Under the pieces are notes generated by a model. That model searched no databases and was not told where the DNA came from. It saw nothing but the letters and a program-made list of their open reading frames with translations. DNA of 64,000 nucleotides from an uncultured bacterium (GTDB lineage Bacteria; Bacillota_I; Bacilli_A; RFN20; CAG-826). Position numbers and translations under genes: made by a program. Below, piece by piece: positions 1 to 64,000 of this stretch. The stretch covers positions 62,001 to 126,000 of the forward strand of contig CASDWE010000003.1 of NCBI GenBank assembly GCA_949284685.1, given 5' to 3'. The first letter of the stretch is position 1. Each line of letters starts with the position of its first letter.

Positions 1-1692
1 GGAAGAGAATATGTTGCTCTTTGTCCGTTTCATGATGACAACAATCCATCAATGCAAATTTCTAAATCCAAACAGATTTTTAAGTGTTTTGTATGTGGAA
101 CAGGTGGTAATGCAATTAAATTTGTAGAACTTTATGAACACATCTCGTTTTTTCAAGCTATGCAAAAAGTTGCATATTTGTCTGGATATGATGATCCAAG
201 ATTAAAAGAAAAAGTAGTTGCAAAAGCTAAAAATCCACAAATTGAAAGTCTAGAAAATTGCATTAATGATTTAACAACATATTATCAGTATGGTTTAAAC
301 ACAAATGAAGGGCAAGACGCTTTAAATTATTTGAATAACAGGGGAATTGATGAGAAATTCCGAAAGAAATTTTTAATCGGTTATTCTTTTAAAGATGGTG
401 TTAACACTTGCAAATATTTACTTAGCAAAGGACATTCATATCGTTCTATGGAGTTAATTGGCATAGCAAGTGGGAATAACAACATATATTCCGATTTAAA
501 TCAAGGTAGAATAATTTTTCCAATTTGTGACGAAAATGGGCAAGTTATTGGTTTTTCGTCTCGTCGATATTTACAAGATGATGCTTCTCCAAAATATATT
601 AATTCGCCAGAAACAATGCTATTTCATAAAAGCAACGTATTATATAACTTTAATAACGCTAAAAATGATGCTAAAAAATATGGCTATGTTTACGTGGTTG
701 AAGGTTTTATGGATGTTTTTGCTTTAGAAAAAATAAACATTACAAGTGTTGTTGCATTAATGGGGACAGCGTTTACTTCTCAACATTTGAATATGTTAAG
801 ATCATTAGGGGTCGAGATTAGATTTTGTCTAGATGGAGATGAAGCTGGACAAATGGGCCAAATGCGTATCATTAATCTTTTGAAAAACAATGATGTCAAT
901 TGCCGTTTTGTCAAAAAGAAAAATTTTGGTAAAGATTGTGATGAAATATTATCCAATCACGGGGAGGAAACATTAAGATTATATTTAAAAGATCTTCTCA
1001 CCAGGAGTGATTTTATAATCGATTATTACGAAAATACATCACAATTATCAACAATAAAAGATCGCGAAAATCTAATTAAGCATTTTCTTCCAATTTTATT
1101 AAATTGTAAATCTAGTCTACAATTTGATGACTATATTTTAAAACTTGCAAAAGTTAGCAGATTTAACGCTGATTCAATTCGAAAGATGGTTAATCAAGCA
1201 CGCCTAGAAAAAGAATACGATCCTGATAAAATTGTGTCTAATTTTCATCCCGAAAAACGTTTGTTACGCAAATTCAATCTAGCAGAAAAAGAAATACTTT
1301 TTTACATGTTAAAAGATGTTAACGCTATTGAATTTTATGAAACGAGGATCGAATCATTTTATAACGATATGTATCGTCGTATCGCGGATTATATTCTTGA
1401 TTATTATCACCAAAATAATTCGATTAGTGTGAGCAATCTTCTCAGCAGTATCGAAATAAAGCAAGACAAAAACAATGAAGAATTAATAAAAACAATAACT
1501 AATATTTCTTTTGAACCAAATCATCAAGAAACGGTTGATAATGATTATTTAGAAACGATTCTTAATACAATTAATGAAGAAAAAAACAAATTATATAGAA
1601 AAAAGACATTAGAGAAAATGTTAAAAGATAAATCTCCAGAAGATAAAGCAAGAATTCTTACCGACTGGAATAAAAAAATACAAAAAGATTAA
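1..1692 (+). CDS. dnaG: DNA primase DnaG (5' end outside window)
   Basis: Synthesises RNA primers for DNA replication. The frame is open from base 1, so the start codon lies upstream and 563 residues are visible. The CHC2-type zinc site is present (CPFH at in-window residues 8-11 and CFVCG at 29-33). The TOPRIM catalytic core follows, with EGFMD near residue 234 and the metal-binding DGDEAG near 278. The C-terminal part (about 400-560) is less conserved and would hold the helicase-binding domain. It sits 16 nt upstream of rpoD, the classical dnaG-rpoD macromolecular-synthesis operon. Only the first few residues are missing. Confidence 0.97.
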
Positions 1693-1708
1693 AATAGGAG
1701 GAAATAAA

Positions 1709-2962
1709 ATGGCTAGAACAAAAGAAAAAACTGTAGAAAAAACTTCTACAAAATCACCAAAAAAAGAAAAAAAGTCGCCAGTATTGCTTAAAGAAATATC
1801 AAGCGTGGATGAAATTAAGCAAGAATTATTAAAAAAAGCAAAAGAAAACGACAATTATTTAGACCAAAGTGAAATATATGATGCATTAAGTAAATACGAC
1901 ATGGATGATTCTCTTATTGATGATTTAATCAATTTTTTTAGAGAGAATAATGTTGAAGTTTCCACTGACGAAGAAGAAGTCGAAGAAGAAATCGACGATA
2001 GCAATATCGAGTTAGATGAAGACAATCTCGATGATGATTTTTTAGAAAGTGATGAAATGAGCGATGAAGACGAAGAAATTTCTAGTGCTGATCACTTTGA
2101 TTCGATCATGGCCGGCGATGTTCGAGTAAACGATTCTGTCAAATTATATTTAAAAGGAATTGGAAAATTTGAATTATTAAAACCAGAAGAAGAACCTATT
2201 TTAGCACAAAGAATTCTTGAACATGACGAAGAAGCAAAAGAACGATTAATAAACGCTAATTTGCGTCTTGTAGTAAATATTGCAAAACATTATGTTGGAC
2301 GAGGACTTCAGTTTTTAGATCTGATAGAAGAAGGAAACCTTGGTTTGATGAAAGCTGTTGATAAGTTTGATTACACTAAAGGATATAAGTTTTCAACATA
2401 TGCAACGTGGTGGATAAGACAAGCTATCACAAGAGCAATCGCTGACCAAGCTAGAACAATTAGAATTCCTGTTCATATGGTCGAAACAATAAATAAAATG
2501 ACAAGAACTCAACGTCAGTTAGTACAAGATTTTGGGCGCGAACCAACCGCAGAGGAATTATCTGATGCGATGGATGGATTATTATCTCCTAAAAAAATAC
2601 GTGAAATTCAAAGAATTGCAATGGATCCAGTGTCTTTAGAAACTCCAATTGGTGAAGAAGATGATTCACATTTAGGAGATTTTATTGAGGATAAAGAATC
2701 TGTATCACCAAATGATTTTGCAACACGTCAACTTTTAAAAGAAGAATTGTACAATATTTTAAAAGATTTAACTGATCGTGAAGAAAGAGTCATACGTCTA
2801 CGTTATGGATTGGATGATAATCGACCAAGAACGCTTGAAGAAGTTGGAAAAGAATTTGGAGTTACGCGAGAAAGAATTCGTCAAATTGAAGCAAAAGCAA
2901 TTAGAAAATTGCGTCATCCAACTCGTGCAAAAAAATTAGGGGACTATACTGATAAAGTTTAA
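1709..2962 (+). CDS. rpoD: Primary sigma factor RpoD/SigA
   Basis: Housekeeping sigma-70 subunit that directs RNA polymerase to -10/-35 promoters. The start is fixed by a GGAGG ribosome site 7-8 nt upstream. Residues 1-130 are lysine-rich then very acidic (region 1.1-like). Region 1.2 begins near residue 134 ([11 protein letters not shown]). Region 2 spans about 183-260, including the melting and -10 helix with [11 protein letters not shown]. The region 4.2 helix-turn-helix ([12 protein letters not shown]) is near 387. The length of 417 residues is normal for a Firmicute primary sigma factor. It follows dnaG and is 2 nt ahead of trmK. Confidence 0.97.
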
Positions 2963-2964
2963 TT

Positions 2965-3627
2965 ATGATTAAGTTATCGAAACGTTTACAAAAAATATAT
3001 GATTTTATCGATGATGGCAGTGTTGTAAAAGATATTGGTGCTGATCATGGAAAATTAATTATTTCTTTGATTGAAAATCATAAAGTTAGTCACGCTTACG
3101 CTAACGAGAACAAAAAAGGACCTTATAAAAGACTTGAATTGGCTACCAAAGATTATCCAAATATCAACATATCTTTTAGCGATGGTCTTGAAAAACTAGC
3201 TAAGGATGTTAATACGCTTGTTTTAGCTGGGATGGGCGGTCATCTTATTGCTAAAATATTATTAGACAATGCAAAAAAATTAGATCAAATTGAATATATT
3301 ATTATCGATGCACATAATGATAATGCTTTTATTAGAAAAACTATCGCGAATTTAAATTATAAAATCATCGATGAAGATATTGTTTTAGAAAATAAAGTTT
3401 ATTATGAAATAATAAAATTTCAAAAAACTGACAAAACTAAAATTTATAACGATGTAGAATTAAAATATGGTCCGATTCTTGTTAAAAATAAGCCAGTATT
3501 ATTCATTCAAAAGTATCAAAAAAGATTAGAAGTAATTGATAAATTGTTAACTATTAAGAGTTTATCTTCTTATAGAAAAACAAATTTAAAAAAAGAAAGG
3601 AATGTTCTTAACAATATTTTAAAATGA
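2965..3627 (+). CDS. trmK: tRNA (adenine22-N1)-methyltransferase TrmK
   Basis: SAM-dependent methyltransferase of the TrmK/YqfN family, which methylates A22 of tRNAs. The SAM-binding motif I is VKDIGADHGKL at about residues 20-30, and the family motif LAGMGG is near 86-91. The length (220 aa) fits. The start lies 2 nt after the rpoD stop with no separate ribosome site, and the stop TGA overlaps the next start (ATGA), so it is a tightly coupled operon member. Its position after rpoD matches B. subtilis. The use of TGA as stop here helps show that the standard code applies. Confidence 0.92.
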   Translation: MIKLSKRLQKIYDFIDDGSVVKDIGADHGKLIISLIENHKVSHAYANENKKGPYKRLELATKDYPNINISFSDGLEKLAKDVNTLVLAGMGGHLIAKILLDNAKKLDQIEYIIIDAHNDNAFIRKTIANLNYKIIDEDIVLENKVYYEIIKFQKTDKTKIYNDVELKYGPILVKNKPVLFIQKYQKRLEVIDKLLTIKSLSSYRKTNLKKERNVLNNILK

Positions 3628-4394
3628 AAACAAATAGTTTGTTAATTAAACTTAGCAAATATTTCCCCAAAAAAATTGCTAGACAATATCATGATTATGT
3701 TGGACTGATGTGTGGTAAGTTAAAAAATGACACAAATAAAGTTTTAATTTGTTTAGATTTTGATGATGAAGTATTGCCATATGTCAAATCATTTAAACCA
3801 GATATTGTATTTACTCATCATCCTTTTATTTATGGAAGAAAAAGTTATGTGTTAAAAAATGATTTGATTAAAAAAAGACTATATGATGAAATGTTGTCAT
3901 TAAATGTTCCTATTTATAGCATGCACACTAATTTTGATGCTGGAAAAGGCGGGATGAATGATACTTTAATTAGGCTTTTAGATGTTAAAAATATCCATAG
4001 AAGTAGTATTGATTCAATGATGTGTATAGCAAATTTAAATCATCCTTTAAGTGCATTAGAGTTATCTAAACAAATAAAAAAAGCATTTGATGTTGATTAT
4101 GGTTTACTAGTTTGTAATGATAATGACAAAATCATTAATACAATTGCTTTGATTGCAGGTGGTGGCTCAAGAAGTTGGCAAATTGCTAAAGAAGAAAACG
4201 CTGATATGTATATTTCTGGTGATGCACCACATCATGTTCGTAGAGACATTATTAACAATAATTATTGCTATTTAGATTTACCGCACGAAATCGAAAAAAT
4301 ATTCATGCCTAGACTAAAAGAAATATTGCTAAAAATAGATGAAAAATTAGAAATATTAATTGTTGATCATGAAAAATTACCTTACGTTATTTAA
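3624..4394 (+). CDS. yqfO: Nif3/YqfO-family metal-binding protein, short form
   Basis: Member of the widespread NIF3 (DUF34) family of dinuclear-metal proteins. Its biochemical role is unsettled; annotations such as GTP cyclohydrolase type 2 homologue are provisional. Metal-ligand motifs are visible: THHPFIY near residue 64, HTNFDAGKGGMND near 100, GDAPHH near 199 and DLPHE near 219. At 256 residues it lacks the PII-like insert found in the ~370-residue B. subtilis YqfO. It starts inside the trmK stop (ATGA overlap). Its 3' end overlaps the convergent ispH gene by 18 nt. Confidence 0.88.
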   Translation: MKTNSLLIKLSKYFPKKIARQYHDYVGLMCGKLKNDTNKVLICLDFDDEVLPYVKSFKPDIVFTHHPFIYGRKSYVLKNDLIKKRLYDEMLSLNVPIYSMHTNFDAGKGGMNDTLIRLLDVKNIHRSSIDSMMCIANLNHPLSALELSKQIKKAFDVDYGLLVCNDNDKIINTIALIAGGGSRSWQIAKEENADMYISGDAPHHVRRDIINNNYCYLDLPHEIEKIFMPRLKEILLKIDEKLEILIVDHEKLPYVI

Positions 4395-5252
4395 TATAAA
4401 ATTTTTAATATTTTCTAATTGATTGATATGACAACTTGTACCGCCTAAAACAATTATGTGGTGCAAGTTTTTTAATTTATCTAAATTGACTTCTTTTTCG
4501 TCTTGAACAAATAATATTGTACAGTCTGAATATTTATTTAAGCACATCTCGTATAACCGCATTGTATTAGAAGATTTTTTAGAGCCAACAACAACGATTC
4601 CATCAACATTTTTTGGCAAATTTAATATTTCTTCTTGGCGATTGCGAGTGAATTTGCAAATTTCATCCGCGATAGTAATTTTGTTTGTAATTTTTTTTAA
4701 ATCGTTATGTATTTTATATAAATCAATAAAACTCAATGTTGTTTGATTAATGCAAAAATAACTATCATTAGTATTTATTTGGTTATAAATTGGTAATTTA
4801 TAATCTATAAATATAATATCTTTATTAATAGATAACATTGCATTTGTTTCAGGATGATTCTTAATTCCTATGTATATTATCTTTTGATTTTTATTTAAAG
4901 CATCTAAAATTAATTTCATACATTGTTGTACCATCGGACAAATAGCGTCAATTTTAATTAGCTTTTTTTCTTCGACAATTTTATCAAGATTTATATCATG
5001 ACCATGTGCGGAAAAAATAATTACAGAACCACATTCTAAGTTTTTAATAGCTTCTTGATATTCATTAAGAGAAACATCAAGCGTTTCTATGCCGTATTTA
5101 TTCAAGATGTCTACAACATAATTATTATGAATTAACATACCTAGCACATATATTTTTTTGTTTGGATATTTTTTTCTTGCATTGATAGCAATATCAATCG
5201 CATTTTTAACTCCAAAACAATATCCAGAATTTTTTAAAAGTTCTACTTTCAT
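4377..5252 (-). CDS. ispH: 4-hydroxy-3-methylbut-2-enyl diphosphate reductase IspH
   Basis: Iron-sulfur enzyme of the last MEP-pathway step, making IPP and DMAPP. The three cluster cysteines are seen in SGYCFGV (residue 11 from this start), CPMVQQC (about 97) and DEICKFTRNRQ (about 194). The GSKKSSNT substrate motif and GGTSC near the C-terminus are also present. I choose ATG at 5252 over the ATG at 5258. An extended -10 (TGTTAAAAT) ends 6 nt before 5252, which would put the transcript start on that codon, and no Shine-Dalgarno is seen. The gene is convergent with yqfO and opposite to its syntenic neighbours; in B. subtilis the same genes are co-directional. Confidence 0.94.
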   Translation of the reverse strand: MKVELLKNSGYCFGVKNAIDIAINARKKYPNKKIYVLGMLIHNNYVVDILNKYGIETLDVSLNEYQEAIKNLECGSVIIFSAHGHDINLDKIVEEKKLIKIDAICPMVQQCMKLILDALNKNQKIIYIGIKNHPETNAMLSINKDIIFIDYKLPIYNQINTNDSYFCINQTTLSFIDLYKIHNDLKKITNKITIADEICKFTRNRQEEILNLPKNVDGIVVVGSKKSSNTMRLYEMCLNKYSDCTILFVQDEKEVNLDKLKNLHHIIVLGGTSCHINQLENIKNFILNNVR

Positions 5253-5258
5253 GCTCAT

Positions 5259-5267
5259 ATTTTAACA
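5259..5267 (-). promoter_or_regulatory. Extended -10 for ispH (leaderless)
   Basis: On the minus strand TGT is followed by TAAAAT. The hexamer at 5264-5259 ends 6 nt before the ATG at 5252, so the expected +1 is the A of that codon. No good -35 is visible, which an extended -10 can tolerate. Confidence 0.5.
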
Positions 5268-5298
5268 CGTTTGAGTTTATTTAAGATTAAAAAATAAA

Positions 5299-5304
5299 TA
5301 TAAT
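5299..5304 (+). promoter_or_regulatory. -10 element for cshB
   Basis: A perfect TATAAT stands 16 nt before the start codon, followed by a strong GGAGGAGG ribosome site at about 5308-5315. The -35 at 17-bp spacing (TTTATT) is weak. The leader would be only about 10 nt. Confidence 0.5.
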
Positions 5305-5319
5305 AATGGAGGAGGAAAT

Positions 5320-6672
5320 ATGAATTTTAAAAGTTTTAATTTAAAAGAAGACTTAATTGATGCGTTAGAAAAGTTAGGTTATACGACAGCGAGTCAAATT
5401 CAAGAACTAGTTATTCCAAGAGCGTTAAAAGATAAAAATTTAATAGTTAAATCGATGACAGGTTCAGGAAAAACTCATTGCTTTATTATTCCTATTCTTA
5501 ATAATTTGAACTTTCAATTAAAACAATTACAAGCAATTGTTATTTCTCCAACTAGAGAATTAGCAAAACAAACTTATGATTTTTTCTTTCAATTTGAAAA
5601 TTTTTATAAAGAACTAAATGTTAAACTTCTTATTGGTGGTCATCAAAAAAAAGATGATTTAAATTTAAAAAACAATCCACCTCAAATAATAATTGCCACT
5701 CCAAAACGTCTAAAGGATATTTTAGTTGAAGAAAGTGTTATAAAACTTGGCTTTGTTAATTATTTAATATTAGATGAAGTTGATATGATGATGGATTTAG
5801 GATATTTTAACGACATTGACACCATTTTAAGTCATTTAAAAGCCGCTAAAATCATGGTCTTTAGTGCATCATATCCAAATAAAATATTACATTTATTAAA
5901 AAAATATATTGATTGTGATGAAATAATTTCATTAGGTAAAGATATTACAAATAATAATGTGGTCCATTATGCAATAGATCGAAAACATCAAGATATAAAA
6001 AAAGCCACTCTTGATTTTATTAATAAAAATAATCCATACTTTTTATTAATTTTTTGTAGTTATAAAAAAGATGTCAGCAATCTTTATGACTATTTAATAA
6101 AAAATGGGATTAAATGCGGCATTTTACATGGAGATTTGACTCAAAGAGAAAGAAAAAATACTTTAAAATTGTTAAAAAACGGCAATTATCATATTGTTGT
6201 TTGTTCTGATATGGCTTCTCGTGGTCTAGATTTTAAAGATGTCAGCGATGTTTTAAATTATGATTTGCCAAACAACGAAGAGTTTTATTTCCATCGAGCA
6301 GGACGATGTGGAAGAATGAACAATCAAGGAAATTGCTATACTTTTTATAATGTTGATACATTACCGCAAATTGAATATTTTCAAAAGTCAATCCATCTTA
6401 ATTTTTTAACATATAAAAATGGTGATTTTATTTCATCAAGTAAAGCAAAAAAAGTTATAAATAAAAAGAAAATGAGCGAGGAAGAGATTAAATTAAATCG
6501 CGATATCAAACTCGCAAAAAGTAAAGCAACAACAAAAAAAGTCAAACCTAATTATAAGAAGAAAGTTAAATTAGCCGTCGAAAATGTTGTAAAAAAATAT
6601 AAAAAAGATAAAATTCGTAAAGAAATACATAAGCAAATTAAAGAAAAATATAGGAAGGGGTCTAATTATTAA
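5320..6672 (+). CDS. cshB: DEAD-box RNA helicase, CshB-like
   Basis: ATP-dependent RNA helicase likely acting in RNA decay, ribosome biogenesis or cold adaptation. Motifs in order: Q motif (YTTASQIQ, residue 21 on), motif I MTGSGKT (46-52), PTRELAKQ (motif Ia), motif II as DEVD (about 152-156) rather than DEAD, motif III as SAS rather than SAT, and motif VI HRAGRCGR (about 325-332). Residues from about 380 to 450 form a highly basic lysine-rich tail typical of RNA binding. The strong GGAGG ribosome site fixes the start. Its position next to nfo matches B. subtilis cshB (yqfR), which supports that orthologue. Confidence 0.9.
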   Translation: MNFKSFNLKEDLIDALEKLGYTTASQIQELVIPRALKDKNLIVKSMTGSGKTHCFIIPILNNLNFQLKQLQAIVISPTRELAKQTYDFFFQFENFYKELNVKLLIGGHQKKDDLNLKNNPPQIIIATPKRLKDILVEESVIKLGFVNYLILDEVDMMMDLGYFNDIDTILSHLKAAKIMVFSASYPNKILHLLKKYIDCDEIISLGKDITNNNVVHYAIDRKHQDIKKATLDFINKNNPYFLLIFCSYKKDVSNLYDYLIKNGIKCGILHGDLTQRERKNTLKLLKNGNYHIVVCSDMASRGLDFKDVSDVLNYDLPNNEEFYFHRAGRCGRMNNQGNCYTFYNVDTLPQIEYFQKSIHLNFLTYKNGDFISSSKAKKVINKKKMSEEEIKLNRDIKLAKSKATTKKVKPNYKKKVKLAVENVVKKYKKDKIRKEIHKQIKEKYRKGSNY

Positions 6673-6673
6673 T

Positions 6674-7564
6674 ATGAATGAATTGTTAATTGGATGTCAT
6701 GTTAGTTTAAATGCGCCTGATTTTTATTTAGGAACAGTTAAAGAAGCATTAAGCTATGGTGCTACAACTTTTATGTTTTATACAGGAGCGCCACAAAATT
6801 CTTATCGTCGAGACATTAAAGATATGAAAATAGATGAAGGTAGGGAATTATTAAAAGCAAATGGAATTGACGAATCTAAAATTGTAATTCACGCGCCATA
6901 CATCGTAAATTTAGCTAATGATACAGATAAAAACAAGCACGAAAAAGCAAAAGAATTTATTTTAAATGAATTAATCAGATGCCAAGCTTTTAATGTTAAA
7001 ACGATGGTTTTGCATCCTGGTGCGCACGTTAATCTTGGAGTTGAAAGAGGTTTAAATAACATTATTAAATCGTTAGATGACATTTTCGATAATCTTCCAA
7101 ATGAAAACAAAGTTAATATTGCATTAGAAACGATGGCAGGAAAAGGGAGCGAATTAGGCACATCTTTTGAACAAATTGCTTTTATGATTAAAAATAGCAA
7201 ACATCAAGATAGACTTGGAGTTTGTTTAGATACTTGTCATATTAGTGATGCTGGATATGATATATTCGATGAGAATAAAATAATTGAAGAATTTGATAAA
7301 ATTATCGGCTTAGATAAATTATTAGTCATACATGTAAATGATTCGAAAAATCCGCGTGGAGCACACAAAGATCGTCATGAAAATATTGGTTATGGTGAGA
7401 TTGGATATGAAGCGTTAAGCAAATTTGTTTTAGACAAACGCCTATCAAATATCCCAAAAATTTTAGAAACACCATATGTTAATGGCAAACCACCATATAA
7501 AACAGAGATTGATATGTTTAAAAACAATAAATTTGAAAAAGATTGGAAAAATCAGTTTATTTAA
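6674..7564 (+). CDS. nfo: Endonuclease IV (AP endonuclease)
   Basis: Zinc-dependent AP endonuclease of base-excision repair that cuts 5' of abasic sites. Metal-binding signatures are present: HPGAH near residue 115, GVCLDTCHISDAGYD near 181, and HVNDSKNPRGAHKDRHENIG near 220. The length of 296 residues is normal for the family (AP2Ec TIM barrel). It follows cshB by one base, so the two are co-transcribed; a purine-rich AGGAAGGGG lies about 14 nt upstream. Its 3' end overlaps the convergent ispG by 8 nt. Confidence 0.95.
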   Translation: MNELLIGCHVSLNAPDFYLGTVKEALSYGATTFMFYTGAPQNSYRRDIKDMKIDEGRELLKANGIDESKIVIHAPYIVNLANDTDKNKHEKAKEFILNELIRCQAFNVKTMVLHPGAHVNLGVERGLNNIIKSLDDIFDNLPNENKVNIALETMAGKGSELGTSFEQIAFMIKNSKHQDRLGVCLDTCHISDAGYDIFDENKIIEEFDKIIGLDKLLVIHVNDSKNPRGAHKDRHENIGYGEIGYEALSKFVLDKRLSNIPKILETPYVNGKPPYKTEIDMFKNNKFEKDWKNQFI

Positions 7565-8615
7565 TCATTTCATTAATTTCGTTTATTAATTCTTGATAAA
7601 CATTTTTTTCTTCAATTTTTCGAACTATTTTACCTTTTTTAAAAAGAACAAAATTACCTTTACCACCTGCTATTCCAATATCTGCACTTTTTCCTTCGCC
7701 AGGACCATTTACTATGCAACCCATAATTGCTACGGTTAGATTGATATTGTTATTTTCTAAATAATTTAATACTTTTTTGGCAAGATTTGTCACATCGACC
7801 ATTGTTCTTCCGCAAGTAGGACAAGAAATTATTGTTGGATAATTTGGATATAATCCCAAATCATGAAGCAATCTTTTTGCCGCTACTATTTCTTGATATG
7901 GATTACCGCTTATAGAAATGCGAATCGTATCTCCTAATCCAAGCAATAGTAAAGGCGATAGGCCGGCACTTGAACGAATAAGCGATATTTCATTAATACT
8001 TGCTTCGGTAATTCCAATATGCAATGGATAATTGTATTTTTTAGCGGCAGAAATATATGCTGCAATAGTTGTTTTAATATTTGAGCCTTTTAAAGACAAA
8101 ACAATGTTATCAAATCCGTATTTATTAAATATTTTTATTTGTTTGTTTATAGATTTAATCATGTCATTTTCGTTGATGGGTCTTTGATAATCGTTGATTG
8201 TTTTATCGATTGATCCAGAATTAACTCCTATTCGAATAGGAATATTTTTTTCTTTAGCGAGAAATAAAATCTCTTTAACATGTTCTTCATTTGATATATT
8301 TCCTGGATTAATACGAATAGCATCAATGCCATTTTTAATAGCTAAAATTGCTAATTTATAATCAAAATGTATATCGCCAATCAATGGTATGCTAATATGC
8401 TTTTTAATACTTTTTATAGCGTTAGCGTCCCTTTTATCCATAATTGAGACACGCATTAAATCTGCACCTAAATTTTGACATTTATTAATTTGTTTAACTA
8501 TAGCAGAAACATGGCTAGTTTTAATATTGCACATCGATTGAATTAAAACTTTGTCGCTCCCTCCAATAAATATATTTCCGACTTTGATTTTCTTAGTGTT
8601 TTTTCTTGTATACAT
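7557..8615 (-). CDS. ispG: 4-hydroxy-3-methylbut-2-en-1-yl diphosphate synthase IspG
   Basis: [4Fe-4S] enzyme of the MEP pathway converting MEcPP to HMBPP, the substrate of IspH encoded 3 kb away. The TIM-barrel part carries GDIHFDYKLA and RINPGNI. The cluster ligands are CPTCGR (cysteines near 265 and 268) and GCIVNGPGE (near 300). The length of 352 residues is normal for the short bacterial form. The start ATG has no ribosome site but has TATTAT exactly 6 nt upstream, suggesting a leaderless message. The gene is convergent with nfo and divergent from rpmG. Confidence 0.95.
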   Translation of the reverse strand: MYTRKNTKKIKVGNIFIGGSDKVLIQSMCNIKTSHVSAIVKQINKCQNLGADLMRVSIMDKRDANAIKSIKKHISIPLIGDIHFDYKLAILAIKNGIDAIRINPGNISNEEHVKEILFLAKEKNIPIRIGVNSGSIDKTINDYQRPINENDMIKSINKQIKIFNKYGFDNIVLSLKGSNIKTTIAAYISAAKKYNYPLHIGITEASINEISLIRSSAGLSPLLLLGLGDTIRISISGNPYQEIVAAKRLLHDLGLYPNYPTIISCPTCGRTMVDVTNLAKKVLNYLENNNINLTVAIMGCIVNGPGEGKSADIGIAGGKGNFVLFKKGKIVRKIEEKNVYQELINEINEMIK

Positions 8616-8621
8616 ACAAAA

Positions 8622-8627
8622 ATAATA
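8622..8627 (-). promoter_or_regulatory. -10 for ispG (leaderless)
   Basis: The minus strand reads TATTAT followed by TTTTGT and then the ATG of ispG. The 6-nt distance would place +1 on the start codon. Confidence 0.4.
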
Positions 8628-8706
8628 AATTATTTAATAAAAAAAGTCTATGAAATAGCGTCAACTTATGATAAACTCTATTTTGCGTAATTAAGGAGAA
8701 AAAAAT

Positions 8707-8871
8707 ATGGCAAAAAATAAGGGACGTGAAAGTATTATCTTAAAGTGTACTGTATGTGGTGAAGAGACATATTTAAGTTCTTCTAACAAGAAAAAACATC
8801 CTGAAAGATTAGAAAGAAATAAATATTGTCCTCGCTGTCAAAAAGTTACTGTTCATAAAGAAAAGAAATAG
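8707..8871 (+). CDS. rpmG: 50S ribosomal protein L33 (zinc form)
   Basis: Small ribosomal protein of 54 residues, found by reading the sequence directly. It starts MAKNKGRES and has paired zinc-ribbon cysteines CTVC (14 and 17) and CPRC (41 and 44), so it is the zinc-binding C+ form of L33. AAGGAG lies about 10 nt before the ATG. A terminator hairpin begins inside its last codons, so it is probably monocistronic. Confidence 0.93.
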   Translation: MAKNKGRESIILKCTVCGEETYLSSSNKKKHPERLERNKYCPRCQKVTVHKEKK

Positions 8872-8890
8872 GTTAAGAACCTATTTTTTT
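8866..8890 (+). terminator. Intrinsic terminator of rpmG, overlapping its stop codon
   Basis: AAATAGGTT (8866-8874), loop AAG, then AACCTATTT (8878-8886) and a run of T to 8890. The left arm contains the rpmG stop codon TAG. Confidence 0.8.
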
Positions 8891-8904
8891 GTATTGTTTA
8901 AATT

Positions 8905-9522
8905 ATGAAAATTAAAAAATTCGCTGATTTCTTAGCAAATTCATATTTAATTTATGATGATAATAAAGCTATTATTATCGATATTGGTCTTTTAAATATC
9001 GAGCCATTAATAAAATTCGTTGAATCAAATAATTTAACAGTTTGTGCATTATTTTTAACGCATGGTCATTTTGATCATTTTTATGCATTAAATCAACTAA
9101 TTATATATTATAAAAATATTAAAATATACATAAATAAAAATGACTATGAGCTATTAACAAATCCAATTTTAAATTGTTCAAAAATGATGATGAATGAAAA
9201 CATAATCGTTGATTGCGAAAATATAAATTTTCTTTCAGACGATAAAACATATAATATTTTTATCGACCACCCAATGAAAATTATTGAAACGCCATTTCAC
9301 ACATACGGGAGTGTATGTTTTTATTTTTATAACGATAATATTCTTTTTAGCGGCGACACACTTTTTTATCATAGTGTTGGTCGTTATGATCTAGAAACAT
9401 CTAATCCATCATTATTAAAACCATCTTTAAAAAAATTGATGGAATTACCTGACTGCACAATCGTTTATCCCGGTCATGGGCAAAATACTTATATCAAAGA
9501 TGAAAAAGAATTATTTTTCTAA
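8905..9522 (+). CDS. Metallo-beta-lactamase-fold hydrolase (YqgX/glyoxalase II-like)
   Basis: MBL-fold metallohydrolase of 205 residues. The zinc motif is HGHFDH (H53, H55, D57, H58), with further ligands likely in FHTYGS (about 132), SGDTLF (about 151) and PGHG (about 190). The protein resembles the short hydroxyacylglutathione-hydrolase-like YqgX family; the true substrate is unknown. No Shine-Dalgarno is visible before the ATG. A TATTGT hexamer lies 7 nt upstream, just after the rpmG terminator. rpmG and yqgX are also near each other in B. subtilis. Confidence 0.82.
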   Translation: MKIKKFADFLANSYLIYDDNKAIIIDIGLLNIEPLIKFVESNNLTVCALFLTHGHFDHFYALNQLIIYYKNIKIYINKNDYELLTNPILNCSKMMMNENIIVDCENINFLSDDKTYNIFIDHPMKIIETPFHTYGSVCFYFYNDNILFSGDTLFYHSVGRYDLETSNPSLLKPSLKKLMELPDCTIVYPGHGQNTYIKDEKELFF

Positions 9523-9530
9523 CATTATTA

Positions 9531-9539
9531 TGCTATAAT
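9531..9539 (+). promoter_or_regulatory. Extended -10 promoter of nadE
   Basis: TGC followed by a perfect TATAAT at 9534-9539, immediately after the stop of the MBL gene. The expected start is about 9546, giving a leader of roughly 11 nt that contains the AGGAG ribosome site at 9547-9551. The -35 at 17-bp spacing is poor. Confidence 0.65.
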
Positions 9540-9556
9540 TATGAACAGGAGTTATT

Positions 9557-11674
9557 ATGCCGAAAATTAAACCGATAAAAGATTTACGAAACACAAACGA
9601 AATTTCAAAAGAATGCCATAACTTAAACGAACCAATTTTTATTACTAAGAATGGTTATCAAGACATGGTTTTGATGTCAAATGAATATTTTGATTGCCAT
9701 TTTAATAAATCTAATGGATCGGTCAAAATTTCCAATGAACAAAATAAAAATCAATATTTTTGTTTAAAAAATAAGACAACAGAATTTGGCTTTGTACGCG
9801 TTGGATGTGCAAATTTTGATATTAGTGTATCAAACGTTTCTAAAAACATCATAAAAATAAAAAAAATCATTGATAAAGCTAAACAAAACAAAATCCACGT
9901 TTTAGTTTTTAGCGAATTATGTTTGACCGGTTATTCTTTAAGAGATTTATTTTTTCAAGATGAAATTTTAAAATCAGCAAGTTTAGGGTTAATAGATTTA
10001 GCTTCATATACAAAAAACTTAAATATGATGATATTTGTTGGAACACCGCTTATTTATAACAATGGTATATATAATTGTGCTGTTGGAATATCGAATGGGA
10101 AAATATTAGGCGTAGTCCCAAAATCTTATATACCAAATTACAATGAATTTTACGAGGGAAGACAATTTAAAAGCGGATTAAATATTAGTGATAAAATTTT
10201 AATTAATGACAAATTTTATCCTTTTGGAACCGATATTTTATTTAGATGCGAAAATTATTATGATTTGTGTATTGGCGTTGAAATATGCGAAGATCTTTGG
10301 GTTAATTTATCGCCAAGCACAATTCTTTGTCAAAATGGTGCGACACTTATATGTAATTTGAGTGCATCAAATGAACTTGTGAGTAAGGAAGATTATAGAC
10401 TAAATCTTGTAAAAATGACTTCTGGACGTTTGATTTGTGGATATGCTTACGCTAGTGCTGGAAATGGCGAATCAACAACTGATGTAGTTTATAGTGGGCA
10501 CAATATTGTATGCGAAAATGCTCATTTGCTCATACAATCTAAATTATTCGAGAACTCTTTGATATATTCCGACATGGATATAGAAAAATTAGTTAACGAG
10601 CGAAGAAAAACTACTACTTTTATTACAAAAGATGATAATTATAGAAACATTGGTTTTGAATTGGATTTAAAAATCGATGAATTAAAATATGAAATAAATC
10701 CAAATCCATTTTTAATTCCTAACAAAAAAGATTCTCTTTCTAGATACCGCAAAATTTTAAAAATGCAAGCGTTGGGATTGAAAAAAAGAGTGGAAGCTAG
10801 TAAAAGTGATTGCTTAGTTATTGGTTTAAGTGGTGGATTAGATTCAACACTTGCACTTTTAGTTAGCAAAGAAACATTTAAGATGATGAATCGTGATTTA
10901 AAAAAAGTCTATGCTATAACACTTCCATGCTTTGGAACAAGCAAACGCACACATGATAATGCTCTAGCCTTAGCAAATTCTTTAGGAGTATCGTTTAAAG
11001 AAATAAATATCAATGAAACAATCAAATCACATTTTTTAGATATTAACCACGATATTAACAATCAAAATTCAACTTTTGAAAACGCCCAAGCACGTGAAAG
11101 AACACAAGTATTAATGGATTTTGCTAATGATATTAATGGATTAATGGTTGGAACAGGAGATTTGAGCGAATTATGTTTAGGCTGGACTACTTATAATGGC
11201 GATCATATGTCGATGTATGGAGTTAATGCTTCAATTCCCAAAACATTAGTCATCGAGTTAGTCAAAACATATGGCTTAGATCATCCAGAAGTAGAAGCGA
11301 TATTAGAAGACATTATCTTGACTCCTATTTCACCTGAATTACTTCCATTAAACAACGGTCAAATCATTCAAAAAACCGAAGAAAAAATTGGTCCTTATGA
11401 ATTGGTGGACTTTTTCATTTATTATTTTTTAAGACATAATTTTTCGCCAAAGAAAATCGTTTATCTTGCACAAAATGCATATCGTAACAAATATAAAAAA
11501 GAAGAAATAGTAAAATGGTTAAAAATATTTTTAAAACGATTTTATCAAAATCAATTTAAACGTTCTTGCCTGCCAGATGGTGTAAAAGTTGGCTCTGTAT
11601 GCATTTCACCAAGAGGAGATTTGAGAATGCCATCAGATGCTGATGTCGATGATATGTTAAATTCTATCGATTAA
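9557..11674 (+). CDS. nadE: Glutamine-dependent NAD+ synthetase with N-terminal Phd/YefM-like domain
   Basis: Final step of NAD synthesis: amidation of deamido-NAD using glutamine. Residues about 75-360 are the nitrilase-type glutaminase with candidate triad E120 (FSELCLTGY), K189 (PKSYIPNY) and C244 (GVEICEDLW). Residues about 390-700 are the synthetase with the ATP-pyrophosphatase loop SGGLDS (425-430). Family members normally begin at the segment equivalent to residue 75 (EFGFVRVG). Here residues 1-50 (IKPIKDLRNTNEISK, EPIFITKNGYQDMV) look like a Phd/YefM antitoxin DNA-binding domain, followed by a ~25-residue linker. The frame is continuous and AGGAG precedes this ATG, so the fusion appears genuine. 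NadE identity is certain; the added domain is a pattern-based call. Confidence 0.93.
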   Translation: MPKIKPIKDLRNTNEISKECHNLNEPIFITKNGYQDMVLMSNEYFDCHFNKSNGSVKISNEQNKNQYFCLKNKTTEFGFVRVGCANFDISVSNVSKNIIKIKKIIDKAKQNKIHVLVFSELCLTGYSLRDLFFQDEILKSASLGLIDLASYTKNLNMMIFVGTPLIYNNGIYNCAVGISNGKILGVVPKSYIPNYNEFYEGRQFKSGLNISDKILINDKFYPFGTDILFRCENYYDLCIGVEICEDLWVNLSPSTILCQNGATLICNLSASNELVSKEDYRLNLVKMTSGRLICGYAYASAGNGESTTDVVYSGHNIVCENAHLLIQSKLFENSLIYSDMDIEKLVNERRKTTTFITKDDNYRNIGFELDLKIDELKYEINPNPFLIPNKKDSLSRYRKILKMQALGLKKRVEASKSDCLVIGLSGGLDSTLALLVSKETFKMMNRDLKKVYAITLPCFGTSKRTHDNALALANSLGVSFKEININETIKSHFLDINHDINNQNSTFENAQARERTQVLMDFANDINGLMVGTGDLSELCLGWTTYNGDHMSMYGVNASIPKTLVIELVKTYGLDHPEVEAILEDIILTPISPELLPLNNGQIIQKTEEKIGPYELVDFFIYYFLRHNFSPKKIVYLAQNAYRNKYKKEEIVKWLKIFLKRFYQNQFKRSCLPDGVKVGSVCISPRGDLRMPSDADVDDMLNSID

Positions 11675-11688
11675 AATAAAATTTTACA

Positions 11689-11723
11689 TTTACATGTAAA
11701 CCGTTAAAGTATTAAAATATTAT
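11689..11723 (+). promoter_or_regulatory. Candidate efp promoter with palindrome at -35
   Basis: TATTAT at 11718-11723 could be the -10 of efp. At the -35 position there is a perfect 12-bp palindrome TTTACATGTAAA (11689-11700), a possible operator. GGAGG lies 7-8 nt before the efp start. Confidence 0.35.
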
Positions 11724-11744
11724 GGACAAAAGGAGGAAATAATT

Positions 11745-12302
11745 ATGGTTAATGTTACAGAATTAAGACCAGGCAACTTTTTCGAGGAAGATGGTAATAT
11801 TTATCGTGTGCTCGATATTTTATTAAACAAAACGGCAATGAGAAAAATGGTTGCTAAGGTTAAAGTAAAAAATTTAAGAACAGGTGCTGTTACAGAAATT
11901 GCACGTAATAGCGGATATCAAATTGAAACGATTCGTTTAGATAAAAAACAAATGCAATATCTTTATGATAGTGGGGATGCTTTGGTTTTTATGGATCAAA
12001 ATACTTTTGAACAAATCGAAATTCCAAAAGAAAGATTACAGTGGGAATCTCAACTTTTAAAAGGCGATGAAATAGTGGAAATTATTTCGTATGGAAGTGA
12101 AATACTTGGTGTAAACTTACCAGCTAAAGTTGCCTTAAAAGTTACTCAATGTGATCCTGCTACTCGTGGTGATACGATTAATAAAGCCATGAAAGAAGTT
12201 ACACTTGAAACAGGATTAAAAACTAAAGTACCAATGTTTATTGAAGAAGGAGAAGTCGTCATAGTTCGCACTGATAATGGTGAATATGACGGTCGTGCAT
12301 AA
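11745..12302 (+). CDS. efp: Elongation factor P
   Basis: Translation factor that rescues ribosomes stalled at polyproline. The 185-residue protein aligns end to end with Firmicute EF-P: LRPGNFFEEDGNIYRVLD at the N-terminus, KVKNLRTGAV, and the usual closing segment ending in GRA. The tip loop of domain I, normally KPGKG with a modified lysine at position 32 in B. subtilis, reads NKTAMRKM here, which puts methionine at position 32 in an ungapped alignment. The GGAGGAAATAATT ribosome site fixes the start. yneF follows 6 nt downstream. Confidence 0.94.
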   Translation: MVNVTELRPGNFFEEDGNIYRVLDILLNKTAMRKMVAKVKVKNLRTGAVTEIARNSGYQIETIRLDKKQMQYLYDSGDALVFMDQNTFEQIEIPKERLQWESQLLKGDEIVEIISYGSEILGVNLPAKVALKVTQCDPATRGDTINKAMKEVTLETGLKTKVPMFIEEGEVVIVRTDNGEYDGRA

Positions 12303-12308
12303 TCAGAT

Positions 12309-12527
12309 ATGGAACCATGGGCAATTGCACTTTTGTGTATAGGATGTGCACTAGCATCAGCGATACTTACATTCTTTCTCACGCGTTTTCTATTTAAGAA
12401 ACAATTAAGAGATAACCCACCTATTAACGAAAAGATGATTCGAGCAATGTTTATGTCAATGGGTCGTCCTGCGACTGAAAAACAAATTCGCGAAATAATG
12501 CGAAATGTGAGAAATCAAAATAAATAA
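12309..12527 (+). CDS. yneF: YneF-family (UPF0154) small membrane protein
   Basis: A 72-residue protein with one N-terminal membrane helix (about residues 4-25, AIALLCIGCALASAILTFFL) and a conserved cytoplasmic tail (PPINEKMIRAMFMSMGRPATEKQ). This is the hallmark of the UPF0154/YneF family found across Firmicutes and Mollicutes; the function is unknown. It lies 6 nt after efp, so they are probably co-transcribed. A strong terminator follows. Confidence 0.88.
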   Translation: MEPWAIALLCIGCALASAILTFFLTRFLFKKQLRDNPPINEKMIRAMFMSMGRPATEKQIREIMRNVRNQNK

Positions 12528-12542
12528 AACCATTAAATTTAT

Positions 12543-12575
12543 AAAGCGGTATGTCAACATATCGCTTTTATTTTT
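12543..12575 (+). terminator. Intrinsic terminator after yneF
   Basis: AAAGCGGTATGT (12543-12554) pairs with ACATATCGCTTT (12557-12568) with one G-T pair, followed by TTATTTTT. Confidence 0.82.
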
Positions 12576-12782
12576 GCACTAAAATTAATTATTTTTTATG
12601 GACCATTTTGGTGTGTAAATATTACATAAAAACTTTAAAAAATAATAAAGTAGGGGATTTTTTGATATTTTCATAATAAATCAATAATAATTATTTTTAC
12701 AGTCAACGTAAAAGTTAGACCTATAGTAATTAAATTTTATTATTTTTAAAATGTGGATTAATTATTAACATATGCAACATCT
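12576..12782. other. Convergent intergenic spacer
   Basis: AT-rich spacer between the yneF terminator and the ACTAA array downstream of plsY. I see no ORF, tRNA or strong hairpin. TGTGGATTA at 12752-12760 is close to a DnaA-box reverse complement, but it is a single site and probably chance. Confidence 0.5.
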
Positions 12783-12809
12783 ACTAAATATCTACTAATT
12801 TGTTACTAA
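12783..12809 (+). repeat. 11-bp phased ACTAA array (three boxes)
   Basis: ACTAA occurs at 12783, 12794 and 12805, exactly 11 bp apart, ending just before the plsY stop codon. Full units read YTACTAAWWWN. It belongs to the same family as the arrays at 21396, 28989, 33784 and 57013. Confidence 0.75.
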
Positions 12810-12811
12810 AA

Positions 12812-13549
12812 TCACATCCAAGATATTTTTCTTTCATTGCCATTTTTAATTCGTATGATGTTGTCTTTATGACGAATAATTAACACTATCATAGCAAGTG
12901 TCATAACTAATGCAAATACCCATCCTGGACATAACGTATTACCATACATTGCAATCAAATCAAAATTAGGAATACAAGTTAACCAGCTTGCTATTGCAGC
13001 AACGATTGAACCTATAATGGAACTTAAAGAAATATATTTTTTAATTTTCAGTGTAACAAAAAAAGTAATAATTGATGTTATTCCTACAAACCAAGATGAA
13101 AATAGTGCACTTGAAAAAGTTATCGCTGCAGCTTTCCCGCCTTGGAATTTTGCAAATATCGGATAACAATGACCAATAACCGCACTTATAATAATCAGCC
13201 AATATATTGGCCATTTGATTAGATAATTATCAGTGTTTCCACTAATCATCATTTCAGCGGTTGGGATTAGCGGTATATTATCAAACATATTAACGTAAGT
13301 TAATATAGCCCAAACTGACCAAAGTGGAATCGCCAATTTTATGAAATCTAAAATATAAACGATGATTCCATATTTGAATCCCCATAATCTAGATGCATTC
13401 GTGCCACCAGAATTTTTAGAGCCAAAATGTCGTGGATCTTGTTTGAATAACAATTTACCAACTATAACGCCGCTTGGAATTGAGCCAAACAAATAGCCAA
13501 TTATTATGATGATAACCGAACAAATTATGTTTACTGCAATCTCATTCAT
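12812..13549 (-). CDS. plsY: Glycerol-3-phosphate acyltransferase PlsY
   Basis: Membrane acyltransferase that transfers acyl groups from acyl-phosphate to glycerol-3-phosphate, starting phospholipid synthesis. Family motifs are GYLFGSIPSG (helix 1), GSKNSGGTNASR (about 43-54, the usual GSGNxGATN substrate loop) and GHCYPIFAKFQGGKAAA (about 128-144). Several membrane helices are clear. At 245 residues it is longer than the usual ~200, with an extra loop at roughly 80-120. The stop codon is TGA. It diverges from parE, which is also its neighbour in many Firmicutes. Confidence 0.92.
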   Translation of the reverse strand: MNEIAVNIICSVIIIIIGYLFGSIPSGVIVGKLLFKQDPRHFGSKNSGGTNASRLWGFKYGIIVYILDFIKLAIPLWSVWAILTYVNMFDNIPLIPTAEMMISGNTDNYLIKWPIYWLIIISAVIGHCYPIFAKFQGGKAAAITFSSALFSSWFVGITSIITFFVTLKIKKYISLSSIIGSIVAAIASWLTCIPNFDLIAMYGNTLCPGWVFALVMTLAMIVLIIRHKDNIIRIKNGNERKISWM

Positions 13550-13610
13550 AGGTTTATAAAATTCTTTTTTATTTTACTAAAAATAAATATAAATTCAATT
13601 TATTTTTGTG

Positions 13611-13616
13611 TATAAT
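13611..13616 (+). promoter_or_regulatory. -10 element for parE
   Basis: A perfect TATAAT 20 nt before the parE ATG in the plsY-parE divergent spacer. GAAAGGG (13619 on) serves as ribosome site. The -35 at 17 bp (TATAAA) is weak. Confidence 0.5.
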
Positions 13617-13636
13617 ATGAAAGGGTATACAAAATA

Positions 13637-15580
13637 ATGGCTGAAAATATCGATAAAATTAGTTATGCCGCTGATGACATTGAGTTATTGCGAGGTTTAG
13701 AAGCGGTTAGAAAAAGACCAGGCATGTATATAGGAAGTACAAACTCAAGTGGTCTTCATCATTTGGTTTGGGAAATTGTTGATAACTCGATTGATGAAGC
13801 GATGTCTGGCTTTGGCAATAAAATTAGTATAACTATCCACAAAGATGGTTCAATTACTATCAGCGATGAAGGGCGTGGAATTCCTACGGGAATTCAAAGT
13901 CAAACACATAAACCGGCAATTGAATTAGTATTTGGTGAACTTCACGCTGGAGGAAAGTTCAATAATTCTTCTTATAAAAGTGCAGCTGGTTTACATGGTG
14001 TTGGTGCTAGTGTTACCAATGCTTTAAGCAGTTGGCTTGATGTTATAGTCCATCGTGAAGGAAAAATTTTTCATATTCGTTATAAAGATGGTGGAAAAAT
14101 TGATATTCCTCTTGAAGTAATTGGAACAACAAATAAGCATGGTACGACAGTAACATTCAAACCAGATCCAACTATATTTTCAACTGTGGAATTTAAATGG
14201 GACACAATATATAATCATTTACAAGAATCAGCGTTTTTATTAAGAAAAGTTCACTTTTATTTAAAAGACGAACGTTCAAATTTAAATCAAGAATTTTATT
14301 ATGAAGATGGTTTAAAAGAATACATTCTCACTGTTAATCAAAACAAAAGACCGCTGACAGATATTATTTATTTTAATGGCAACGTCTCTGATATTGAAAT
14401 TGAAATCGCTATGCAATATTGTTATAGCGATTATAACGAAACTATTTTTTCTTATGCTAATAATGTTAGAACAAGAGATGGTGGAACTCATGAAACAGGT
14501 TTTAAACTTGGCGTGACGCGTGCTGTTAACGAATTTATTGATAATAACAAATTAGCGAAAGGCAAAAAATTAGAAGGTAGCGATATTAGAGAAGGATTAA
14601 CTAGCGTTATTTCTTTAAAAATTCCTGAAAAAAAATTAGAATTTGAAGGACAAACAAAATCTAAGTTAGGTACTCCAGAAGCTACCAGTGCAGTTAGTAA
14701 CTTTATTTATGAAAAATTTTCTTACTATCTAACTGAAAATAAAGAAATCGCATTAAATATTATTTCTAAATGCATTGATTCGTATAACACTCGTCTTGCT
14801 GCTAGAAAAGCAAAAGAAGAAGCTCGAAGTAATAAAAAAGTTAAACAAGAAATTATTTTATCCGATAAATTAACTCCTGCCCAAAGCAAAGACTATTTAA
14901 AAAATGAATTATTTATCGTCGAGGGTGATTCTGCCGGTGGTACTGCAAAAAAAGGAAGAGATAGAATTCATCAGGCGATTCTTCCACTTCGTGGAAAACC
15001 TTTAAATACTGATTCCATTACCGTAGAAAAATTATTACAAAATGAGGAATTTGCAACAATTATCAATACCATAGGTGCGGGTTTTGGACAATCTTTTGAT
15101 ATTGATGATATTAAATACGGAAAAATTATTATCATGACTGATGCTGATACTGATGGTGCACATATTCAAACCTTGCTTTTAACATTTTTTTATAATTATA
15201 TGCGAAGTTTAATTACTACTGGTCATGTTTATGTTGCTGCACCTCCTTTGTATCGAGTCTATAAAGAAGAAAAAAATCATAAAGTAAACGAAAAATATGC
15301 TTGGAATGATCAAGATTTGGAAAAAGCTAAAAAAGCAATAGGACCAGGATATAAAATTAACCGATATAAAGGTCTTGGCGAAATGAATGAAGTTCAATTA
15401 AAAAAGACGACGATGGATCCTGCTTCTCGTTTATTAATTCAAGTACGAATCGATGATCCTTTATTTGTTGAAAAACAAGTTGGCATTTTAATGGGAAAAG
15501 ACACTTCCAATCGTCGACGCTGGGTAGAAGAAAACGTTGATTTTAATAAAGTTGATACATTTATTAATGAGGTCAAATAA
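13637..15580 (+). CDS. parE: DNA topoisomerase IV subunit B
   Basis: ATPase subunit of topoisomerase IV, which decatenates daughter chromosomes. The GHKL ATPase domain carries EIVDNSIDEA, DEGRGIP and HAGGKF...GLHGVGASVTNAL. The TOPRIM domain has EGDSAGG near residue 433 and DADTDGAHI near 506. I prefer ParE to GyrB because of details such as LTPAQSK before EGDSAGG and the closing ILMGKD..NRRRWVEENV, which match S. aureus ParE, and because the adjacent subunit is ParC-like. One base separates it from parC. It lies 6 kb from dif in the terminus region. Confidence 0.9.
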   Translation: MAENIDKISYAADDIELLRGLEAVRKRPGMYIGSTNSSGLHHLVWEIVDNSIDEAMSGFGNKISITIHKDGSITISDEGRGIPTGIQSQTHKPAIELVFGELHAGGKFNNSSYKSAAGLHGVGASVTNALSSWLDVIVHREGKIFHIRYKDGGKIDIPLEVIGTTNKHGTTVTFKPDPTIFSTVEFKWDTIYNHLQESAFLLRKVHFYLKDERSNLNQEFYYEDGLKEYILTVNQNKRPLTDIIYFNGNVSDIEIEIAMQYCYSDYNETIFSYANNVRTRDGGTHETGFKLGVTRAVNEFIDNNKLAKGKKLEGSDIREGLTSVISLKIPEKKLEFEGQTKSKLGTPEATSAVSNFIYEKFSYYLTENKEIALNIISKCIDSYNTRLAARKAKEEARSNKKVKQEIILSDKLTPAQSKDYLKNELFIVEGDSAGGTAKKGRDRIHQAILPLRGKPLNTDSITVEKLLQNEEFATIINTIGAGFGQSFDIDDIKYGKIIIMTDADTDGAHIQTLLLTFFYNYMRSLITTGHVYVAAPPLYRVYKEEKNHKVNEKYAWNDQDLEKAKKAIGPGYKINRYKGLGEMNEVQLKKTTMDPASRLLIQVRIDDPLFVEKQVGILMGKDTSNRRRWVEENVDFNKVDTFINEVK

Positions 15581-18187
15581 ATGGCTAAGAAGACAAAAAA
15601 AGAAGAAGTAGAAATCAAAGAAAATATATCGAGTGAACCATTAGAAGAGGTTATGGCTGATCGTTATGCCACATACGCTAAATATGTCATACAAGATCGT
15701 GCTATTCCAGATGTTAGAGATGGTTTAAAACCAGTTCAAAGACGTATTTTGTTTGCTATGTATAATAATGGCAATACTTTTAATAGACCAACTAGAAAAT
15801 GTGCTCATAGCGTTGGCGAAGTTATGGGTAAATACCATCCACATGGTGATACATCAATTTATGAAGCTCTTGCCCGTATGAGTCAAGATTGGAAAGTGCG
15901 AGCTCCTTTAATAGATTTTCAAGGAAATAATGGTAGTATCGATGGCGATTCTCCAGCCGCGTATCGTTATACCGAAGCAAGACTAAGTCAACTTGCTAAT
16001 GAAATGTTAAAAGATATTGATAAAAATACTGTTGATATGCAATTAACATTTGATGATAGTGAATTTGAGCCTACTGTTTTACCTGCCCGTTTTCCAAATT
16101 TATATGTTAATGGCAGTGAAGGTATTGCTGTTGCTTTAGCAACAGAAATTCCAACACACAATTTGCGTGAAGTTATTAATGCGACAATTTATCGTATTAA
16201 TCATCCAAATTGTTCATTAGATGATTTATTAAATATAATTCCTGGACCAGATTTTCCTACAGGTGGAATTATATACAATAGTGATGGGCTTAGATCTATT
16301 TATGAAAATGGACGTGGAAGAATAGAAATAGCTGCTCGTTATCAAATTGTCGATAATGGTTCTATTAAACAAATAGTTATTAATGAAGTTCCTTATAAAG
16401 TAGTTAAAAAGAATATCGTTTATGAAATTGATAAAATTCGCCACTCCAAATCAATAGATGGAATTATTGAAGTGCGAGATGAAAGCGATTTTAATGGTAT
16501 ACGAATTGTTGTTGATGTTAGAAAAAATGCACCAGTCGATTTAATTGTTTCGTATTTGTTAAACAAAACTTCCATGAAAGTTTCATATAGTGCAAATATC
16601 GTAGCAATTGTTGATGGCCGTCCAAAAACACTATCATTAACTGATTATCTTGATGCTTACATTTCTCATCAAGTAGATGTTTTAACCCGCTTATTGAAAT
16701 TTGAATTAGATAAATTATCTGCTCGATTACACATAGTTGAAGGTTTGATTTTAGCAGCTTTAAATATTAATGATGTTGTTGAAATAATTCGCCATAGTAA
16801 AGATAAACAAGACAGTAAATTAAATATTATTGCCAAATATGATTTATCTAACGAACAGGCTGAAGCTATCGTTATGATGCCTCTATATAAGTTAAGTCAC
16901 ACTGATATTGAGACTTTACAAAACGAAAAGGAACAATTAATTAATGATATAAATTATCACAAAGAAACTTTAGCGGATCCTAAAAAAATTAACAAGGCTA
17001 TTATCAACGATTTAAATCAAATTAGCAAAACATATGGTGACGCTAGAAGAACAAGTTTTGAAGACAAAGTTGAACAAGGTCCAATCGATAAGAGATTTTT
17101 AATTAGTAAAGAAAAAATATATTTTTCTATTACAAAGGATGGATATTTTAAACGTTCAAGTCAAAAATCGTATTTATCTTCGTTAGAAAAAAATCCTTAT
17201 CCTGAAGTCAAACAAGGTGATGCACTAATTGCGATTGATTGTGCTTACACAACCGATTTCCTTCTTTGTTTTACGAATTTAGGAAATTATATGTACGTAC
17301 CTATTTTTGAAATCGAAGATAATAAATGGAAAGATAAAGGTGTTCATATTAATTCACTTATAACTATGAATGGAAATGAAAAAATTGTCTCTGTAATAGT
17401 CGCAGATAAATTAAGAGATGATTTATTTACAATATTATTAACTAAAAATGGTCAAATTAAGCGTACACCAACTAATTTTTATCAAACAAATGTCAGAGCA
17501 AGACCAATCAAATGTATTAAGTTAGCAAATGGTGATGAACTTGTTGATGTTAAATTATCTACTGGAAATGCAAATATTATGGTATTTTCTAGTCTTGGAT
17601 ATTATGCAATGTTTAATGAAAACGAATTGCTACCATTATCTTTAAAAGCTTCTGGTGCTAAAGCAATGTCATTAAAAGGTGGACAATCCGCGGTTGATTT
17701 GGTTATTTCTCAATTGGAAGAAAAAACCAAAATAGTTTTAATTACAGATAAATCATGCTTAAGAATTTTTGATACTAGCCGTGGGGTAGTTTCAAATCGT
17801 TTAAGCAAGAATCAAATTGTTTTTAAATCATTTAAAAGCGACATTCATCATTTAGTCTACGCTCATAAAGTTATTTTAGATGATAAAGACAATATGAATG
17901 TGTTACTATATGATAACAATTACGATTCGAAAGAACTCACAATTGATGATTTCCATTTGACTGATATTGAAAAATATGCCAAGAAAAACATTGATTTAAT
18001 GTTAGTAAAAGAAAGAATTAGACATGTTTTTGCTAAAGGATGCGATTACATTAATGATGAAATCAAATCCCAACCAATCATTCTTAAAAAAGACATTTCA
18101 AATTTAGAAAAAGAAGAAATGCAAGAAAATAATGATGAAAGCAAATCCAATGTTGAACAAATTACTTTATTTGATGATTTTGAATAA
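15581..18187 (+). CDS. parC: DNA topoisomerase IV subunit A
   Basis: DNA-cleaving subunit partnered with ParE. The breakage domain has the catalytic tyrosine Y130 in AAYRYTEARLS and the quinolone-region motif HPHGDTSIYEA (86-96), with threonine at the position usually serine. GNNGSIDGDSPAA and the C-terminal beta-pinwheel match ParC. The GyrA-box (QRGGKG) is absent from the C-terminal domain, which instead has GAKAMSLKGGQS, supporting ParC over GyrA. Its length of 868 residues is slightly above average because of an acidic tail. The ATG follows directly after the parE stop, so translation is coupled. Confidence 0.9.
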   Translation: MAKKTKKEEVEIKENISSEPLEEVMADRYATYAKYVIQDRAIPDVRDGLKPVQRRILFAMYNNGNTFNRPTRKCAHSVGEVMGKYHPHGDTSIYEALARMSQDWKVRAPLIDFQGNNGSIDGDSPAAYRYTEARLSQLANEMLKDIDKNTVDMQLTFDDSEFEPTVLPARFPNLYVNGSEGIAVALATEIPTHNLREVINATIYRINHPNCSLDDLLNIIPGPDFPTGGIIYNSDGLRSIYENGRGRIEIAARYQIVDNGSIKQIVINEVPYKVVKKNIVYEIDKIRHSKSIDGIIEVRDESDFNGIRIVVDVRKNAPVDLIVSYLLNKTSMKVSYSANIVAIVDGRPKTLSLTDYLDAYISHQVDVLTRLLKFELDKLSARLHIVEGLILAALNINDVVEIIRHSKDKQDSKLNIIAKYDLSNEQAEAIVMMPLYKLSHTDIETLQNEKEQLINDINYHKETLADPKKINKAIINDLNQISKTYGDARRTSFEDKVEQGPIDKRFLISKEKIYFSITKDGYFKRSSQKSYLSSLEKNPYPEVKQGDALIAIDCAYTTDFLLCFTNLGNYMYVPIFEIEDNKWKDKGVHINSLITMNGNEKIVSVIVADKLRDDLFTILLTKNGQIKRTPTNFYQTNVRARPIKCIKLANGDELVDVKLSTGNANIMVFSSLGYYAMFNENELLPLSLKASGAKAMSLKGGQSAVDLVISQLEEKTKIVLITDKSCLRIFDTSRGVVSNRLSKNQIVFKSFKSDIHHLVYAHKVILDDKDNMNVLLYDNNYDSKELTIDDFHLTDIEKYAKKNIDLMLVKERIRHVFAKGCDYINDEIKSQPIILKKDISNLEKEEMQENNDESKSNVEQITLFDDFE

Positions 18188-18192
18188 ATATT

Positions 18193-18711
18193 ATGAATAT
18201 TAATAAATACATTCCAACTTATTATCACGCATCAATATTTGAATTAAATCCAAATGATATAATCAAAAAAGGATATAAAATTGTGTTTTCTGACTTAGAT
18301 AACACCTTAGATTGCTATATTGATAAAATTCCTTCTAAAATAGTTTTTGATAAAGTTAAAGAGTTTAAAGAAGCCGGCATCAAATTTATTATAATTAGCA
18401 ACAATTATAAAAGAAGGGTAAAACCATACGCTGATAAATTAGGTTTACAATGCGTATGGTTATTATTAAAACCATTAAAGTTTCGTCTTAACCATTTTAT
18501 TAAGAAAAATAATATCAATAAGAAAGAAGTATTGATGATTGGGGACCAACTATTTACTGATATCGCGTTGGCTAATAAGTTAGGTATCGATAGCATATTA
18601 GTGAAACCTTTAACTGATAAAGATCAAAAATTTACTTCTTTTAGAAGAAAAAAAGAAAAATTATACTTTAAAAAAATTAAAAAAGAAAATAAACTCAAAT
18701 TGTGGAGGTAA
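18193..18711 (+). CDS. yqeG: YqeG-family HAD phosphatase
   Basis: HAD-superfamily hydrolase of 172 residues. The nucleophile motif FSDLDNTLD is near residue 33, the lysine/threonine region IIISNNYKRR near 75, and the acidic motif MIGDQLFTDIALANKLG near 115. This matches YqeG/YqeG-III-type phosphatases, possibly a phosphatidylglycerophosphatase, though the substrate is not proven here. It starts 5 nt after parC without a ribosome site and lies 9 nt before yqeH, as in the B. subtilis yqeGHI cluster. Confidence 0.85.
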   Translation: MNINKYIPTYYHASIFELNPNDIIKKGYKIVFSDLDNTLDCYIDKIPSKIVFDKVKEFKEAGIKFIIISNNYKRRVKPYADKLGLQCVWLLLKPLKFRLNHFIKKNNINKKEVLMIGDQLFTDIALANKLGIDSILVKPLTDKDQKFTSFRRKKEKLYFKKIKKENKLKLWR

Positions 18712-18720
18712 TAAAATAAT

Positions 18721-19857
18721 ATGGGAAAATTATCGCGCGTCTTACGCTGCAACAATTGTGGTGAAATATTACAAAGTAATGATAAAACAAAATCAGGCTA
18801 CATACCAAAACTAGATTTTACCAATGAAACTGATCGAGTTTTATATTGCGAATCTTGTTACCAAAAAAAGATGGTTAATAGGGGATTTCTAGCAAAAGAA
18901 ATCGATGATGATTCATACACAATTTTAAAAAAAGCCGCTATTGAGCATTGCTTAATTGTTTATGTTATCGATACGTTTGCTTTTAATGGAATAATTAAGT
19001 CACAACTTATAGAATTAATCAAAGATTTACCAATTTTAATTGTCGCAAATAAAAAAGACTTGTTTTTAGAAAAAGATAGTAATAATACATTAAAATCGTT
19101 TATTTATGATCGTTTTAAAGAATTAAATATCGTTCCAAAAGAAATTATTTTAGTGAGTGCAAATAAAAATTATCAAATCGATCTTGTTAAGACAAAAATA
19201 GAAGAATATCGAAATCAAAAAGATGTTTATTTTATTGGTGAAAGAGCAAGTGGAAAAACCGCAATCATCAATTGTTTATTAAAAAACTACAAAAATAATA
19301 CAACACGAAATATTACCTCATTTTTATATCCAAACACTAATAGTAAACTATTAACAATACCATTAGATGAAAACACTAATTTATATGAATTACCAGGATT
19401 TAACCTTGATGATTCTTGCTTAGGACTAGTTGAAAAAAATATCGCAAATAAATATTTAAGTTTAAAAACGCCTGTAAAAGCAAAGAAAATTAAACTTTTA
19501 GAAGGCCAGTGCTTAGTTTTTGGCGGGCTTGCTATGATAGGATTGCATCAAGGAAAATCTTTAGAATTTAAAGCATATTTTAATGATAAAATCGAAACAA
19601 AAAAGATGGGATTAGATAAAGAAAGAGTCTTTTTTAAGACAAATTTATTAAAAAAAGATTTAAGACCTGTCAGCGATTTATTAATGGATTTTGATAATTA
19701 TGATTTATTCCAATATAAGATGGAAAATGATAATAAATTGCACGAAATAGCAATAAAAGGTTTAGGATTTATTACATTTATAGCGAAAGGTCAAATCATA
19801 TATATTATGGCTCCAAAAGGTGTTGGAATTAAGGAAGGAACTCCTAGAGTAATATAA
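18721..19857 (+). CDS. yqeH: Circularly permuted ribosome-assembly GTPase YqeH
   Basis: GTPase needed for assembly of the 30S subunit. The N-terminal zinc finger is made of CNNC (10-13) and CESC (about 53-56). The GTPase motifs occur in permuted order: G4 as NKKDL near 111, then G1 as GERASGKT near 174, then G3 as LPGF near 224. The C-terminal domain is alpha-beta. Its length of 378 residues is normal. GGAGG lies about 15 nt upstream, at the end of yqeG, a rather long spacing. It is followed 5 nt later by yhbY, its usual partner. Confidence 0.93.
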   Translation: MGKLSRVLRCNNCGEILQSNDKTKSGYIPKLDFTNETDRVLYCESCYQKKMVNRGFLAKEIDDDSYTILKKAAIEHCLIVYVIDTFAFNGIIKSQLIELIKDLPILIVANKKDLFLEKDSNNTLKSFIYDRFKELNIVPKEIILVSANKNYQIDLVKTKIEEYRNQKDVYFIGERASGKTAIINCLLKNYKNNTTRNITSFLYPNTNSKLLTIPLDENTNLYELPGFNLDDSCLGLVEKNIANKYLSLKTPVKAKKIKLLEGQCLVFGGLAMIGLHQGKSLEFKAYFNDKIETKKMGLDKERVFFKTNLLKKDLRPVSDLLMDFDNYDLFQYKMENDNKLHEIAIKGLGFITFIAKGQIIYIMAPKGVGIKEGTPRVI

Positions 19858-19862
19858 ATATT

Positions 19863-20153
19863 ATGTTAACCAATGATAATAAAAGACATTTAAAATCATT
19901 ATCCAATCAAATAAAATTACGATATCAAATTGGCAAAAACGGATTAACAAAAACTAGTTTTGATTTATTTGATAAAGCTTTAACCGCACACGAATTAATT
20001 AAAATAGATGTTTTAAAATCATATTCTAATCCAATTAATGAATTAGCGTTTGATTTATCTAGTAAATTAAACGCTGATATTGTCAGTATTGTCGGGCGCG
20101 TTATTTGTCTTTATCGTTATTCTGAAAAAAATGGAGTAAAACATATTTTATGA
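19863..20153 (+). CDS. yhbY: CRM-domain RNA-binding protein YhbY
   Basis: A 96-residue CRS1-YhbY (CRM) domain protein that binds pre-50S ribosomal particles. The conserved N-terminal LKSLSNQIKLRYQIGKNGLT (GxxG-type RNA-binding loop) and the C-terminal IVGRVICLYR are visible. It sits between yqeH and nadD as in most Firmicutes. The stop TGA overlaps the next ATG (ATGA), implying coupled translation. Confidence 0.9.
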   Translation: MLTNDNKRHLKSLSNQIKLRYQIGKNGLTKTSFDLFDKALTAHELIKIDVLKSYSNPINELAFDLSSKLNADIVSIVGRVICLYRYSEKNGVKHIL

Positions 20154-21253
20154 TAAAAAATATCGTCCTATTTGGTGGATCTTTTGACCCAATTCATAAC
20201 GGACATATTAACATGGCTATAAAAGCTCAACAGTTTTTAGGTGGAATAAATAATTGTAAAGTAATTTTTTTGCCAAATCGTGTCAGTGTTTGGAAAGAAG
20301 AAAGCGTCGATGCAAATGACAAGCTAAACATGATTAAATTAGCAATAAAAGATTATGTTAACCTGGATGTTGATGATTTCGAATTAAATTCACAAACAGA
20401 AAATTATACATATTTATCAATTCAACACTTTATGAATATTTATAAAAATGAAAAAATTAAACTTTATTTTTTAATTGGAAGCGATCAGGTTGAATTGTTT
20501 CACTTATGGAAAAATGCTAAAGAAATATCAAAGCTTGTACAACTTATATATTATCCACGTCCTAATTTTAAATTTACAAACGATAATATTAATAAATTTA
20601 AAATAATCAAAGTAAGTGGTGATGAATTAGTGGATGTTTCAAGCAATTCCATTCGCGATTTAAATAATTTAGACATCCCAGATGTGGTTTTAAATTATAT
20701 AAATAATCATGATTTATATTTTTTAAGAAAAATTGCTAAATATATCGATAACAAAAGATATTTGCATAGCAAGTCAGTTGCAATGCTTGCAAAACAAATA
20801 GCGGTTTCAAATAATATTGAAAGGCCATGGCGATATTATATAGCTGGCATTTTGCATGATGTTGGAAAAAATGTTTCAGAAAGTCAACAAAAGAAAATCG
20901 AAAACGAATATAAAGAATATATGCCAATGTCATATAAACTATATCATCAATTCAATAGTGCTTATATCGCACATGACGATTTTAAAATAACCGATGAAGA
21001 TATTTTATTTGCCATAAGATATCATGCGACAGGGAATAAGAATATGTCGTTATTAGCAATGACAGTTTACGCTGCGGATAAAATCGATCCATTAAGAGGA
21101 TATGATTCTAGTGATATGATTAATAAAATGAAATCAAATATCATTGAAGGATTCAAATACGTATTAGGGCAAAATAAAGAATATTTAATGAGTAAAAATT
21201 CTAATATTGATAACATATTAACCAAACAATGTTTTGAATGTTATCTAAATTGA
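20150..21253 (+). CDS. nadD: NadD-YqeK fusion: nicotinate-nucleotide adenylyltransferase plus HD hydrolase
   Basis: Two-domain protein of 367 residues. Residues 1-185 are NadD: nucleotidyltransferase motif GGSFDPIHNGH (8-18) and SSNSIRD near 165. It makes deamido-NAD for NadE. Residues about 190-367 are YqeK-like: HSKSV near 206, YIAGILHDVGKN near 230-240, and RYHATGN near 280. This is an HD-family phosphohydrolase; YqeK proteins hydrolyse diadenosine tetraphosphate. In B. subtilis these are two adjacent genes. A similar fusion is known from mycoplasmas. rsfS, which normally follows, is absent. The gene ends with TGA 20 bp before dif. Confidence 0.92.
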   Translation: MIKNIVLFGGSFDPIHNGHINMAIKAQQFLGGINNCKVIFLPNRVSVWKEESVDANDKLNMIKLAIKDYVNLDVDDFELNSQTENYTYLSIQHFMNIYKNEKIKLYFLIGSDQVELFHLWKNAKEISKLVQLIYYPRPNFKFTNDNINKFKIIKVSGDELVDVSSNSIRDLNNLDIPDVVLNYINNHDLYFLRKIAKYIDNKRYLHSKSVAMLAKQIAVSNNIERPWRYYIAGILHDVGKNVSESQQKKIENEYKEYMPMSYKLYHQFNSAYIAHDDFKITDEDILFAIRYHATGNKNMSLLAMTVYAADKIDPLRGYDSSDMINKMKSNIIEGFKYVLGQNKEYLMSKNSNIDNILTKQCFECYLN

Positions 21254-21273
21254 TTTTTTTAATTTATATAACA

Positions 21274-21301
21274 ACTTCGCATAATGACTATTATGTAAAC
21301 C
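21274..21301 (+). other. dif: dif chromosome-dimer resolution site
   Basis: A 28-bp site with 11-6-11 layout: XerC arm ACTTCGCATAA, centre TGACTA, XerD arm TTATGTAAACC. The outer ACTTC and the TTATGTAAAC arm match the B. subtilis dif as I recall it, and CGCATAA matches E. coli dif. The inner CATAA/TTATG bases are inverted repeats. It lies in a convergent gap exactly where gene orientation switches from mostly + to all -, and xerD is 3.7 kb away. Confidence 0.87.
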
Positions 21302-21395
21302 AAATATTATATTATTTAGGCTAGAACCACATTAATTATGTATTAATAATAATTTAAATTACATACATTTAAAAGATTTCCACATTTTAATTTTA

Positions 21396-21422
21396 ACTAA
21401 ATAACTACTAAATAACTACTAA
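21396..21422 (+). repeat. 11-bp phased ACTAA array near dif (three boxes)
   Basis: ACTAA at 21396, 21407 and 21418, exactly 11 bp apart. The first two full units are identical (ACTAAATAACT). The last box abuts the stop codon of the PemK-like gene. TTTCCACA lies 12 bp before the array. Confidence 0.8.
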
Positions 21423-21965
21423 TTACAACGCTCCATTTATGATTAAAAAATAGTAATTGCGTAAAATTAAATCGACTTTTTCTTTAGATAAATAAAGACG
21501 ATCGTTTTCATGCTGCGGACCATTTATTACTTGTTTTGTATAAAGTCTTAATTTATCAATCGTTCTGATTTGATTTATGACCGCTAAAGTTTGCTGACCA
21601 TCTTTTAATCCTTTGACTTCTCCGATATTTATGTCACTTCTTGGATGCGGTCCAAAACGATTTGTTTTTAAAGGACATACTATTACTAATGGATTATGTA
21701 TACCAGAATCTGCTAATACAACTCCGTAGTGACGATTTGAAAATTCTGCATTAACATTTATTCCCCAATCAAATTCATAAATTTCACCTTTCTTTAAATT
21801 ATACTTAACACTATGATTTAACGAATAAATAGAATATTCTAATTGCCTTTTTATCCATTCTACTTGTCCTAGAAGCTTTTTAAATGCCTCGTTTTTTTCT
21901 TGTGTTAAATTTGTTGTTTGAAAATTCATTTCTTTTTTAAAATTTAATTCATTTTGTTCAATCAT
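21423..21965 (-). CDS. PemK/MazF-family toxin-like protein without adjacent antitoxin
   Basis: A 180-residue protein whose residues about 60-175 resemble the PemK/MazF endoribonuclease fold: KGEIYEFDWGINVNAEF, YGVVLADSG, PLVIVCPLKTN, INQIRTIDKLRLY. In this family such proteins cut RNA and are held by an antitoxin. Residues 1-60 form a charged helical extension of unknown role. No antitoxin gene is adjacent: upstream is an ABC permease, downstream the dif region. The ribosome site AGGAGG is ideal, but it forms the 3' arm of a hairpin followed by six T. It may be an orphan toxin or a domesticated RNase. Family call fairly sure, activity unknown. Confidence 0.75.
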   Translation of the reverse strand: MIEQNELNFKKEMNFQTTNLTQEKNEAFKKLLGQVEWIKRQLEYSIYSLNHSVKYNLKKGEIYEFDWGINVNAEFSNRHYGVVLADSGIHNPLVIVCPLKTNRFGPHPRSDINIGEVKGLKDGQQTLAVINQIRTIDKLRLYTKQVINGPQHENDRLYLSKEKVDLILRNYYFLIINGAL

Positions 21966-21993
21966 AAAAAACCTCCTAATTACTAATAGGAGG
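21966..21993 (-). promoter_or_regulatory. Terminator-like hairpin containing the ribosome site
   Basis: On the minus strand CCTCCTA, an 8-nt loop TTAGTAAT, then TAGGAGG, followed by TTTTTT and the ATG. The 3' arm is the Shine-Dalgarno of the PemK-like gene. The structure looks like an intrinsic terminator of the upstream ABC operon that also hides the ribosome site. Confidence 0.65.
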
Positions 21994-22017
21994 AAATTTT
22001 TAATATTGCTAATTTTT

Positions 22018-22806
22018 TTAAAAAGAATATTTATTTTTTAAATATCGTTTAAGAAAATACATGATTATGTCAACCAAACCTATAATAATAATCGCATGTA
22101 AAGAATATGCCATGATTTGATCAACAAAAGCAAAATTATATGCTTGTCTAATTAATATTCCTAATCCATGTATCGAATTGTTTCCAATTAAAACTTCCGC
22201 CATAAGGCTAACTTTCATACCTAATCCTAATGTTTGAAATGATGCTAAAAGTAAATATGGTATCAAATTTGGTATTTTTATATTTAAAATAGCTTTAATA
22301 TTATGTAAACCAGCATCTACTTTTATTGAATTGACTATATTTTTATCTAAACTTTCATATCCATTGATTACAGCTTCATAAATTATTGGAAACATAACCA
22401 AAAAAACGATTAAAAATAAAGACATAAATGGTTTAAATAAAACAATTAAAATTAAAATTACCGCCGCGGTTGGAACGGTTTTTAAAATTAAAACTAATGG
22501 TTTTAAAATTAAACGTATAATATGAAATTCACCCGCTAATATACCAAATATAAATCCAATAGCAAAACTTAATAAAAAAGATAGAATGAGTCTAAGAAAA
22601 GTCCATCCTATCGCTATATATAATTCACTTGTTGCAAAATAATTAAAATATAAATTTAAAACTTCAGTTGGCGTTGGAAATAAAGAATTATTAATAGTTA
22701 TTGCTAAAATATACCAAATCAGAAAAATAGCAACTATGCCAATTACGATATATAATACATTTAAAACTTTTTTTAATAATTCTTTTTCCCTAGCGTTTAA
22801 TTTCAT
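22018..22806 (-). CDS. ABC transporter permease (SsuC/TauC/ThiX type)
   Basis: Inner-membrane permease of 262 residues with about six helices. The segment EAVINGYESLDKNIVNSIKVDAG, then IPNLIPYLLLA, fits the EAA cytoplasmic loop of binding-protein-dependent permeases of the nitrate/sulfonate/taurine class. Its start ATG overlaps the TGA stop of the upstream lipoprotein gene (ATGA), so both are made together. No ATPase gene is found beside it, so it must borrow one from elsewhere or be incomplete. The substrate cannot be told. Confidence 0.8.
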   Translation of the reverse strand: MKLNAREKELLKKVLNVLYIVIGIVAIFLIWYILAITINNSLFPTPTEVLNLYFNYFATSELYIAIGWTFLRLILSFLLSFAIGFIFGILAGEFHIIRLILKPLVLILKTVPTAAVILILIVLFKPFMSLFLIVFLVMFPIIYEAVINGYESLDKNIVNSIKVDAGLHNIKAILNIKIPNLIPYLLLASFQTLGLGMKVSLMAEVLIGNNSIHGLGILIRQAYNFAFVDQIMAYSLHAIIIIGLVDIIMYFLKRYLKNKYSF

Positions 22807-23753
22807 AATATGTAGTCAGAATAATCTTCAGTAATACCTAATATTTCAAAAAATTTATTAATATCTAAATTATTTTCCTCTAGTAAAGCAAATCCATTAG
22901 GAGTGTCTTGACTACTTTGAACTTTATACGCAATGTTTGAATTAAAACCAAATAATTTTTGTTGATCTTCTAAACTTAATTGTTCATCCATTGTTTGTTT
23001 CATATGTAAAGGATCATTTATGCATGTATCGATTCTTTCATCGATTAAGGCCATTTGTTCATCAAAATATCCTTTGTGTTCATTATAATAATTCATATTA
23101 ACAAATAATCCAGCTTGAGGAATTCCAGACTGTCCTGTTTCTTCTTCCCACATATCTTTAAATGAAGCAATAACTGTTAAGTGATTATATGTTGCAGCTT
23201 TTTCATTTTCCATAATTGTTGACAAAACTGGTTGTGCTACAACAACATAATCAACTTTTTCTCCTTCATACATTCCTGATGCTAAAATAGCACCAGCTTC
23301 TGACGTACTAGCAACATATGAAGTATTATCGATTATATCTTGATTTTCTCTATATAAATATTTAAAAGCTAAATCTGGTATAAGTCCCTCACCAAAAGAA
23401 ACGATTTTATCCTGACTTGTTGGCTGATTTGTTTTATCGATTCCGACTAAATATAAATTACCACCAGTAATTATTCTAGCTAATTTATAATGACCATTGT
23501 TTGCTTTTAAGTTTTTTAAACCATTATAAAAATCAAAAACAACCATTCCATAGTCATCAGTAGATAATTGCGCTAACACATTAGCAGGTGTTTGATTAGT
23601 TTCAAATGTGCCACTTGTTCCTTGATCATAAAACGCAATTGCTGGTGCACCTGATGGCGATATTGTTTTCATATATGGCAAGATTTCTTTTGGTGTACAT
23701 CCAACCAATAAACTAGTTAAAACTGCAAATCCTAAAATAACATTTTTTTTCAT
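22803..23753 (-). CDS. ABC transporter substrate-binding lipoprotein
   Basis: Extracytoplasmic binding lipoprotein of 316 residues. I start it at MKKNVILGF (23753), which follows AAGG and gives a proper lipoprotein signal peptide ending in the lipobox LLVGC. A longer frame to 23792 would overlap deoB and spoil the signal. After the cysteine the protein resembles SsuA/ThiY-like periplasmic domains (SPSGAPAIAFYDQG, FGEGLIPDLAFKYL, VVAQPVLSTIMENE). The ligand is unknown. It lies 10 nt after deoB and is translationally coupled to the permease. Confidence 0.78.
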   Translation of the reverse strand: MKKNVILGFAVLTSLLVGCTPKEILPYMKTISPSGAPAIAFYDQGTSGTFETNQTPANVLAQLSTDDYGMVVFDFYNGLKNLKANNGHYKLARIITGGNLYLVGIDKTNQPTSQDKIVSFGEGLIPDLAFKYLYRENQDIIDNTSYVASTSEAGAILASGMYEGEKVDYVVVAQPVLSTIMENEKAATYNHLTVIASFKDMWEEETGQSGIPQAGLFVNMNYYNEHKGYFDEQMALIDERIDTCINDPLHMKQTMDEQLSLEDQQKLFGFNSNIAYKVQSSQDTPNGFALLEENNLDINKFFEILGITEDYSDYIL

Positions 23754-23763
23754 AATACCTTCT

Positions 23764-24975
23764 TTAAAATAATTCTTTAATAACGCTACCAATTAAATTA
23801 TTTGGCTTTTCTAATTTAAAATTATATAGAATAGTCGCACCTATATCAGCGAAAGAATTTCTTTTATCTAACATTTTTCCATTATCAAATAATTTACTAT
23901 ACATTAATAATGGAACTCGTTCTCTAGTGTGATCAGTGCCATGCCAAGTTGGATCGTTTCCATGATCAGCAGTAATGATCAAAAGGTCATCTTGTCGCAA
24001 ATCTTTCAATAATGAATTTAATTTGACATCAAACTGTTCGATGGCTTTTCCATAGCCAAGAGGATTTCGCCTATGGCCAAATTCAGAATCGAATTCAACA
24101 AGATTAACAAAACATAAGCCAAGATTAAAATTAGAATTATTAACTTCGTTTTGTGTGATATCCATACCATTATCATTTGAAATAGTTTTTTGTGTTTTTG
24201 TTACACCATATCCATCAAATATATCGCCAATTTTTCCCACACAACTAACCATTATTCCATTGTCATCTAAAATATTCATAACAGTTTTATGAGGTGGCTT
24301 TAAAGCTAAATCGTGACGGTTCGGCGTGCGTTTGAAATTATCTTTGTTTGTACCAACAAAAGGTCTTGCGATAACTCTTCCAACACGATATTTACTTTGC
24401 ATGCATAATTTTCTAGCAATTTCGCAACAACGATAAAGTTCTTCTAAACCTGTAACTTCTTCATGTGCGGCAATTTGCAAGACTGAATCAGCACTTGTAT
24501 AAACAATTAAAGAATTTTCTTTCATTTGTTGCTCGCCAAGTTCTTTAATAATTTCTGTTCCGCTGGCGGCAATATTTCCAATAATTTTATGACCAGTTTC
24601 TTTTTCAAGTTCATCAATTAATTCTTTTGGAAAACCTGTCTCGGTAAATGTAACAAATGGCTCGACAGTTTTAATTCCCATCATTTCCCAATGGCCAGTC
24701 ATTGTATCTTTTCCAACACTTTCTTCTTGTGCTTTGCAAACAAAACTATTTGGATGTTCTACTTTATTGGTGCCTTGAATATTATCTAAATCACCTAACC
24801 CTAAACTATTTAAAGTTGGAATATTAAGACCATGACATTCATTAGAAATGTGGACTAAGGTGTTTGCACCTTCATCGTTATATTGATAAGAAGTTTCATC
24901 ATAACCAATACCGACACTGTCCATAACAATGACGAATACTCTTTTAAATTTTTTAAAGCGTTCAGCGTTATTCAT
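23764..24975 (-). CDS. deoB: Phosphopentomutase
   Basis: Converts (deoxy)ribose-1-phosphate to the 5-phosphate in nucleoside salvage. The alkaline-phosphatase-type metal sites are visible: [10 protein letters not shown] near residue 15, [10 protein letters not shown] near 90 (catalytic threonine), and [18 protein letters not shown] near 340. The length of 403 residues is normal. GGAGGT precedes the ATG. The neighbour xerD matches the B. subtilis xerD-drm arrangement. Confidence 0.95.
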
Positions 24976-25030
24976 TTTTTACCTCCGTATTTATAATAGT
25001 GAATTTCATCTATATATTCTATGAATATGC

Positions 25031-25912
25031 TCAGTTATTTTTCATAAAAGAATCATAGGCAGAAATAATTCTTTTAGATGACACGTGCGTGTAGATTTGT
25101 GTGGTGGCAATATTAGTGTGTCCTAACATTTCTTGAACTATTCTTAAATCCGCACCATTTTCTAACATGTGTGTCGCAAAGCAATGTCTTAAAGTATGAG
25201 GAGAAATATTTTCTTTAATTCCTGCTAATAAAGCATACTTTTTTATTCTTTTGAAAAAATATTGTCTAGACAAAGGCTCACCATATTTACTCAAAAATAA
25301 ATATTCAGATTTTGCTTTAACATTTTTGCTTCTCACATCGTTTATATATTTTATCACAAATTCACTAGCAAATTCTCCAAAAGGAACTTTTCTTTGTTTT
25401 TTACCTTTTCCCATTACTGTTACAATGTTTTCTTTTAAATCAATATCACCTTTTTTAAGATTCAATAATTCGCTGACACGTAAACCGCTTGCGTACATCA
25501 TTTCAAGCATAGCTTTATCTCTTATTTCGTCATCTTTTTCTAAATTTGGTGCATCCAACAAAGCTTCTACTTCCTCAAATGAAATTAAAGTTGGAAGATG
25601 AAAAGGCTTTTTTGGTGCATCAACTTCTTCAATAGGTATATTTAATATTTCTTCTTTAACTAAAAACATAAAAAATCCTTTTAAAGATGATAATCTTCGC
25701 AGTGCTGTAGTGACACTTTTTTTGTTTTCTAATTGGAATTTTAAAAATTCTGATAAATCATCTTCTTCAATTTCGTTTGTATCAGTTATTTTTTTAAAAA
25801 CATCGGTGTACAAATTAATATCTTCTAAATAAGCTTTGCAAGTCAAAATCGAGAGACCTTTTTCCGCTAAAAGATATTGATAATAATTATCTATTGCGTC
25901 TTTTATGTCCAT
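25031..25912 (-). CDS. xerD: Tyrosine recombinase XerD
   Basis: Site-specific recombinase that with XerC resolves chromosome dimers at dif. The N-terminal SAM-like DNA-binding domain is at 1-85. Catalytic residues are R145 (ASGLRVSEL), K169, H239 and R242 (SPHTLRH), H265 (LGHTNIATTQ) and Y274 (IYTHV). Its 293 residues fit XerC/XerD. XerD rather than XerC is inferred from its place next to deoB. GGAG lies 8 nt before the ATG, which overlaps the end of dinB by 26 nt. It lies 3.7 kb from the dif site. Confidence 0.92.
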   Translation of the reverse strand: MDIKDAIDNYYQYLLAEKGLSILTCKAYLEDINLYTDVFKKITDTNEIEEDDLSEFLKFQLENKKSVTTALRRLSSLKGFFMFLVKEEILNIPIEEVDAPKKPFHLPTLISFEEVEALLDAPNLEKDDEIRDKAMLEMMYASGLRVSELLNLKKGDIDLKENIVTVMGKGKKQRKVPFGEFASEFVIKYINDVRSKNVKAKSEYLFLSKYGEPLSRQYFFKRIKKYALLAGIKENISPHTLRHCFATHMLENGADLRIVQEMLGHTNIATTQIYTHVSSKRIISAYDSFMKNN

Positions 25913-27098
25913 TGTCTTTCTCCTTTATAGCGTCTATAGCTCTAAATAACATTGGCTTTGATAAATGCCGATTTAATTCATTAATGAGCAATTTTGTTTG
26001 TGATTGTTTAATACCTTCTTCGTAATCATAAAAAGTCATTTGAACAGCAACATCTTTAATATCGACAAAATGAGAAACACCAACTCCAATTAGTCTTATT
26101 AAACGATTGTCATAAAATTTGTCCAGTAGATCTAAACAAACATCAAAAATAGTATCTTCATCACTAATTGGCTTATCTAATGTAATTGATTTACTTTTGC
26201 TAATAAAATCAGTATCTTTGATGACTAATGTAATTGTTTTTGCTAATTTATTTTCTTTTTTTAATCGATAGGTAACATCTTTTGATAAATTTTTAATAAC
26301 GCTCCTCATTTCCATATACTCATTTGTGTCATATTTTAAAGTAGTCGATGTTTGAATTGATTTTGGATTTCTTTCCTCATCAAAATTAATTTCGTCATCA
26401 CCTTCGCCATTAAGCCATTTTTCGATTGTAAAATAAAATTTACCCAAAATATTTCTGACATCTTCATCATTATTTTTTATTTTATTTGCTAAATCTCCAA
26501 TAGTTTGTATCCCTAAATCAATAAGTCTTGGTGACGTTTTCCTTCCTATGCCATACATAGAAGATAAATCTAATGGATAAATAATATTTCTAAAATCTTT
26601 TTTTCTTAAAATAGTAATTCCATTTGGCTTTTTATAATCAGAACCCATTTTGGCAAGAAATTTGTTTGTCGATACCCCAATTGAACAATATAATTTAGTT
26701 TTATCATATAATTTCTTTTGAAAATTTTTAAAAAAATCAATCGGATTTTTAACATCTTTTAAAACATCGCTAAAATCAGCGTAACATTCATCAATTGATG
26801 CCACTTCTACTTTTTTGGTATATGATTTAACATACAAGATAAACTCTCGCGACATCAAACTATAAAAATCAAAATCAGCAGGTTTAATAATTAAATCTGG
26901 ACATAAAGTTGTTGCTTGAAACATCGGCATACCGCTTCGCACACCATATTTTCTCGCGGCATAAGAACACGTAGATACGATTCCAGCACGTCCTTGATGA
27001 CCAACCGCGACCGGTTTATTAATTAAAGTAGGATCTTTGATTTCTTCACAACGGACAAAGAAATAATTTAAATCAATATGAACAATAATTTTTGCCAT
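25887..27098 (-). CDS. dinB: DNA polymerase IV (Y family)
   Basis: Translesion polymerase of 403 residues. Catalytic carboxylates lie in HIDLNYFF (near residue 8) and SIDECYAD (near 100-107). The Y-family palm/fingers (AARKYGVRSGMP), HhH region (GIGRKTSPRLIDLGI) and C-terminal little-finger domain are present. No Shine-Dalgarno is visible. A perfect extended -10 (TGATATAAT) ends exactly 6 nt before the ATG, so a leaderless transcript is likely. Its 3' end overlaps xerD. Confidence 0.93.
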   Translation of the reverse strand: MAKIIVHIDLNYFFVRCEEIKDPTLINKPVAVGHQGRAGIVSTCSYAARKYGVRSGMPMFQATTLCPDLIIKPADFDFYSLMSREFILYVKSYTKKVEVASIDECYADFSDVLKDVKNPIDFFKNFQKKLYDKTKLYCSIGVSTNKFLAKMGSDYKKPNGITILRKKDFRNIIYPLDLSSMYGIGRKTSPRLIDLGIQTIGDLANKIKNNDEDVRNILGKFYFTIEKWLNGEGDDEINFDEERNPKSIQTSTTLKYDTNEYMEMRSVIKNLSKDVTYRLKKENKLAKTITLVIKDTDFISKSKSITLDKPISDEDTIFDVCLDLLDKFYDNRLIRLIGVGVSHFVDIKDVAVQMTFYDYEEGIKQSQTKLLINELNRHLSKPMLFRAIDAIKEKDNGHKRRNR

Positions 27099-27104
27099 GT
27101 TTAG

Positions 27105-27113
27105 ATTATATCA
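27105..27113 (-). promoter_or_regulatory. Extended -10 for dinB (leaderless)
   Basis: On the minus strand TGA followed by TATAAT, then CTAAAC and ATG. +1 is expected on the A of the start codon. Confidence 0.65.
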
Positions 27114-27131
27114 TATTATGTTAACCAAATG

Positions 27132-28988
27132 TTATTTTTTTACTAAATAATCAAAAACATTATTTGGTAAGATATTTGATATTTCCAATTGTTCTTTAAA
27201 TGCCATGTGCGGATAATAAAAATCATCGATGGCAAAAATTTTAATAATTCCTTTATAATTATTTTCAATTAATAAATTTTCTAAATGAAGTGCAAATCCT
27301 GATTTATTAGCGTAAGGATCATAAATAACAATTTCATTATACTTAAGCAATTGGTTAACATAATCTTTATGTATTGGTTTTAAATAGCAAGCATCATAAT
27401 AATCAATGCTTAAATTGTTATCCTTAATTAATTTGAATAATTCATAACCCAAATTACCAACTCCAATAACGCAAATTCTTGAATCTGAATTCAAATTTAA
27501 TAAGTGCCAATCTAAAAAATTGGTTTTTGGATATTTTAAAATATCATTTGCTTCATCTTTTGGATAGCGAATGACAAACAAGCCATGATTGTTGATTGAT
27601 TCTTTTAATAAATCAAGGCAAGTTTTCTTATTATTTGCCATTGTAATAACAGAATTTGGTAAATCATAAATAAAAGATTCATCAAAACTTCCTTGATGAG
27701 TTTCACCATCAAAACCACCAGTACCAGCACGATCCACTAATAAAGTAATATTAACATTCATTCTAGCAATATCGTGATTTAATTGATCGTATGCTCTTTG
27801 TAAAAATGTAGAATACATCGAAACAATTGGATGAAATCCTTCCAAAGCTAATCCTAAAGCCATCGTTATAGCGTGTTCTTCACAAATTCCAACATCAAAT
27901 GTTCTATTTGGAAAATCTTCATATATTTTTTCTAAACAAGATCCTTTCATTGTCGCTGGTGTTATCAAGACAATTTTTTCATTATCTTTCATTAATTGGT
28001 AAACTCCATCGGCGTATACTTTTGAATAAGTTTCGTTATTTGAAACAAAAAGAGGTTTTCCAGTAGAAATATTAAATGGTTCGACACCATGCCATGAACC
28101 AGAATTATCAATTTCACTATATTTATATCCTTTTCCTTTTTTTGTCTTAAGGTGAACCACACAAGGTTTGTTCATTTTTTTGGCCTTTTTAAATATTTTT
28201 TCCATTTTTTTAATATTATGGCCATCGCATGGACCAAAATATTTTAATGATAAATTATCAAAAATGGTTGATGGAATAAGCATTTTGGCAATTTTATTTT
28301 TAATAGCCGAAGTAAAAATATAAATCTTTTTACCTACTTTTGTTTTTTGCATAAACGTTTTATAGCGTGTCTTAGCACTCATATAGGAAGTGGAATTAGA
28401 AATTTTCCTAAATAAATTGCCGAGTCCGCCTATTGATTTTGAAATAGACATTTCATTATCGTTTAATACAATAATCAATTTATGCTGATTGAAAGATAAA
28501 TTATTTAAACCTTCAAACGCTAATCCATTTGCAATACTCGCATCGCCAATAAAAGCGATAATGTTATAATCTTCTTTTTTTAAATCTCGTCCAATGGCCA
28601 TACCATAGGCAGCGCTTATTGATGTTGAAGAATGCCCTGCTTCAAAAACATCATATTTAGATTCGCTTCGTTTTTGAAAACCGCTTACACCATCCTTATG
28701 GCGTAGATTAGATAAATCTCTACCTGTTAATATTTTATATGTATAGCTTTGATGTCCAACATCAAATAATATTTTGTCTTTATTAAAATCAAAAACGCGA
28801 CATAATGCAATGCTTACATCAATTACTCCCAAATTGCTGGAAAGATGGCCACCATTTTTTGCTACAGTTTCTATGATATATTGTGTGATTTTATCTTTAA
28901 GAAGTAAAATTTCATCATACGTTAATTCTTTAACAAAATTTGGATTTGTAATTTTTGATATATCAATGTTGTGAATTTCTTTTTTCAT
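27132..28988 (-). CDS. dxs: 1-deoxy-D-xylulose-5-phosphate synthase
   Basis: Thiamine-diphosphate enzyme starting the MEP pathway from pyruvate and glyceraldehyde-3-phosphate. Signatures: HLSSNLGVIDVSIAL (N-terminal histidine region), the TPP motif GDASIANGLAFEGLNNL near residue 147, and CEEHAITMALGLALEG with DRAGTGGFDGETHQG in the pyrimidine and glyoxylate-binding part. 618 residues is normal. It follows xseB; in B. subtilis ispA stands between them but is missing here. No ribosome site is visible, and the 27-nt gap to xseB is filled entirely by an ACTAA array. Confidence 0.95.
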   Translation of the reverse strand: MKKEIHNIDISKITNPNFVKELTYDEILLLKDKITQYIIETVAKNGGHLSSNLGVIDVSIALCRVFDFNKDKILFDVGHQSYTYKILTGRDLSNLRHKDGVSGFQKRSESKYDVFEAGHSSTSISAAYGMAIGRDLKKEDYNIIAFIGDASIANGLAFEGLNNLSFNQHKLIIVLNDNEMSISKSIGGLGNLFRKISNSTSYMSAKTRYKTFMQKTKVGKKIYIFTSAIKNKIAKMLIPSTIFDNLSLKYFGPCDGHNIKKMEKIFKKAKKMNKPCVVHLKTKKGKGYKYSEIDNSGSWHGVEPFNISTGKPLFVSNNETYSKVYADGVYQLMKDNEKIVLITPATMKGSCLEKIYEDFPNRTFDVGICEEHAITMALGLALEGFHPIVSMYSTFLQRAYDQLNHDIARMNVNITLLVDRAGTGGFDGETHQGSFDESFIYDLPNSVITMANNKKTCLDLLKESINNHGLFVIRYPKDEANDILKYPKTNFLDWHLLNLNSDSRICVIGVGNLGYELFKLIKDNNLSIDYYDACYLKPIHKDYVNQLLKYNEIVIYDPYANKSGFALHLENLLIENNYKGIIKIFAIDDFYYPHMAFKEQLEISNILPNNVFDYLVKK

Positions 28989-29015
28989 ACTAAAAATTAA
29001 CTAAATTTCCACTAA
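28989..29015 (+). repeat. 11-bp phased ACTAA array between xseB and dxs
   Basis: ACTAA at 28989, 29000 and 29011, exactly 11 bp apart. The three boxes occupy the complete gap between the xseB stop and the dxs start. Confidence 0.8.
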
Positions 29016-29204
29016 TTACTCAATTATTTTCTCTATTTTCTCTTTTACATTTTTTAAAGCATCCTGAATGTTGTCGATGATAATTTTAGCGTCTTCATAT
29101 AATTTAATGCTCTCATCGATGCTTGTATTTTCATCGTTAATTTTCTCTAATATTTCTTTTAATTTATTCAACGATTGCTCAAAATCAATATTTTTATTTT
29201 CCAT
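29016..29204 (-). CDS. xseB: Exodeoxyribonuclease VII small subunit
   Basis: A 62-residue helical protein with the family core FEQSLNKLKEILEKI and SIDESIKLYEDA. It joins XseA to make exonuclease VII, which degrades single-stranded DNA. GGAGGTAATAAAAA stands before the ATG, inside the end of xseA, which it overlaps by 11 nt. Confidence 0.93.
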   Translation of the reverse strand: MENKNIDFEQSLNKLKEILEKINDENTSIDESIKLYEDAKIIIDNIQDALKNVKEKIEKIIE

Positions 29205-30345
29205 TTTTTATTACCTCCAAAATAGTGCTTTTGATTGTACCGTCACTTATTGTAGTAAAAATTATATCACCTTTATTAACGTCTCCACATGATTTAACTA
29301 CACTTTTTTTATCTTCTTTTCGCGTTAATGAATATCCTCTTTTTAATATATTTAAGGGATTTAAATCATTTAAACGATTATTATATAGTTCAATTTGCTT
29401 TATTAAATTTTCCAATTTAATTTTTATACTTTTGTGTAAATTATCTTTTAGATAATTGTAATCCGTCATAAAACTATTCAATTTGTTTTTAATTTGATTT
29501 TTCATTTCATTTTCATAACTATTACAAATTTGTTTTATTTCTCTTATATCGATAGTTGCTAATTCAGCGGCGCCTGTAGGTGTTGACGCTCTTTTATCAG
29601 CGATATAATCGATTAAAGTCAAATCTATTTCGTGTCCAACGGCACTTATAATAGGACATTTGCTATTTGATAATGCAATTATTAGCGTTTCATCATTGAA
29701 AGCACTTAAATCTTCACTTGATCCACCGCCACGTCCAATAATTAAAGTATCAATATCGTATTCTTGCGACTTAAAATATGCTTTTAATATTTCTTTAGCG
29801 GCCCCATCACCTTGAACTTGACAAGGGAAAACATAAATATCACAAAACGGATATCTTCGTTTTAAATTAACAATAATATCTTTTAAAGCTGCACTATTTT
29901 TAGCGCTTATCACACCAATTGCTTTTGGAAATATATTTATTGGGCGCTTTCTTTTTTCATCAAACAGCCCCATTTTATATAATTTTTGTTTTAATTCTTC
30001 AAATTGCAATAGCTTGTTTCCCAGTCCTTGATTTATAACATTATATACTTTTAATGAATAACTTCCCCGACCAGTAAAAACACTAATTGCACCATATAAA
30101 ATAACTTTATCACCAGTTTTAATCTCAAATTTTAATTTTTGATAATTGTTTTTAAATAATACACAGTTTATTGATGCATTTTTTTCGACGTCTAACAAAG
30201 AAAAATAATAAACGCCATTGCTGGCTAATTTAAAATTGCTTACTTCGCCTTGAACAAGTATAGATTGTAAATTTTCATCTTCTTCTAAGCGTGATTTTAT
30301 ATAATCATTTAATTGACTAACACTAGGTATATCAGCATAATCCAT
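29194..30345 (-). CDS. xseA: Exodeoxyribonuclease VII large subunit
   Basis: Catalytic subunit of exonuclease VII, 383 residues. The N-terminal OB fold (SVSQLNDYIKSRLE, VQGEVSNFK) is followed by the catalytic region with AVGHEIDLTLIDYIADKRASTPTGAAEL near 235-262 and GRGGGSSEDLSAFNDE near 200. The C-terminal coiled part is shorter than in E. coli. Its start overlaps the nusB stop by one base. Confidence 0.95.
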   Translation of the reverse strand: MDYADIPSVSQLNDYIKSRLEEDENLQSILVQGEVSNFKLASNGVYYFSLLDVEKNASINCVLFKNNYQKLKFEIKTGDKVILYGAISVFTGRGSYSLKVYNVINQGLGNKLLQFEELKQKLYKMGLFDEKRKRPINIFPKAIGVISAKNSAALKDIIVNLKRRYPFCDIYVFPCQVQGDGAAKEILKAYFKSQEYDIDTLIIGRGGGSSEDLSAFNDETLIIALSNSKCPIISAVGHEIDLTLIDYIADKRASTPTGAAELATIDIREIKQICNSYENEMKNQIKNKLNSFMTDYNYLKDNLHKSIKIKLENLIKQIELYNNRLNDLNPLNILKRGYSLTRKEDKKSVVKSCGDVNKGDIIFTTISDGTIKSTILEVIKNGK

Positions 30346-30749
30346 TATAAAAGATTCTCCAATATTCCATTTACAAAGCGATAATTATTTTTATCTAAAA
30401 AAGTTTTAGCTTGTTTAATAGCAACATTTATAATTATTTTACGATCGGTTTTTTCAATATAATGATAATGTGCATACGCTAAAAAAAGAATAGCTTGCAT
30501 GATTTTAGAAAGTCGATTAAAAGACCAATCTCTTAAATATTTTGTAATATTTTCTTTAATTTCATCTTTATGTGCAATCGCACTTACCACTACACGCCTA
30601 ACATAAAGGTCAACCTCATCAAAAGGTTCATCCAAGTTATCACTTATTAATTCTTTGATATCATATTTTAAATTCATTTCATCATAGCAAAGACATTGAT
30701 AAATTATAATCATTGCAATATTTTGAGCTTTATTTCTTGTCATCAACAT
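30345..30749 (-). CDS. nusB: Transcription antitermination factor NusB
   Basis: All-helical factor acting in rRNA antitermination, 134 residues. Conserved features: TRNKAQNIAMIIIYQ at the N-terminus, a central VDLYVRRVV and the C-terminal INVAIKQAKTF followed by FVNGILENL. I choose ATG at 30749, with AAAGG nine bases upstream; ATG at 30743 is possible. It overlaps the end of the preceding membrane-protein gene by 20 nt. The asp23-nusB-xseA order matches B. subtilis. Confidence 0.9.
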   Translation of the reverse strand: MLMTRNKAQNIAMIIIYQCLCYDEMNLKYDIKELISDNLDEPFDEVDLYVRRVVVSAIAHKDEIKENITKYLRDWSFNRLSKIMQAILFLAYAHYHYIEKTDRKIIINVAIKQAKTFLDKNNYRFVNGILENLL

Positions 30750-31395
30750 TTTCTTCAACCTTTGTTATTTTATCACTTTCAGCGGTGTTTTGCTTATAAA
30801 TTTTTTCAATTGCGAAAAGATGATAATATTCATAAATAGAAATTATTAAAAAGAACCAAATTATTACATGTAAACCGAGCATTATCCAAAGATATTCGCT
30901 AGCTTCGCCTATTAAGTAACACGCTACAATCATAATTGTATCAACTAAATAAAAAATAATTTGTCCATAAAAAGCAATCTTTTTGCCCTGACTAGCGTAA
31001 ATTCCAGCTAAAATCGCTAAGGAAGAAAAAATAAGACTAATGGCCATGATTATGACAATAAACCAAACAAAATCTAAAGATGGATCTCCTAAACGATAAA
31101 AAGTAAGCATTTCAAAAATGCGAAACAAAAATGAATTGCTAGAAAAACAAAATGCATATTGATAAGTTGAAAAACTTAAACTATTTCCTAATAGTGTTCC
31201 TTCAATAAAAGTTGCAGGTGAAATTTGTTGAGTCGCATTTTGTATTAAACCAATCATCAAACCAAAAATATTAAAAACACCTGCCCAAATCATTATCCGT
31301 GAAGATTTTTGATAAGAACGCAAAGCTTTATTATGAGCTTGAGCGTAGGTCAGAACTTTTTTACTTTTCTTTTTTTTGACTTGCTTTTTGCTCAT
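30730..31395 (-). CDS. Hypothetical four-helix membrane protein
   Basis: Not recognised. About 221 residues with a strongly basic N-terminus (MSKKQVKKKKSKK), about four hydrophobic helices (near residues 35-55, 105-130, 138-160 and 168-190) and a charged C-terminal tail. The ATG at 31395 is preferred over a TTG at 31407. It lies inside the asp23-nusB interval, where Bacillus has no such gene, and overlaps asp23 by about 35 nt and nusB by 20 nt, so it must be co-expressed with them. Confidence 0.7.
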   Translation of the reverse strand: MSKKQVKKKKSKKVLTYAQAHNKALRSYQKSSRIMIWAGVFNIFGLMIGLIQNATQQISPATFIEGTLLGNSLSFSTYQYAFCFSSNSFLFRIFEMLTFYRLGDPSLDFVWFIVIIMAISLIFSSLAILAGIYASQGKKIAFYGQIIFYLVDTIMIVACYLIGEASEYLWIMLGLHVIIWFFLIISIYEYYHLFAIEKIYKQNTAESDKITKVEENVDDKK

Positions 31396-31732
31396 TTGTC
31401 TTTTCAATTTTTATTTCAATATCAAAAGGAACTTGCTCAGTAGCTTCATTTAACGCTAAATGAATTTCTTTTTCTAATAATTGTTTTACTTCATCTTTAT
31501 CGACGTTTGAATTTATTTCAATCGCTAACCAAACATGAACAACGCCATTTCTAATTGTTATTTTAATTGGTCTATTTAGACGAAAACGTTGATCTTTTTT
31601 TAATTGTCGACTACTTTTTGCAACTCCTGGCACATTTAAAATAGCTTCATTTACAAGATTTTCAAAAGCTAAATATGAAATGCCAATTTTTCCTTTATTT
31701 GTTAAGTTATCTATAAAAACATAATCCGCCAT
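31361..31732 (-). CDS. Asp23/Gls24-family protein (YqhY-like)
   Basis: A 123-residue Asp23/Gls24 domain protein. The hallmarks are GKIGISYLAFENLVNEAILNVPGV near the start and VHVWLAIEIN in the middle. Relatives are envelope-stress or fatty-acid-synthesis-linked proteins of Firmicutes; the B. subtilis homologue YqhY lies just upstream of nusB, as here. A GAGGTTT ribosome site precedes the ATG. Confidence 0.88.
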   Translation of the reverse strand: MADYVFIDNLTNKGKIGISYLAFENLVNEAILNVPGVAKSSRQLKKDQRFRLNRPIKITIRNGVVHVWLAIEINSNVDKDEVKQLLEKEIHLALNEATEQVPFDIEIKIEKTNEQKASQKKEK

Positions 31733-31770
31733 AAGTAAACCTCAGTTTAATTATTATATTTAAACACAAA

Positions 31771-31785
31771 AATTTCCACAACTAA
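31771..31785 (+). repeat. Partial array-like element after tkt
   Basis: AATTTCCACA followed by ACTAA directly before the tkt stop codon. It closely resembles the TTTCCAC plus ACTAATTA wording at 29005-29018 and around 21377-21425, but only one exact box is present. Confidence 0.4.
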
Positions 31786-33771
31786 TTAATTCTTAATTAA
31801 TTCTAATAGTTGATTCAAAACACTTTCTTTGTCAAATTTAAAGTGTTTTATAGCATCTGATGCTGGTGCACTAGTGCCAAATGTATCGATTCCAATATTG
31901 TGTTTTGCAAATTTTGACCAACCAAATGTTGATAGCATTTCAATAGATACTCTTTTATCGTATGGAAGAGATAAAATTTCATCTTGATAAGTTTTATCTT
32001 GTCTTAAGAATATTTCTTGTGATGGCATTGATACAACACGAATATCGATTCCTTTTTCTTTTAACATGGTTTTAAGTTCAATTGCTAATGAAACTTCACT
32101 ACCTGTCGCTATTAAGATTAAATCAGCTTTATTTTCTTCTTTTGCAACAACATAAGCACCTTTTTTAACACCATCAAGAGATGTTGTTTTCAAATTCGGT
32201 AAGTTTTGACGCGACAAAATAATTGCTGTTGGACGGTCTAATGATTTTAATCCAAGATACCAAGCAGCATAAGTTTCCATTTCATCGCAAGGTCTAATGA
32301 CATCTAAATTAGGAATACTACGTAACATCGCTAGATGTTCGATTGGCTGATGGGTAGGACCATCTTCACCAACTGCAATACTATCATGCGAAAACAAATA
32401 AATAACTGGCAAATGAGATAATGCCGCTGTTCTAATAGCGGATTTCATATAATCAGAAAATACTAAGAAGCATCCAATATAAACTCTTAATCCATGATGT
32501 AACATTATTCCATTAGCAGCACTGGCCATTAAAAATTCACGAATACCCCAGTTTATATTATGTCCGCTTCGATTAGATGGAGTAAAATCAGTTCCACCAT
32601 TTATCTTAGTTATAACACTTCCAGCAACATCAGCGCTTCCTCCAATAAGATTTGGAATAGAAAGAATATAGTCATTTAAAGCTTTGCCAGATGCATTACG
32701 TGTGGAAATTGAACTCCCTATTTCAATATCTGGCATAACATCGCTTAAATATTTGCTGACGTCATTTTTAATTAAGTTAGTAAAACGTAAAGCATCTTTT
32801 TTATTGTGTTTAGCATATGAATCAAATTCTTTTTTATATTCTTCATAAGCTTTCGTTCCACGTTTAATAAAGCTGTCGGCGAAATTTTTATAAACTTCTT
32901 CAGGAATAAAAAATGGTTCATAATCGTAATGATATATTTCTTTTTTAGCGTAATTTCCATCTTCTTCTCCTAATGGAGATCCATGAACTTTACTTGTTCC
33001 TTGTTTTTTAGAACCATAACCTATTATCGTTTTTACAATAATTAATGTTGGTTTATCTTTTGATAATTTAGCTTGCTTAATAGCGTTATCAATTGCGATG
33101 ATATCATTACCGTCTTCAACTTTTAAAACGTTCCATTCGCTAGCTAAAAAACGATTTTCAACTGATTCAGAAAACGACATTTCTAATCCACCATCAAGGG
33201 TAACATCATTTGAATCATAAAATAAAATTAATTTATTTAATTTTTGATGGCCAGCAAAAGAAATTGCTTCTTGTGAGAGTCCTTCTTGAAGACAACCATC
33301 ACCGCATAAACAATATGTATAGTGATTAATTAATGTCTTTCCGTCTTCATATTGGGCTTGTAGCGACTGTTCAGCAAGTGCAACACCGACGGCTTGAGCA
33401 ATTCCTTGACCTAAAGGTCCGCTTGTGGCATCAACTCCAGCTGTATGACCATATTCAGGATGCCCAGGAGTTAAACTATTCAATTGACGAAAAGATTTAA
33501 GATCATCAATAGTTAATCCATAACCGCACAAATGCAACATTGTATATAACAAACTAGAAGCATGTCCAGCACTTAAAATAAAACGATCGCGATTAATCCA
33601 ATTTGGATGGTTAGGATCGGCTATTAAATGATTTTTAAATAAAGTATAGACAATAGGTGCAGAACCTAGAGCCATTCCAGGATGTCCGCTTTTTGCCTTG
33701 TTAATTACATCGATACACGTTGATCTAATTGCTGCTATTGATAGTTCATCAATTTTCATTCTTTCTGCCAT
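31786..33771 (-). CDS. tkt: Transketolase
   Basis: TPP enzyme of the pentose phosphate pathway that moves two-carbon units, 661 residues. Seen: RSTCIDVINKAKSGHPGMALGSAP, the TPP motif CGDGCLQEGLSQEAISFAGH near residue 153, and DSIAVGEDGPTHQPIEHLA near 465. Together with dxs it is one of two TPP transketolase-family enzymes here. AAGGAG precedes the ATG, and that ribosome site merges with the first box of a phased array. Confidence 0.96.
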   Translation of the reverse strand: MAERMKIDELSIAAIRSTCIDVINKAKSGHPGMALGSAPIVYTLFKNHLIADPNHPNWINRDRFILSAGHASSLLYTMLHLCGYGLTIDDLKSFRQLNSLTPGHPEYGHTAGVDATSGPLGQGIAQAVGVALAEQSLQAQYEDGKTLINHYTYCLCGDGCLQEGLSQEAISFAGHQKLNKLILFYDSNDVTLDGGLEMSFSESVENRFLASEWNVLKVEDGNDIIAIDNAIKQAKLSKDKPTLIIVKTIIGYGSKKQGTSKVHGSPLGEEDGNYAKKEIYHYDYEPFFIPEEVYKNFADSFIKRGTKAYEEYKKEFDSYAKHNKKDALRFTNLIKNDVSKYLSDVMPDIEIGSSISTRNASGKALNDYILSIPNLIGGSADVAGSVITKINGGTDFTPSNRSGHNINWGIREFLMASAANGIMLHHGLRVYIGCFLVFSDYMKSAIRTAALSHLPVIYLFSHDSIAVGEDGPTHQPIEHLAMLRSIPNLDVIRPCDEMETYAAWYLGLKSLDRPTAIILSRQNLPNLKTTSLDGVKKGAYVVAKEENKADLILIATGSEVSLAIELKTMLKEKGIDIRVVSMPSQEIFLRQDKTYQDEILSLPYDKRVSIEMLSTFGWSKFAKHNIGIDTFGTSAPASDAIKHFKFDKESVLNQLLELIKN

Positions 33772-33783
33772 TTTTAAATCTCC

Positions 33784-33810
33784 TTAGTAATTATTTAGTA
33801 TATATTTAGT
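33784..33810 (-). repeat. 11-bp phased array between aspS and tkt
   Basis: TTAGT on the + strand (ACTAA on the minus strand) at 33784, 33795 and 33806, exactly 11 bp apart. One end box contains the aspS stop codon and the other adjoins the tkt Shine-Dalgarno. Confidence 0.78.
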
Positions 33811-35530
33811 TTTTTAAACTAATCCCAAGTTCATCTAATTGATCATCATCAACTTTATTAGGTGCTCCTGATACTGGATCAACTGCATTAAGATTTTTAG
33901 GAAATGCAATAACATCGCGTATGTTATCCGTTCCACCTAAAATCATCGCTAGACGATCTAAGCCAAACGCTATTCCACCATGTGGAGGCGTACCATATTT
34001 TAAAGCTTCGATAAAATAACCAAATTTTTCTTGTATTTGTTCATCGCTCAAACCTAATATTTCAAAAATTTGTTTTTGAATATTTTGATCATAAATTCTT
34101 AATGTTCCACCACCAGCTTCATAACCGTTTATAACAATATCATATGCGTATGACAAAACTTCTAATGGATTAGTTTTTAATTGATTTAGACATTCATCTT
34201 TTGGTCTAGTAAAAGGATGATGTGTCGCGACAATTTTGTTATCTTCGACGTTTTTTTCAAACATTGGAAAATCTACTACCCACAATAAATCGTAAGTGTT
34301 TGGTTTGATTAGTTTAAGTTGTTTGGCGTAATTATTTCTTAATGAGCCTAAAAAAGAACAAACACGATTATATGAGCCGTGGCTGATGATAAGAATATCA
34401 CCATTGTTTAAATTTGCTCTATTTATCAAATTTGAAATCGATTCATCATCAAGATATTTTGCTAAAGATCCATGAAATTCATTATTTTCATATTTTAAAA
34501 CATTTACAAAATCTAAATTGAATTTTTTGGCTTCTAAATTTAATGAATCAATAACTTTTCTTGATGTTTCAGCGGCAATATTTTCTACTTTTATTGCTCT
34601 AATGGACAAATTGCCTTGATAAAATGGAATATTTAATTTTTGTAAAATATCATCAACGTCAAATAATTTCATGTCAAAACGTGTATCTGGTTTATCACTT
34701 CCATAATTTTTTATAGCATCACTATATTTAATTTGACGTAACGGCAAAGAAATTTCTACACCAATAGTATCTTTGAATATTTTATATAACAATCCTTCCA
34801 TCAATTTTAATAATTCGCCTTGACTTAAAAAGGAAGTTTCAATATCAATTTGAGTAAAATCAGGTTGGCGATCAGCTCTTAAATCTTCATCGCGAAAACA
34901 TCTAGCGATTTGATAATATCTTTCAAGACCACCTACCATTAACATTTGTTTAAACATTTGTGGACTTTGTGGTAAGGCATAAAAATTACCTTTATGTATT
35001 CTTGATGGAACTAAATATTCTTTCGCCCCCTCAGGAGATGATGCACATAACATTGGGGTTTCAATTTCGATAAAATGGTATTGATTTAAGTATTCATGCA
35101 CCGCCATTTTGATTTTATGACGTATATCTAAATAATGCTGCATGATTGGTCTTCTTAAATCTAAATAACGATATTTTAAGCGAGTTTCTTCCAATGCATC
35201 AGTGTTATTATCAATGATTAAAGGAGGGTTAATTGCACTATTTATTAAATTGACTTCATCAGCAATTATTTCAATTTCTCCGGTTTTAAGTTTAAGATTT
35301 GGTGTTTCTTTTTTTGAAACAACACCTTTGACATTAATTACATATTCATTTCTGATTTCGCAACATTTGACATTATCTTTAACTAAAACTTGAATTATTC
35401 CACTTCTATCACGTAAATCAATGAAAAGTAATTGTCCTAAATTTCTTTTTTTGGCAACCCATCCCACTAAAGAAACATGCTTTCCAACATCTTTTAAAGA
35501 TAATTCTGTATTAAATAAGTCTCTATACAT
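33806..35530 (-). CDS. aspS: Aspartyl-tRNA synthetase
   Basis: Class II synthetase charging tRNA-Asp, 574 residues from the ATG at 35530, which has GAGGAAAA upstream and lies one base after the hisS stop. The OB-fold anticodon domain (VGWVAKKRNLGQLLFIDLRDRSG) is followed by motif 2 (FRDEDLRADRQPDFTQID near 215), the bacterial GAD insertion, and motif 3 (GIAFGLDRLAMILGG near 525). The hisS-aspS order is that of B. subtilis. An upstream extension to 35557 would overlap hisS and has no support. Confidence 0.96.
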   Translation of the reverse strand: MYRDLFNTELSLKDVGKHVSLVGWVAKKRNLGQLLFIDLRDRSGIIQVLVKDNVKCCEIRNEYVINVKGVVSKKETPNLKLKTGEIEIIADEVNLINSAINPPLIIDNNTDALEETRLKYRYLDLRRPIMQHYLDIRHKIKMAVHEYLNQYHFIEIETPMLCASSPEGAKEYLVPSRIHKGNFYALPQSPQMFKQMLMVGGLERYYQIARCFRDEDLRADRQPDFTQIDIETSFLSQGELLKLMEGLLYKIFKDTIGVEISLPLRQIKYSDAIKNYGSDKPDTRFDMKLFDVDDILQKLNIPFYQGNLSIRAIKVENIAAETSRKVIDSLNLEAKKFNLDFVNVLKYENNEFHGSLAKYLDDESISNLINRANLNNGDILIISHGSYNRVCSFLGSLRNNYAKQLKLIKPNTYDLLWVVDFPMFEKNVEDNKIVATHHPFTRPKDECLNQLKTNPLEVLSYAYDIVINGYEAGGGTLRIYDQNIQKQIFEILGLSDEQIQEKFGYFIEALKYGTPPHGGIAFGLDRLAMILGGTDNIRDVIAFPKNLNAVDPVSGAPNKVDDDQLDELGISLKN

Positions 35531-35531
35531 A

Positions 35532-36821
35532 TTAATTTTCCTCGTGATTATGCTCAAATTGTTTGCAAAAATATAAAACTAAGTCATCATATTTAACAAC
35601 ATCTTGTGTTTGATTAGTTAAATTTTTAACAGTTAATTCATTATTATTAATTTCATCTTCACCGATGAAAATAACATAATGGGCCTGTTTTTTTAAGGCT
35701 ATTTTTATTGCAGAAGATGGCTTATGAAATTGATAATCACTGTCGCATACAAAGCCATGCATTCTTAATAAATTACTGACATTAAATGCACTTAAATTTG
35801 CACTTTCATCAATCGCAGCAACATAAATATCGATTGAATATTCAGGATTTGGTATTAATTCATCATCTTTAAGAATTGAGTAAATTCTTTCAATACCAAA
35901 CGAAAATCCAACACCTTGCAAGTTTGGACCGCCTAATTCATTTATTAAATTCGAATAGTGTCCACCTGCACCAATTGCGCCATAATCAAAACCTTTTTTG
36001 CTTACATAATGGAATTCAAAAACGGTCTGGCTATAATAATCTAAACCTCTAACTAAAGTATCATCGACTTCATATGGAATATAATTTTCATCTAATATTT
36101 CTTTTAAATGTTTAAATCTAATTTTAGAATCTTTGCTCAAATAGTCTGACATTTTAGGTGCAGCACGCACAATTTCTTTATCGGTATCAACCTTACAATC
36201 TAAAATACGTAATGGATTTAATTTAAACCTTTGTTTACAATCATCACACATATTATCGATGTATTGTGAAAAATATTCTTTCAAAGCATTTCTATATGAT
36301 GTTCTTGATTCTTCATCTCCTAAAGAATTTATTTTTAATTTAACATTTTCTAAGCCAAATTGTTTTAATATCGTATATCCTAGGATAATTGCTTCGGCAT
36401 CAAAATATAATGAATCAGTCCCTAAAATTTCAACACCAAATTGATCAAATTGACGATATCGTCCTAATTGAGGTCTTTCATAGCGAAAAACTGGACCATG
36501 ATAATAAGCCTTAATAGGCAAATTAGAATTTGCATATAATTTATTATTAACAAAGCTTCGAATTATTGAAGCGGTAAATTCTGGTCGTAAAGAAATTAGT
36601 CTTTCTCCTTTATCTAAAAAAGTATACATTTCTTTTCTAACGATATCGCTGCTTTCGCCTACACCCCTTTGAAATAAATTAGCGTTTTCTATAACTGGTA
36701 CTTTAAACAATTTATAAGAAAAAAGACGACAAACATCAGACATTAAATCAACGATGAATTGATAATCTTGAGCTTCTTTTAATATAACATCATGAGTTCC
36801 TTTAAGATTTTGATATTCCAT
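35532..36821 (-). CDS. hisS: Histidyl-tRNA synthetase
   Basis: Class II synthetase, 429 residues. Motifs: GTHDV at the N-terminus, RPEFTASIIR (motif 2 region), YYHGPVFRYERPQLGRYRQFDQFG near 105-130, and the histidine-specific LVRGLDYYSQTVFEF near 255 with GAIGAGGHYSNL. GGAGGATAT before the ATG fixes the start. It is followed by aspS. Confidence 0.96.
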   Translation of the reverse strand: MEYQNLKGTHDVILKEAQDYQFIVDLMSDVCRLFSYKLFKVPVIENANLFQRGVGESSDIVRKEMYTFLDKGERLISLRPEFTASIIRSFVNNKLYANSNLPIKAYYHGPVFRYERPQLGRYRQFDQFGVEILGTDSLYFDAEAIILGYTILKQFGLENVKLKINSLGDEESRTSYRNALKEYFSQYIDNMCDDCKQRFKLNPLRILDCKVDTDKEIVRAAPKMSDYLSKDSKIRFKHLKEILDENYIPYEVDDTLVRGLDYYSQTVFEFHYVSKKGFDYGAIGAGGHYSNLINELGGPNLQGVGFSFGIERIYSILKDDELIPNPEYSIDIYVAAIDESANLSAFNVSNLLRMHGFVCDSDYQFHKPSSAIKIALKKQAHYVIFIGEDEINNNELTVKNLTNQTQDVVKYDDLVLYFCKQFEHNHEEN

Positions 36822-36840
36822 ATATCCTCCAACTAAACAT

Positions 36841-36864
36841 TATATAGAATTGCTATTCTATATA
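36841..36864. repeat. 24-bp inverted repeat between relA and hisS
   Basis: TATATAGAAT (36841-36850), loop TGCT, ATTCTATATA (36855-36864): two perfect 10-bp arms. No T run follows on the minus strand, so it is more operator-like, or a leader hairpin, than a terminator. Confidence 0.6.
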
Positions 36865-36869
36865 CAAAG

Positions 36870-39086
36870 CTAATGTATCACACGCGACACATTTATTACA
36901 CCTTTTAAAGATAATAGCAATGAAAATACATTTTCTAATTTCTTAGCGTTTTCAACATGAATTGTGGCGGTAATTGTCGTAATAAGTGTTTGAGTATTTA
37001 ATTTAGCGTTAATTGCTGTGAGCATAATATTTTGTGACGCTAATGCGGACATCACATCATTTAAAAGACTTGTCCTATCGCTAGCGTCTAAAGATATATC
37101 AACTTGATATTTTTTGTTTTGTAAATCATCACGCCAATAGACATTGACTAGACGCAATTTTTCTTTAGCAATATTTGGACAATTTATGCGATGAACACTT
37201 ATTCCCTTTCCTCTTGTAATATAGCCGACAATTTGATCGCCAGGTATTGGGTTACAACATGATGCTAAATTTATCATAATTTTGCCAACGCCTTTGCAAT
37301 AAACAGGACAATCATCATCACTATTGACTTTATTATTTTTAAATGTTGGCAGAGAGTTTATTTTTTTAAGTCCAAGATAATCCGCTAAGTTACTTGGTAG
37401 TATTTCTTTATTGCTAACAGCTAAAAATAATTCATCTAAATCATTGACATTAAAGTGATTAAAAACATCTTTTTTATCGATATATCTTATTATTTCATTT
37501 TCACTAGTTATACCACGATCTCTAAATCCATCAATACAAATATTTTTACCTTTATTAATATTTTCTTGACGCATGTAAGCAGCGTTTTTCTTAAATAAAT
37601 ATTTTTTAATTGCACTTTTTGCATTATGGCTGACAACAAAATCTAACCATTTTTCATTAGGTCCAGGTGCATTTTTGCTCGTTTTTATTTCGCACACATC
37701 ACCAGTTTTTAATTTGGTATTAAGCGGAACCATTAAATTATTTATCAAAGCACCAACAGTGGATTCTCCAACTTTTGTATGAATACGATATGCAAAATCT
37801 AAACAAGTTGCACCGCGTGGCAATTCCACTACTTTTCCTTTTGGAGTAAAAACATATACATTAGCACCAAAAATATCATTAGTTAAAGATTCCATATATT
37901 CTTGAGCATCGCCATCAGTGTGATCGGACATCGATACAAAATCTCTAAACCAATGCAATTGGTTTTCTATTTCTCTTTGTTCTTTTTGAGAATTATAAGA
38001 TCCTTCTTTATAGGCCCAGTGAGCGGCAACACCACTTTCAGCGACATCATCCATTTTTTCGGTTCGGATTTGCACTTCATATATGTTTCCGTCACCAGAA
38101 ACAATGCTGGTATGCAATGATTGATAAAGATTTGGTTTTGGCATAGCAATATAATCTTTAAATCTTCCTGGTATTGGACGATATGTTTGATGAATTAATC
38201 CTAATATTTCATAGCATTGTAAATCAGTTTTAGTTATTATTCTTAAAGCTAAAACATCATAAATTTCATCAAATTTTTTACCTTTATGATACATTTTTTC
38301 ATAAATGGAATATATTGACTTAATTCTTGTTTTAATATCAAAAGGAATATTATGTTCGAATAATATATCAGCGATGCGTTTAGCTAATGCATCTAATGAT
38401 TTTTTTCTTGTTTTAAAACGATTAGACAATAATTTTGATATTTCTTGATATTTATCAGGTTCAAGATATTTTAAAGATAAATCTTCTAATTCGCTTTTTA
38501 TAACATTGATACCTAAACGATGAGCTATAGGAACAAAAACATCAAGAGTTTCACGCGAAATAATTAATTGACGGTCTTTAGTTAATGAGTCTAATGTTCT
38601 CATGTTGTGAAGACGATCTGCTAATTTGACAATAATAACACGAACATCTTGAGCCATTCCTAAAAATATTTTCATGTGATCTTCGGCTTCAAATTCTTCT
38701 TTTGAAATTTTAGAAAGTTTTAATCTTTGAATTTTTGTTAAAGAATCGACAATTTTTGCGACATCTTTTCCAAATTTATCTTCAATTTCTTTTAGTGGTG
38801 TGTTCGTATCTTCGACAACATCGTGTAATAAACCAGCACATAAGGTTACTGGTCCACATTGTAAAGTTGCTAAAATATAGCATACTTCCACTAAATGATG
38901 ATAATAAGGTTCACCTGACCTACGATATTGACCTTCGTGTTTTTGCAAAATGTATTCATAAGCCGTGCGAATCATTTCCCGGTCTTTTAAATTTGAAATA
39001 TATACATCATATAAAGACTCAACTTCTTCGAAATTGTGTAATTTATATCCGCCATTAAATTGTGTTTTGATTTCCGTTGTTTCCAT
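36870..39086 (-). CDS. relA: Bifunctional (p)ppGpp synthetase/hydrolase RelA/SpoT
   Basis: Stringent-response enzyme, 738 residues. The HD hydrolase domain has YHHLVEVCYILATL and LLHDVVEDT near 75-93. The synthetase domain has TRIKSIYSIYEKM near 258 and the ALRIITKT and HTSIVSGDG segments. TGS (VVELPRGATCLDFAYRIHT) is near 415, the zinc-finger/conserved-cysteine region (CCNPIPGDQIVGYITRGKGISVHR) near 610, and ACT at the end. All hydrolase residues that I can see are intact, so both activities are likely. It starts one base after the preceding lipoprotein stop. Confidence 0.95.
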   Translation of the reverse strand: METTEIKTQFNGGYKLHNFEEVESLYDVYISNLKDREMIRTAYEYILQKHEGQYRRSGEPYYHHLVEVCYILATLQCGPVTLCAGLLHDVVEDTNTPLKEIEDKFGKDVAKIVDSLTKIQRLKLSKISKEEFEAEDHMKIFLGMAQDVRVIIVKLADRLHNMRTLDSLTKDRQLIISRETLDVFVPIAHRLGINVIKSELEDLSLKYLEPDKYQEISKLLSNRFKTRKKSLDALAKRIADILFEHNIPFDIKTRIKSIYSIYEKMYHKGKKFDEIYDVLALRIITKTDLQCYEILGLIHQTYRPIPGRFKDYIAMPKPNLYQSLHTSIVSGDGNIYEVQIRTEKMDDVAESGVAAHWAYKEGSYNSQKEQREIENQLHWFRDFVSMSDHTDGDAQEYMESLTNDIFGANVYVFTPKGKVVELPRGATCLDFAYRIHTKVGESTVGALINNLMVPLNTKLKTGDVCEIKTSKNAPGPNEKWLDFVVSHNAKSAIKKYLFKKNAAYMRQENINKGKNICIDGFRDRGITSENEIIRYIDKKDVFNHFNVNDLDELFLAVSNKEILPSNLADYLGLKKINSLPTFKNNKVNSDDDCPVYCKGVGKIMINLASCCNPIPGDQIVGYITRGKGISVHRINCPNIAKEKLRLVNVYWRDDLQNKKYQVDISLDASDRTSLLNDVMSALASQNIMLTAINAKLNTQTLITTITATIHVENAKKLENVFSLLLSLKGVINVSRVIH

Positions 39087-39087
39087 A

Positions 39088-39720
39088 TTAGTAATAAAGT
39101 TGTATCTCCATAATATTTGTTTGATCTAAACCAGCAAAAATATTTAATGTTGATGAATCAAGTTTAAAAATGATTTCACTTTTTTTCACATCATTATTTT
39201 CAATAGTGCTATCTAATTTAATGTAATTTGTTTCATCAATTGATAAAGCACTATCATAAACATCAATATTGGTTTTGCCGCTATCATAATCGATTGTTTT
39301 AACATAAACGGGTGTAGCAATTATTTTGACGAATTTATATGTATTAGAAAAATGAAATGAAATTTGTCCATCATCATTTGAAAATTCACCAATTAATAAA
39401 CCATTTATTCCTTCATAACAATTTTTAAAATTTGTTATTTCTAGTTCGATTTGATTAGAGTTATGCATATCTTCCACTATTTGATTAGAATCAGTATATT
39501 TTTCACCAATCGTTTGATTTTCATTATAAAAAGATAAAGTATGATAATTTAAACCCTCGCCGATAGAAATGTCATTACTCGTATAGTTATACGATATTGT
39601 TGTAGTGCTTGCTATAAAATTGCTATCGAAAATAGAACCATTTGGATTGTTGCTAATAGAAAAATCACAACTAGTAAGTGGTAGTATTAATAATGATAAA
39701 AATAAAAAAACACGTTTCAT
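39088..39720 (-). CDS. Hypothetical lipoprotein
   Basis: Not recognised beyond being a lipoprotein. MKRVFLFLSLLILPLTSC is a clean type II signal ending at the lipobox cysteine (residue 18); the rest, about 190 residues, is rich in Asn, Ser, Asp and beta-prone. The ATG at 39720 is preferred to 39735 because TATAAT ends exactly 6 nt before it, predicting a leaderless transcript. It lies between recJ and relA, where B. subtilis has apt. Confidence 0.7.
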   Translation of the reverse strand: MKRVFLFLSLLILPLTSCDFSISNNPNGSIFDSNFIASTTTISYNYTSNDISIGEGLNYHTLSFYNENQTIGEKYTDSNQIVEDMHNSNQIELEITNFKNCYEGINGLLIGEFSNDDGQISFHFSNTYKFVKIIATPVYVKTIDYDSGKTNIDVYDSALSIDETNYIKLDSTIENNDVKKSEIIFKLDSSTLNIFAGLDQTNIMEIQLYY

Positions 39721-39726
39721 ATTTAA

Positions 39727-39732
39727 ATTATA
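39727..39732 (-). promoter_or_regulatory. -10 for lipoprotein gene (leaderless)
   Basis: The minus strand reads TATAAT, TTAAAT, ATG. A possible -35 TTAATA stands at 17-bp spacing inside the end of recJ. Confidence 0.55.
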
Positions 39733-39738
39733 CATAAT

Positions 39739-41298
39739 TTAGCTCGGATTATTAAAATATTTATTAACAAGAAATTGAACACGACTTGTACCATGGTAAT
39801 TATGGAGCGAAATTGTGCCATAAAGATCGACCATTGAACCATTTTTAAAGAAATCATCATCGATATTAAAAGCAACAATTTGACTGAAAATTGATAAATT
39901 TGTAATTATGTGTTTTCTTGTTTTATTCAATTGCAAAAATGATTTGCTTACATTACAAATTTTAAATATTGGAGGTTTAAATTCTTCACCAAATGGTGAA
40001 AAGCTCTCCACTAAACGACAAAGAGATAAATTGATGTCGCTAATTGAAATCTCAATAGATTTGAAAGGTTTTTGAATTTGTATATTTTTTTGACAAATCG
40101 AGATGATTTTTTCTTTAAATTCATTATATTTGTCTTTTTTTATCGTCACACCCCCTGCAAAAGCATGACCGCCATAATTAATTAATAAATTCTCAACATT
40201 TTTTAATAATTCAATCGCATCATAACCTTCGTCGACACGTATTGAGCCTTTTAAGATTGTAGAATCATTACTGTCATATGTAAAAATAATTGTTGGTTTA
40301 TGATAAATATTTAAAACTTTATTAGCGAGCAAGCCAACCATGCCTTCTTCAATATCATAAATAGATACAATCGCACTGCTATCAGTGTCGCTTTCATCAA
40401 TTGAAATATTTTTCGATATAAATTTTCTTTGTTCGTTAATACTATATATATCTTTATAAATTTGTTTTATTAAATCTTTATCATCAGAAGTTAAAAACTT
40501 TATTAAACAATTGATTTTATTAGTTTTTAATAAACGCCCTACCGCATTAATTTTTGGTGCCATTTTCATTTGTATGCATAAATAATTAAATACATCATCT
40601 TCTTTTAATAAATCTAAGGCGTAATATTTGTTGTTTTCGTATAAAGAAGACGCTAAACGCACAATATCACGATTAAAATCTTTTAATGGCATCATATCGC
40701 TAATTACTGAAATAGCTCCTAATATCAATAAATAAACATCGATTTTTTTTAAAATGGCATATGACACCATAAAGGAACAAAATCCAGCACTTGTAGCGAT
40801 TTGTGAAAAATTGGAGACTAATGGATGTATTATCGCATCAGCGTCAGGCAAAACATCTCCTGGCTTATGATGATCGATGATTATAACTTTTATATTGTTG
40901 TCTTTTAAATATTTAATTTCTTCATTAGCAACAATGCCATTATCACAAAGAATTACTAATTTATAACCCTTTTCAATAATTTGTTTAGCACGTTGAATAT
41001 TTATACCATACCCATCAATGTAGCGGGAGGGAATATAATAACCAACATCCTTATTCAAATAAGAAAACATTTTAACTAAAATCGATGTTGCCATGATACC
41101 ATCGCAATCATAATCACCATAGATCATAATTTTTTCATCATTTGCTAAAGAATAATTTACAATATCAAAAACTTTATCCATATCTTTAAATGAATACGGA
41201 TTTTTAATATCAGAAAGTGATAATTCTCTAGTTAAATAGTCATAATCACTTAACGATAAATTGTAATATGATAATAATTTTTCAAATAAAGTATCCAT
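39739..41298 (-). CDS. recJ: Single-stranded-DNA exonuclease RecJ
   Basis: 5'-3' exonuclease of the DHH family, 519 residues, slightly short. Catalytic motifs: MIYGDYDCDGIMA near 58-70, ILCDNGIVA, and VIIDHHKPGDVLPDADAIIHP near 140; the DHHA1 part has YGGHAFAGGVT near 375. It acts in recombination repair and mismatch repair. It is preceded by an intrinsic terminator and lacks a clear ribosome site. The secDF-recJ-relA order resembles B. subtilis. Confidence 0.92.
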   Translation of the reverse strand: MDTLFEKLLSYYNLSLSDYDYLTRELSLSDIKNPYSFKDMDKVFDIVNYSLANDEKIMIYGDYDCDGIMATSILVKMFSYLNKDVGYYIPSRYIDGYGINIQRAKQIIEKGYKLVILCDNGIVANEEIKYLKDNNIKVIIIDHHKPGDVLPDADAIIHPLVSNFSQIATSAGFCSFMVSYAILKKIDVYLLILGAISVISDMMPLKDFNRDIVRLASSLYENNKYYALDLLKEDDVFNYLCIQMKMAPKINAVGRLLKTNKINCLIKFLTSDDKDLIKQIYKDIYSINEQRKFISKNISIDESDTDSSAIVSIYDIEEGMVGLLANKVLNIYHKPTIIFTYDSNDSTILKGSIRVDEGYDAIELLKNVENLLINYGGHAFAGGVTIKKDKYNEFKEKIISICQKNIQIQKPFKSIEISISDINLSLCRLVESFSPFGEEFKPPIFKICNVSKSFLQLNKTRKHIITNLSIFSQIVAFNIDDDFFKNGSMVDLYGTISLHNYHGTSRVQFLVNKYFNNPS

Positions 41299-41303
41299 AA
41301 ATT

Positions 41304-41328
41304 TTAAAAAGACTGCGTTAAGCAGTCT
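41304..41328 (-). terminator. Intrinsic terminator after secDF
   Basis: On the minus strand AGACTGC, loop TTAAC, GCAGTCT and then TTTT, placed between the secDF stop and the recJ start. Confidence 0.85.
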
Positions 41329-41336
41329 ATATTATT

Positions 41337-43976
41337 TTAGTCATTAATTCCAATAAATATAGCTTCCTCAGGTTCGCTAGATTTAACTTTTGGAGTTTTT
41401 TTATGTTTTCGTTTGATTTTAAGATTTGGCAATTTGATATTCAATTTACGCATAATTTTATAAATGAACATATAAACAGGACCAAAACAAGTTAAAATCA
41501 AAGCCAAGCCCACTATTAATCCAACAAAGGCAAACAAATAATAGTTGGAAGTTGCTAAAGGTCCAAAGCCAAAATTATTTAAACATAAATAGGCAACAAT
41601 AATTCCGGCAACCGCAATAGTGCTCACACTTAAAGAAACGGCTTTATTCATTATTTCGACACGTTTTTCAACGCTGTTATCCTTGCTTCTAACCAATTCA
41701 TCTTTGACCATTTCTTTATCTTTGTTAGCAAATAATGTCATTAACAAATAACTAACAGCAATAATAAGTGGTAAAGCAATAAATAAATCTAAACCGACGC
41801 TGATGCGAGTTAAGACAAATACTCCAACGCTAATAAATCCAATTACTCCGCTAAATAAGACAGTTGCTAATCCTTTTGATAATCCATAGCGAAGTGTCAA
41901 ATACAATGACATAAATCCAATTGCCACAGCACTCGCCACTACAATCCAAATATAGTCTGGTTGTTGAGCGTTAACATGTCTTGTCATTTTAACAGATGCC
42001 ATAGCATTAGCGTCGACGTTTGCGTTTTCAATATAATCGACATATAAATTGTTCAACGTATCTTGATAACCATCATCTAAATTGAGTTTTGCCATTTGTT
42101 CACCATCAATTGGACGATTTAAATCAACGACGATATATGTATAATTTGTTGTTACACCTTCGATAACTTCTTCACGAGAATATATTGTCATATATTCATT
42201 AAGATTAGTGCCTTCTTCAAACAAATCTTCATATGTTGTTTCTTCATTTTCCTCATAAACTAATTGAGTGTTTTTCAATAAATTTTCCACATAAGAAAGA
42301 TTGACAGATGAATTATTTGTTGTTGTTTCGAAATATAAATATGTATTTCCTTGTGAATAAGTTCCTGGGTTAAAAATTGTTCCGTTATCTAAAACACCAA
42401 AGGTGATAGAGCCAGCAATAGATGCGGCAAACAAAATTAATCCAACAATCATAAATGGTTTTTTATGTTTGGTAAAATTAGTATTTTGGAATGTTCCATA
42501 AAAAGATTGTTTTTCTTCATTTAAAATATTTGGAACATTTTCATTTTTAACACCAATGACACTATATTTATTTGTAAATTTTGTAGTGTTAGTTAATAAC
42601 CACATCAATGCTTTTAATCCTAATGTATTTAAAAGCAATGAAGCAATTCCACCAAAAACACATACAGCAGCAAATGAAATCATCATTTCACCACCTAGCC
42701 AATAAAATATCGCGCCAATAATAACTAATAAAACATTTAAATCAACTATTGGAAGCAAGGCTCTTTTTGCACCTTCCGCGTTAGCTTTTTTAAGTGAACG
42801 TCCACGATAACATTCTTCTTTTACTTTATTGATATAAACAACACCGCACACAACACTGACAATAGCCACCAATGCTAATCCAACAACCATTGCGGTATTA
42901 AATTCAACTGTAAATAAAATTGAAAATAAAAGTGCAAGGTAAGTTGAACCTATACCTAAAGTAGCAATAGCAAGTGCAGCCCAACGATAAAATGCTGCTA
43001 ATAACAAAGATAAAATTAAAATTGCAAATAATGTAGCAATTAATGTTCTAGACATAGCAACAGTTTCTCTCATGCCATAAGAAATAATATTTTCAAAATA
43101 AGCAGGAACTGTTTTTTCAAAAATAAATGTGACATCATATGGCAATTCATCACTATTTAAGAGATTGACATAATAATTTGCAATTTGTGTACCATTACTT
43201 ACATCATTAGTTGTAATAGATCCATCGCCATCTGTATCGATATTCACGCTACTAGCGATTGCCGTATGAGTATCATCACTCCAAATTCTTGAAATATCAA
43301 ATTGCATGAGCAATTTATCGGCTTTATCTTCATCATAATCATCACTTGAAGATATTAATTCAGAAATAGTATCAGTTTCTTCATTAAAGTTGTAAGCTAA
43401 ATAAACATAAGTAGCAGTATCTTCAGTAGTTTCCCCTTCTTCTTCGGTTGAAGTATTATTGTTTGCTTCTTCTTGCAATCTTTCCGCTTCTTCTATAACA
43501 GCTTGAAATTCTTCACTTTCACTATTAATTGGAATGACAACGGTTGGATAATGATTAACAAAAGTCACATAACTTTCGCGTGAAGTATCCATAAATTCAT
43601 CACCAATGGCGACTGTATTTGAACTAGTACCAAGAGCAAAAGCACCATTAAATGACAAATATGTTTCGATTTGTTCATAATATGCGGTTTGTTCTTCGCT
43701 TAAAACAACTTCTACAATATCATTACCTTGGGTATAAATATCATATCTTGTTTCGCCATATGTATTTAATCTTTGTTCCATAATACTAGCAATTTCGCTA
43801 GAAGCGTCTTCAGGAAGGACGCTATCATCATCGGTGCTAGAAAGTTGGAAAGTTAAAGATTTGCCATCAGCGTATTCAATATTTGTATGACTTTTTAAAA
43901 AAGCGGTATTAAATGTGACGCCAACTGCGGTTAATCCAAGAACAGATAAGGCTAAATAAGCAATAAATCTTCTCAT
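41337..43976 (-). CDS. secDF: Fused protein-export protein SecDF
   Basis: Membrane component of the Sec translocase that uses ion gradient to pull proteins out, 879 residues. SecD and SecF halves are fused as in Bacillus. The first helix is followed by a large extracytoplasmic P1-like domain with YADGKSLTFQLS and a low-complexity acidic insertion (NNTSTEEEGETTED near 170). Two sets of about six helices lie at about 290-465 and 660-850. The ATG at 43976 has AAGGA ten bases upstream and is preferred to a TTG at 44000. The C-terminus is strongly basic. Confidence 0.88.
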   Translation of the reverse strand: MRRFIAYLALSVLGLTAVGVTFNTAFLKSHTNIEYADGKSLTFQLSSTDDDSVLPEDASSEIASIMEQRLNTYGETRYDIYTQGNDIVEVVLSEEQTAYYEQIETYLSFNGAFALGTSSNTVAIGDEFMDTSRESYVTFVNHYPTVVIPINSESEEFQAVIEEAERLQEEANNNTSTEEEGETTEDTATYVYLAYNFNEETDTISELISSSDDYDEDKADKLLMQFDISRIWSDDTHTAIASSVNIDTDGDGSITTNDVSNGTQIANYYVNLLNSDELPYDVTFIFEKTVPAYFENIISYGMRETVAMSRTLIATLFAILILSLLLAAFYRWAALAIATLGIGSTYLALLFSILFTVEFNTAMVVGLALVAIVSVVCGVVYINKVKEECYRGRSLKKANAEGAKRALLPIVDLNVLLVIIGAIFYWLGGEMMISFAAVCVFGGIASLLLNTLGLKALMWLLTNTTKFTNKYSVIGVKNENVPNILNEEKQSFYGTFQNTNFTKHKKPFMIVGLILFAASIAGSITFGVLDNGTIFNPGTYSQGNTYLYFETTTNNSSVNLSYVENLLKNTQLVYEENEETTYEDLFEEGTNLNEYMTIYSREEVIEGVTTNYTYIVVDLNRPIDGEQMAKLNLDDGYQDTLNNLYVDYIENANVDANAMASVKMTRHVNAQQPDYIWIVVASAVAIGFMSLYLTLRYGLSKGLATVLFSGVIGFISVGVFVLTRISVGLDLFIALPLIIAVSYLLMTLFANKDKEMVKDELVRSKDNSVEKRVEIMNKAVSLSVSTIAVAGIIVAYLCLNNFGFGPLATSNYYLFAFVGLIVGLALILTCFGPVYMFIYKIMRKLNIKLPNLKIKRKHKKTPKVKSSEPEEAIFIGIND

Positions 43977-44080
43977 AAATCTCAATTCCTTTTTAATCAA
44001 TAAAATCCATATAAAATAATCGCATAAAATATGCTTTTATAATTTACAACAAAAGTAAGTATTTTTCAACAATTTATTTA

Positions 44081-45088
44081 TTAAAATAAATTACCTTGAT
44101 AATCGATTTTTAAATGTTTGTATGCTTTATTTGTTACAACTCGCCCTTTACTAGTTCTATTAATAAAGCCGATTTGTATTAAATATGGTTCATAAACATC
44201 TTCTAAGTTGGTTGTTTCTTCTCCAATTGCACTTGCGATGGCTTCAACACCAACAGGACCACCTTTATACCTATCAATAATTGTTTGTAAATATCTAATA
44301 TCGACATCATCTAATCCAAGCGGATCAACTTTTAAAGCATTAAGAGCTTTCAATGCATGTTCCAAATTTATATCATCATAACCTTCATAATTTGCAAAAT
44401 CACGAACACGTCTAAATAAACGATTAGCAATTCTAGGTGTTCCACGACTTCTTTTAGCTATTTCATAACTAGCGTCATCTTCAATTTTACAATTATAAAC
44501 TTTCGCTGTTCTTTTGACGATTTGATTTATTTCATCGACAGTATAAAAATTTATTTTTTCGCATATACCAAATCTAGCTCTTAATGGAGATGATAAATCT
44601 CCAGCCCGTGTTGTTGCACCAATTAAAGTAAAAGGAGCAATATCAATTGTTAATGTTTTCGCGGAAGTTTCACGCGACACCACTAAAGAAATTGTATAAT
44701 CTTCCATTGCTTGATATAAAATTTCTTCCACGACACGAGGTAAACGATGTATTTCATCAATAAATAATACTTCGCCAGGTTCTAAATCTGTTAATATCGT
44801 TGCTAAATCGCCAGCTTTTTCAATTGAAGGTCCACTGATGACACGAATTTTTGCATGCATTTCATTTGCAATGACGTGAGCTAAGGTCGTTTTACCAAGA
44901 CCAGGAGGACCATAAAACAAACAATGATCAAGACATTCACTTCGATGCAAGGCAGCGTAAATAAAAACACGAAGATTGCTTTTTAAATGTGTTTGTCCGA
45001 CGTACTCATCAAGAGTTTGAGGGCGCAAAGAAATTTCTTCTGTCTCTTCTTCTTTATTTAAATGATTATCCATTAATCTTTTTTTCAT
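44081..45088 (-). CDS. ruvB: Holliday junction helicase RuvB
   Basis: AAA+ motor for Holliday-junction branch migration, 335 residues. LRPQTLDEYVGQ, Walker A GPPGLGKTTLA (near 60), Walker B LFIDEIHRL, sensor I LIGATTRAGDLSSPLRARFG, and the winged-helix C-terminus (IDRYKGGPVGVEAIASAI). The start ATG overlaps the ruvA stop (TAATG), with GAGGAAAAA as ribosome site. Confidence 0.97.
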   Translation of the reverse strand: MKKRLMDNHLNKEEETEEISLRPQTLDEYVGQTHLKSNLRVFIYAALHRSECLDHCLFYGPPGLGKTTLAHVIANEMHAKIRVISGPSIEKAGDLATILTDLEPGEVLFIDEIHRLPRVVEEILYQAMEDYTISLVVSRETSAKTLTIDIAPFTLIGATTRAGDLSSPLRARFGICEKINFYTVDEINQIVKRTAKVYNCKIEDDASYEIAKRSRGTPRIANRLFRRVRDFANYEGYDDINLEHALKALNALKVDPLGLDDVDIRYLQTIIDRYKGGPVGVEAIASAIGEETTNLEDVYEPYLIQIGFINRTSKGRVVTNKAYKHLKIDYQGNLF

Positions 45089-45642
45089 TATTTTTTCCTC
45101 AAGTTTTTAAGTGCTAAGGCTAATATTTCTTCATTAGTAGCGTTTTCAATATTAATTTGTGCTAATACATTTTCGATTTGAGTATTTTTAAATCCTAGTT
45201 GTTTTAATGCTTGTTTAACATCTTCGTATTGTTCGGGATTTCCCTTTTCGCCAGTTAATTGACCTTTTAAATCTAAAATGATTTGACTCGCGGCTTTTTG
45301 CCCAATGCCTGGTAGTCTTTTTAAATACGCAACATTGTTGCTAGCAATAGCTTTCATTAACATATCTGGTGTCGTCATAGACAAAGCATTGATTGCCAAT
45401 TTTGGACCAATTCCCTTGACATTAATCAAAGACATAAAAGCTTGTTTTTCTAAAAGATTATTAAATCCAATAAGATATTGTTCATCTTCTCTAACAACTA
45501 AATAAGTGTAAACAAAAGATTCTTCGTTAAGAATAAATTCATCAGGATGAGAAACAATAATTTGATATCCGACCCCATTAACATCGATTACAATAAATTG
45601 TTTGTCTTTATAAATAATTTTTCCTTTTAAAGAATAATACAT
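45088..45642 (-). CDS. ruvA: Holliday junction protein RuvA
   Basis: Tetrameric junction-binding partner of RuvB, 184 residues. The N-terminal OB fold (MYYSLKGKIIYKD, VDVNGVGYQI) is followed by two helix-hairpin-helix motifs (LINVKGIGPKLAINAL and LKRLPGIGQKAASQIILDLKG) and a C-terminal RuvB-contacting domain. AGAGGTAAACAAA precedes the ATG. It forms a ruvA-ruvB operon. Confidence 0.96.
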   Translation of the reverse strand: MYYSLKGKIIYKDKQFIVIDVNGVGYQIIVSHPDEFILNEESFVYTYLVVREDEQYLIGFNNLLEKQAFMSLINVKGIGPKLAINALSMTTPDMLMKAIASNNVAYLKRLPGIGQKAASQIILDLKGQLTGEKGNPEQYEDVKQALKQLGFKNTQIENVLAQINIENATNEEILALALKNLRKK

Positions 45643-45668
45643 TTTGTTTACCTCTTATAATTATTATT

Positions 45669-46937
45669 TTAGTTTATATATTCGAATTCAAAATCACATA
45701 ATATAACTGTATCGCCATTTTTAGCTCCTAATTGTTCTAATCTGTCATCGACACCAATATGTCGTAAATGGGAAATTAATTTTAAAATTCCTTCATCGGT
45801 TGATAGATTAATCATCGCATAATATTTTTCGATTTTTTCCCCATAAATTCTAAATGTATTCGAATTTACTTTTTCAATATTAAACGATTCTTCTTCTTGT
45901 AATGAATAAACTTTAATTGTTTCTTTTTCTTGCAAATCTTCTAGTGTCAAATTTGGACAATCTTGCAATTTCAAATAACATCCTTTTTTAAATTCATCGA
46001 TATTTTCATTTGTTAAACAACTAATTGGATAAATTTTAGCTTTGACTTTGCTTTTAAATTCTTTTAATAAATCAAGCGCTCCATCTTCATCCATCTTACT
46101 AGCAACAATTATATAAGGACGATTGATTAGATTGTATCCATATTCTTTTAACTCTTCTCGTAATTCTATAAATTGTTGATAAGGATCCATGCTTCCATCC
46201 ATAGAAATTGCATAACAAATAAGGCGACATCTTTGCACGTGTCTTAAAAATGTTAATCCTAGTCCTTTTCCTAAATGTGCCCCTTTAATTAAGCCAGGCA
46301 AATCCGCTAAAACAAAATAATCGTTATTATTTAGATAAACCACGCCTAAATTAGGTTCGATTGTAGTAAAAGGATAATCAGCTATCTCAGGTTTTGCATT
46401 ACTTATTAAAGATAATAATGTGGATTTTCCAACGCTTGGAAAGCCAACTAACCCGACATCCGCTAGTAATTTTAATTCCAAAGTTAATTTTTTAATTTGT
46501 CCAGGCTCACCATTTTCAGCAATTTTTGGTGCACGATTAATGCTAGATTTAAAACAAGCATTTCCTCGTCCACCTCTTCCACCCTTTGCGACCATTACCA
46601 TCTTATTATTTTCATCTAAGTCAGCAAAAAAAGTATGTTCTGGTTCAATATAAATGACAGTGCCAACTGGAACATCGACAATAACATCATCCGCACATCG
46701 GCCATATTTATTTTTAGAGCCACCTTTTTCACCATCATTTGCGATAATTACTTTTGAGTGACGAAAATTAAAAAGAGTATTTAAATTTTTATTAGCACGA
46801 AAATAAATTGATCCACCTCGACCACCATTTCCTCCGCTTGGACCACCGAATGGAAGATATTTTTCACGCAGGAAAGCAATCATTCCGTCTCCGCCTTTTC
46901 CTGAACGAACCTCAATTTTAACTTGATCAATAAACAT
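45669..46937 (-). CDS. obg: Obg/CgtA GTPase
   Basis: Essential GTPase for late 50S assembly and stress signalling, 422 residues. The glycine-rich Obg fold is at 1-158 (GGPSGGNGGRGGSI). The G domain has GFPSVGKSTLL near 165, DLPGLIKGAHLGKGLG, and ASKMD near 282. A C-terminal OCT domain completes the Firmicute form. GGAG stands 8 nt before the ATG. It follows the ribosomal-protein operon after a terminator. Confidence 0.96.
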   Translation of the reverse strand: MFIDQVKIEVRSGKGGDGMIAFLREKYLPFGGPSGGNGGRGGSIYFRANKNLNTLFNFRHSKVIIANDGEKGGSKNKYGRCADDVIVDVPVGTVIYIEPEHTFFADLDENNKMVMVAKGGRGGRGNACFKSSINRAPKIAENGEPGQIKKLTLELKLLADVGLVGFPSVGKSTLLSLISNAKPEIADYPFTTIEPNLGVVYLNNNDYFVLADLPGLIKGAHLGKGLGLTFLRHVQRCRLICYAISMDGSMDPYQQFIELREELKEYGYNLINRPYIIVASKMDEDGALDLLKEFKSKVKAKIYPISCLTNENIDEFKKGCYLKLQDCPNLTLEDLQEKETIKVYSLQEEESFNIEKVNSNTFRIYGEKIEKYYAMINLSTDEGILKLISHLRHIGVDDRLEQLGAKNGDTVILCDFEFEYIN

Positions 46938-46961
46938 TTTATTCTCCGAAATATATTTTAT

Positions 46962-46988
46962 AAAAAGACCACATTGTTTTCAATGTGG
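46962..46988 (-). terminator. Intrinsic terminator after rpmA
   Basis: On the minus strand CCACATTG, loop AAAA, CAATGTGG, then TCTTTTT. It separates the rplU-prp-rpmA operon from obg. Confidence 0.87.
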
Positions 46989-46999
46989 CTTTTATTATT

Positions 47000-47287
47000 T
47001 TATTTAGCTTCAATTACATTAACGCGAGTTCTATTTTTTCCCCAACGTTCATATTTTACAATACCAGACTTAGTAGCAAATATTGTATCATCTCCACCAC
47101 GCTTTGTATTAAGTCCTGGATAAATTTTTGTTCCGCGTTGACGATAAATAATATTTCCCGCCAAAGCAAATTGACCATCAGCTTTTTTAGCACCAAGTCT
47201 TTTTGATTCACTATCACGTCCGTTTTTAGTGGAACCGACACCCTTTTTACTAGCAAAGAGTTGTATATCTAATCTAAAGTTCATCAT
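47000..47287 (-). CDS. rpmA: 50S ribosomal protein L27 with Prp-cleaved N-terminus
   Basis: Ribosomal protein of the peptidyl-transferase centre, 95 residues. The mature start is [14 protein letters not shown]; before it stands the extension [12 protein letters not shown]. Such extensions in Firmicutes are removed by the protease Prp, whose gene is immediately upstream. The site [11 protein letters not shown] differs slightly from the usual LQFFA/SKKG. It is last in the operon before a terminator. Confidence 0.95.
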
Positions 47288-47293
47288 CTTTTT

Positions 47294-47608
47294 TTATCCT
47301 TTCTTTATAAATTCAATTTTGATATTTTTTGGATAACTTTCAGCAATTGTTTTTAAGGAAGTAATTATCGTTTCGATGACAATCTCGTCATGATACGTTA
47401 ATTTTCCTTTTAATTTCAATAATGCATATCCATTTTCAAGAATCATTTCAAATTCTTGATTTTCTTTGATGGAATTAAATCCTCCAGTTAATACGCTTGA
47501 TACGCCTGCACAAATCAAATCTTGACCATGTACATCGCTTCCAGCATGACCCCTAACTATTAATGATTCAAATTCTTCGTTTTCTCCATCAATTTTTACA
47601 ATAATCAT
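47294..47608 (-). CDS. prp: Ribosomal-processing cysteine protease Prp (YsxB)
   Basis: A 104-residue protease that removes the N-terminal extension of L27. The catalytic His and Cys are visible in VRGHAGS (H21) and LICAGVSSVL (C33), with the family GxDxVCAGVS motif as GQDLICAGVS. It lies between rplU and rpmA as in other Firmicutes, 2 nt after L21. Its function is established for the family in S. aureus and inferred here. Confidence 0.93.
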   Translation of the reverse strand: MIIVKIDGENEEFESLIVRGHAGSDVHGQDLICAGVSSVLTGGFNSIKENQEFEMILENGYALLKLKGKLTYHDEIVIETIITSLKTIAESYPKNIKIEFIKKG

Positions 47609-47610
47609 AT

Positions 47611-47919
47611 TTAAGCATTAATACTTTCAATGACTAAGCATGTATATGGTTGACGATGACCTAAAGTTTTGCGTTCATTGTGCTTGGCTTTGTATTTGTA
47701 AATACGAATTTTTTTACCTAAGCCGTGCTTTTCCACTTTAGCGACAACGCTGGCGCCTTTGACATATGGTTTACCGACTTTATTAGATTTATCGCTTACC
47801 AATAACACTTTATCAAAGGTATAAGACGCTCCTGATTCAACATCAAGTTTTTCAACATAAATTTTTGAACCAACTTCAACGCGTACTTGTTTACCACCAG
47901 TTTCGATAATTGCGTACAT
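47611..47919 (-). CDS. rplU: 50S ribosomal protein L21
   Basis: Ribosomal protein that binds 23S rRNA, 102 residues. [17 protein letters not shown] at the start and [22 protein letters not shown] at the end are the L21 signatures. AGGAGGACATTT fixes the start. It leads the rplU-prp-rpmA operon and has a ~105-nt structured leader. Confidence 0.97.
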
Positions 47920-48024
47920 AAATGTCCTCCTTTTTTTAAACTAATGACTCGCTTTCAAGGTATAATGCATAGCATTAATTTATAACCTTTTTAAGGCGGT
48001 TGTAGCCAAATATAGGCGACAACG
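47920..48024 (-). ncRNA. L21 leader (5' UTR of the rplU operon)
   Basis: Transcribed leader between the promoter and rplU. It can fold: GTTGT with ACAAC near 48021-48000, and an imperfect hairpin around GGTTATAAATTAATGC and GCATTATACC at 47987-47959. Position and structure fit the L21-leader class that senses L21 in Bacillus. Assignment is by context and fold, not by a covariance search. Confidence 0.6.
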
Positions 48025-48029
48025 AGAGT

Positions 48030-48058
48030 AATATAACATCAGTTATATATTTTGTCAA
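48030..48058 (-). promoter_or_regulatory. Promoter of the rplU operon
   Basis: Perfect -35 TTGACA (48058-48053), 17-bp spacer, -10 TATATT (48035-48030). It overlaps the radC 3' end by up to about one base. This is the best consensus promoter in the window. Confidence 0.88.
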
Positions 48059-48059
48059 A

Positions 48060-48752
48060 TTATATTTGATTTTCTAAAAATGAAAAATAACCATTTGGAT
48101 AAATTACGATATGATCTACTAGTAAAATTTTCTCCTTTTTTGCTTTGTTTTTCAATTCGTAAGTAAATAAAATATCTTCATCGCTTGGATAAGGATAATT
48201 TTCGATATGATTATGCAATAAAATAAATTTGCTTTTACGTTCTTTTTTAATGAATTTTATTATTTCTTGGCTAGAAACATAAACATATTTTTCACTGCCT
48301 TGATAAATTAATGTTTCATTAACAATTTTGTTTTGATAGTTAAGTAAAATAATGAAGACTAACTCTTGATTTTTATTATTTAATAGGTTTTGATATTTAT
48401 TTGTTAAATAGGTTAAATTATCCTTATAAAGAAAAAAGGAATTTTTCACATTTATTCTTTTATAAAATTCAAAAATAGTTTTTAGTAAAAGTGCTTTATT
48501 TTTATTAATTCCTTTAATGCTAATAAGTCTTTCATAATCCATACTTATTACATTGATCAACCCACCATTTTGATAATATATTTCATGAGCAAGTTGCAAT
48601 ACATTTTTATTTTTATAACCGCTGTTTAAAATAATAGCAAATAATTCAATATCGCTCAAAGTTTCAATTCCATACCGCAAAGCTTTTTCTTTAGGACGCT
48701 CAATTATCGGCAAATCCTTTATTTTATAATTTATTCCCAAGTAAATTTCCAC
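48060..48752 (-). CDS. radC: RadC/JAB-domain protein
   Basis: RadC-family protein, 230 residues. The N-terminal helix-hairpin-helix-like part has IIERPKEKALRYGIETLSDIELFAIIL, usual for RadC. The JAMM-like metal motif is HNHIENYPYPSDED (near 180): the H-x-H, S and D ligands are kept, but the normal PSG after the second histidine is replaced. The cellular role of RadC is unclear. It starts inside the upstream small-peptide gene (22-nt overlap). Confidence 0.85.
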   Translation of the reverse strand: MEIYLGINYKIKDLPIIERPKEKALRYGIETLSDIELFAIILNSGYKNKNVLQLAHEIYYQNGGLINVISMDYERLISIKGINKNKALLLKTIFEFYKRINVKNSFFLYKDNLTYLTNKYQNLLNNKNQELVFIILLNYQNKIVNETLIYQGSEKYVYVSSQEIIKFIKKERKSKFILLHNHIENYPYPSDEDILFTYELKNKAKKEKILLVDHIVIYPNGYFSFLENQI

Positions 48753-48916
48753 CCACCAGGAATTGTAACATTTGCTTCGTTTGACAAAAATAATCGATAA
48801 ATAATAACGGCGACAACTGCAACTGCAATAACTGCCATGACTGTTGTTAGTGTAATAGCTTCACCAACATAATGTTGTTTTAATTCTTCATCACTTAAAA
48901 TTCTTAATTTATTCAT
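48731..48916 (-). CDS. Small single-helix peptide with bacteriocin-leader-like N-terminus
   Basis: Not recognised. 61 residues: a polar N-terminus MNKLRILSDEELKQHYVG, a hydrophobic helix (about 20-44, rich in Val, Ala, Ile) and an aromatic tail IPGGWKFTWE. The LSDEEL segment resembles leaders of class II bacteriocins and related secreted peptides, but a GG just before the helix is missing. A strong AGGAGGAAAAA ribosome site suggests real and high translation. It lies between valS and radC and overlaps radC by 22 nt. It could equally be a small membrane protein. Confidence 0.7.
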   Translation of the reverse strand: MNKLRILSDEELKQHYVGEAITLTTVMAVIAVAVVAVIIYRLFLSNEANVTIPGGWKFTWE

Positions 48917-48967
48917 TTTTTTCCTCCTAATTACTTATAGAGAAAAAACAAATGAAAAACTAAAAAA

Positions 48968-51565
48968 TTATTGGAGTTGTTTTAATTGATTTTCTAAATT
49001 TTTTAAATTTTCTTCATGAGCTTTTAATTTTTCTTGTTCTAAAATTATTTTTTCTGGTTTTGCTTTGCTCATAAAGTTTGGATTATTAAGCATTTTATTG
49101 CAACGAATAATCTCGGCTTTTTCATTTTCAATGTTTTTCAAAATTAATTTTTTAATGTCATCCTTATTAGCGTTAACTTGAATTAAAATATCGCCATAAT
49201 TGTGAATAAAAATTGCCCCATTTTGGTCAATCAAACTTTCTTCAACGCTTTCAATTTTGCTAGCAAAAGTAAATCTTTTTAAATAATTTATGAAATTATC
49301 AAAAGTATTTATTCGCATATTTATTTTGAGTTGACATTCAGCATTTGGTGCTAATTTATTATTAGTTTTATAATTTCTAACATCTTTTATATAGTCTAAA
49401 AGTAATGATACAGAATTATCAAAATAAGAATTTACAAATTTCCTTTTCACTTTTGGATAATTTTCAAGCATTATCGATTCAAGATGTTCTGGTAATGATA
49501 AATATATTTCTTCACTTATAAAAGGTGTATATGGATAAATTAGTAATATAATAGTTTTTAAACACTTATACAATACTTGATAAATAATATCTTTATACTT
49601 ATCGTTGTTATTTTGTAATGATATTTTAGACATTTCTAAGTAGATCGAACAAAAGTCGTCATAGACAAAATTATATAAATGTCCGCTAGCAGCATTAAAA
49701 TCATATTTATCCATGTTTTTAGTAACATTTTTTATAGTGATTTGTAATTTATTTAAAATCCACGTTTCAAAGCCATCGAGTTTTGCTTTGTTAATGTCTT
49801 TTACCTTAAAATCGCTTGGTAATACATTTAAAATATAGCGTGCAGAATTCCAAATTTTATTTAAATAATTATATGATGATTCAACTTTTTCTTTGCTATA
49901 TCGCATATCTAGTCCTGGTGTTGAATTTGTTGTTAAAAAATAACGCAGTGCATCCGCACCAAATTCATTAACTACATCATTTGGATCAACACCATTTCCT
50001 AACGATTTTGACATTTTTCTGCCTAATTCATCTCTTACTAACCCATGGATAATGACATTTTTAAATGGTGGTTTTTTTAAATTATATAATGATTGAAACA
50101 TCATTCTAGAAACCCAAAAGAAAATAATATCATAACCTGTTGATAAAACATCTGTTGGAAAATATCTTTTTAAGTCTTCGGTTTGATTTGGCCAACCTAA
50201 AGTGGAAAAGGGCCATAATCCAGAAGAAAACCACGTATCAAGGACATCTTCATCTTGGACATAATTTTCAATGTCTTTTGGAGGATTGACATCAACATAT
50301 ATGCTCCCATCATCTTTTTTATAATATGCTGGTATTTGGTGACCCCACCACAATTGACGAGATATACACCAATCTTCAACATTTTCCATCCATCTTAACA
50401 ATACTTTGTTAAAACGTCCTGGAACAAATTTAACTTTATTTTTGCTTTTTTGATTTTCCAAAATTAGTTTAGCTAATGGTTTCATTTTCACGAACCATTG
50501 TTTTGATAAAACTGGTTCAACAACTGCATTGCTTCTTTCTGAATGGCCAACACTATGAACAATTTCTTCAATTTTTACTAAATTTCCTGAATTTTTAATA
50601 TCATTAACTAATTGTTCGCGGCAAACAAAACGATCTAAACCAGCGTATTTTCCACATAAATCATTCATAGTCGCATCATTATTCATGATTATTGGTCGTG
50701 CTAAATTATGTCGTTTTGAAATTTCAAAATCGTTTGGATCATGTGCTGGCGTACATTTCATGACACCAGTTCCAAAACTAATATCGACATATTCATCCCC
50801 TATCACAGGTATTTTTTCATCGTTTGCAGGATTTATTACGTATTTTCCAATGTAAGATTTATAACGTTCATCGTTTGGATTGACACAAACGCAAACATCA
50901 CCAAACATCGTTTCTGGTCGAGTCGTGGCGACTAATAGATAATCACTATTGTCTAGCAAACGATATTTAAAATAATAAAATTTTCCTTTGTCATCATGAT
51001 GAATAACTTCAATATTTGATAAAGCTGTTTTTTGTATTGGATCCCAATTAATTATTTTTTCACCTCTATAAATAAGGCCATCATTATATAAATCAACAAA
51101 AACTTTTTTTACTGCTTTATTTAATCCTTCATCCAAGGTGAATCTTTCTCTTGTATAATCGAGCATCAATCCAAGACTAGCCCATTGCTGATGAATGTTT
51201 TTTGAATATTCATCTTTCCATTTCCAAGCGATGTCTAAAAATTGTTGTCGGCTTAATTTGGATGTATCAACACCATCGTCTTTTAATTTGTTCATAATTT
51301 TGGCTTGTGTTGCGATTCCTGCATGATCGCAGCCAGGTAACCATAATACATCGTAGCCTTTTGCTTTTTTATATCTAGCAATAATATCTTGAATTGTCGT
51401 ATCCCATGCATGTCCTAAATGTAGTTTGCCAGTTACATTTGGAGGAGGTATAACCATAGAAAAAGCCGGTTTATTTTTCTTATTAGCAATAAAATAACCT
51501 TTTTCTAACCATTTTTGATAACGATTTTGTTCTACAGTTTTATGATCGTAACGACTAGATAACAT
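48968..51565 (-). CDS. valS: Valyl-tRNA synthetase
   Basis: Class I synthetase charging tRNA-Val, 865 residues from MLSSRYDHKTVEQ. Signature HIGH-type motif is PPPNVTGKLHLGHA near 35-48, and the KMSKS motif KMSKSLGNGVDP near 510. The CP1 editing region (TTRPETMFGDV) and a C-terminal coiled coil are present. ATG at 51565 has GGAGGAATTAGT upstream. A longer frame reaching 51628 would run through the T-box terminator and is rejected. Regulated by a T-box leader specific for valine. Confidence 0.97.
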   Translation of the reverse strand: MLSSRYDHKTVEQNRYQKWLEKGYFIANKKNKPAFSMVIPPPNVTGKLHLGHAWDTTIQDIIARYKKAKGYDVLWLPGCDHAGIATQAKIMNKLKDDGVDTSKLSRQQFLDIAWKWKDEYSKNIHQQWASLGLMLDYTRERFTLDEGLNKAVKKVFVDLYNDGLIYRGEKIINWDPIQKTALSNIEVIHHDDKGKFYYFKYRLLDNSDYLLVATTRPETMFGDVCVCVNPNDERYKSYIGKYVINPANDEKIPVIGDEYVDISFGTGVMKCTPAHDPNDFEISKRHNLARPIIMNNDATMNDLCGKYAGLDRFVCREQLVNDIKNSGNLVKIEEIVHSVGHSERSNAVVEPVLSKQWFVKMKPLAKLILENQKSKNKVKFVPGRFNKVLLRWMENVEDWCISRQLWWGHQIPAYYKKDDGSIYVDVNPPKDIENYVQDEDVLDTWFSSGLWPFSTLGWPNQTEDLKRYFPTDVLSTGYDIIFFWVSRMMFQSLYNLKKPPFKNVIIHGLVRDELGRKMSKSLGNGVDPNDVVNEFGADALRYFLTTNSTPGLDMRYSKEKVESSYNYLNKIWNSARYILNVLPSDFKVKDINKAKLDGFETWILNKLQITIKNVTKNMDKYDFNAASGHLYNFVYDDFCSIYLEMSKISLQNNNDKYKDIIYQVLYKCLKTIILLIYPYTPFISEEIYLSLPEHLESIMLENYPKVKRKFVNSYFDNSVSLLLDYIKDVRNYKTNNKLAPNAECQLKINMRINTFDNFINYLKRFTFASKIESVEESLIDQNGAIFIHNYGDILIQVNANKDDIKKLILKNIENEKAEIIRCNKMLNNPNFMSKAKPEKIILEQEKLKAHEENLKNLENQLKQLQ

Positions 51566-51788
51566 ACTAATTCCTCCTAAAAAATAAAAAAACGTCCTCC
51601 ATAAGGACGCAATTATGCGCGGTACCACCTTAATTTATTAATTAATTAATACACTCGATTCGTTAACGCCGATATACGTAATTACTTAATCCTTACAAAC
51701 TGACTTCAATAATCTTTTCTAGACCCCACTTCCACCTTAAGGGGCTCTCTATCTAGCAGTATTATTTACTACTTTTTGTTCAACGGAC
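51566..51788 (-). promoter_or_regulatory. T-box riboswitch (valine) of valS
   Basis: The T-box sequence AAGGTGGTACCGCG lies at 51631-51618 on the minus strand. Upstream are an AGAGAG box and stem I; the 3' side of stem I reads GAAGTCAG, giving GTC (51704-51702), a valine codon, as specifier. A terminator hairpin follows. Uncharged tRNA-Val is expected to favour the antiterminator and turn on valS. Confidence 0.93.
51586..51609 (-). terminator. T-box-controlled terminator
   Basis: On the minus strand CGTCCT, loop TATGG, AGGACG, then seven T. Part of the left arm side competes with the T-box antiterminator. Confidence 0.9.
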
Positions 51789-51794
51789 AATTAA

Positions 51795-51822
51795 ATTATA
51801 CTTAAAAATCAAATTCTTACAA
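51795..51822 (-). promoter_or_regulatory. Promoter of the valS T-box transcript
   Basis: TTGTAA at 51822-51817, 16-bp spacer, perfect TATAAT at 51800-51795. Start expected near 51788, giving a ~220-nt leader. Confidence 0.7.
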
Positions 51823-51830
51823 TAAATAAT

Positions 51831-52412
51831 TTATAGATGAACTTCGATTATTTGTTTAAGCGTATCAAGATTTTTATTAGAGTATGTTGAAGTAAATATT
51901 AAATCGTCTTCAACGATATCAAAATTATTTTTAATTTCTTTTAAAATCGCATGTTTTTCTTTTTGATTTATTTTATCGGCTTTTGTTAAAACGACTATAA
52001 AAGGAATATTTTCACTTTTTAAAAAAGAGTATATATCTAAATCATCTTGATTAATTTTTCGGCGTGAGTCTAATAAAAATACCACAAATGAAAGAAATTT
52101 ATTGTCGGTAAAATAATTTTCCATTAATTTAGCAAAAAAATTAATCTCATCTTTGTTAGAAAATGAAAAACCGTATCCTGGTGCGTCTACCAAATAAAAT
52201 TTTTTATCGACATTATAATAATTCAAAAGTTTAGTATGGCCAGGTTTAGATGAGACAAACGCTAAATTTTTATTATTGCAAAGGCAATTTAAAAGGCTGG
52301 ATTTTCCTACATTACTTCGTCCCACAAATAATACTTCTTTAAGATTATCATTTGGTCTTGATAACTTATCATTAGAAGATTTTATAAATTGGGTATTGCG
52401 AAAATTAATCAT
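51831..52412 (-). CDS. engB: Ribosome-biogenesis GTP-binding protein EngB/YsxC
   Basis: GTPase needed for 50S assembly, 193 residues. G1 GRSNVGKSSLLN near residue 30, G3 DAPGYGFS near 77, G4 LTKADK near 143, and the family start with FIKSSN. It follows lon by 16 nt; in B. subtilis lonA and ysxC are likewise adjacent. The ribosome site is weak. Confidence 0.95.
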   Translation of the reverse strand: MINFRNTQFIKSSNDKLSRPNDNLKEVLFVGRSNVGKSSLLNCLCNNKNLAFVSSKPGHTKLLNYYNVDKKFYLVDAPGYGFSFSNKDEINFFAKLMENYFTDNKFLSFVVFLLDSRRKINQDDLDIYSFLKSENIPFIVVLTKADKINQKEKHAILKEIKNNFDIVEDDLIFTSTYSNKNLDTLKQIIEVHL

Positions 52413-52428
52413 ATCCAGCCTTTATGTT

Positions 52429-54741
52429 TTATTCTTTTATCAAAGCAACTTTTAAAGCATCGTCAACATTTTTCATAAATACAATGTTTAATGAGTTTTT
52501 AACTTCTTCTGGAAGTTCTTCAACGGTTTTTTTATTTTCTATTGGAACGATTATTGTTTTAATTCCCGCTCTTAATGCAGCTAAAGATTTTTCTCGAAGA
52601 CCTCCAATAGGTAAAGCGTGACCACGTAAAGTTACTTCGCCAGTCATTGCAATATTTGGATCGATTGGTGTCTTGCTTAAGCAAGAAATTATAGCTGTTG
52701 TAATCGCAATGCCTGCACTAGGTCCATCTTTTGGGACAGCACCTTCTGGAACATGAATATGAACATCGTTATCGATAAAGATTTTTTCATCAATGCCATA
52801 TTTTTTAGCGTTAGCACGAACATAATCTAAAGCAATTGTCGCACTTTCTTTCATTACATCGCCTAAATGACCAGTTAAAACCAAGCCACCTTTTCCTTTA
52901 AAGTAAGTTACTTCAATTGGTAAAATATCGCCACCATATTCCGTGTAAGCTAAACCAGTAACAACACCTATTTGTTTGATGCTTTCTTTTTTGGTTGAAT
53001 CAAATATTTCAGTTCCTAAATATTCTTTAACCTTACTTATATTTATCGTTATAGATTTTGATTTAGGATTTTCAACAAAATGAAGTGCGGTTTTTCTTAA
53101 ACAAGAAGCAATTTGTCTTTCTAATTCGCGGACTCCTGCTTCGCGAGTGTAATGTTCAATAACATATGCGATTGCATCATCGTTAAATTTAACATCGTGT
53201 TTTAATAAACCGTTAGCGTCAAGTTGTTTTTTTATCAAATGTTGTTTTGCAATTTGAATTTTTTCAAGAGAAGTATAAGAATTTACTTCAATAAGTTCTA
53301 ATCTATCTCTTAATGGTGCTGGAACATTTTCTAAATAGTTTGCAGTACAAACAAATAAAACATCACTTAAATCGTATGGTTCTTCAATAAAATTATCATT
53401 GAAGGCAAAATTTTGTTCTGGATCTAAAACTTCTAATAAAGCACTTGAAGGATCACCTTTATAAGATGAACCTAATTTATCAACTTCATCCAATAAAAAT
53501 ACTGGATTGGTAACACCGGCTTTTTTCATACCAGCAATAATACGGCCAGGCATAGAACCGACATATGTTCTTCTATGACCACGAATTTCAGCTTCGTCAC
53601 TAATTCCACCTAAACTAGCCTTGACAAATTTTCTTCCTAACGCTCTTGCTATACTTCTGCCTAAGGAAGTTTTTCCACATCCTGGCGGGCCATAAAAACA
53701 AAGAATAGGCGATTTTAGATTGCCAGTTAATTGCTTGACCGCTAAATACTCGACGATTCTTTTTTTAACTTTTGCTAAACCATAGTGATCTTCATCTAAT
53801 ATCTTTTTGACATTACTGATATCATCATTATCAATAGTTTTTTGCCACCAAGGCAAATTTAATAATGTGTCAATATAATTTTGAATAAGTGAAGTCTCAA
53901 GAGAACCAGGTGGCATCATTTCGGCTTTTTGAAGTTCGCTTAAAATCTTGCTTTTAATATTTTCTGGATATTGCCCTTGTTCCAAACGTTTTTTTATAGA
54001 ATCGGAGCGATCTTCATTTTCATTTCCATTAATTTCTTTTTTAATTGCTTTTAATCTTTCACGTAAAAAATATTCTTTTTGGGCCTGTTCACTAGAACTT
54101 CTAATCTCACTATTTATTTCTTTTTCAATATCTAGATTAATTTGTTGAAGATCTAATGCTTTGCTAGCTAAATCGAATAAATCACCAACTTTATCAATTG
54201 TCAACGCTTTAAATTTTTCTTCAAATGGAATATTAGAAAATTGAATAATAGTATACGCTAAAAGATAAAAATCAGTTTCGATATTAATATTTGCTCCTTC
54301 GTGTCTTTTATACACCTCAAGCAAATTTAAATTTTCGCATTTATCTAATAAGCGATTTAAATAACCATACAATGTTGCTTGATCATTGGTTTCGTTTTCT
54401 AAAATTTCGCCTGTGGCAAAAAAACAATCATCTTTAAAATAAATGTTTGTAAAACGAACACGTGAATTTGAAATAATACGTAAAGTAAAATTTCTTCTAT
54501 CCTGATTTAATGAAATTATACGACAAAGACTACCATATTCATATACATCATCGTTGGTAATATCATCAACATCGGCATTTTTTTGAGCAGTTGCAAAAAT
54601 CAAAGAATCATAAGAATCTTTGCTAGCGTAAACTGCTTTTGATGAAATTTTGCGGCCCACTCCAATTGATTGAGTAATGCTTGGCAAAATTATTGTTTCT
54701 TTTGTTATAAGCAATGGAAGTTCCAAAGTTTTGTTCTTCAT
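52429..54741 (-). CDS. lon: ATP-dependent protease Lon
   Basis: AAA+ serine protease degrading misfolded and regulatory proteins, 770 residues. The N-terminal substrate domain (about 1-200) is followed by coiled coil, Walker A GPPGCGKTSLG near 350, Walker B VFLLDEVDKLG near 415, and the protease domain with the catalytic serine in PKDGPSAGIA near 675 and lysine downstream. GGAGG precedes the ATG. ClpX, located between lon and tig in B. subtilis, is missing. Confidence 0.96.
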   Translation of the reverse strand: MKNKTLELPLLITKETIILPSITQSIGVGRKISSKAVYASKDSYDSLIFATAQKNADVDDITNDDVYEYGSLCRIISLNQDRRNFTLRIISNSRVRFTNIYFKDDCFFATGEILENETNDQATLYGYLNRLLDKCENLNLLEVYKRHEGANINIETDFYLLAYTIIQFSNIPFEEKFKALTIDKVGDLFDLASKALDLQQINLDIEKEINSEIRSSSEQAQKEYFLRERLKAIKKEINGNENEDRSDSIKKRLEQGQYPENIKSKILSELQKAEMMPPGSLETSLIQNYIDTLLNLPWWQKTIDNDDISNVKKILDEDHYGLAKVKKRIVEYLAVKQLTGNLKSPILCFYGPPGCGKTSLGRSIARALGRKFVKASLGGISDEAEIRGHRRTYVGSMPGRIIAGMKKAGVTNPVFLLDEVDKLGSSYKGDPSSALLEVLDPEQNFAFNDNFIEEPYDLSDVLFVCTANYLENVPAPLRDRLELIEVNSYTSLEKIQIAKQHLIKKQLDANGLLKHDVKFNDDAIAYVIEHYTREAGVRELERQIASCLRKTALHFVENPKSKSITINISKVKEYLGTEIFDSTKKESIKQIGVVTGLAYTEYGGDILPIEVTYFKGKGGLVLTGHLGDVMKESATIALDYVRANAKKYGIDEKIFIDNDVHIHVPEGAVPKDGPSAGIAITTAIISCLSKTPIDPNIAMTGEVTLRGHALPIGGLREKSLAALRAGIKTIIVPIENKKTVEELPEEVKNSLNIVFMKNVDDALKVALIKE

Positions 54742-54769
54742 CTATACTAACCTCCTTCAAACGGATAGA

Positions 54770-56044
54770 TTAGTTATTGTTGTTATAAAGATAATCTTCC
54801 GCTTGTCCTAATAAAATTTGTGTTTTTAATTGTTCTTCTTGCGATTCTAATGCTTTTTTGACATCTTCAATTTTCATTTTGTATTGTTCCGCCATACGAG
54901 CATATTCGAAATCTAATTCTTTTTCTCCGATAACAATTTCTTGAGCTTTCGCAACTTCTCTTAAAATTGTTACAGCATTTAAATTCTTAACAGCATCGTT
55001 ACGCAAAGTTTCCATAAATTGTTCTTCACTTTGACCAACGACTGATAAATATTGTTTTAAATCAAAGCCGGATTGAGCCATTCTTTGTTCAGCATCTTTT
55101 TTTCTTGCTTCGACTTCGCTTTCAACAATTGCGTCGGGTATATCAATCGTAGAATTTTTTTCAATTTCTAAGAATAACTTATTCAAATAATCACGTTTTG
55201 CTTCACGCTTTTTGTTATTCAACAATTCATTTTTCTTAAATTGTTTTAATTGTTCGACCGTTTCGACATTTGCAATATTTAAATCTTTTACAAATTCATC
55301 ATCTAATTTTGGCAACACCTTGCATTTTACTTCGTGCAAATTTACTTTAAAAACGGCTGGTTTTCCTTTTAAATTTTCAACATATTGTTCTGGGAATGTG
55401 ACATTGACATCAAATTCATCACCACTTTTATGTCCCACTAATTGTTCTTCAAATCCTGGGATAAAATAATGTGAGCCGACCGCTAATTCATAATTTGATG
55501 CAGTACCGCCTTCAAATTTTTCTCCATCAACGCTTCCTTCAAAATCCATAATAACGGTGTCGCCTTCACTAACTTCACCATCTTTAGTTTTTAAAGTGGC
55601 GTTTTCATCTAATAGATGATTGATTTCTTTTTCAACGTCTTCATCGCTAACGGTTGTTTCTATTTTCCCAACATTTAAGTTTGTATATTGGCCTAATTTG
55701 ACTTCGGGTGCGGTAGTAATTAAAAATTTAACAACTAATTCCTCGCTAGACAACTTATCAATTGTGATTTGAGGACGGGCAAAAGGCTCGACTTTATCTT
55801 CCATTACGATAGCTTGATAAGCTGTTGGCAATAAACTATCAATAGCGTCATTATATAAGCGGCCTTGATCTATTTTATCTTTTACAAGATTATCAGGAGC
55901 GTGTCCTTTTCTAAAACCAGGAACAGTCACGTTTTCCTTTAATTTATTAAAAGCTTTTGTTTGAGCTTTACTCCATTCTTCTTTTGAAAAAGTAACAACT
56001 ACTTCTGTTTGACAATGTTCTAATTTTTGTAATTTTCTTTCCAT
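54770..56044 (-). CDS. tig: Trigger factor
   Basis: Ribosome-bound chaperone and prolyl isomerase, 424 residues. The ribosome-binding signature is VPGFRKGHAP near 40; the FKBP domain (EGDTVIMDFEGSVDGEKFEGG, FIPGFEEQLVGHKSG) covers about 160-245; the C-terminal helical part carries the chaperone cradle. AAGGAGAATTAAA stands before the ATG. Genes lon and engB follow. Confidence 0.96.
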   Translation of the reverse strand: MERKLQKLEHCQTEVVVTFSKEEWSKAQTKAFNKLKENVTVPGFRKGHAPDNLVKDKIDQGRLYNDAIDSLLPTAYQAIVMEDKVEPFARPQITIDKLSSEELVVKFLITTAPEVKLGQYTNLNVGKIETTVSDEDVEKEINHLLDENATLKTKDGEVSEGDTVIMDFEGSVDGEKFEGGTASNYELAVGSHYFIPGFEEQLVGHKSGDEFDVNVTFPEQYVENLKGKPAVFKVNLHEVKCKVLPKLDDEFVKDLNIANVETVEQLKQFKKNELLNNKKREAKRDYLNKLFLEIEKNSTIDIPDAIVESEVEARKKDAEQRMAQSGFDLKQYLSVVGQSEEQFMETLRNDAVKNLNAVTILREVAKAQEIVIGEKELDFEYARMAEQYKMKIEDVKKALESQEEQLKTQILLGQAEDYLYNNNN

Positions 56045-56123
56045 TTTAATTCTCCTTTTTTTGAGTTTCGCTATGCATTATATATTATATAAAATGTAAA
56101 AACAACTAATTAACTTCGTAAAT

Positions 56124-57011
56124 TTAAAAATTTCTAATGATGTCGGTTATTTTATTAATTAAATCTTTGCAATTTGCTGAGATTTCAACATTTTGCTCTA
56201 AATTATTGTTTAACATTCCATTAACGATATTATCAAGTGCTAAAAATAAAATTGTCGGATTATCATTTAGTTTAAAAGGATAGCAATAAAGTGCATAAAG
56301 ACTTAAAACAGACTCAAAAGTTGAATAATAAGTAGGATCTTTGACAATTTTTGCTTGTTCGATACAGTATTTAAAAGTTGGGTCGTTAAAAATACCTAAA
56401 ATCGTATTTGGAATAATTTTTATAATTTCACCATGGTAGTTAAATTTGACTTCTTTATCAAAACCGCTGTCTTGCAAAGCAATCAAAGCAAGCGTGCGAG
56501 TTGATTCTTTGCTATTATTAAGCATAATACTTTCTAGTTCCGGCAAGAATAATTCAATTTTGTAGTTTTTAAGCGATGAAATGCCTTTTTTAATAATCTC
56601 ATCATTTTCGCTTTTTAACATCTTTTGGATTGATTCAACATTATTTTGCAAATTAGAAACATTATTAAGCAACTTAATTATTTCTTTTTTATATTTTTGC
56701 ATTTTTTCTTCTACGATTTGACTTTCGTATGGCATTTCTTCAAACTCTTTTAAATAATCCAATGCAAAATCATATTTTTTAAAATAAAAACATAAATTCA
56801 TGGTGATATCGATGAATTTTGGTAAATCTTGTATTAATTTTGCCTTATTAGTATTTAGAAGAGTAATCGATGTTTCAAAATTATCTAAAAAAGCATAACT
56901 AAGTATTTTTAAATACAATAAATCACTATCACTTTCATCTTTGACATTATCTATAACTTCTTGATAGTTACAAGAATTGAATAATCTTTGTATTTCCGTT
57001 TTAGTTAACAT
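56124..57011 (-). CDS. TPR/HEAT-like helical-repeat protein (YsoA position)
   Basis: A 295-residue, nearly all-helical protein. The first half (YQEVIDNVKDESDSDLLYLKILSYAFL, KKYDFALDYLKEFEEMP) looks like TPR repeats; the middle (KNYKIELFLPELESIML, STRTLALIALQDSG) looks like HEAT repeats. It lies just upstream of tig, where B. subtilis has the TPR gene ysoA, so it is probably the same gene. Function unknown. It starts 12 nt after tetR and lacks a ribosome site. Confidence 0.65.
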   Translation of the reverse strand: MLTKTEIQRLFNSCNYQEVIDNVKDESDSDLLYLKILSYAFLDNFETSITLLNTNKAKLIQDLPKFIDITMNLCFYFKKYDFALDYLKEFEEMPYESQIVEEKMQKYKKEIIKLLNNVSNLQNNVESIQKMLKSENDEIIKKGISSLKNYKIELFLPELESIMLNNSKESTRTLALIALQDSGFDKEVKFNYHGEIIKIIPNTILGIFNDPTFKYCIEQAKIVKDPTYYSTFESVLSLYALYCYPFKLNDNPTILFLALDNIVNGMLNNNLEQNVEISANCKDLINKITDIIRNF

Positions 57012-57012
57012 A

Positions 57013-57028
57013 TTAGTAGATTTTTAGT
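57013..57028 (-). repeat. Two phased array boxes between tetR and the TPR gene
   Basis: TTAGT at 57013 and 57024, 11 bp apart, the second containing the tetR stop codon. A degenerate CTAGC lies 11 bp further at 57035. Confidence 0.5.
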
Positions 57029-57566
57029 TGTTATCTAGCATTACATCTAATCTTAAAAATTTTAAAAATGCTTTAATTATATCTAGTTCAGAAGTTTTAA
57101 AGTTTTCATTAATCCACTTTTTAAACGCTCCAACACAACCAAATATAATAAAAGTAATTACATAATCTTTTTCTTGCGGATTTGTCAATTGTTTAACCAA
57201 AATTGATTCGCCCACTAAATCATAAAAACGTTTGAAAATTAAGTTTGTAAAATGTTCACTTGCTACATTAAATAAAGCCTTAAATAATTTAACATTGTTT
57301 TTAATATAAGAACAAATTCCATCAATTAAGGATAGATATTCATATTCATATTCATTAGCGATTGAACTAATTAATGTTAAGGCATCATCTTCTATTTCTT
57401 TAATTACTGCATCTATTGAAGGATAATGTAAATAAAATGTTGAACGATTTATATCAATCGCTTCACACAACTGACTTATAACTAATCTTTTAGAACCATT
57501 CGCAGAATAAGTATCAATAACATATTGTTTTATCGCGGCTTTTGTCTTTTTTATACGACGATCCAT
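57024..57566 (-). CDS. TetR/AcrR-family regulator
   Basis: A 180-residue regulator. The N-terminal helix-turn-helix reads ISQLCEAIDINRSTFYLHYPSIDAV (about 30-55), the TetR hallmark; the C-terminal ligand domain is helical. I choose the ATG at 57566, with AAAAGGAG upstream; a TTG at 57587 would use that same site as coding sequence. It diverges from two epimerase genes and probably controls them through the palindrome between -35 and -10. Confidence 0.88.
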   Translation of the reverse strand: MDRRIKKTKAAIKQYVIDTYSANGSKRLVISQLCEAIDINRSTFYLHYPSIDAVIKEIEDDALTLISSIANEYEYEYLSLIDGICSYIKNNVKLFKALFNVASEHFTNLIFKRFYDLVGESILVKQLTNPQEKDYVITFIIFGCVGAFKKWINENFKTSELDIIKAFLKFLRLDVMLDNN

Positions 57567-57628
57567 TCTTTTTTGTCTCCTTTTCAACGTTTTGCTAATA
57601 CTGTCTTATTATCAATAAAATTAAAGTT

Positions 57629-57657
57629 TTGTTTCTTAATTTATACATAAATTATAT
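57629..57657 (+). promoter_or_regulatory. Promoter and candidate TetR operator
   Basis: -35 TTGTTT (57629-57634), 17-bp spacer, -10 TTATAT (57652-57657). The spacer is filled by an 18-bp palindrome TAATTTATACATAAATTA (57637-57654), a good place for a repressor. Confidence 0.55.
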
Positions 57658-57696
57658 TAAATTAAAAATATAAAACAATAAAAAGGAGGAAACAAG

Positions 57697-58746
57697 ATGC
57701 AAGAAAAATTAAAAATACTAGTCACTGGTGCCACTGGCCACGTTGGAAATAATCTAGTTAAAAAATTAAATTCAATAGGATTGACACCATATTGCTTGGT
57801 TTTGGAAAACGATAATTGTTTTTCTATTAGAAACGATTCATATAACAAAATCATAGGAAACATAATAGATCGAGAGCAAATGTTTTCCATCATTAAAGAA
57901 ATGGATATTGTCATTCATTTAGCCAGTCAAATTTCTATAAAAGCAAATGATGATTATTTAAAATTATATTCTGTTAATGTATCTGGCACTATTAATATAG
58001 CGGACGCTTGTTTAAATTATGATAAAAAACTAATTTATGCTAGTTCAGTTCACACAATTCCAATTACAATCAATAACAAGCCAATGAGCGAACCAACTTC
58101 ATTTAACATTGATACAAGTCATGGCAATTATGAAAAAACAAAATCGATTGCGACAGATTATGTATACAATTTGTCACATAATAAAGGTTTAAAAGCGACG
58201 ATTATTTATCCAAGCGGTATAATTGGTGAAAACGATTATTTTATTAGCGAATTGTCTACATTATTTATCGACATAGCAAATAAAAAATTACCAGGATATG
58301 TCAAAGGTGGATATGCTTTTGTCGATGTAAAAGATGTTGTTGATATGATTGTTGAAATAATAAATAGAAACAAATATAACACTGAATACATTATTTCGGG
58401 TGAATATTTATCAATAAAAGATGTAATAGAAACTATTAACAAATGCTACCAAAGAGACAAACTTCCTATATTATTTAGCACTTGGTTTGTCAAATGTATG
58501 ATTCCATTTCTTTCACTGCAGGCAAAAATAAAAAATAAAAAACCTCTTTTCACTTTTTATTCATTAAAAACAATATTGTCTAATTCTAATTTTGATATTT
58601 CTAAAGCTAAAAAAGAATTAAATTACGAGCCACGAGACGTCAAATTAAGCATTGTTAATGCATTAAATTGGCTTTTAAAAAACAAAGATTTTAAATTTAA
58701 TAAAAAAAGTAAATCCACTTTTAAAAATATTACTGCTACAATGTAA
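57697..58746 (+). CDS. NAD-dependent epimerase/dehydratase family protein 1
   Basis: Extended short-chain dehydrogenase, 349 residues. Cofactor motif VTGATGHVGNNLVKKL (residues 7-22), then VIHLASQ and YASSVHT; catalytic Y-x3-K is YEKTKS near 146. The C-terminal part resembles dihydroflavonol-reductase or nucleoside-diphosphate-sugar epimerase relatives. The substrate is unknown. AAGGAGGAAACAAG fixes the start. It is followed 2 nt later by a paralogue and diverges from a TetR regulator. Confidence 0.85.
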   Translation: MQEKLKILVTGATGHVGNNLVKKLNSIGLTPYCLVLENDNCFSIRNDSYNKIIGNIIDREQMFSIIKEMDIVIHLASQISIKANDDYLKLYSVNVSGTINIADACLNYDKKLIYASSVHTIPITINNKPMSEPTSFNIDTSHGNYEKTKSIATDYVYNLSHNKGLKATIIYPSGIIGENDYFISELSTLFIDIANKKLPGYVKGGYAFVDVKDVVDMIVEIINRNKYNTEYIISGEYLSIKDVIETINKCYQRDKLPILFSTWFVKCMIPFLSLQAKIKNKKPLFTFYSLKTILSNSNFDISKAKKELNYEPRDVKLSIVNALNWLLKNKDFKFNKKSKSTFKNITATM

Positions 58747-58748
58747 GT

Positions 58749-59753
58749 ATGAAACAAAATATATTTATAACTGGCGCTAGCGGTCATATTGGAAACGTTA
58801 TTATTAAAGAGCTATCTAATAATTATAAAGATGAAGTTTCAATAACTTGTTTATTATTAGAAAACGACAACGCTAATTATTTAAAAGATTTTGATTTGGA
58901 TATTATAAGAGGAAATATTTGTGACCGCGAGTTAATGTTTAAATTAATTAAAAAAAACGATATTGTCATCCATTTAGCAGGTATTATTTCCACATCAAAT
59001 AAAAACAAGGATTTGATGTACAATGTAAACTATTTAGGAAGCAAAAATATAGCGGATGCATGTTTTAAAAATAAAGCTAGACTAATATATGTTTCTTCAG
59101 TTCATGTTTTAAATTGCGAAAACGCTACAATTGACGAAAATGCTTCTTTAAATGTTTCTTCGCATCGTGGCGAATATGAAAAAACAAAAGCACTAGCAAC
59201 TTCCTATATAAAAGACTTATTTGATAATGGATTAGATGGATTAATATTTTATCCAAGTGCAATAATTGGACCGTTTGATTATTTATTAGGCGAAACATCA
59301 AGATCAATTATCAACATATATAACGGAAAATATCCTTTTTATCTCAATGGGGGCTATTCATTTGTCGATGTTAGAGATGTTTCTAAAATGATTGTAAAAG
59401 GTGCTTTAAGTAAAAATTTAAGTCGTCAATCTTACATTATTAGCAATGGCTATATTAGTGTAAAAGATTTAATTTTATATACGTCAAGTCTTTCTAAAAA
59501 ACCAAAAAAACATTTAATTTATGTTCCGTTATTTTTGGTTTATATAGCCCTACCATTTATTTCACTTTTTGCCAAAATTTCAAAGAAAAAGGTAATATTT
59601 AGTAAAAATATGGTAAAAACTATAACTAGTAATGGAAGTTTTAATATTTCAAAAATCAAAAAAGATTTAGATTACACACCAACAGATTTACACACCACTA
59701 TTAAAGATACGGTTGAATTTTTAAAAGAATATCAAAATTTAGATAAACAATAA
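58749..59753 (+). CDS. NAD-dependent epimerase/dehydratase family protein 2 (tandem paralogue)
   Basis: A 334-residue paralogue of the gene before it, similar through its whole length. ITGASGHIGNVIIKEL at the N-terminus, IVIHLAG, YVSSVHVL and the catalytic YEKTKA near 142. The shared wording (for example SHRGEYEKTK versus SHGNYEKTK, GGYSFVDVRDV versus GGYAFVDVKDV) shows tandem duplication, now well diverged. Both should lie in one TetR-controlled operon. The reaction is unknown. Confidence 0.85.
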   Translation: MKQNIFITGASGHIGNVIIKELSNNYKDEVSITCLLLENDNANYLKDFDLDIIRGNICDRELMFKLIKKNDIVIHLAGIISTSNKNKDLMYNVNYLGSKNIADACFKNKARLIYVSSVHVLNCENATIDENASLNVSSHRGEYEKTKALATSYIKDLFDNGLDGLIFYPSAIIGPFDYLLGETSRSIINIYNGKYPFYLNGGYSFVDVRDVSKMIVKGALSKNLSRQSYIISNGYISVKDLILYTSSLSKKPKKHLIYVPLFLVYIALPFISLFAKISKKKVIFSKNMVKTITSNGSFNISKIKKDLDYTPTDLHTTIKDTVEFLKEYQNLDKQ

Positions 59754-59755
59754 AA

Positions 59756-60472
59756 TTATCTAATCAAATCGCTTGGTACAATCATGCCAAGCAATTTTTG
59801 TGTTTGTTTTCCGTGTTCGCTAACAAAAACGCAAACAAGCTTTTTTCTATCGCGATTGTATTTATCAAAAACATCTAAAATATCGTCCAAATCATAATCT
59901 CTTGGTATAAATTCATATTTTTCAGAGATGTGTTTATTTAAAGGTATAAATTCAATAAAATCTTTTATTTTTAAGTTTTTAGTTTGGTTCGTTTTATTTT
60001 TTGCCATGTATAAAAATAAAACATTTGGTGAAAAAACGCCTATTAGATAACCATCTTTTAAAATAGGAATTTGGGTAAATCCTTTTTTAATCATTGTATC
60101 TAAAACATTTTCAATTAGTTCTTCTTCCTCTACATAATATAAATTACTAATTTTTGTCATTATATCATTTGCGGTAATTGGATTTTTTAACTCCTCTATT
60201 TCTTTTTTTAAAAAACCAATAGTTTCGTCTGATATAATAAGCAAATCTTTAGAATTCATATCAAATTCATGAACTAGATTGTTTCTTAATATCCTGATCA
60301 TATTTATTTGACGTGCTTTTTCAAAATTTTCCTTATTCGATGATGATTCTAATTTGTCTATATATCTTTGTATCATTGAAAAAGAACGCGAAAACTCTTT
60401 AAATTTATCTCTTAATAAGTCATCAAAAATATTATAAAGTCTAATAAATTCTTCAACATTATCTTTGTTCAT
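59756..60472 (-). CDS. CBS-domain protein with N-terminal HEPN-like helical domain
   Basis: A 238-residue protein. Residues about 95-235 contain two CBS motifs (ITANDIMTKISNLYYVEEEELIENVLDTMIKKGFTQIPI), usually an adenosyl-ligand sensor. Residues 1-90 are helical, with R63-N-N-L-V-H68 in ILRNNLVHE, matching the Rx4H motif of HEPN domains, some of which are RNases. The HEPN call rests on pattern only. TATAAT 6 nt upstream and no ribosome site suggest a leaderless message. Confidence 0.68.
   Translation of the reverse strand: MNKDNVEEFIRLYNIFDDLLRDKFKEFSRSFSMIQRYIDKLESSSNKENFEKARQINMIRILRNNLVHEFDMNSKDLLIISDETIGFLKKEIEELKNPITANDIMTKISNLYYVEEEELIENVLDTMIKKGFTQIPILKDGYLIGVFSPNVLFLYMAKNKTNQTKNLKIKDFIEFIPLNKHISEKYEFIPRDYDLDDILDVFDKYNRDRKKLVCVFVSEHGKQTQKLLGMIVPSDLIR
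59771..59799 (+). terminator. Candidate terminator inside the CBS gene 3' end
   Basis: GCTTGG, 10-nt loop, CCAAGC (59787-59792), then AATTTTT. On the + strand it would end the epimerase operon while coding on the other strand for the CBS protein. Confidence 0.45.
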
Positions 60473-60478
60473 ATAAAC

Positions 60479-60484
60479 ATTATA
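60479..60484 (-). promoter_or_regulatory. -10 for the CBS gene (leaderless)
   Basis: The minus strand reads TATAAT, GTTTAT, ATG. The corresponding -35 region falls in the degV terminator. Confidence 0.45.
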
Positions 60485-60486
60485 TA

Positions 60487-60508
60487 ATAAAAACGCCCGA
60501 AGGCGTTT
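60487..60508 (-). terminator. Intrinsic terminator after degV
   Basis: On the minus strand AAACGCC, TTCG tetraloop, GGCGTTT, then TTATTA. Confidence 0.82.
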
Positions 60509-60516
60509 ATATTTTT

Positions 60517-61401
60517 TTATTGAGGATTTCTCGAATCACAAAGTGCAAATAATGCAACTGTCCCTGGACCTGAATGTGCACCGATAGTTTGATCGATATA
60601 ATTAATGATAATTCTTTTAAATTTAACTTTTTTCTCTAACAAACTTATTAAATAATTAACATCGTCAATACAATCACAATGTCCGATAGCAATTACTTGA
60701 TTTTTTAAATCAACACCATGTTTTAAAAATTTTTCAGCCATAACTTGAAGCGATTTTTTTCTGCCTAATACTTTTGTAAATGGAATTAATTTACCTTCGT
60801 CGTTAACATGCAATACTGGTTTTATTCTTAATGCGTTACCTAAGAAATAACTAGCTTTGCTAACTCGACCTCCTCGATATAAATAAACCAAGTCTTCAAC
60901 GGTAAAATAATGCGCTAATTTTAATTTATTTTCTTCTAACCATTTTCTATTATCTTCTAAACTCATTCCGTTTTCCTTATTAACAGCAGCATGATAAACA
61001 AGCAAGCCTTGCCCTAATGACGCTGCTAAGGTATCAATGACTTCAATTTTGCGTTGTGGATATTTTTTTAAAAGAATATCTCTTGCAACTAAAGCGGAAT
61101 TATAAGTAGTTGATAATGCACTTGAAAATGCTAAATATAAAACATCAATCCCTTTTTTTAATAATTCTTCAAAATAATTTAAAAAACTTGTTTCGTTAAT
61201 TGCACTAGTTTTTATTACTGCGCCATTACGCATGCGATCATAAAAACCTTTATAATCTTGATCATGTTCTGGATCAAAACCAATATGTTCATCTCCATTT
61301 TCATCAATCCAGTACATTGAAATAATTCCTATATCGAATTTTTTGACTTCATCAGCGGGTAAATTAGAACATGAATCGCTTACAATTTTATAATTTTCCA
61401 T
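60517..61401 (-). CDS. DegV-family fatty-acid-binding protein
   Basis: DegV family, 294 residues. The family start YKIVSDSCSNLP, the loop GAVIKTSAINETSF near 65, the central SSALSTTYNSA near 95 and the C-terminal GAHSGPGTVALF are seen. Family members bind fatty acids, and some (FakB) deliver them to the kinase FakA. ATG at 61401 is chosen because AAGGAAA precedes it. A 20-bp palindrome lies at the expected transcript start. Confidence 0.9.
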   Translation of the reverse strand: MENYKIVSDSCSNLPADEVKKFDIGIISMYWIDENGDEHIGFDPEHDQDYKGFYDRMRNGAVIKTSAINETSFLNYFEELLKKGIDVLYLAFSSALSTTYNSALVARDILLKKYPQRKIEVIDTLAASLGQGLLVYHAAVNKENGMSLEDNRKWLEENKLKLAHYFTVEDLVYLYRGGRVSKASYFLGNALRIKPVLHVNDEGKLIPFTKVLGRKKSLQVMAEKFLKHGVDLKNQVIAIGHCDCIDDVNYLISLLEKKVKFKRIIINYIDQTIGAHSGPGTVALFALCDSRNPQ

Positions 61402-61430
61402 ATTTATATTTCCTTTCATAAAAAATATTT

Positions 61431-61485
61431 AATATCCTTTAAAGGATATTCGTTAATATATTAATTTGTTTTATTTGAATTTCAA
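61431..61485 (-). promoter_or_regulatory. degV promoter with 20-bp palindrome
   Basis: On the minus strand TTGAAA (61485-61480), 16-bp spacer, TAATAT (61463-61458). Right after, at 61450-61431, comes a perfect palindrome AATATCCTTTAAAGGATATT, placed at the predicted transcript start: an operator or a 5' hairpin. Confidence 0.55.
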
Positions 61486-61505
61486 TATATTGTTTGAACA
61501 CAAAA

Positions 61506-61532
61506 AGTAGAGATTAAAATATTTACTCTACT
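61506..61532. repeat. Inverted repeat in the degV-clc spacer
   Basis: AGTAGAG (61506-61512) and CTCTACT (61526-61532) flank a 13-bp AT spacer; a further partial copy AGTAGA follows at 61536. Possibly a second operator. Confidence 0.4.
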
Positions 61533-61604
61533 GATAGTAGAATTTTAAAAATTATTTAGTGTATTTCGGATATTTTTTATGCTTTATTTAAATTTTTTTT
61601 CGTT

Positions 61605-61610
61605 TATAAT
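61605..61610 (+). promoter_or_regulatory. -10 for clc (leaderless)
   Basis: TATAAT, GGCTTT, ATG. Expected +1 is the A of the start codon at 61617. Confidence 0.55.
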
Positions 61611-61616
61611 GGCTTT

Positions 61617-62897
61617 ATGAAATTTTTTTTAAAAAATTTTTTACTAGAATTTATTAAACTAACAATTATTTCTGTTGTTATAAGTGTTGTTATTGCTTTA
61701 TATAGATACACTAGTCATTATATTATTTCTTTAAGCCAATCATTATTTTTAAGTAATGACATCTATACGAAAACATTTGCTGTTATTTTAGCAGTATTTT
61801 TAGTTTTTATTTCTTTTTCAATTATACGATTTGAAGGAACTGTTCAAAGCGGCGGACTATCCCAATTAAAATTGATGCTTACTAACAAAAACATAAAATT
61901 TAGATACTATTTTGCTATACCATTAATGTTTATAAACTCGCTGATATCTTTTTTTATTGGGGCACCTGTTGGAAGTGAAGCTCCATCAGTTTTTATGGGT
62001 GGAAGTATTTCATATGGTGTTGATGAAATTTTTTATAATAAAAAAAGCAAAAACGATGATGATTATTTAGGAATGGCACTAGGTTTTTCAATGGCGTTTA
62101 ACGCTCCATTTGCAGGTCTTTTATATGGATTAGAAGAATGTCTTCACAATATTAAAATTAAAAATATAATGAAGATGATTTATTTATTGAGTATTAGTTA
62201 CTTAATAAGTATGGTTATATGTCCTGATCCTGTTTTTTCTTTTGAAATTGCTTTTGAATTTGATTTTAGCAAAATTTATATTTTTATTTTCCTTATAATT
62301 TTAAATTTTTTAATTTCTGCTTTGATATTATTTTTAGTTCCGACCATCAAAAAGATTTTGAATAAGTATTATTTAAATAAGTTTGTTCAATATCGTTTCT
62401 TCTTATTGGCTGGGATTTCAATAATTTTATCATTGTTTTTTCCTATCCTTGCAGGAAATGGCACTCAATTAATTAATTATGTTTTTGCAAATCCTATGAT
62501 TTCATTGATTATAATATTTTTAATAGTTAGAGTTGTCTTATTTATAATAAGTGCCAATTCGATGATGACTGGCGGATTGGTTTTGCCAGCATTAGCCATC
62601 GGAGCGTTAAATGGTTATTTAGGATATTATATAGCTAATATTTGTTTTGATTTGAATTCTACTTATATAACATTATTTATTCTTATTGGAATGGTAAGTA
62701 TGTTTTCTTGTCTAAATGAAGCTCCTTTAACTGGTATTATTTTAGCGTTGTCTTTTTCTAATTTTTCAAATTGGACTACTGTTTTAGTAGTTTCTTCGTT
62801 TGTAATTTTTGTTTGTTTTATATTTATTAAATTATGTCGATTGGATGATATTACTGATTCTCGATTTAAATTATTAAAAACATCAAGAAAAGAATAG
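61617..62897 (+). CDS. CLC-family chloride channel/transporter
   Basis: A 426-residue membrane protein with many helices. The gating-glutamate motif GSEAP (in GAPVGSEAPSVFMGG, about 119-133) keeps the glutamate of the usual GREGP. NAPFAGLLYGLEE near 160 and a glycine-rich GGLVLPALAIGA near 322 fit CLC. No C-terminal CBS domain. Leaderless start. It is divergent from degV and convergent with the AlkD-like gene. Substrate ion (chloride or fluoride) is not certain. Confidence 0.85.
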   Translation: MKFFLKNFLLEFIKLTIISVVISVVIALYRYTSHYIISLSQSLFLSNDIYTKTFAVILAVFLVFISFSIIRFEGTVQSGGLSQLKLMLTNKNIKFRYYFAIPLMFINSLISFFIGAPVGSEAPSVFMGGSISYGVDEIFYNKKSKNDDDYLGMALGFSMAFNAPFAGLLYGLEECLHNIKIKNIMKMIYLLSISYLISMVICPDPVFSFEIAFEFDFSKIYIFIFLIILNFLISALILFLVPTIKKILNKYYLNKFVQYRFFLLAGISIILSLFFPILAGNGTQLINYVFANPMISLIIIFLIVRVVLFIISANSMMTGGLVLPALAIGALNGYLGYYIANICFDLNSTYITLFILIGMVSMFSCLNEAPLTGIILALSFSNFSNWTTVLVVSSFVIFVCFIFIKLCRLDDITDSRFKLLKTSRKE

Positions 62898-63587
62898 CTA
62901 TATGCTTAGTATATTACATATTTCTCTTTTTTGTTCTTTTGTCAAAAGATAAGAATCAAGGCATTTTCTTTTAACCATCTTTTTTATATCATCATCGCAT
63001 ATTTTGTTTGATTTAAAATAATTGTAAGTGACAACATATCTTTTAGAAAACGCGGTAACAATAAACCAGCTTATTGACATTTTTAAATAATATTCAGTTG
63101 TTTTAATAGAATTAATCTTTCTTAAATATTTATCTAAACCATCTGTGTTAATATAATAAACCATCACCATATTAATCATAAATCTTACGATATATGGATT
63201 TTTATTATTTAAATTTTCATCAATATAATGAAAAAAATCATCTAGATGATTTTCGATAATATTATTTTTAAATCCATCAGTTAAAGCCCAATTATTTAAA
63301 TATGGTAATAAATCTTTTAGATATTTAAGCAACAAATTATAATTGTTAAAATTTTCTAATATCATCCTATGTAGAAAAAATTCTTCTAAATATTTGTGAT
63401 ATGGACTATTTATAAAATCTGAAAAAAGATTATTTTTGTATAAATATTTAGCAAATTGTCGTAATTTAGGTATTCTTACTCCTAATATTTCATATGCGCA
63501 ATTAGGAATCAATTTTGTTATAAAAGTACGATATTTTGGATCTTTATTTTTATTTAAGAATAATTCAATATCACAAATTTTGTTCAT
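62898..63587 (-). CDS. DNA alkylation repair-like protein (AlkD family)
   Basis: HEAT-repeat protein of 229 residues. The family start SKLIP-type is seen as RTFITKLIPNCAYEILGVRIPKLRQFAKYL, and the catalytic-region NNWALTDGFKNN near 100-112. AlkD proteins excise bulky alkylated bases. Start ATG at 63587 is preferred to the TTG at 63593; it overlaps the end of the upstream lipoprotein gene by 17 nt. Confidence 0.8.
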   Translation of the reverse strand: MNKICDIELFLNKNKDPKYRTFITKLIPNCAYEILGVRIPKLRQFAKYLYKNNLFSDFINSPYHKYLEEFFLHRMILENFNNYNLLLKYLKDLLPYLNNWALTDGFKNNIIENHLDDFFHYIDENLNNKNPYIVRFMINMVMVYYINTDGLDKYLRKINSIKTTEYYLKMSISWFIVTAFSKRYVVTYNYFKSNKICDDDIKKMVKRKCLDSYLLTKEQKREICNILSI

Positions 63588-63999
63588 ATTCAATTAAAGG
63601 TCTTAAAAGCGAAGCATCATCATATTGGACAACCATTTTGCCATGCTGCTCGATATTAACCCACAAACTTCCGCCGCCAACTACTAATGCATAAAGCCAT
63701 AAAACTATATTCCAATTATTTTCATCCGCATATGTATATGCCACATTTTCATTTTCAAAAAAATAAAAATAAGCACTAGCGTCTTCGTTGTCACTAATAA
63801 TTAAATATTCATCATATTCATATGATTCATCACCTGAATAATCAAAATAATGCATTTCATATTCATCATTGTATAATTGATAAATTGATATAACTTCTTG
63901 GCAAGAATATTCTTTTTTTAAAGTATTGCTAACATTACAAGATGTAAGAGTTAAAGTAAATGGAAGTGTTAATGATATAATCTTATTTAAGGTTTTCAT
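63571..63999 (-). CDS. Hypothetical lipoprotein
   Basis: Not recognised. 142 residues with a lipoprotein signal ending in LTLTSC (cysteine at residue 21). The mature part is rich in Tyr, Asp, Glu and Asn and has one weakly hydrophobic stretch (about 100-115, LWLYALVVGGGSLW). The ATG is at 63999, so its promoter lies outside the window. TGA stop, overlapped by the AlkD-like gene. Confidence 0.65.
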   Translation of the reverse strand: MKTLNKIISLTLPFTLTLTSCNVSNTLKKEYSCQEVISIYQLYNDEYEMHYFDYSGDESYEYDEYLIISDNEDASAYFYFFENENVAYTYADENNWNIVLWLYALVVGGGSLWVNIEQHGKMVVQYDDASLLRPLIEYEQNL

Positions 64000-64000
64000 A

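Follow-up and report, generated by a model that had tools for sequence, protein, structure and literature searches.

A chromosomal dif site in the terminus region of an uncultured Bacilli genome and the linkage of xerD to dif across Bacilli

The dif site is the place where bacteria cut apart joined chromosomes. The Bacillus subtilis dif, served by the XerC- and XerD-type recombinases CodV and RipX, is a 28-bp site divided 11-6-11 and lies near a skew switch, as does the site described here; its ripX gene lies about 0.5 Mb from dif, whereas xerD here is 3.7 kb away. The layout is also that of the Escherichia coli dif, the site of XerC, XerD and FtsK, and a gamma domain of FtsK is present here too, with the XerC arm diverged relative to E. 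coli. Linkage between a recombinase gene and its terminus site has been described for xerS-difSL of streptococci and lactococci and for xerH-difH of epsilon-proteobacteria (PMC2731167, PMC5357621). Our locus shares this linkage with both, but XerS and XerH are single recombinases and the genome here has two. xerS, moreover, directly adjoins its site, and difSL is 31 bp long with an 11-bp centre, whereas here a canonical 28-bp dif is separated from xerD by 0.16–10 kb of mostly ordinary genes, depending on the genome. Kono et al. (PMC3025954) describe xerC as mostly near dif and xerD as generally near the origin, the reverse of the present arrangement.

The window analyzed is a stretch of 64,000 nucleotides (G000, contig C3, positions 62001–126000) from an assembly of 1,112,366 bases that is 96% complete and consists of three contigs (96, 860 and 157 kb). 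The 28 bases at 21274–21301 of the window read ACTTCGCATAATGACTATTATGTAAACC, exactly as located in a first-pass annotation made from the sequence, whose 11-6-11 division also proved right: ACTTCGCATAA is the predicted XerC-binding arm (21274–21284, +; assigned with per-column conservation), TGACTA the 6-bp central region (21285–21290, +) and TTATGTAAACC the predicted XerD-binding arm (21291–21301, +). The site thus has the dif layout of 28 bp, split 11-6-11, with the XerD arm TTATGTNAA. The arms are strongly conserved among relatives, TTATG in the XerD arm being invariant in 90 aligned sites, and variation is greatest in the inner four bases of the centre; genus g29 has an altered XerC arm, ACTTTCAATAA. 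The experimentally confirmed B. subtilis dif (ACTTCCTAGAATATATATTATGTAAACT, sequence in PMC3025954) is identical at 21 of 28 positions, and at 10 of 11 in the XerD arm.

We found one copy per chromosome, insofar as a 96% complete assembly represents it: no second site occurs at three or fewer mismatches in the 1,112,366 bases, with no matches for a reversed control. On a dif matrix built from 90 sites of relatives, its own included, the site scores 40.7 bits; the runner-up in the window is its own reverse complement at 3.0, followed by the next independent site at −2.8. In a scan of the family using a degenerate pattern with two mismatches allowed, the pattern was matched in 133 of 146 genomes, nearly always once, against about 15 matches for the reversed control (about 0.1 per genome). 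Two genomes of genus g4 (G003 and G035) have neither a dif pattern match nor a close XerD, and only one weaker Xer match; joint loss of dif and XerD is possible there, though these assemblies are fragmented.

The site lies at a sharp change of strand. Open reading frames of at least 100 amino acids to its left are nearly all on the plus strand, as the first-pass annotation had described, with exceptions at 4377–5258, 7557–8615 and 12812–13549 and a further one at 6889–7200 that is a spurious overlap; between 21423 and 57587 every one is on the minus strand, save two short ones nested antisense in longer frames. GC skew per 2 kb ranges from +0.02 to +0.20 on the left and from −0.03 to −0.22 on the right up to 58 kb. 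The replichore boundary falls at 21192–21229, where cumulative GC skew (21192) and purine skew (21229) reach their maxima, 45–82 bases from dif. Past 57.6 kb (57697–64000), strand bias and GC skew are mixed. Genome-wide skew was sampled over about 350 kb as pieces no longer than 20 kb: C2 is negative up to dnaA (C2:322 kb) and then positive to the contig end, and C3 is positive up to dif (C3:83 kb) and negative beyond. Two places depart from this: skew is close to zero over the initial 15 kb of C2 and turns positive locally in a 5-kb piece at C2:220 kb. In this sampling there is a single minus-to-plus switch, at dnaA, and a single plus-to-minus switch, at dif, which points to one origin and one terminus and makes the site the terminus switch.

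The first-pass annotation had read this site as marking the replication terminus and had named two findings that would overturn the call, a GC skew that does not change sign here and a better dif elsewhere; the sign changes within 82 bases of the site, and the assembly holds no better dif. The terminus reading gains further support from the family, across which the site is conserved once per genome, in the same convergent gap and beside the same xerD block. The expectation that the site would lie opposite dnaA holds only roughly, and exact opposition does not: the two arms between dnaA and dif measure about 621 and 491 kb (56:44) or 717 and 395 kb (64:36), according to where contig C1 is placed, and are not fixed in length because the assembly is in three contigs. 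A dif site shows where dimers are resolved and where the skew switches, which does not in itself prove that forks stop exactly at dif; replication termination near dif rather than at dif has been argued for (PMC3025954).

Only two genes in the genome carry the Pfam Phage_integrase domain, one XerC-like and one XerD-like. Each scores best on the expected NCBIfam model, slightly under the equivalog cut-off. The xerD gene (25031–25912, −) encodes a RipX-type tyrosine recombinase of 293 amino acids and faces dif from the 3.7 kb that had been reported for it; it scores 327.9 bits on TIGR02225 (1.7 bits short of the 329.6 cut-off) against 295.5 on the XerC model, and its alignment to E. coli XerD (1a0p, E=4e-61) keeps the R-K-H-R-H-Y catalytic set. 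The XerC-like gene lies far from dif, beside genes read as topA and rpsB (topA-xerC-rpsB). An FtsK gamma domain at C3:12 kb scores above cut-off, so that XerC, XerD and a gamma-bearing FtsK are all encoded. In a search for polar FtsK-guiding octamers, the B. subtilis-type octamer GAGAAGGG occurred only three times, and the strand-biased words resembled codon bias.

The last plus-strand gene before dif is a nadD-yqeK fusion (20150–21253, +; TIGR00482 and TIGR00488 both above cut-off) that ends 20 bases upstream. The first minus-strand gene after it is a solitary MazF/PemK-like gene (21423–21965, −; PF02452, 33.8 bits) of 180 amino acids, extended at its N-terminus and lacking an evident antitoxin partner, which stays first beyond dif in many family members. 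Between dif and xerD lies deoB (phosphopentomutase, 23764–24975, −), with which xerD forms a deoB-xerD block. E. coli topoisomerase IV acts at dif, and parE-parC, encoding topoisomerase IV, stands here 3 kb to the left (13637–18187, +), with parC above its NCBIfam cut-off and parE slightly below. Elsewhere in the window we noted a T-box leader (51600–51792, −; 109.5 bits) and a ribosomal protein L21 leader (47934–48011, −).

Two ways of explaining away the site were weighed. It could be an attachment site or pdif-type decoy belonging to an element that exploits Xer, and the MazF/PemK-like gene 122 bases past it fits that idea, toxin-antitoxin genes being common between pdif sites; the site is, however, alone in the genome with no second flanking copy, and it sits at the skew switch and at the equivalent place in relatives. 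Its uniqueness and family-wide conservation in place refute this origin, which we consider very improbable. A chance match at a strand switch is more improbable still: the degenerate pattern does yield occasional control matches at two mismatches, as the 0.1 per genome indicates, but the distance between 40.7 bits and −2.8 for the next independent site, together with the coincidence with the skew maximum, refutes it. The unique site, the skew switch, the encoded XerC, XerD and FtsK gamma domain and the conservation in the family together identify a canonical two-recombinase dif, predicted from these sequence features to be active in recombination.

We then have the linkage to xerD itself. Among family genomes with both on one contig, 112 of 113 have xerD 157–5932 bases from dif (median 3.6 kb), with constant geometry: xerD lies beyond the XerD arm, on the opposite strand, facing dif. 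The lone exception, G021, is a chance pattern match, and this genome has a diverged true site of the usual geometry at 4.3 kb from its xerD; with the chance match set aside, the linkage is 112 of 112. Identical geometry at 0.66–9.9 kb was found in 55 genomes from 13 further families of the order and class; a single f7 genome has dif and xerD linked in opposite polarity, 7.0 kb apart. Families f17, f18, f23, f25 and f27 are unlinked (36–236 kb). For genomes lacking a pattern match, plus G021 with its chance match only, the region around xerD was scanned with the matrix, which recovered twelve sites at 18–33.5 bits and one in G179 at 13.1 bits, all on the predicted side and strand and within 7.1 kb; the top shuffle score was 7.8 among the regions shuffled, which did not include that of G265. 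The same scan gave only a marginal site in G009 (3.8 bits) and no dif near xerD in G285, G297 (both f27) and G201 (f9). Counting recovered sites, the linkage is present in 17 families (f1–f7, f9, f11, f13–f16, f19, f20, f22 and f26), in one case with reversed polarity. Most of the Bacilli families sampled thus have xerD no more than about 10 kb from dif, nearly always located on one constant side and pointing towards it. An apparent internal TGA in two XerD homologues of relatives, considered as a tryptophan codon, was rejected; it is the terminal stop codon.

In 73 loci compared for gene order, xerD was found in 16 families, deoB in 15, dinB in 9, a parC homologue on the left flank in 7 (33 loci) and nadD-yqeK in 5. 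Families differ in their left flank and in what separates dif from deoB; deoB-xerD is constant, and of the 68 dif loci examined that carry xerD, 61 keep deoB. Even in the unlinked families, most loci examined have deoB and xerD side by side. On the XerD tree, where unlinked families are nested among linked ones, the linked or unlinked state needs three changes, and none of 500 shuffles needed as few. The simplest account takes dif–(variable genes)–deoB–xerD as the probable ancestral order of Bacilli, since lost about three times. Staphylococci and lactic acid bacteria are probably among the unlinked families, although this is a guess.

The linkage may be more than inherited: selection could maintain it, for instance if XerD synthesized near its target finds that target sooner. 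That 17 families have the linkage despite changes in the intervening genes and on the opposite flank of dif speaks for selection, as do the seven of 68 loci that retain xerD without deoB, some with xerD only 157–754 bases from dif; that seven-to-zero comparison is biased, because most loci were chosen for their linkage. On the other side, deoB is retained in almost as many families as xerD (15 versus 16), the two form an old block that stays together even where dif is distant, and the linkage has been lost three times without loss of dif. We regard selection as a doubtful explanation, under which xerD and dif would be a functional unit like the single-recombinase module xerS-difSL. Equally tentative is the broader proposal of an ancestral, selection-held unit in Bacilli, made of a two-recombinase dif and a facing xerD within about 10 kb on the XerD-arm side, with the unlinked families secondary.

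We are highly confident in the plainer reading, that a small-genome, gut-type member of the Bacilli has its chromosomal dif here and that the linkage to xerD is inherited. XerC, encoded far away, would bind the left arm and XerD, encoded nearby, the right arm. A gamma-domain translocase of the FtsK/SpoIIIE type would pair both dif copies of a dimer at the septum, and the dimer would be separated by strand exchange across the 6-bp centre. The site occupies the replichore boundary, where two blocks of leading-strand genes converge and leave a gap.

The site itself is ordinary in kind; what deserves attention is how consistently xerD lies close to it. Our literature search, which was not exhaustive, found no report of xerD-dif linkage in two-recombinase systems, in which it may so far have gone undescribed. 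For this uncultured lineage the site serves as a marker of the terminus region of replication and as an aid in orienting assemblies. Proximity to xerD is a practical rule for locating diverged dif sites in draft genomes, having given 12–13 sites missed by the pattern, and it makes testable whether recombinase-site linkage is confined to single-recombinase systems.
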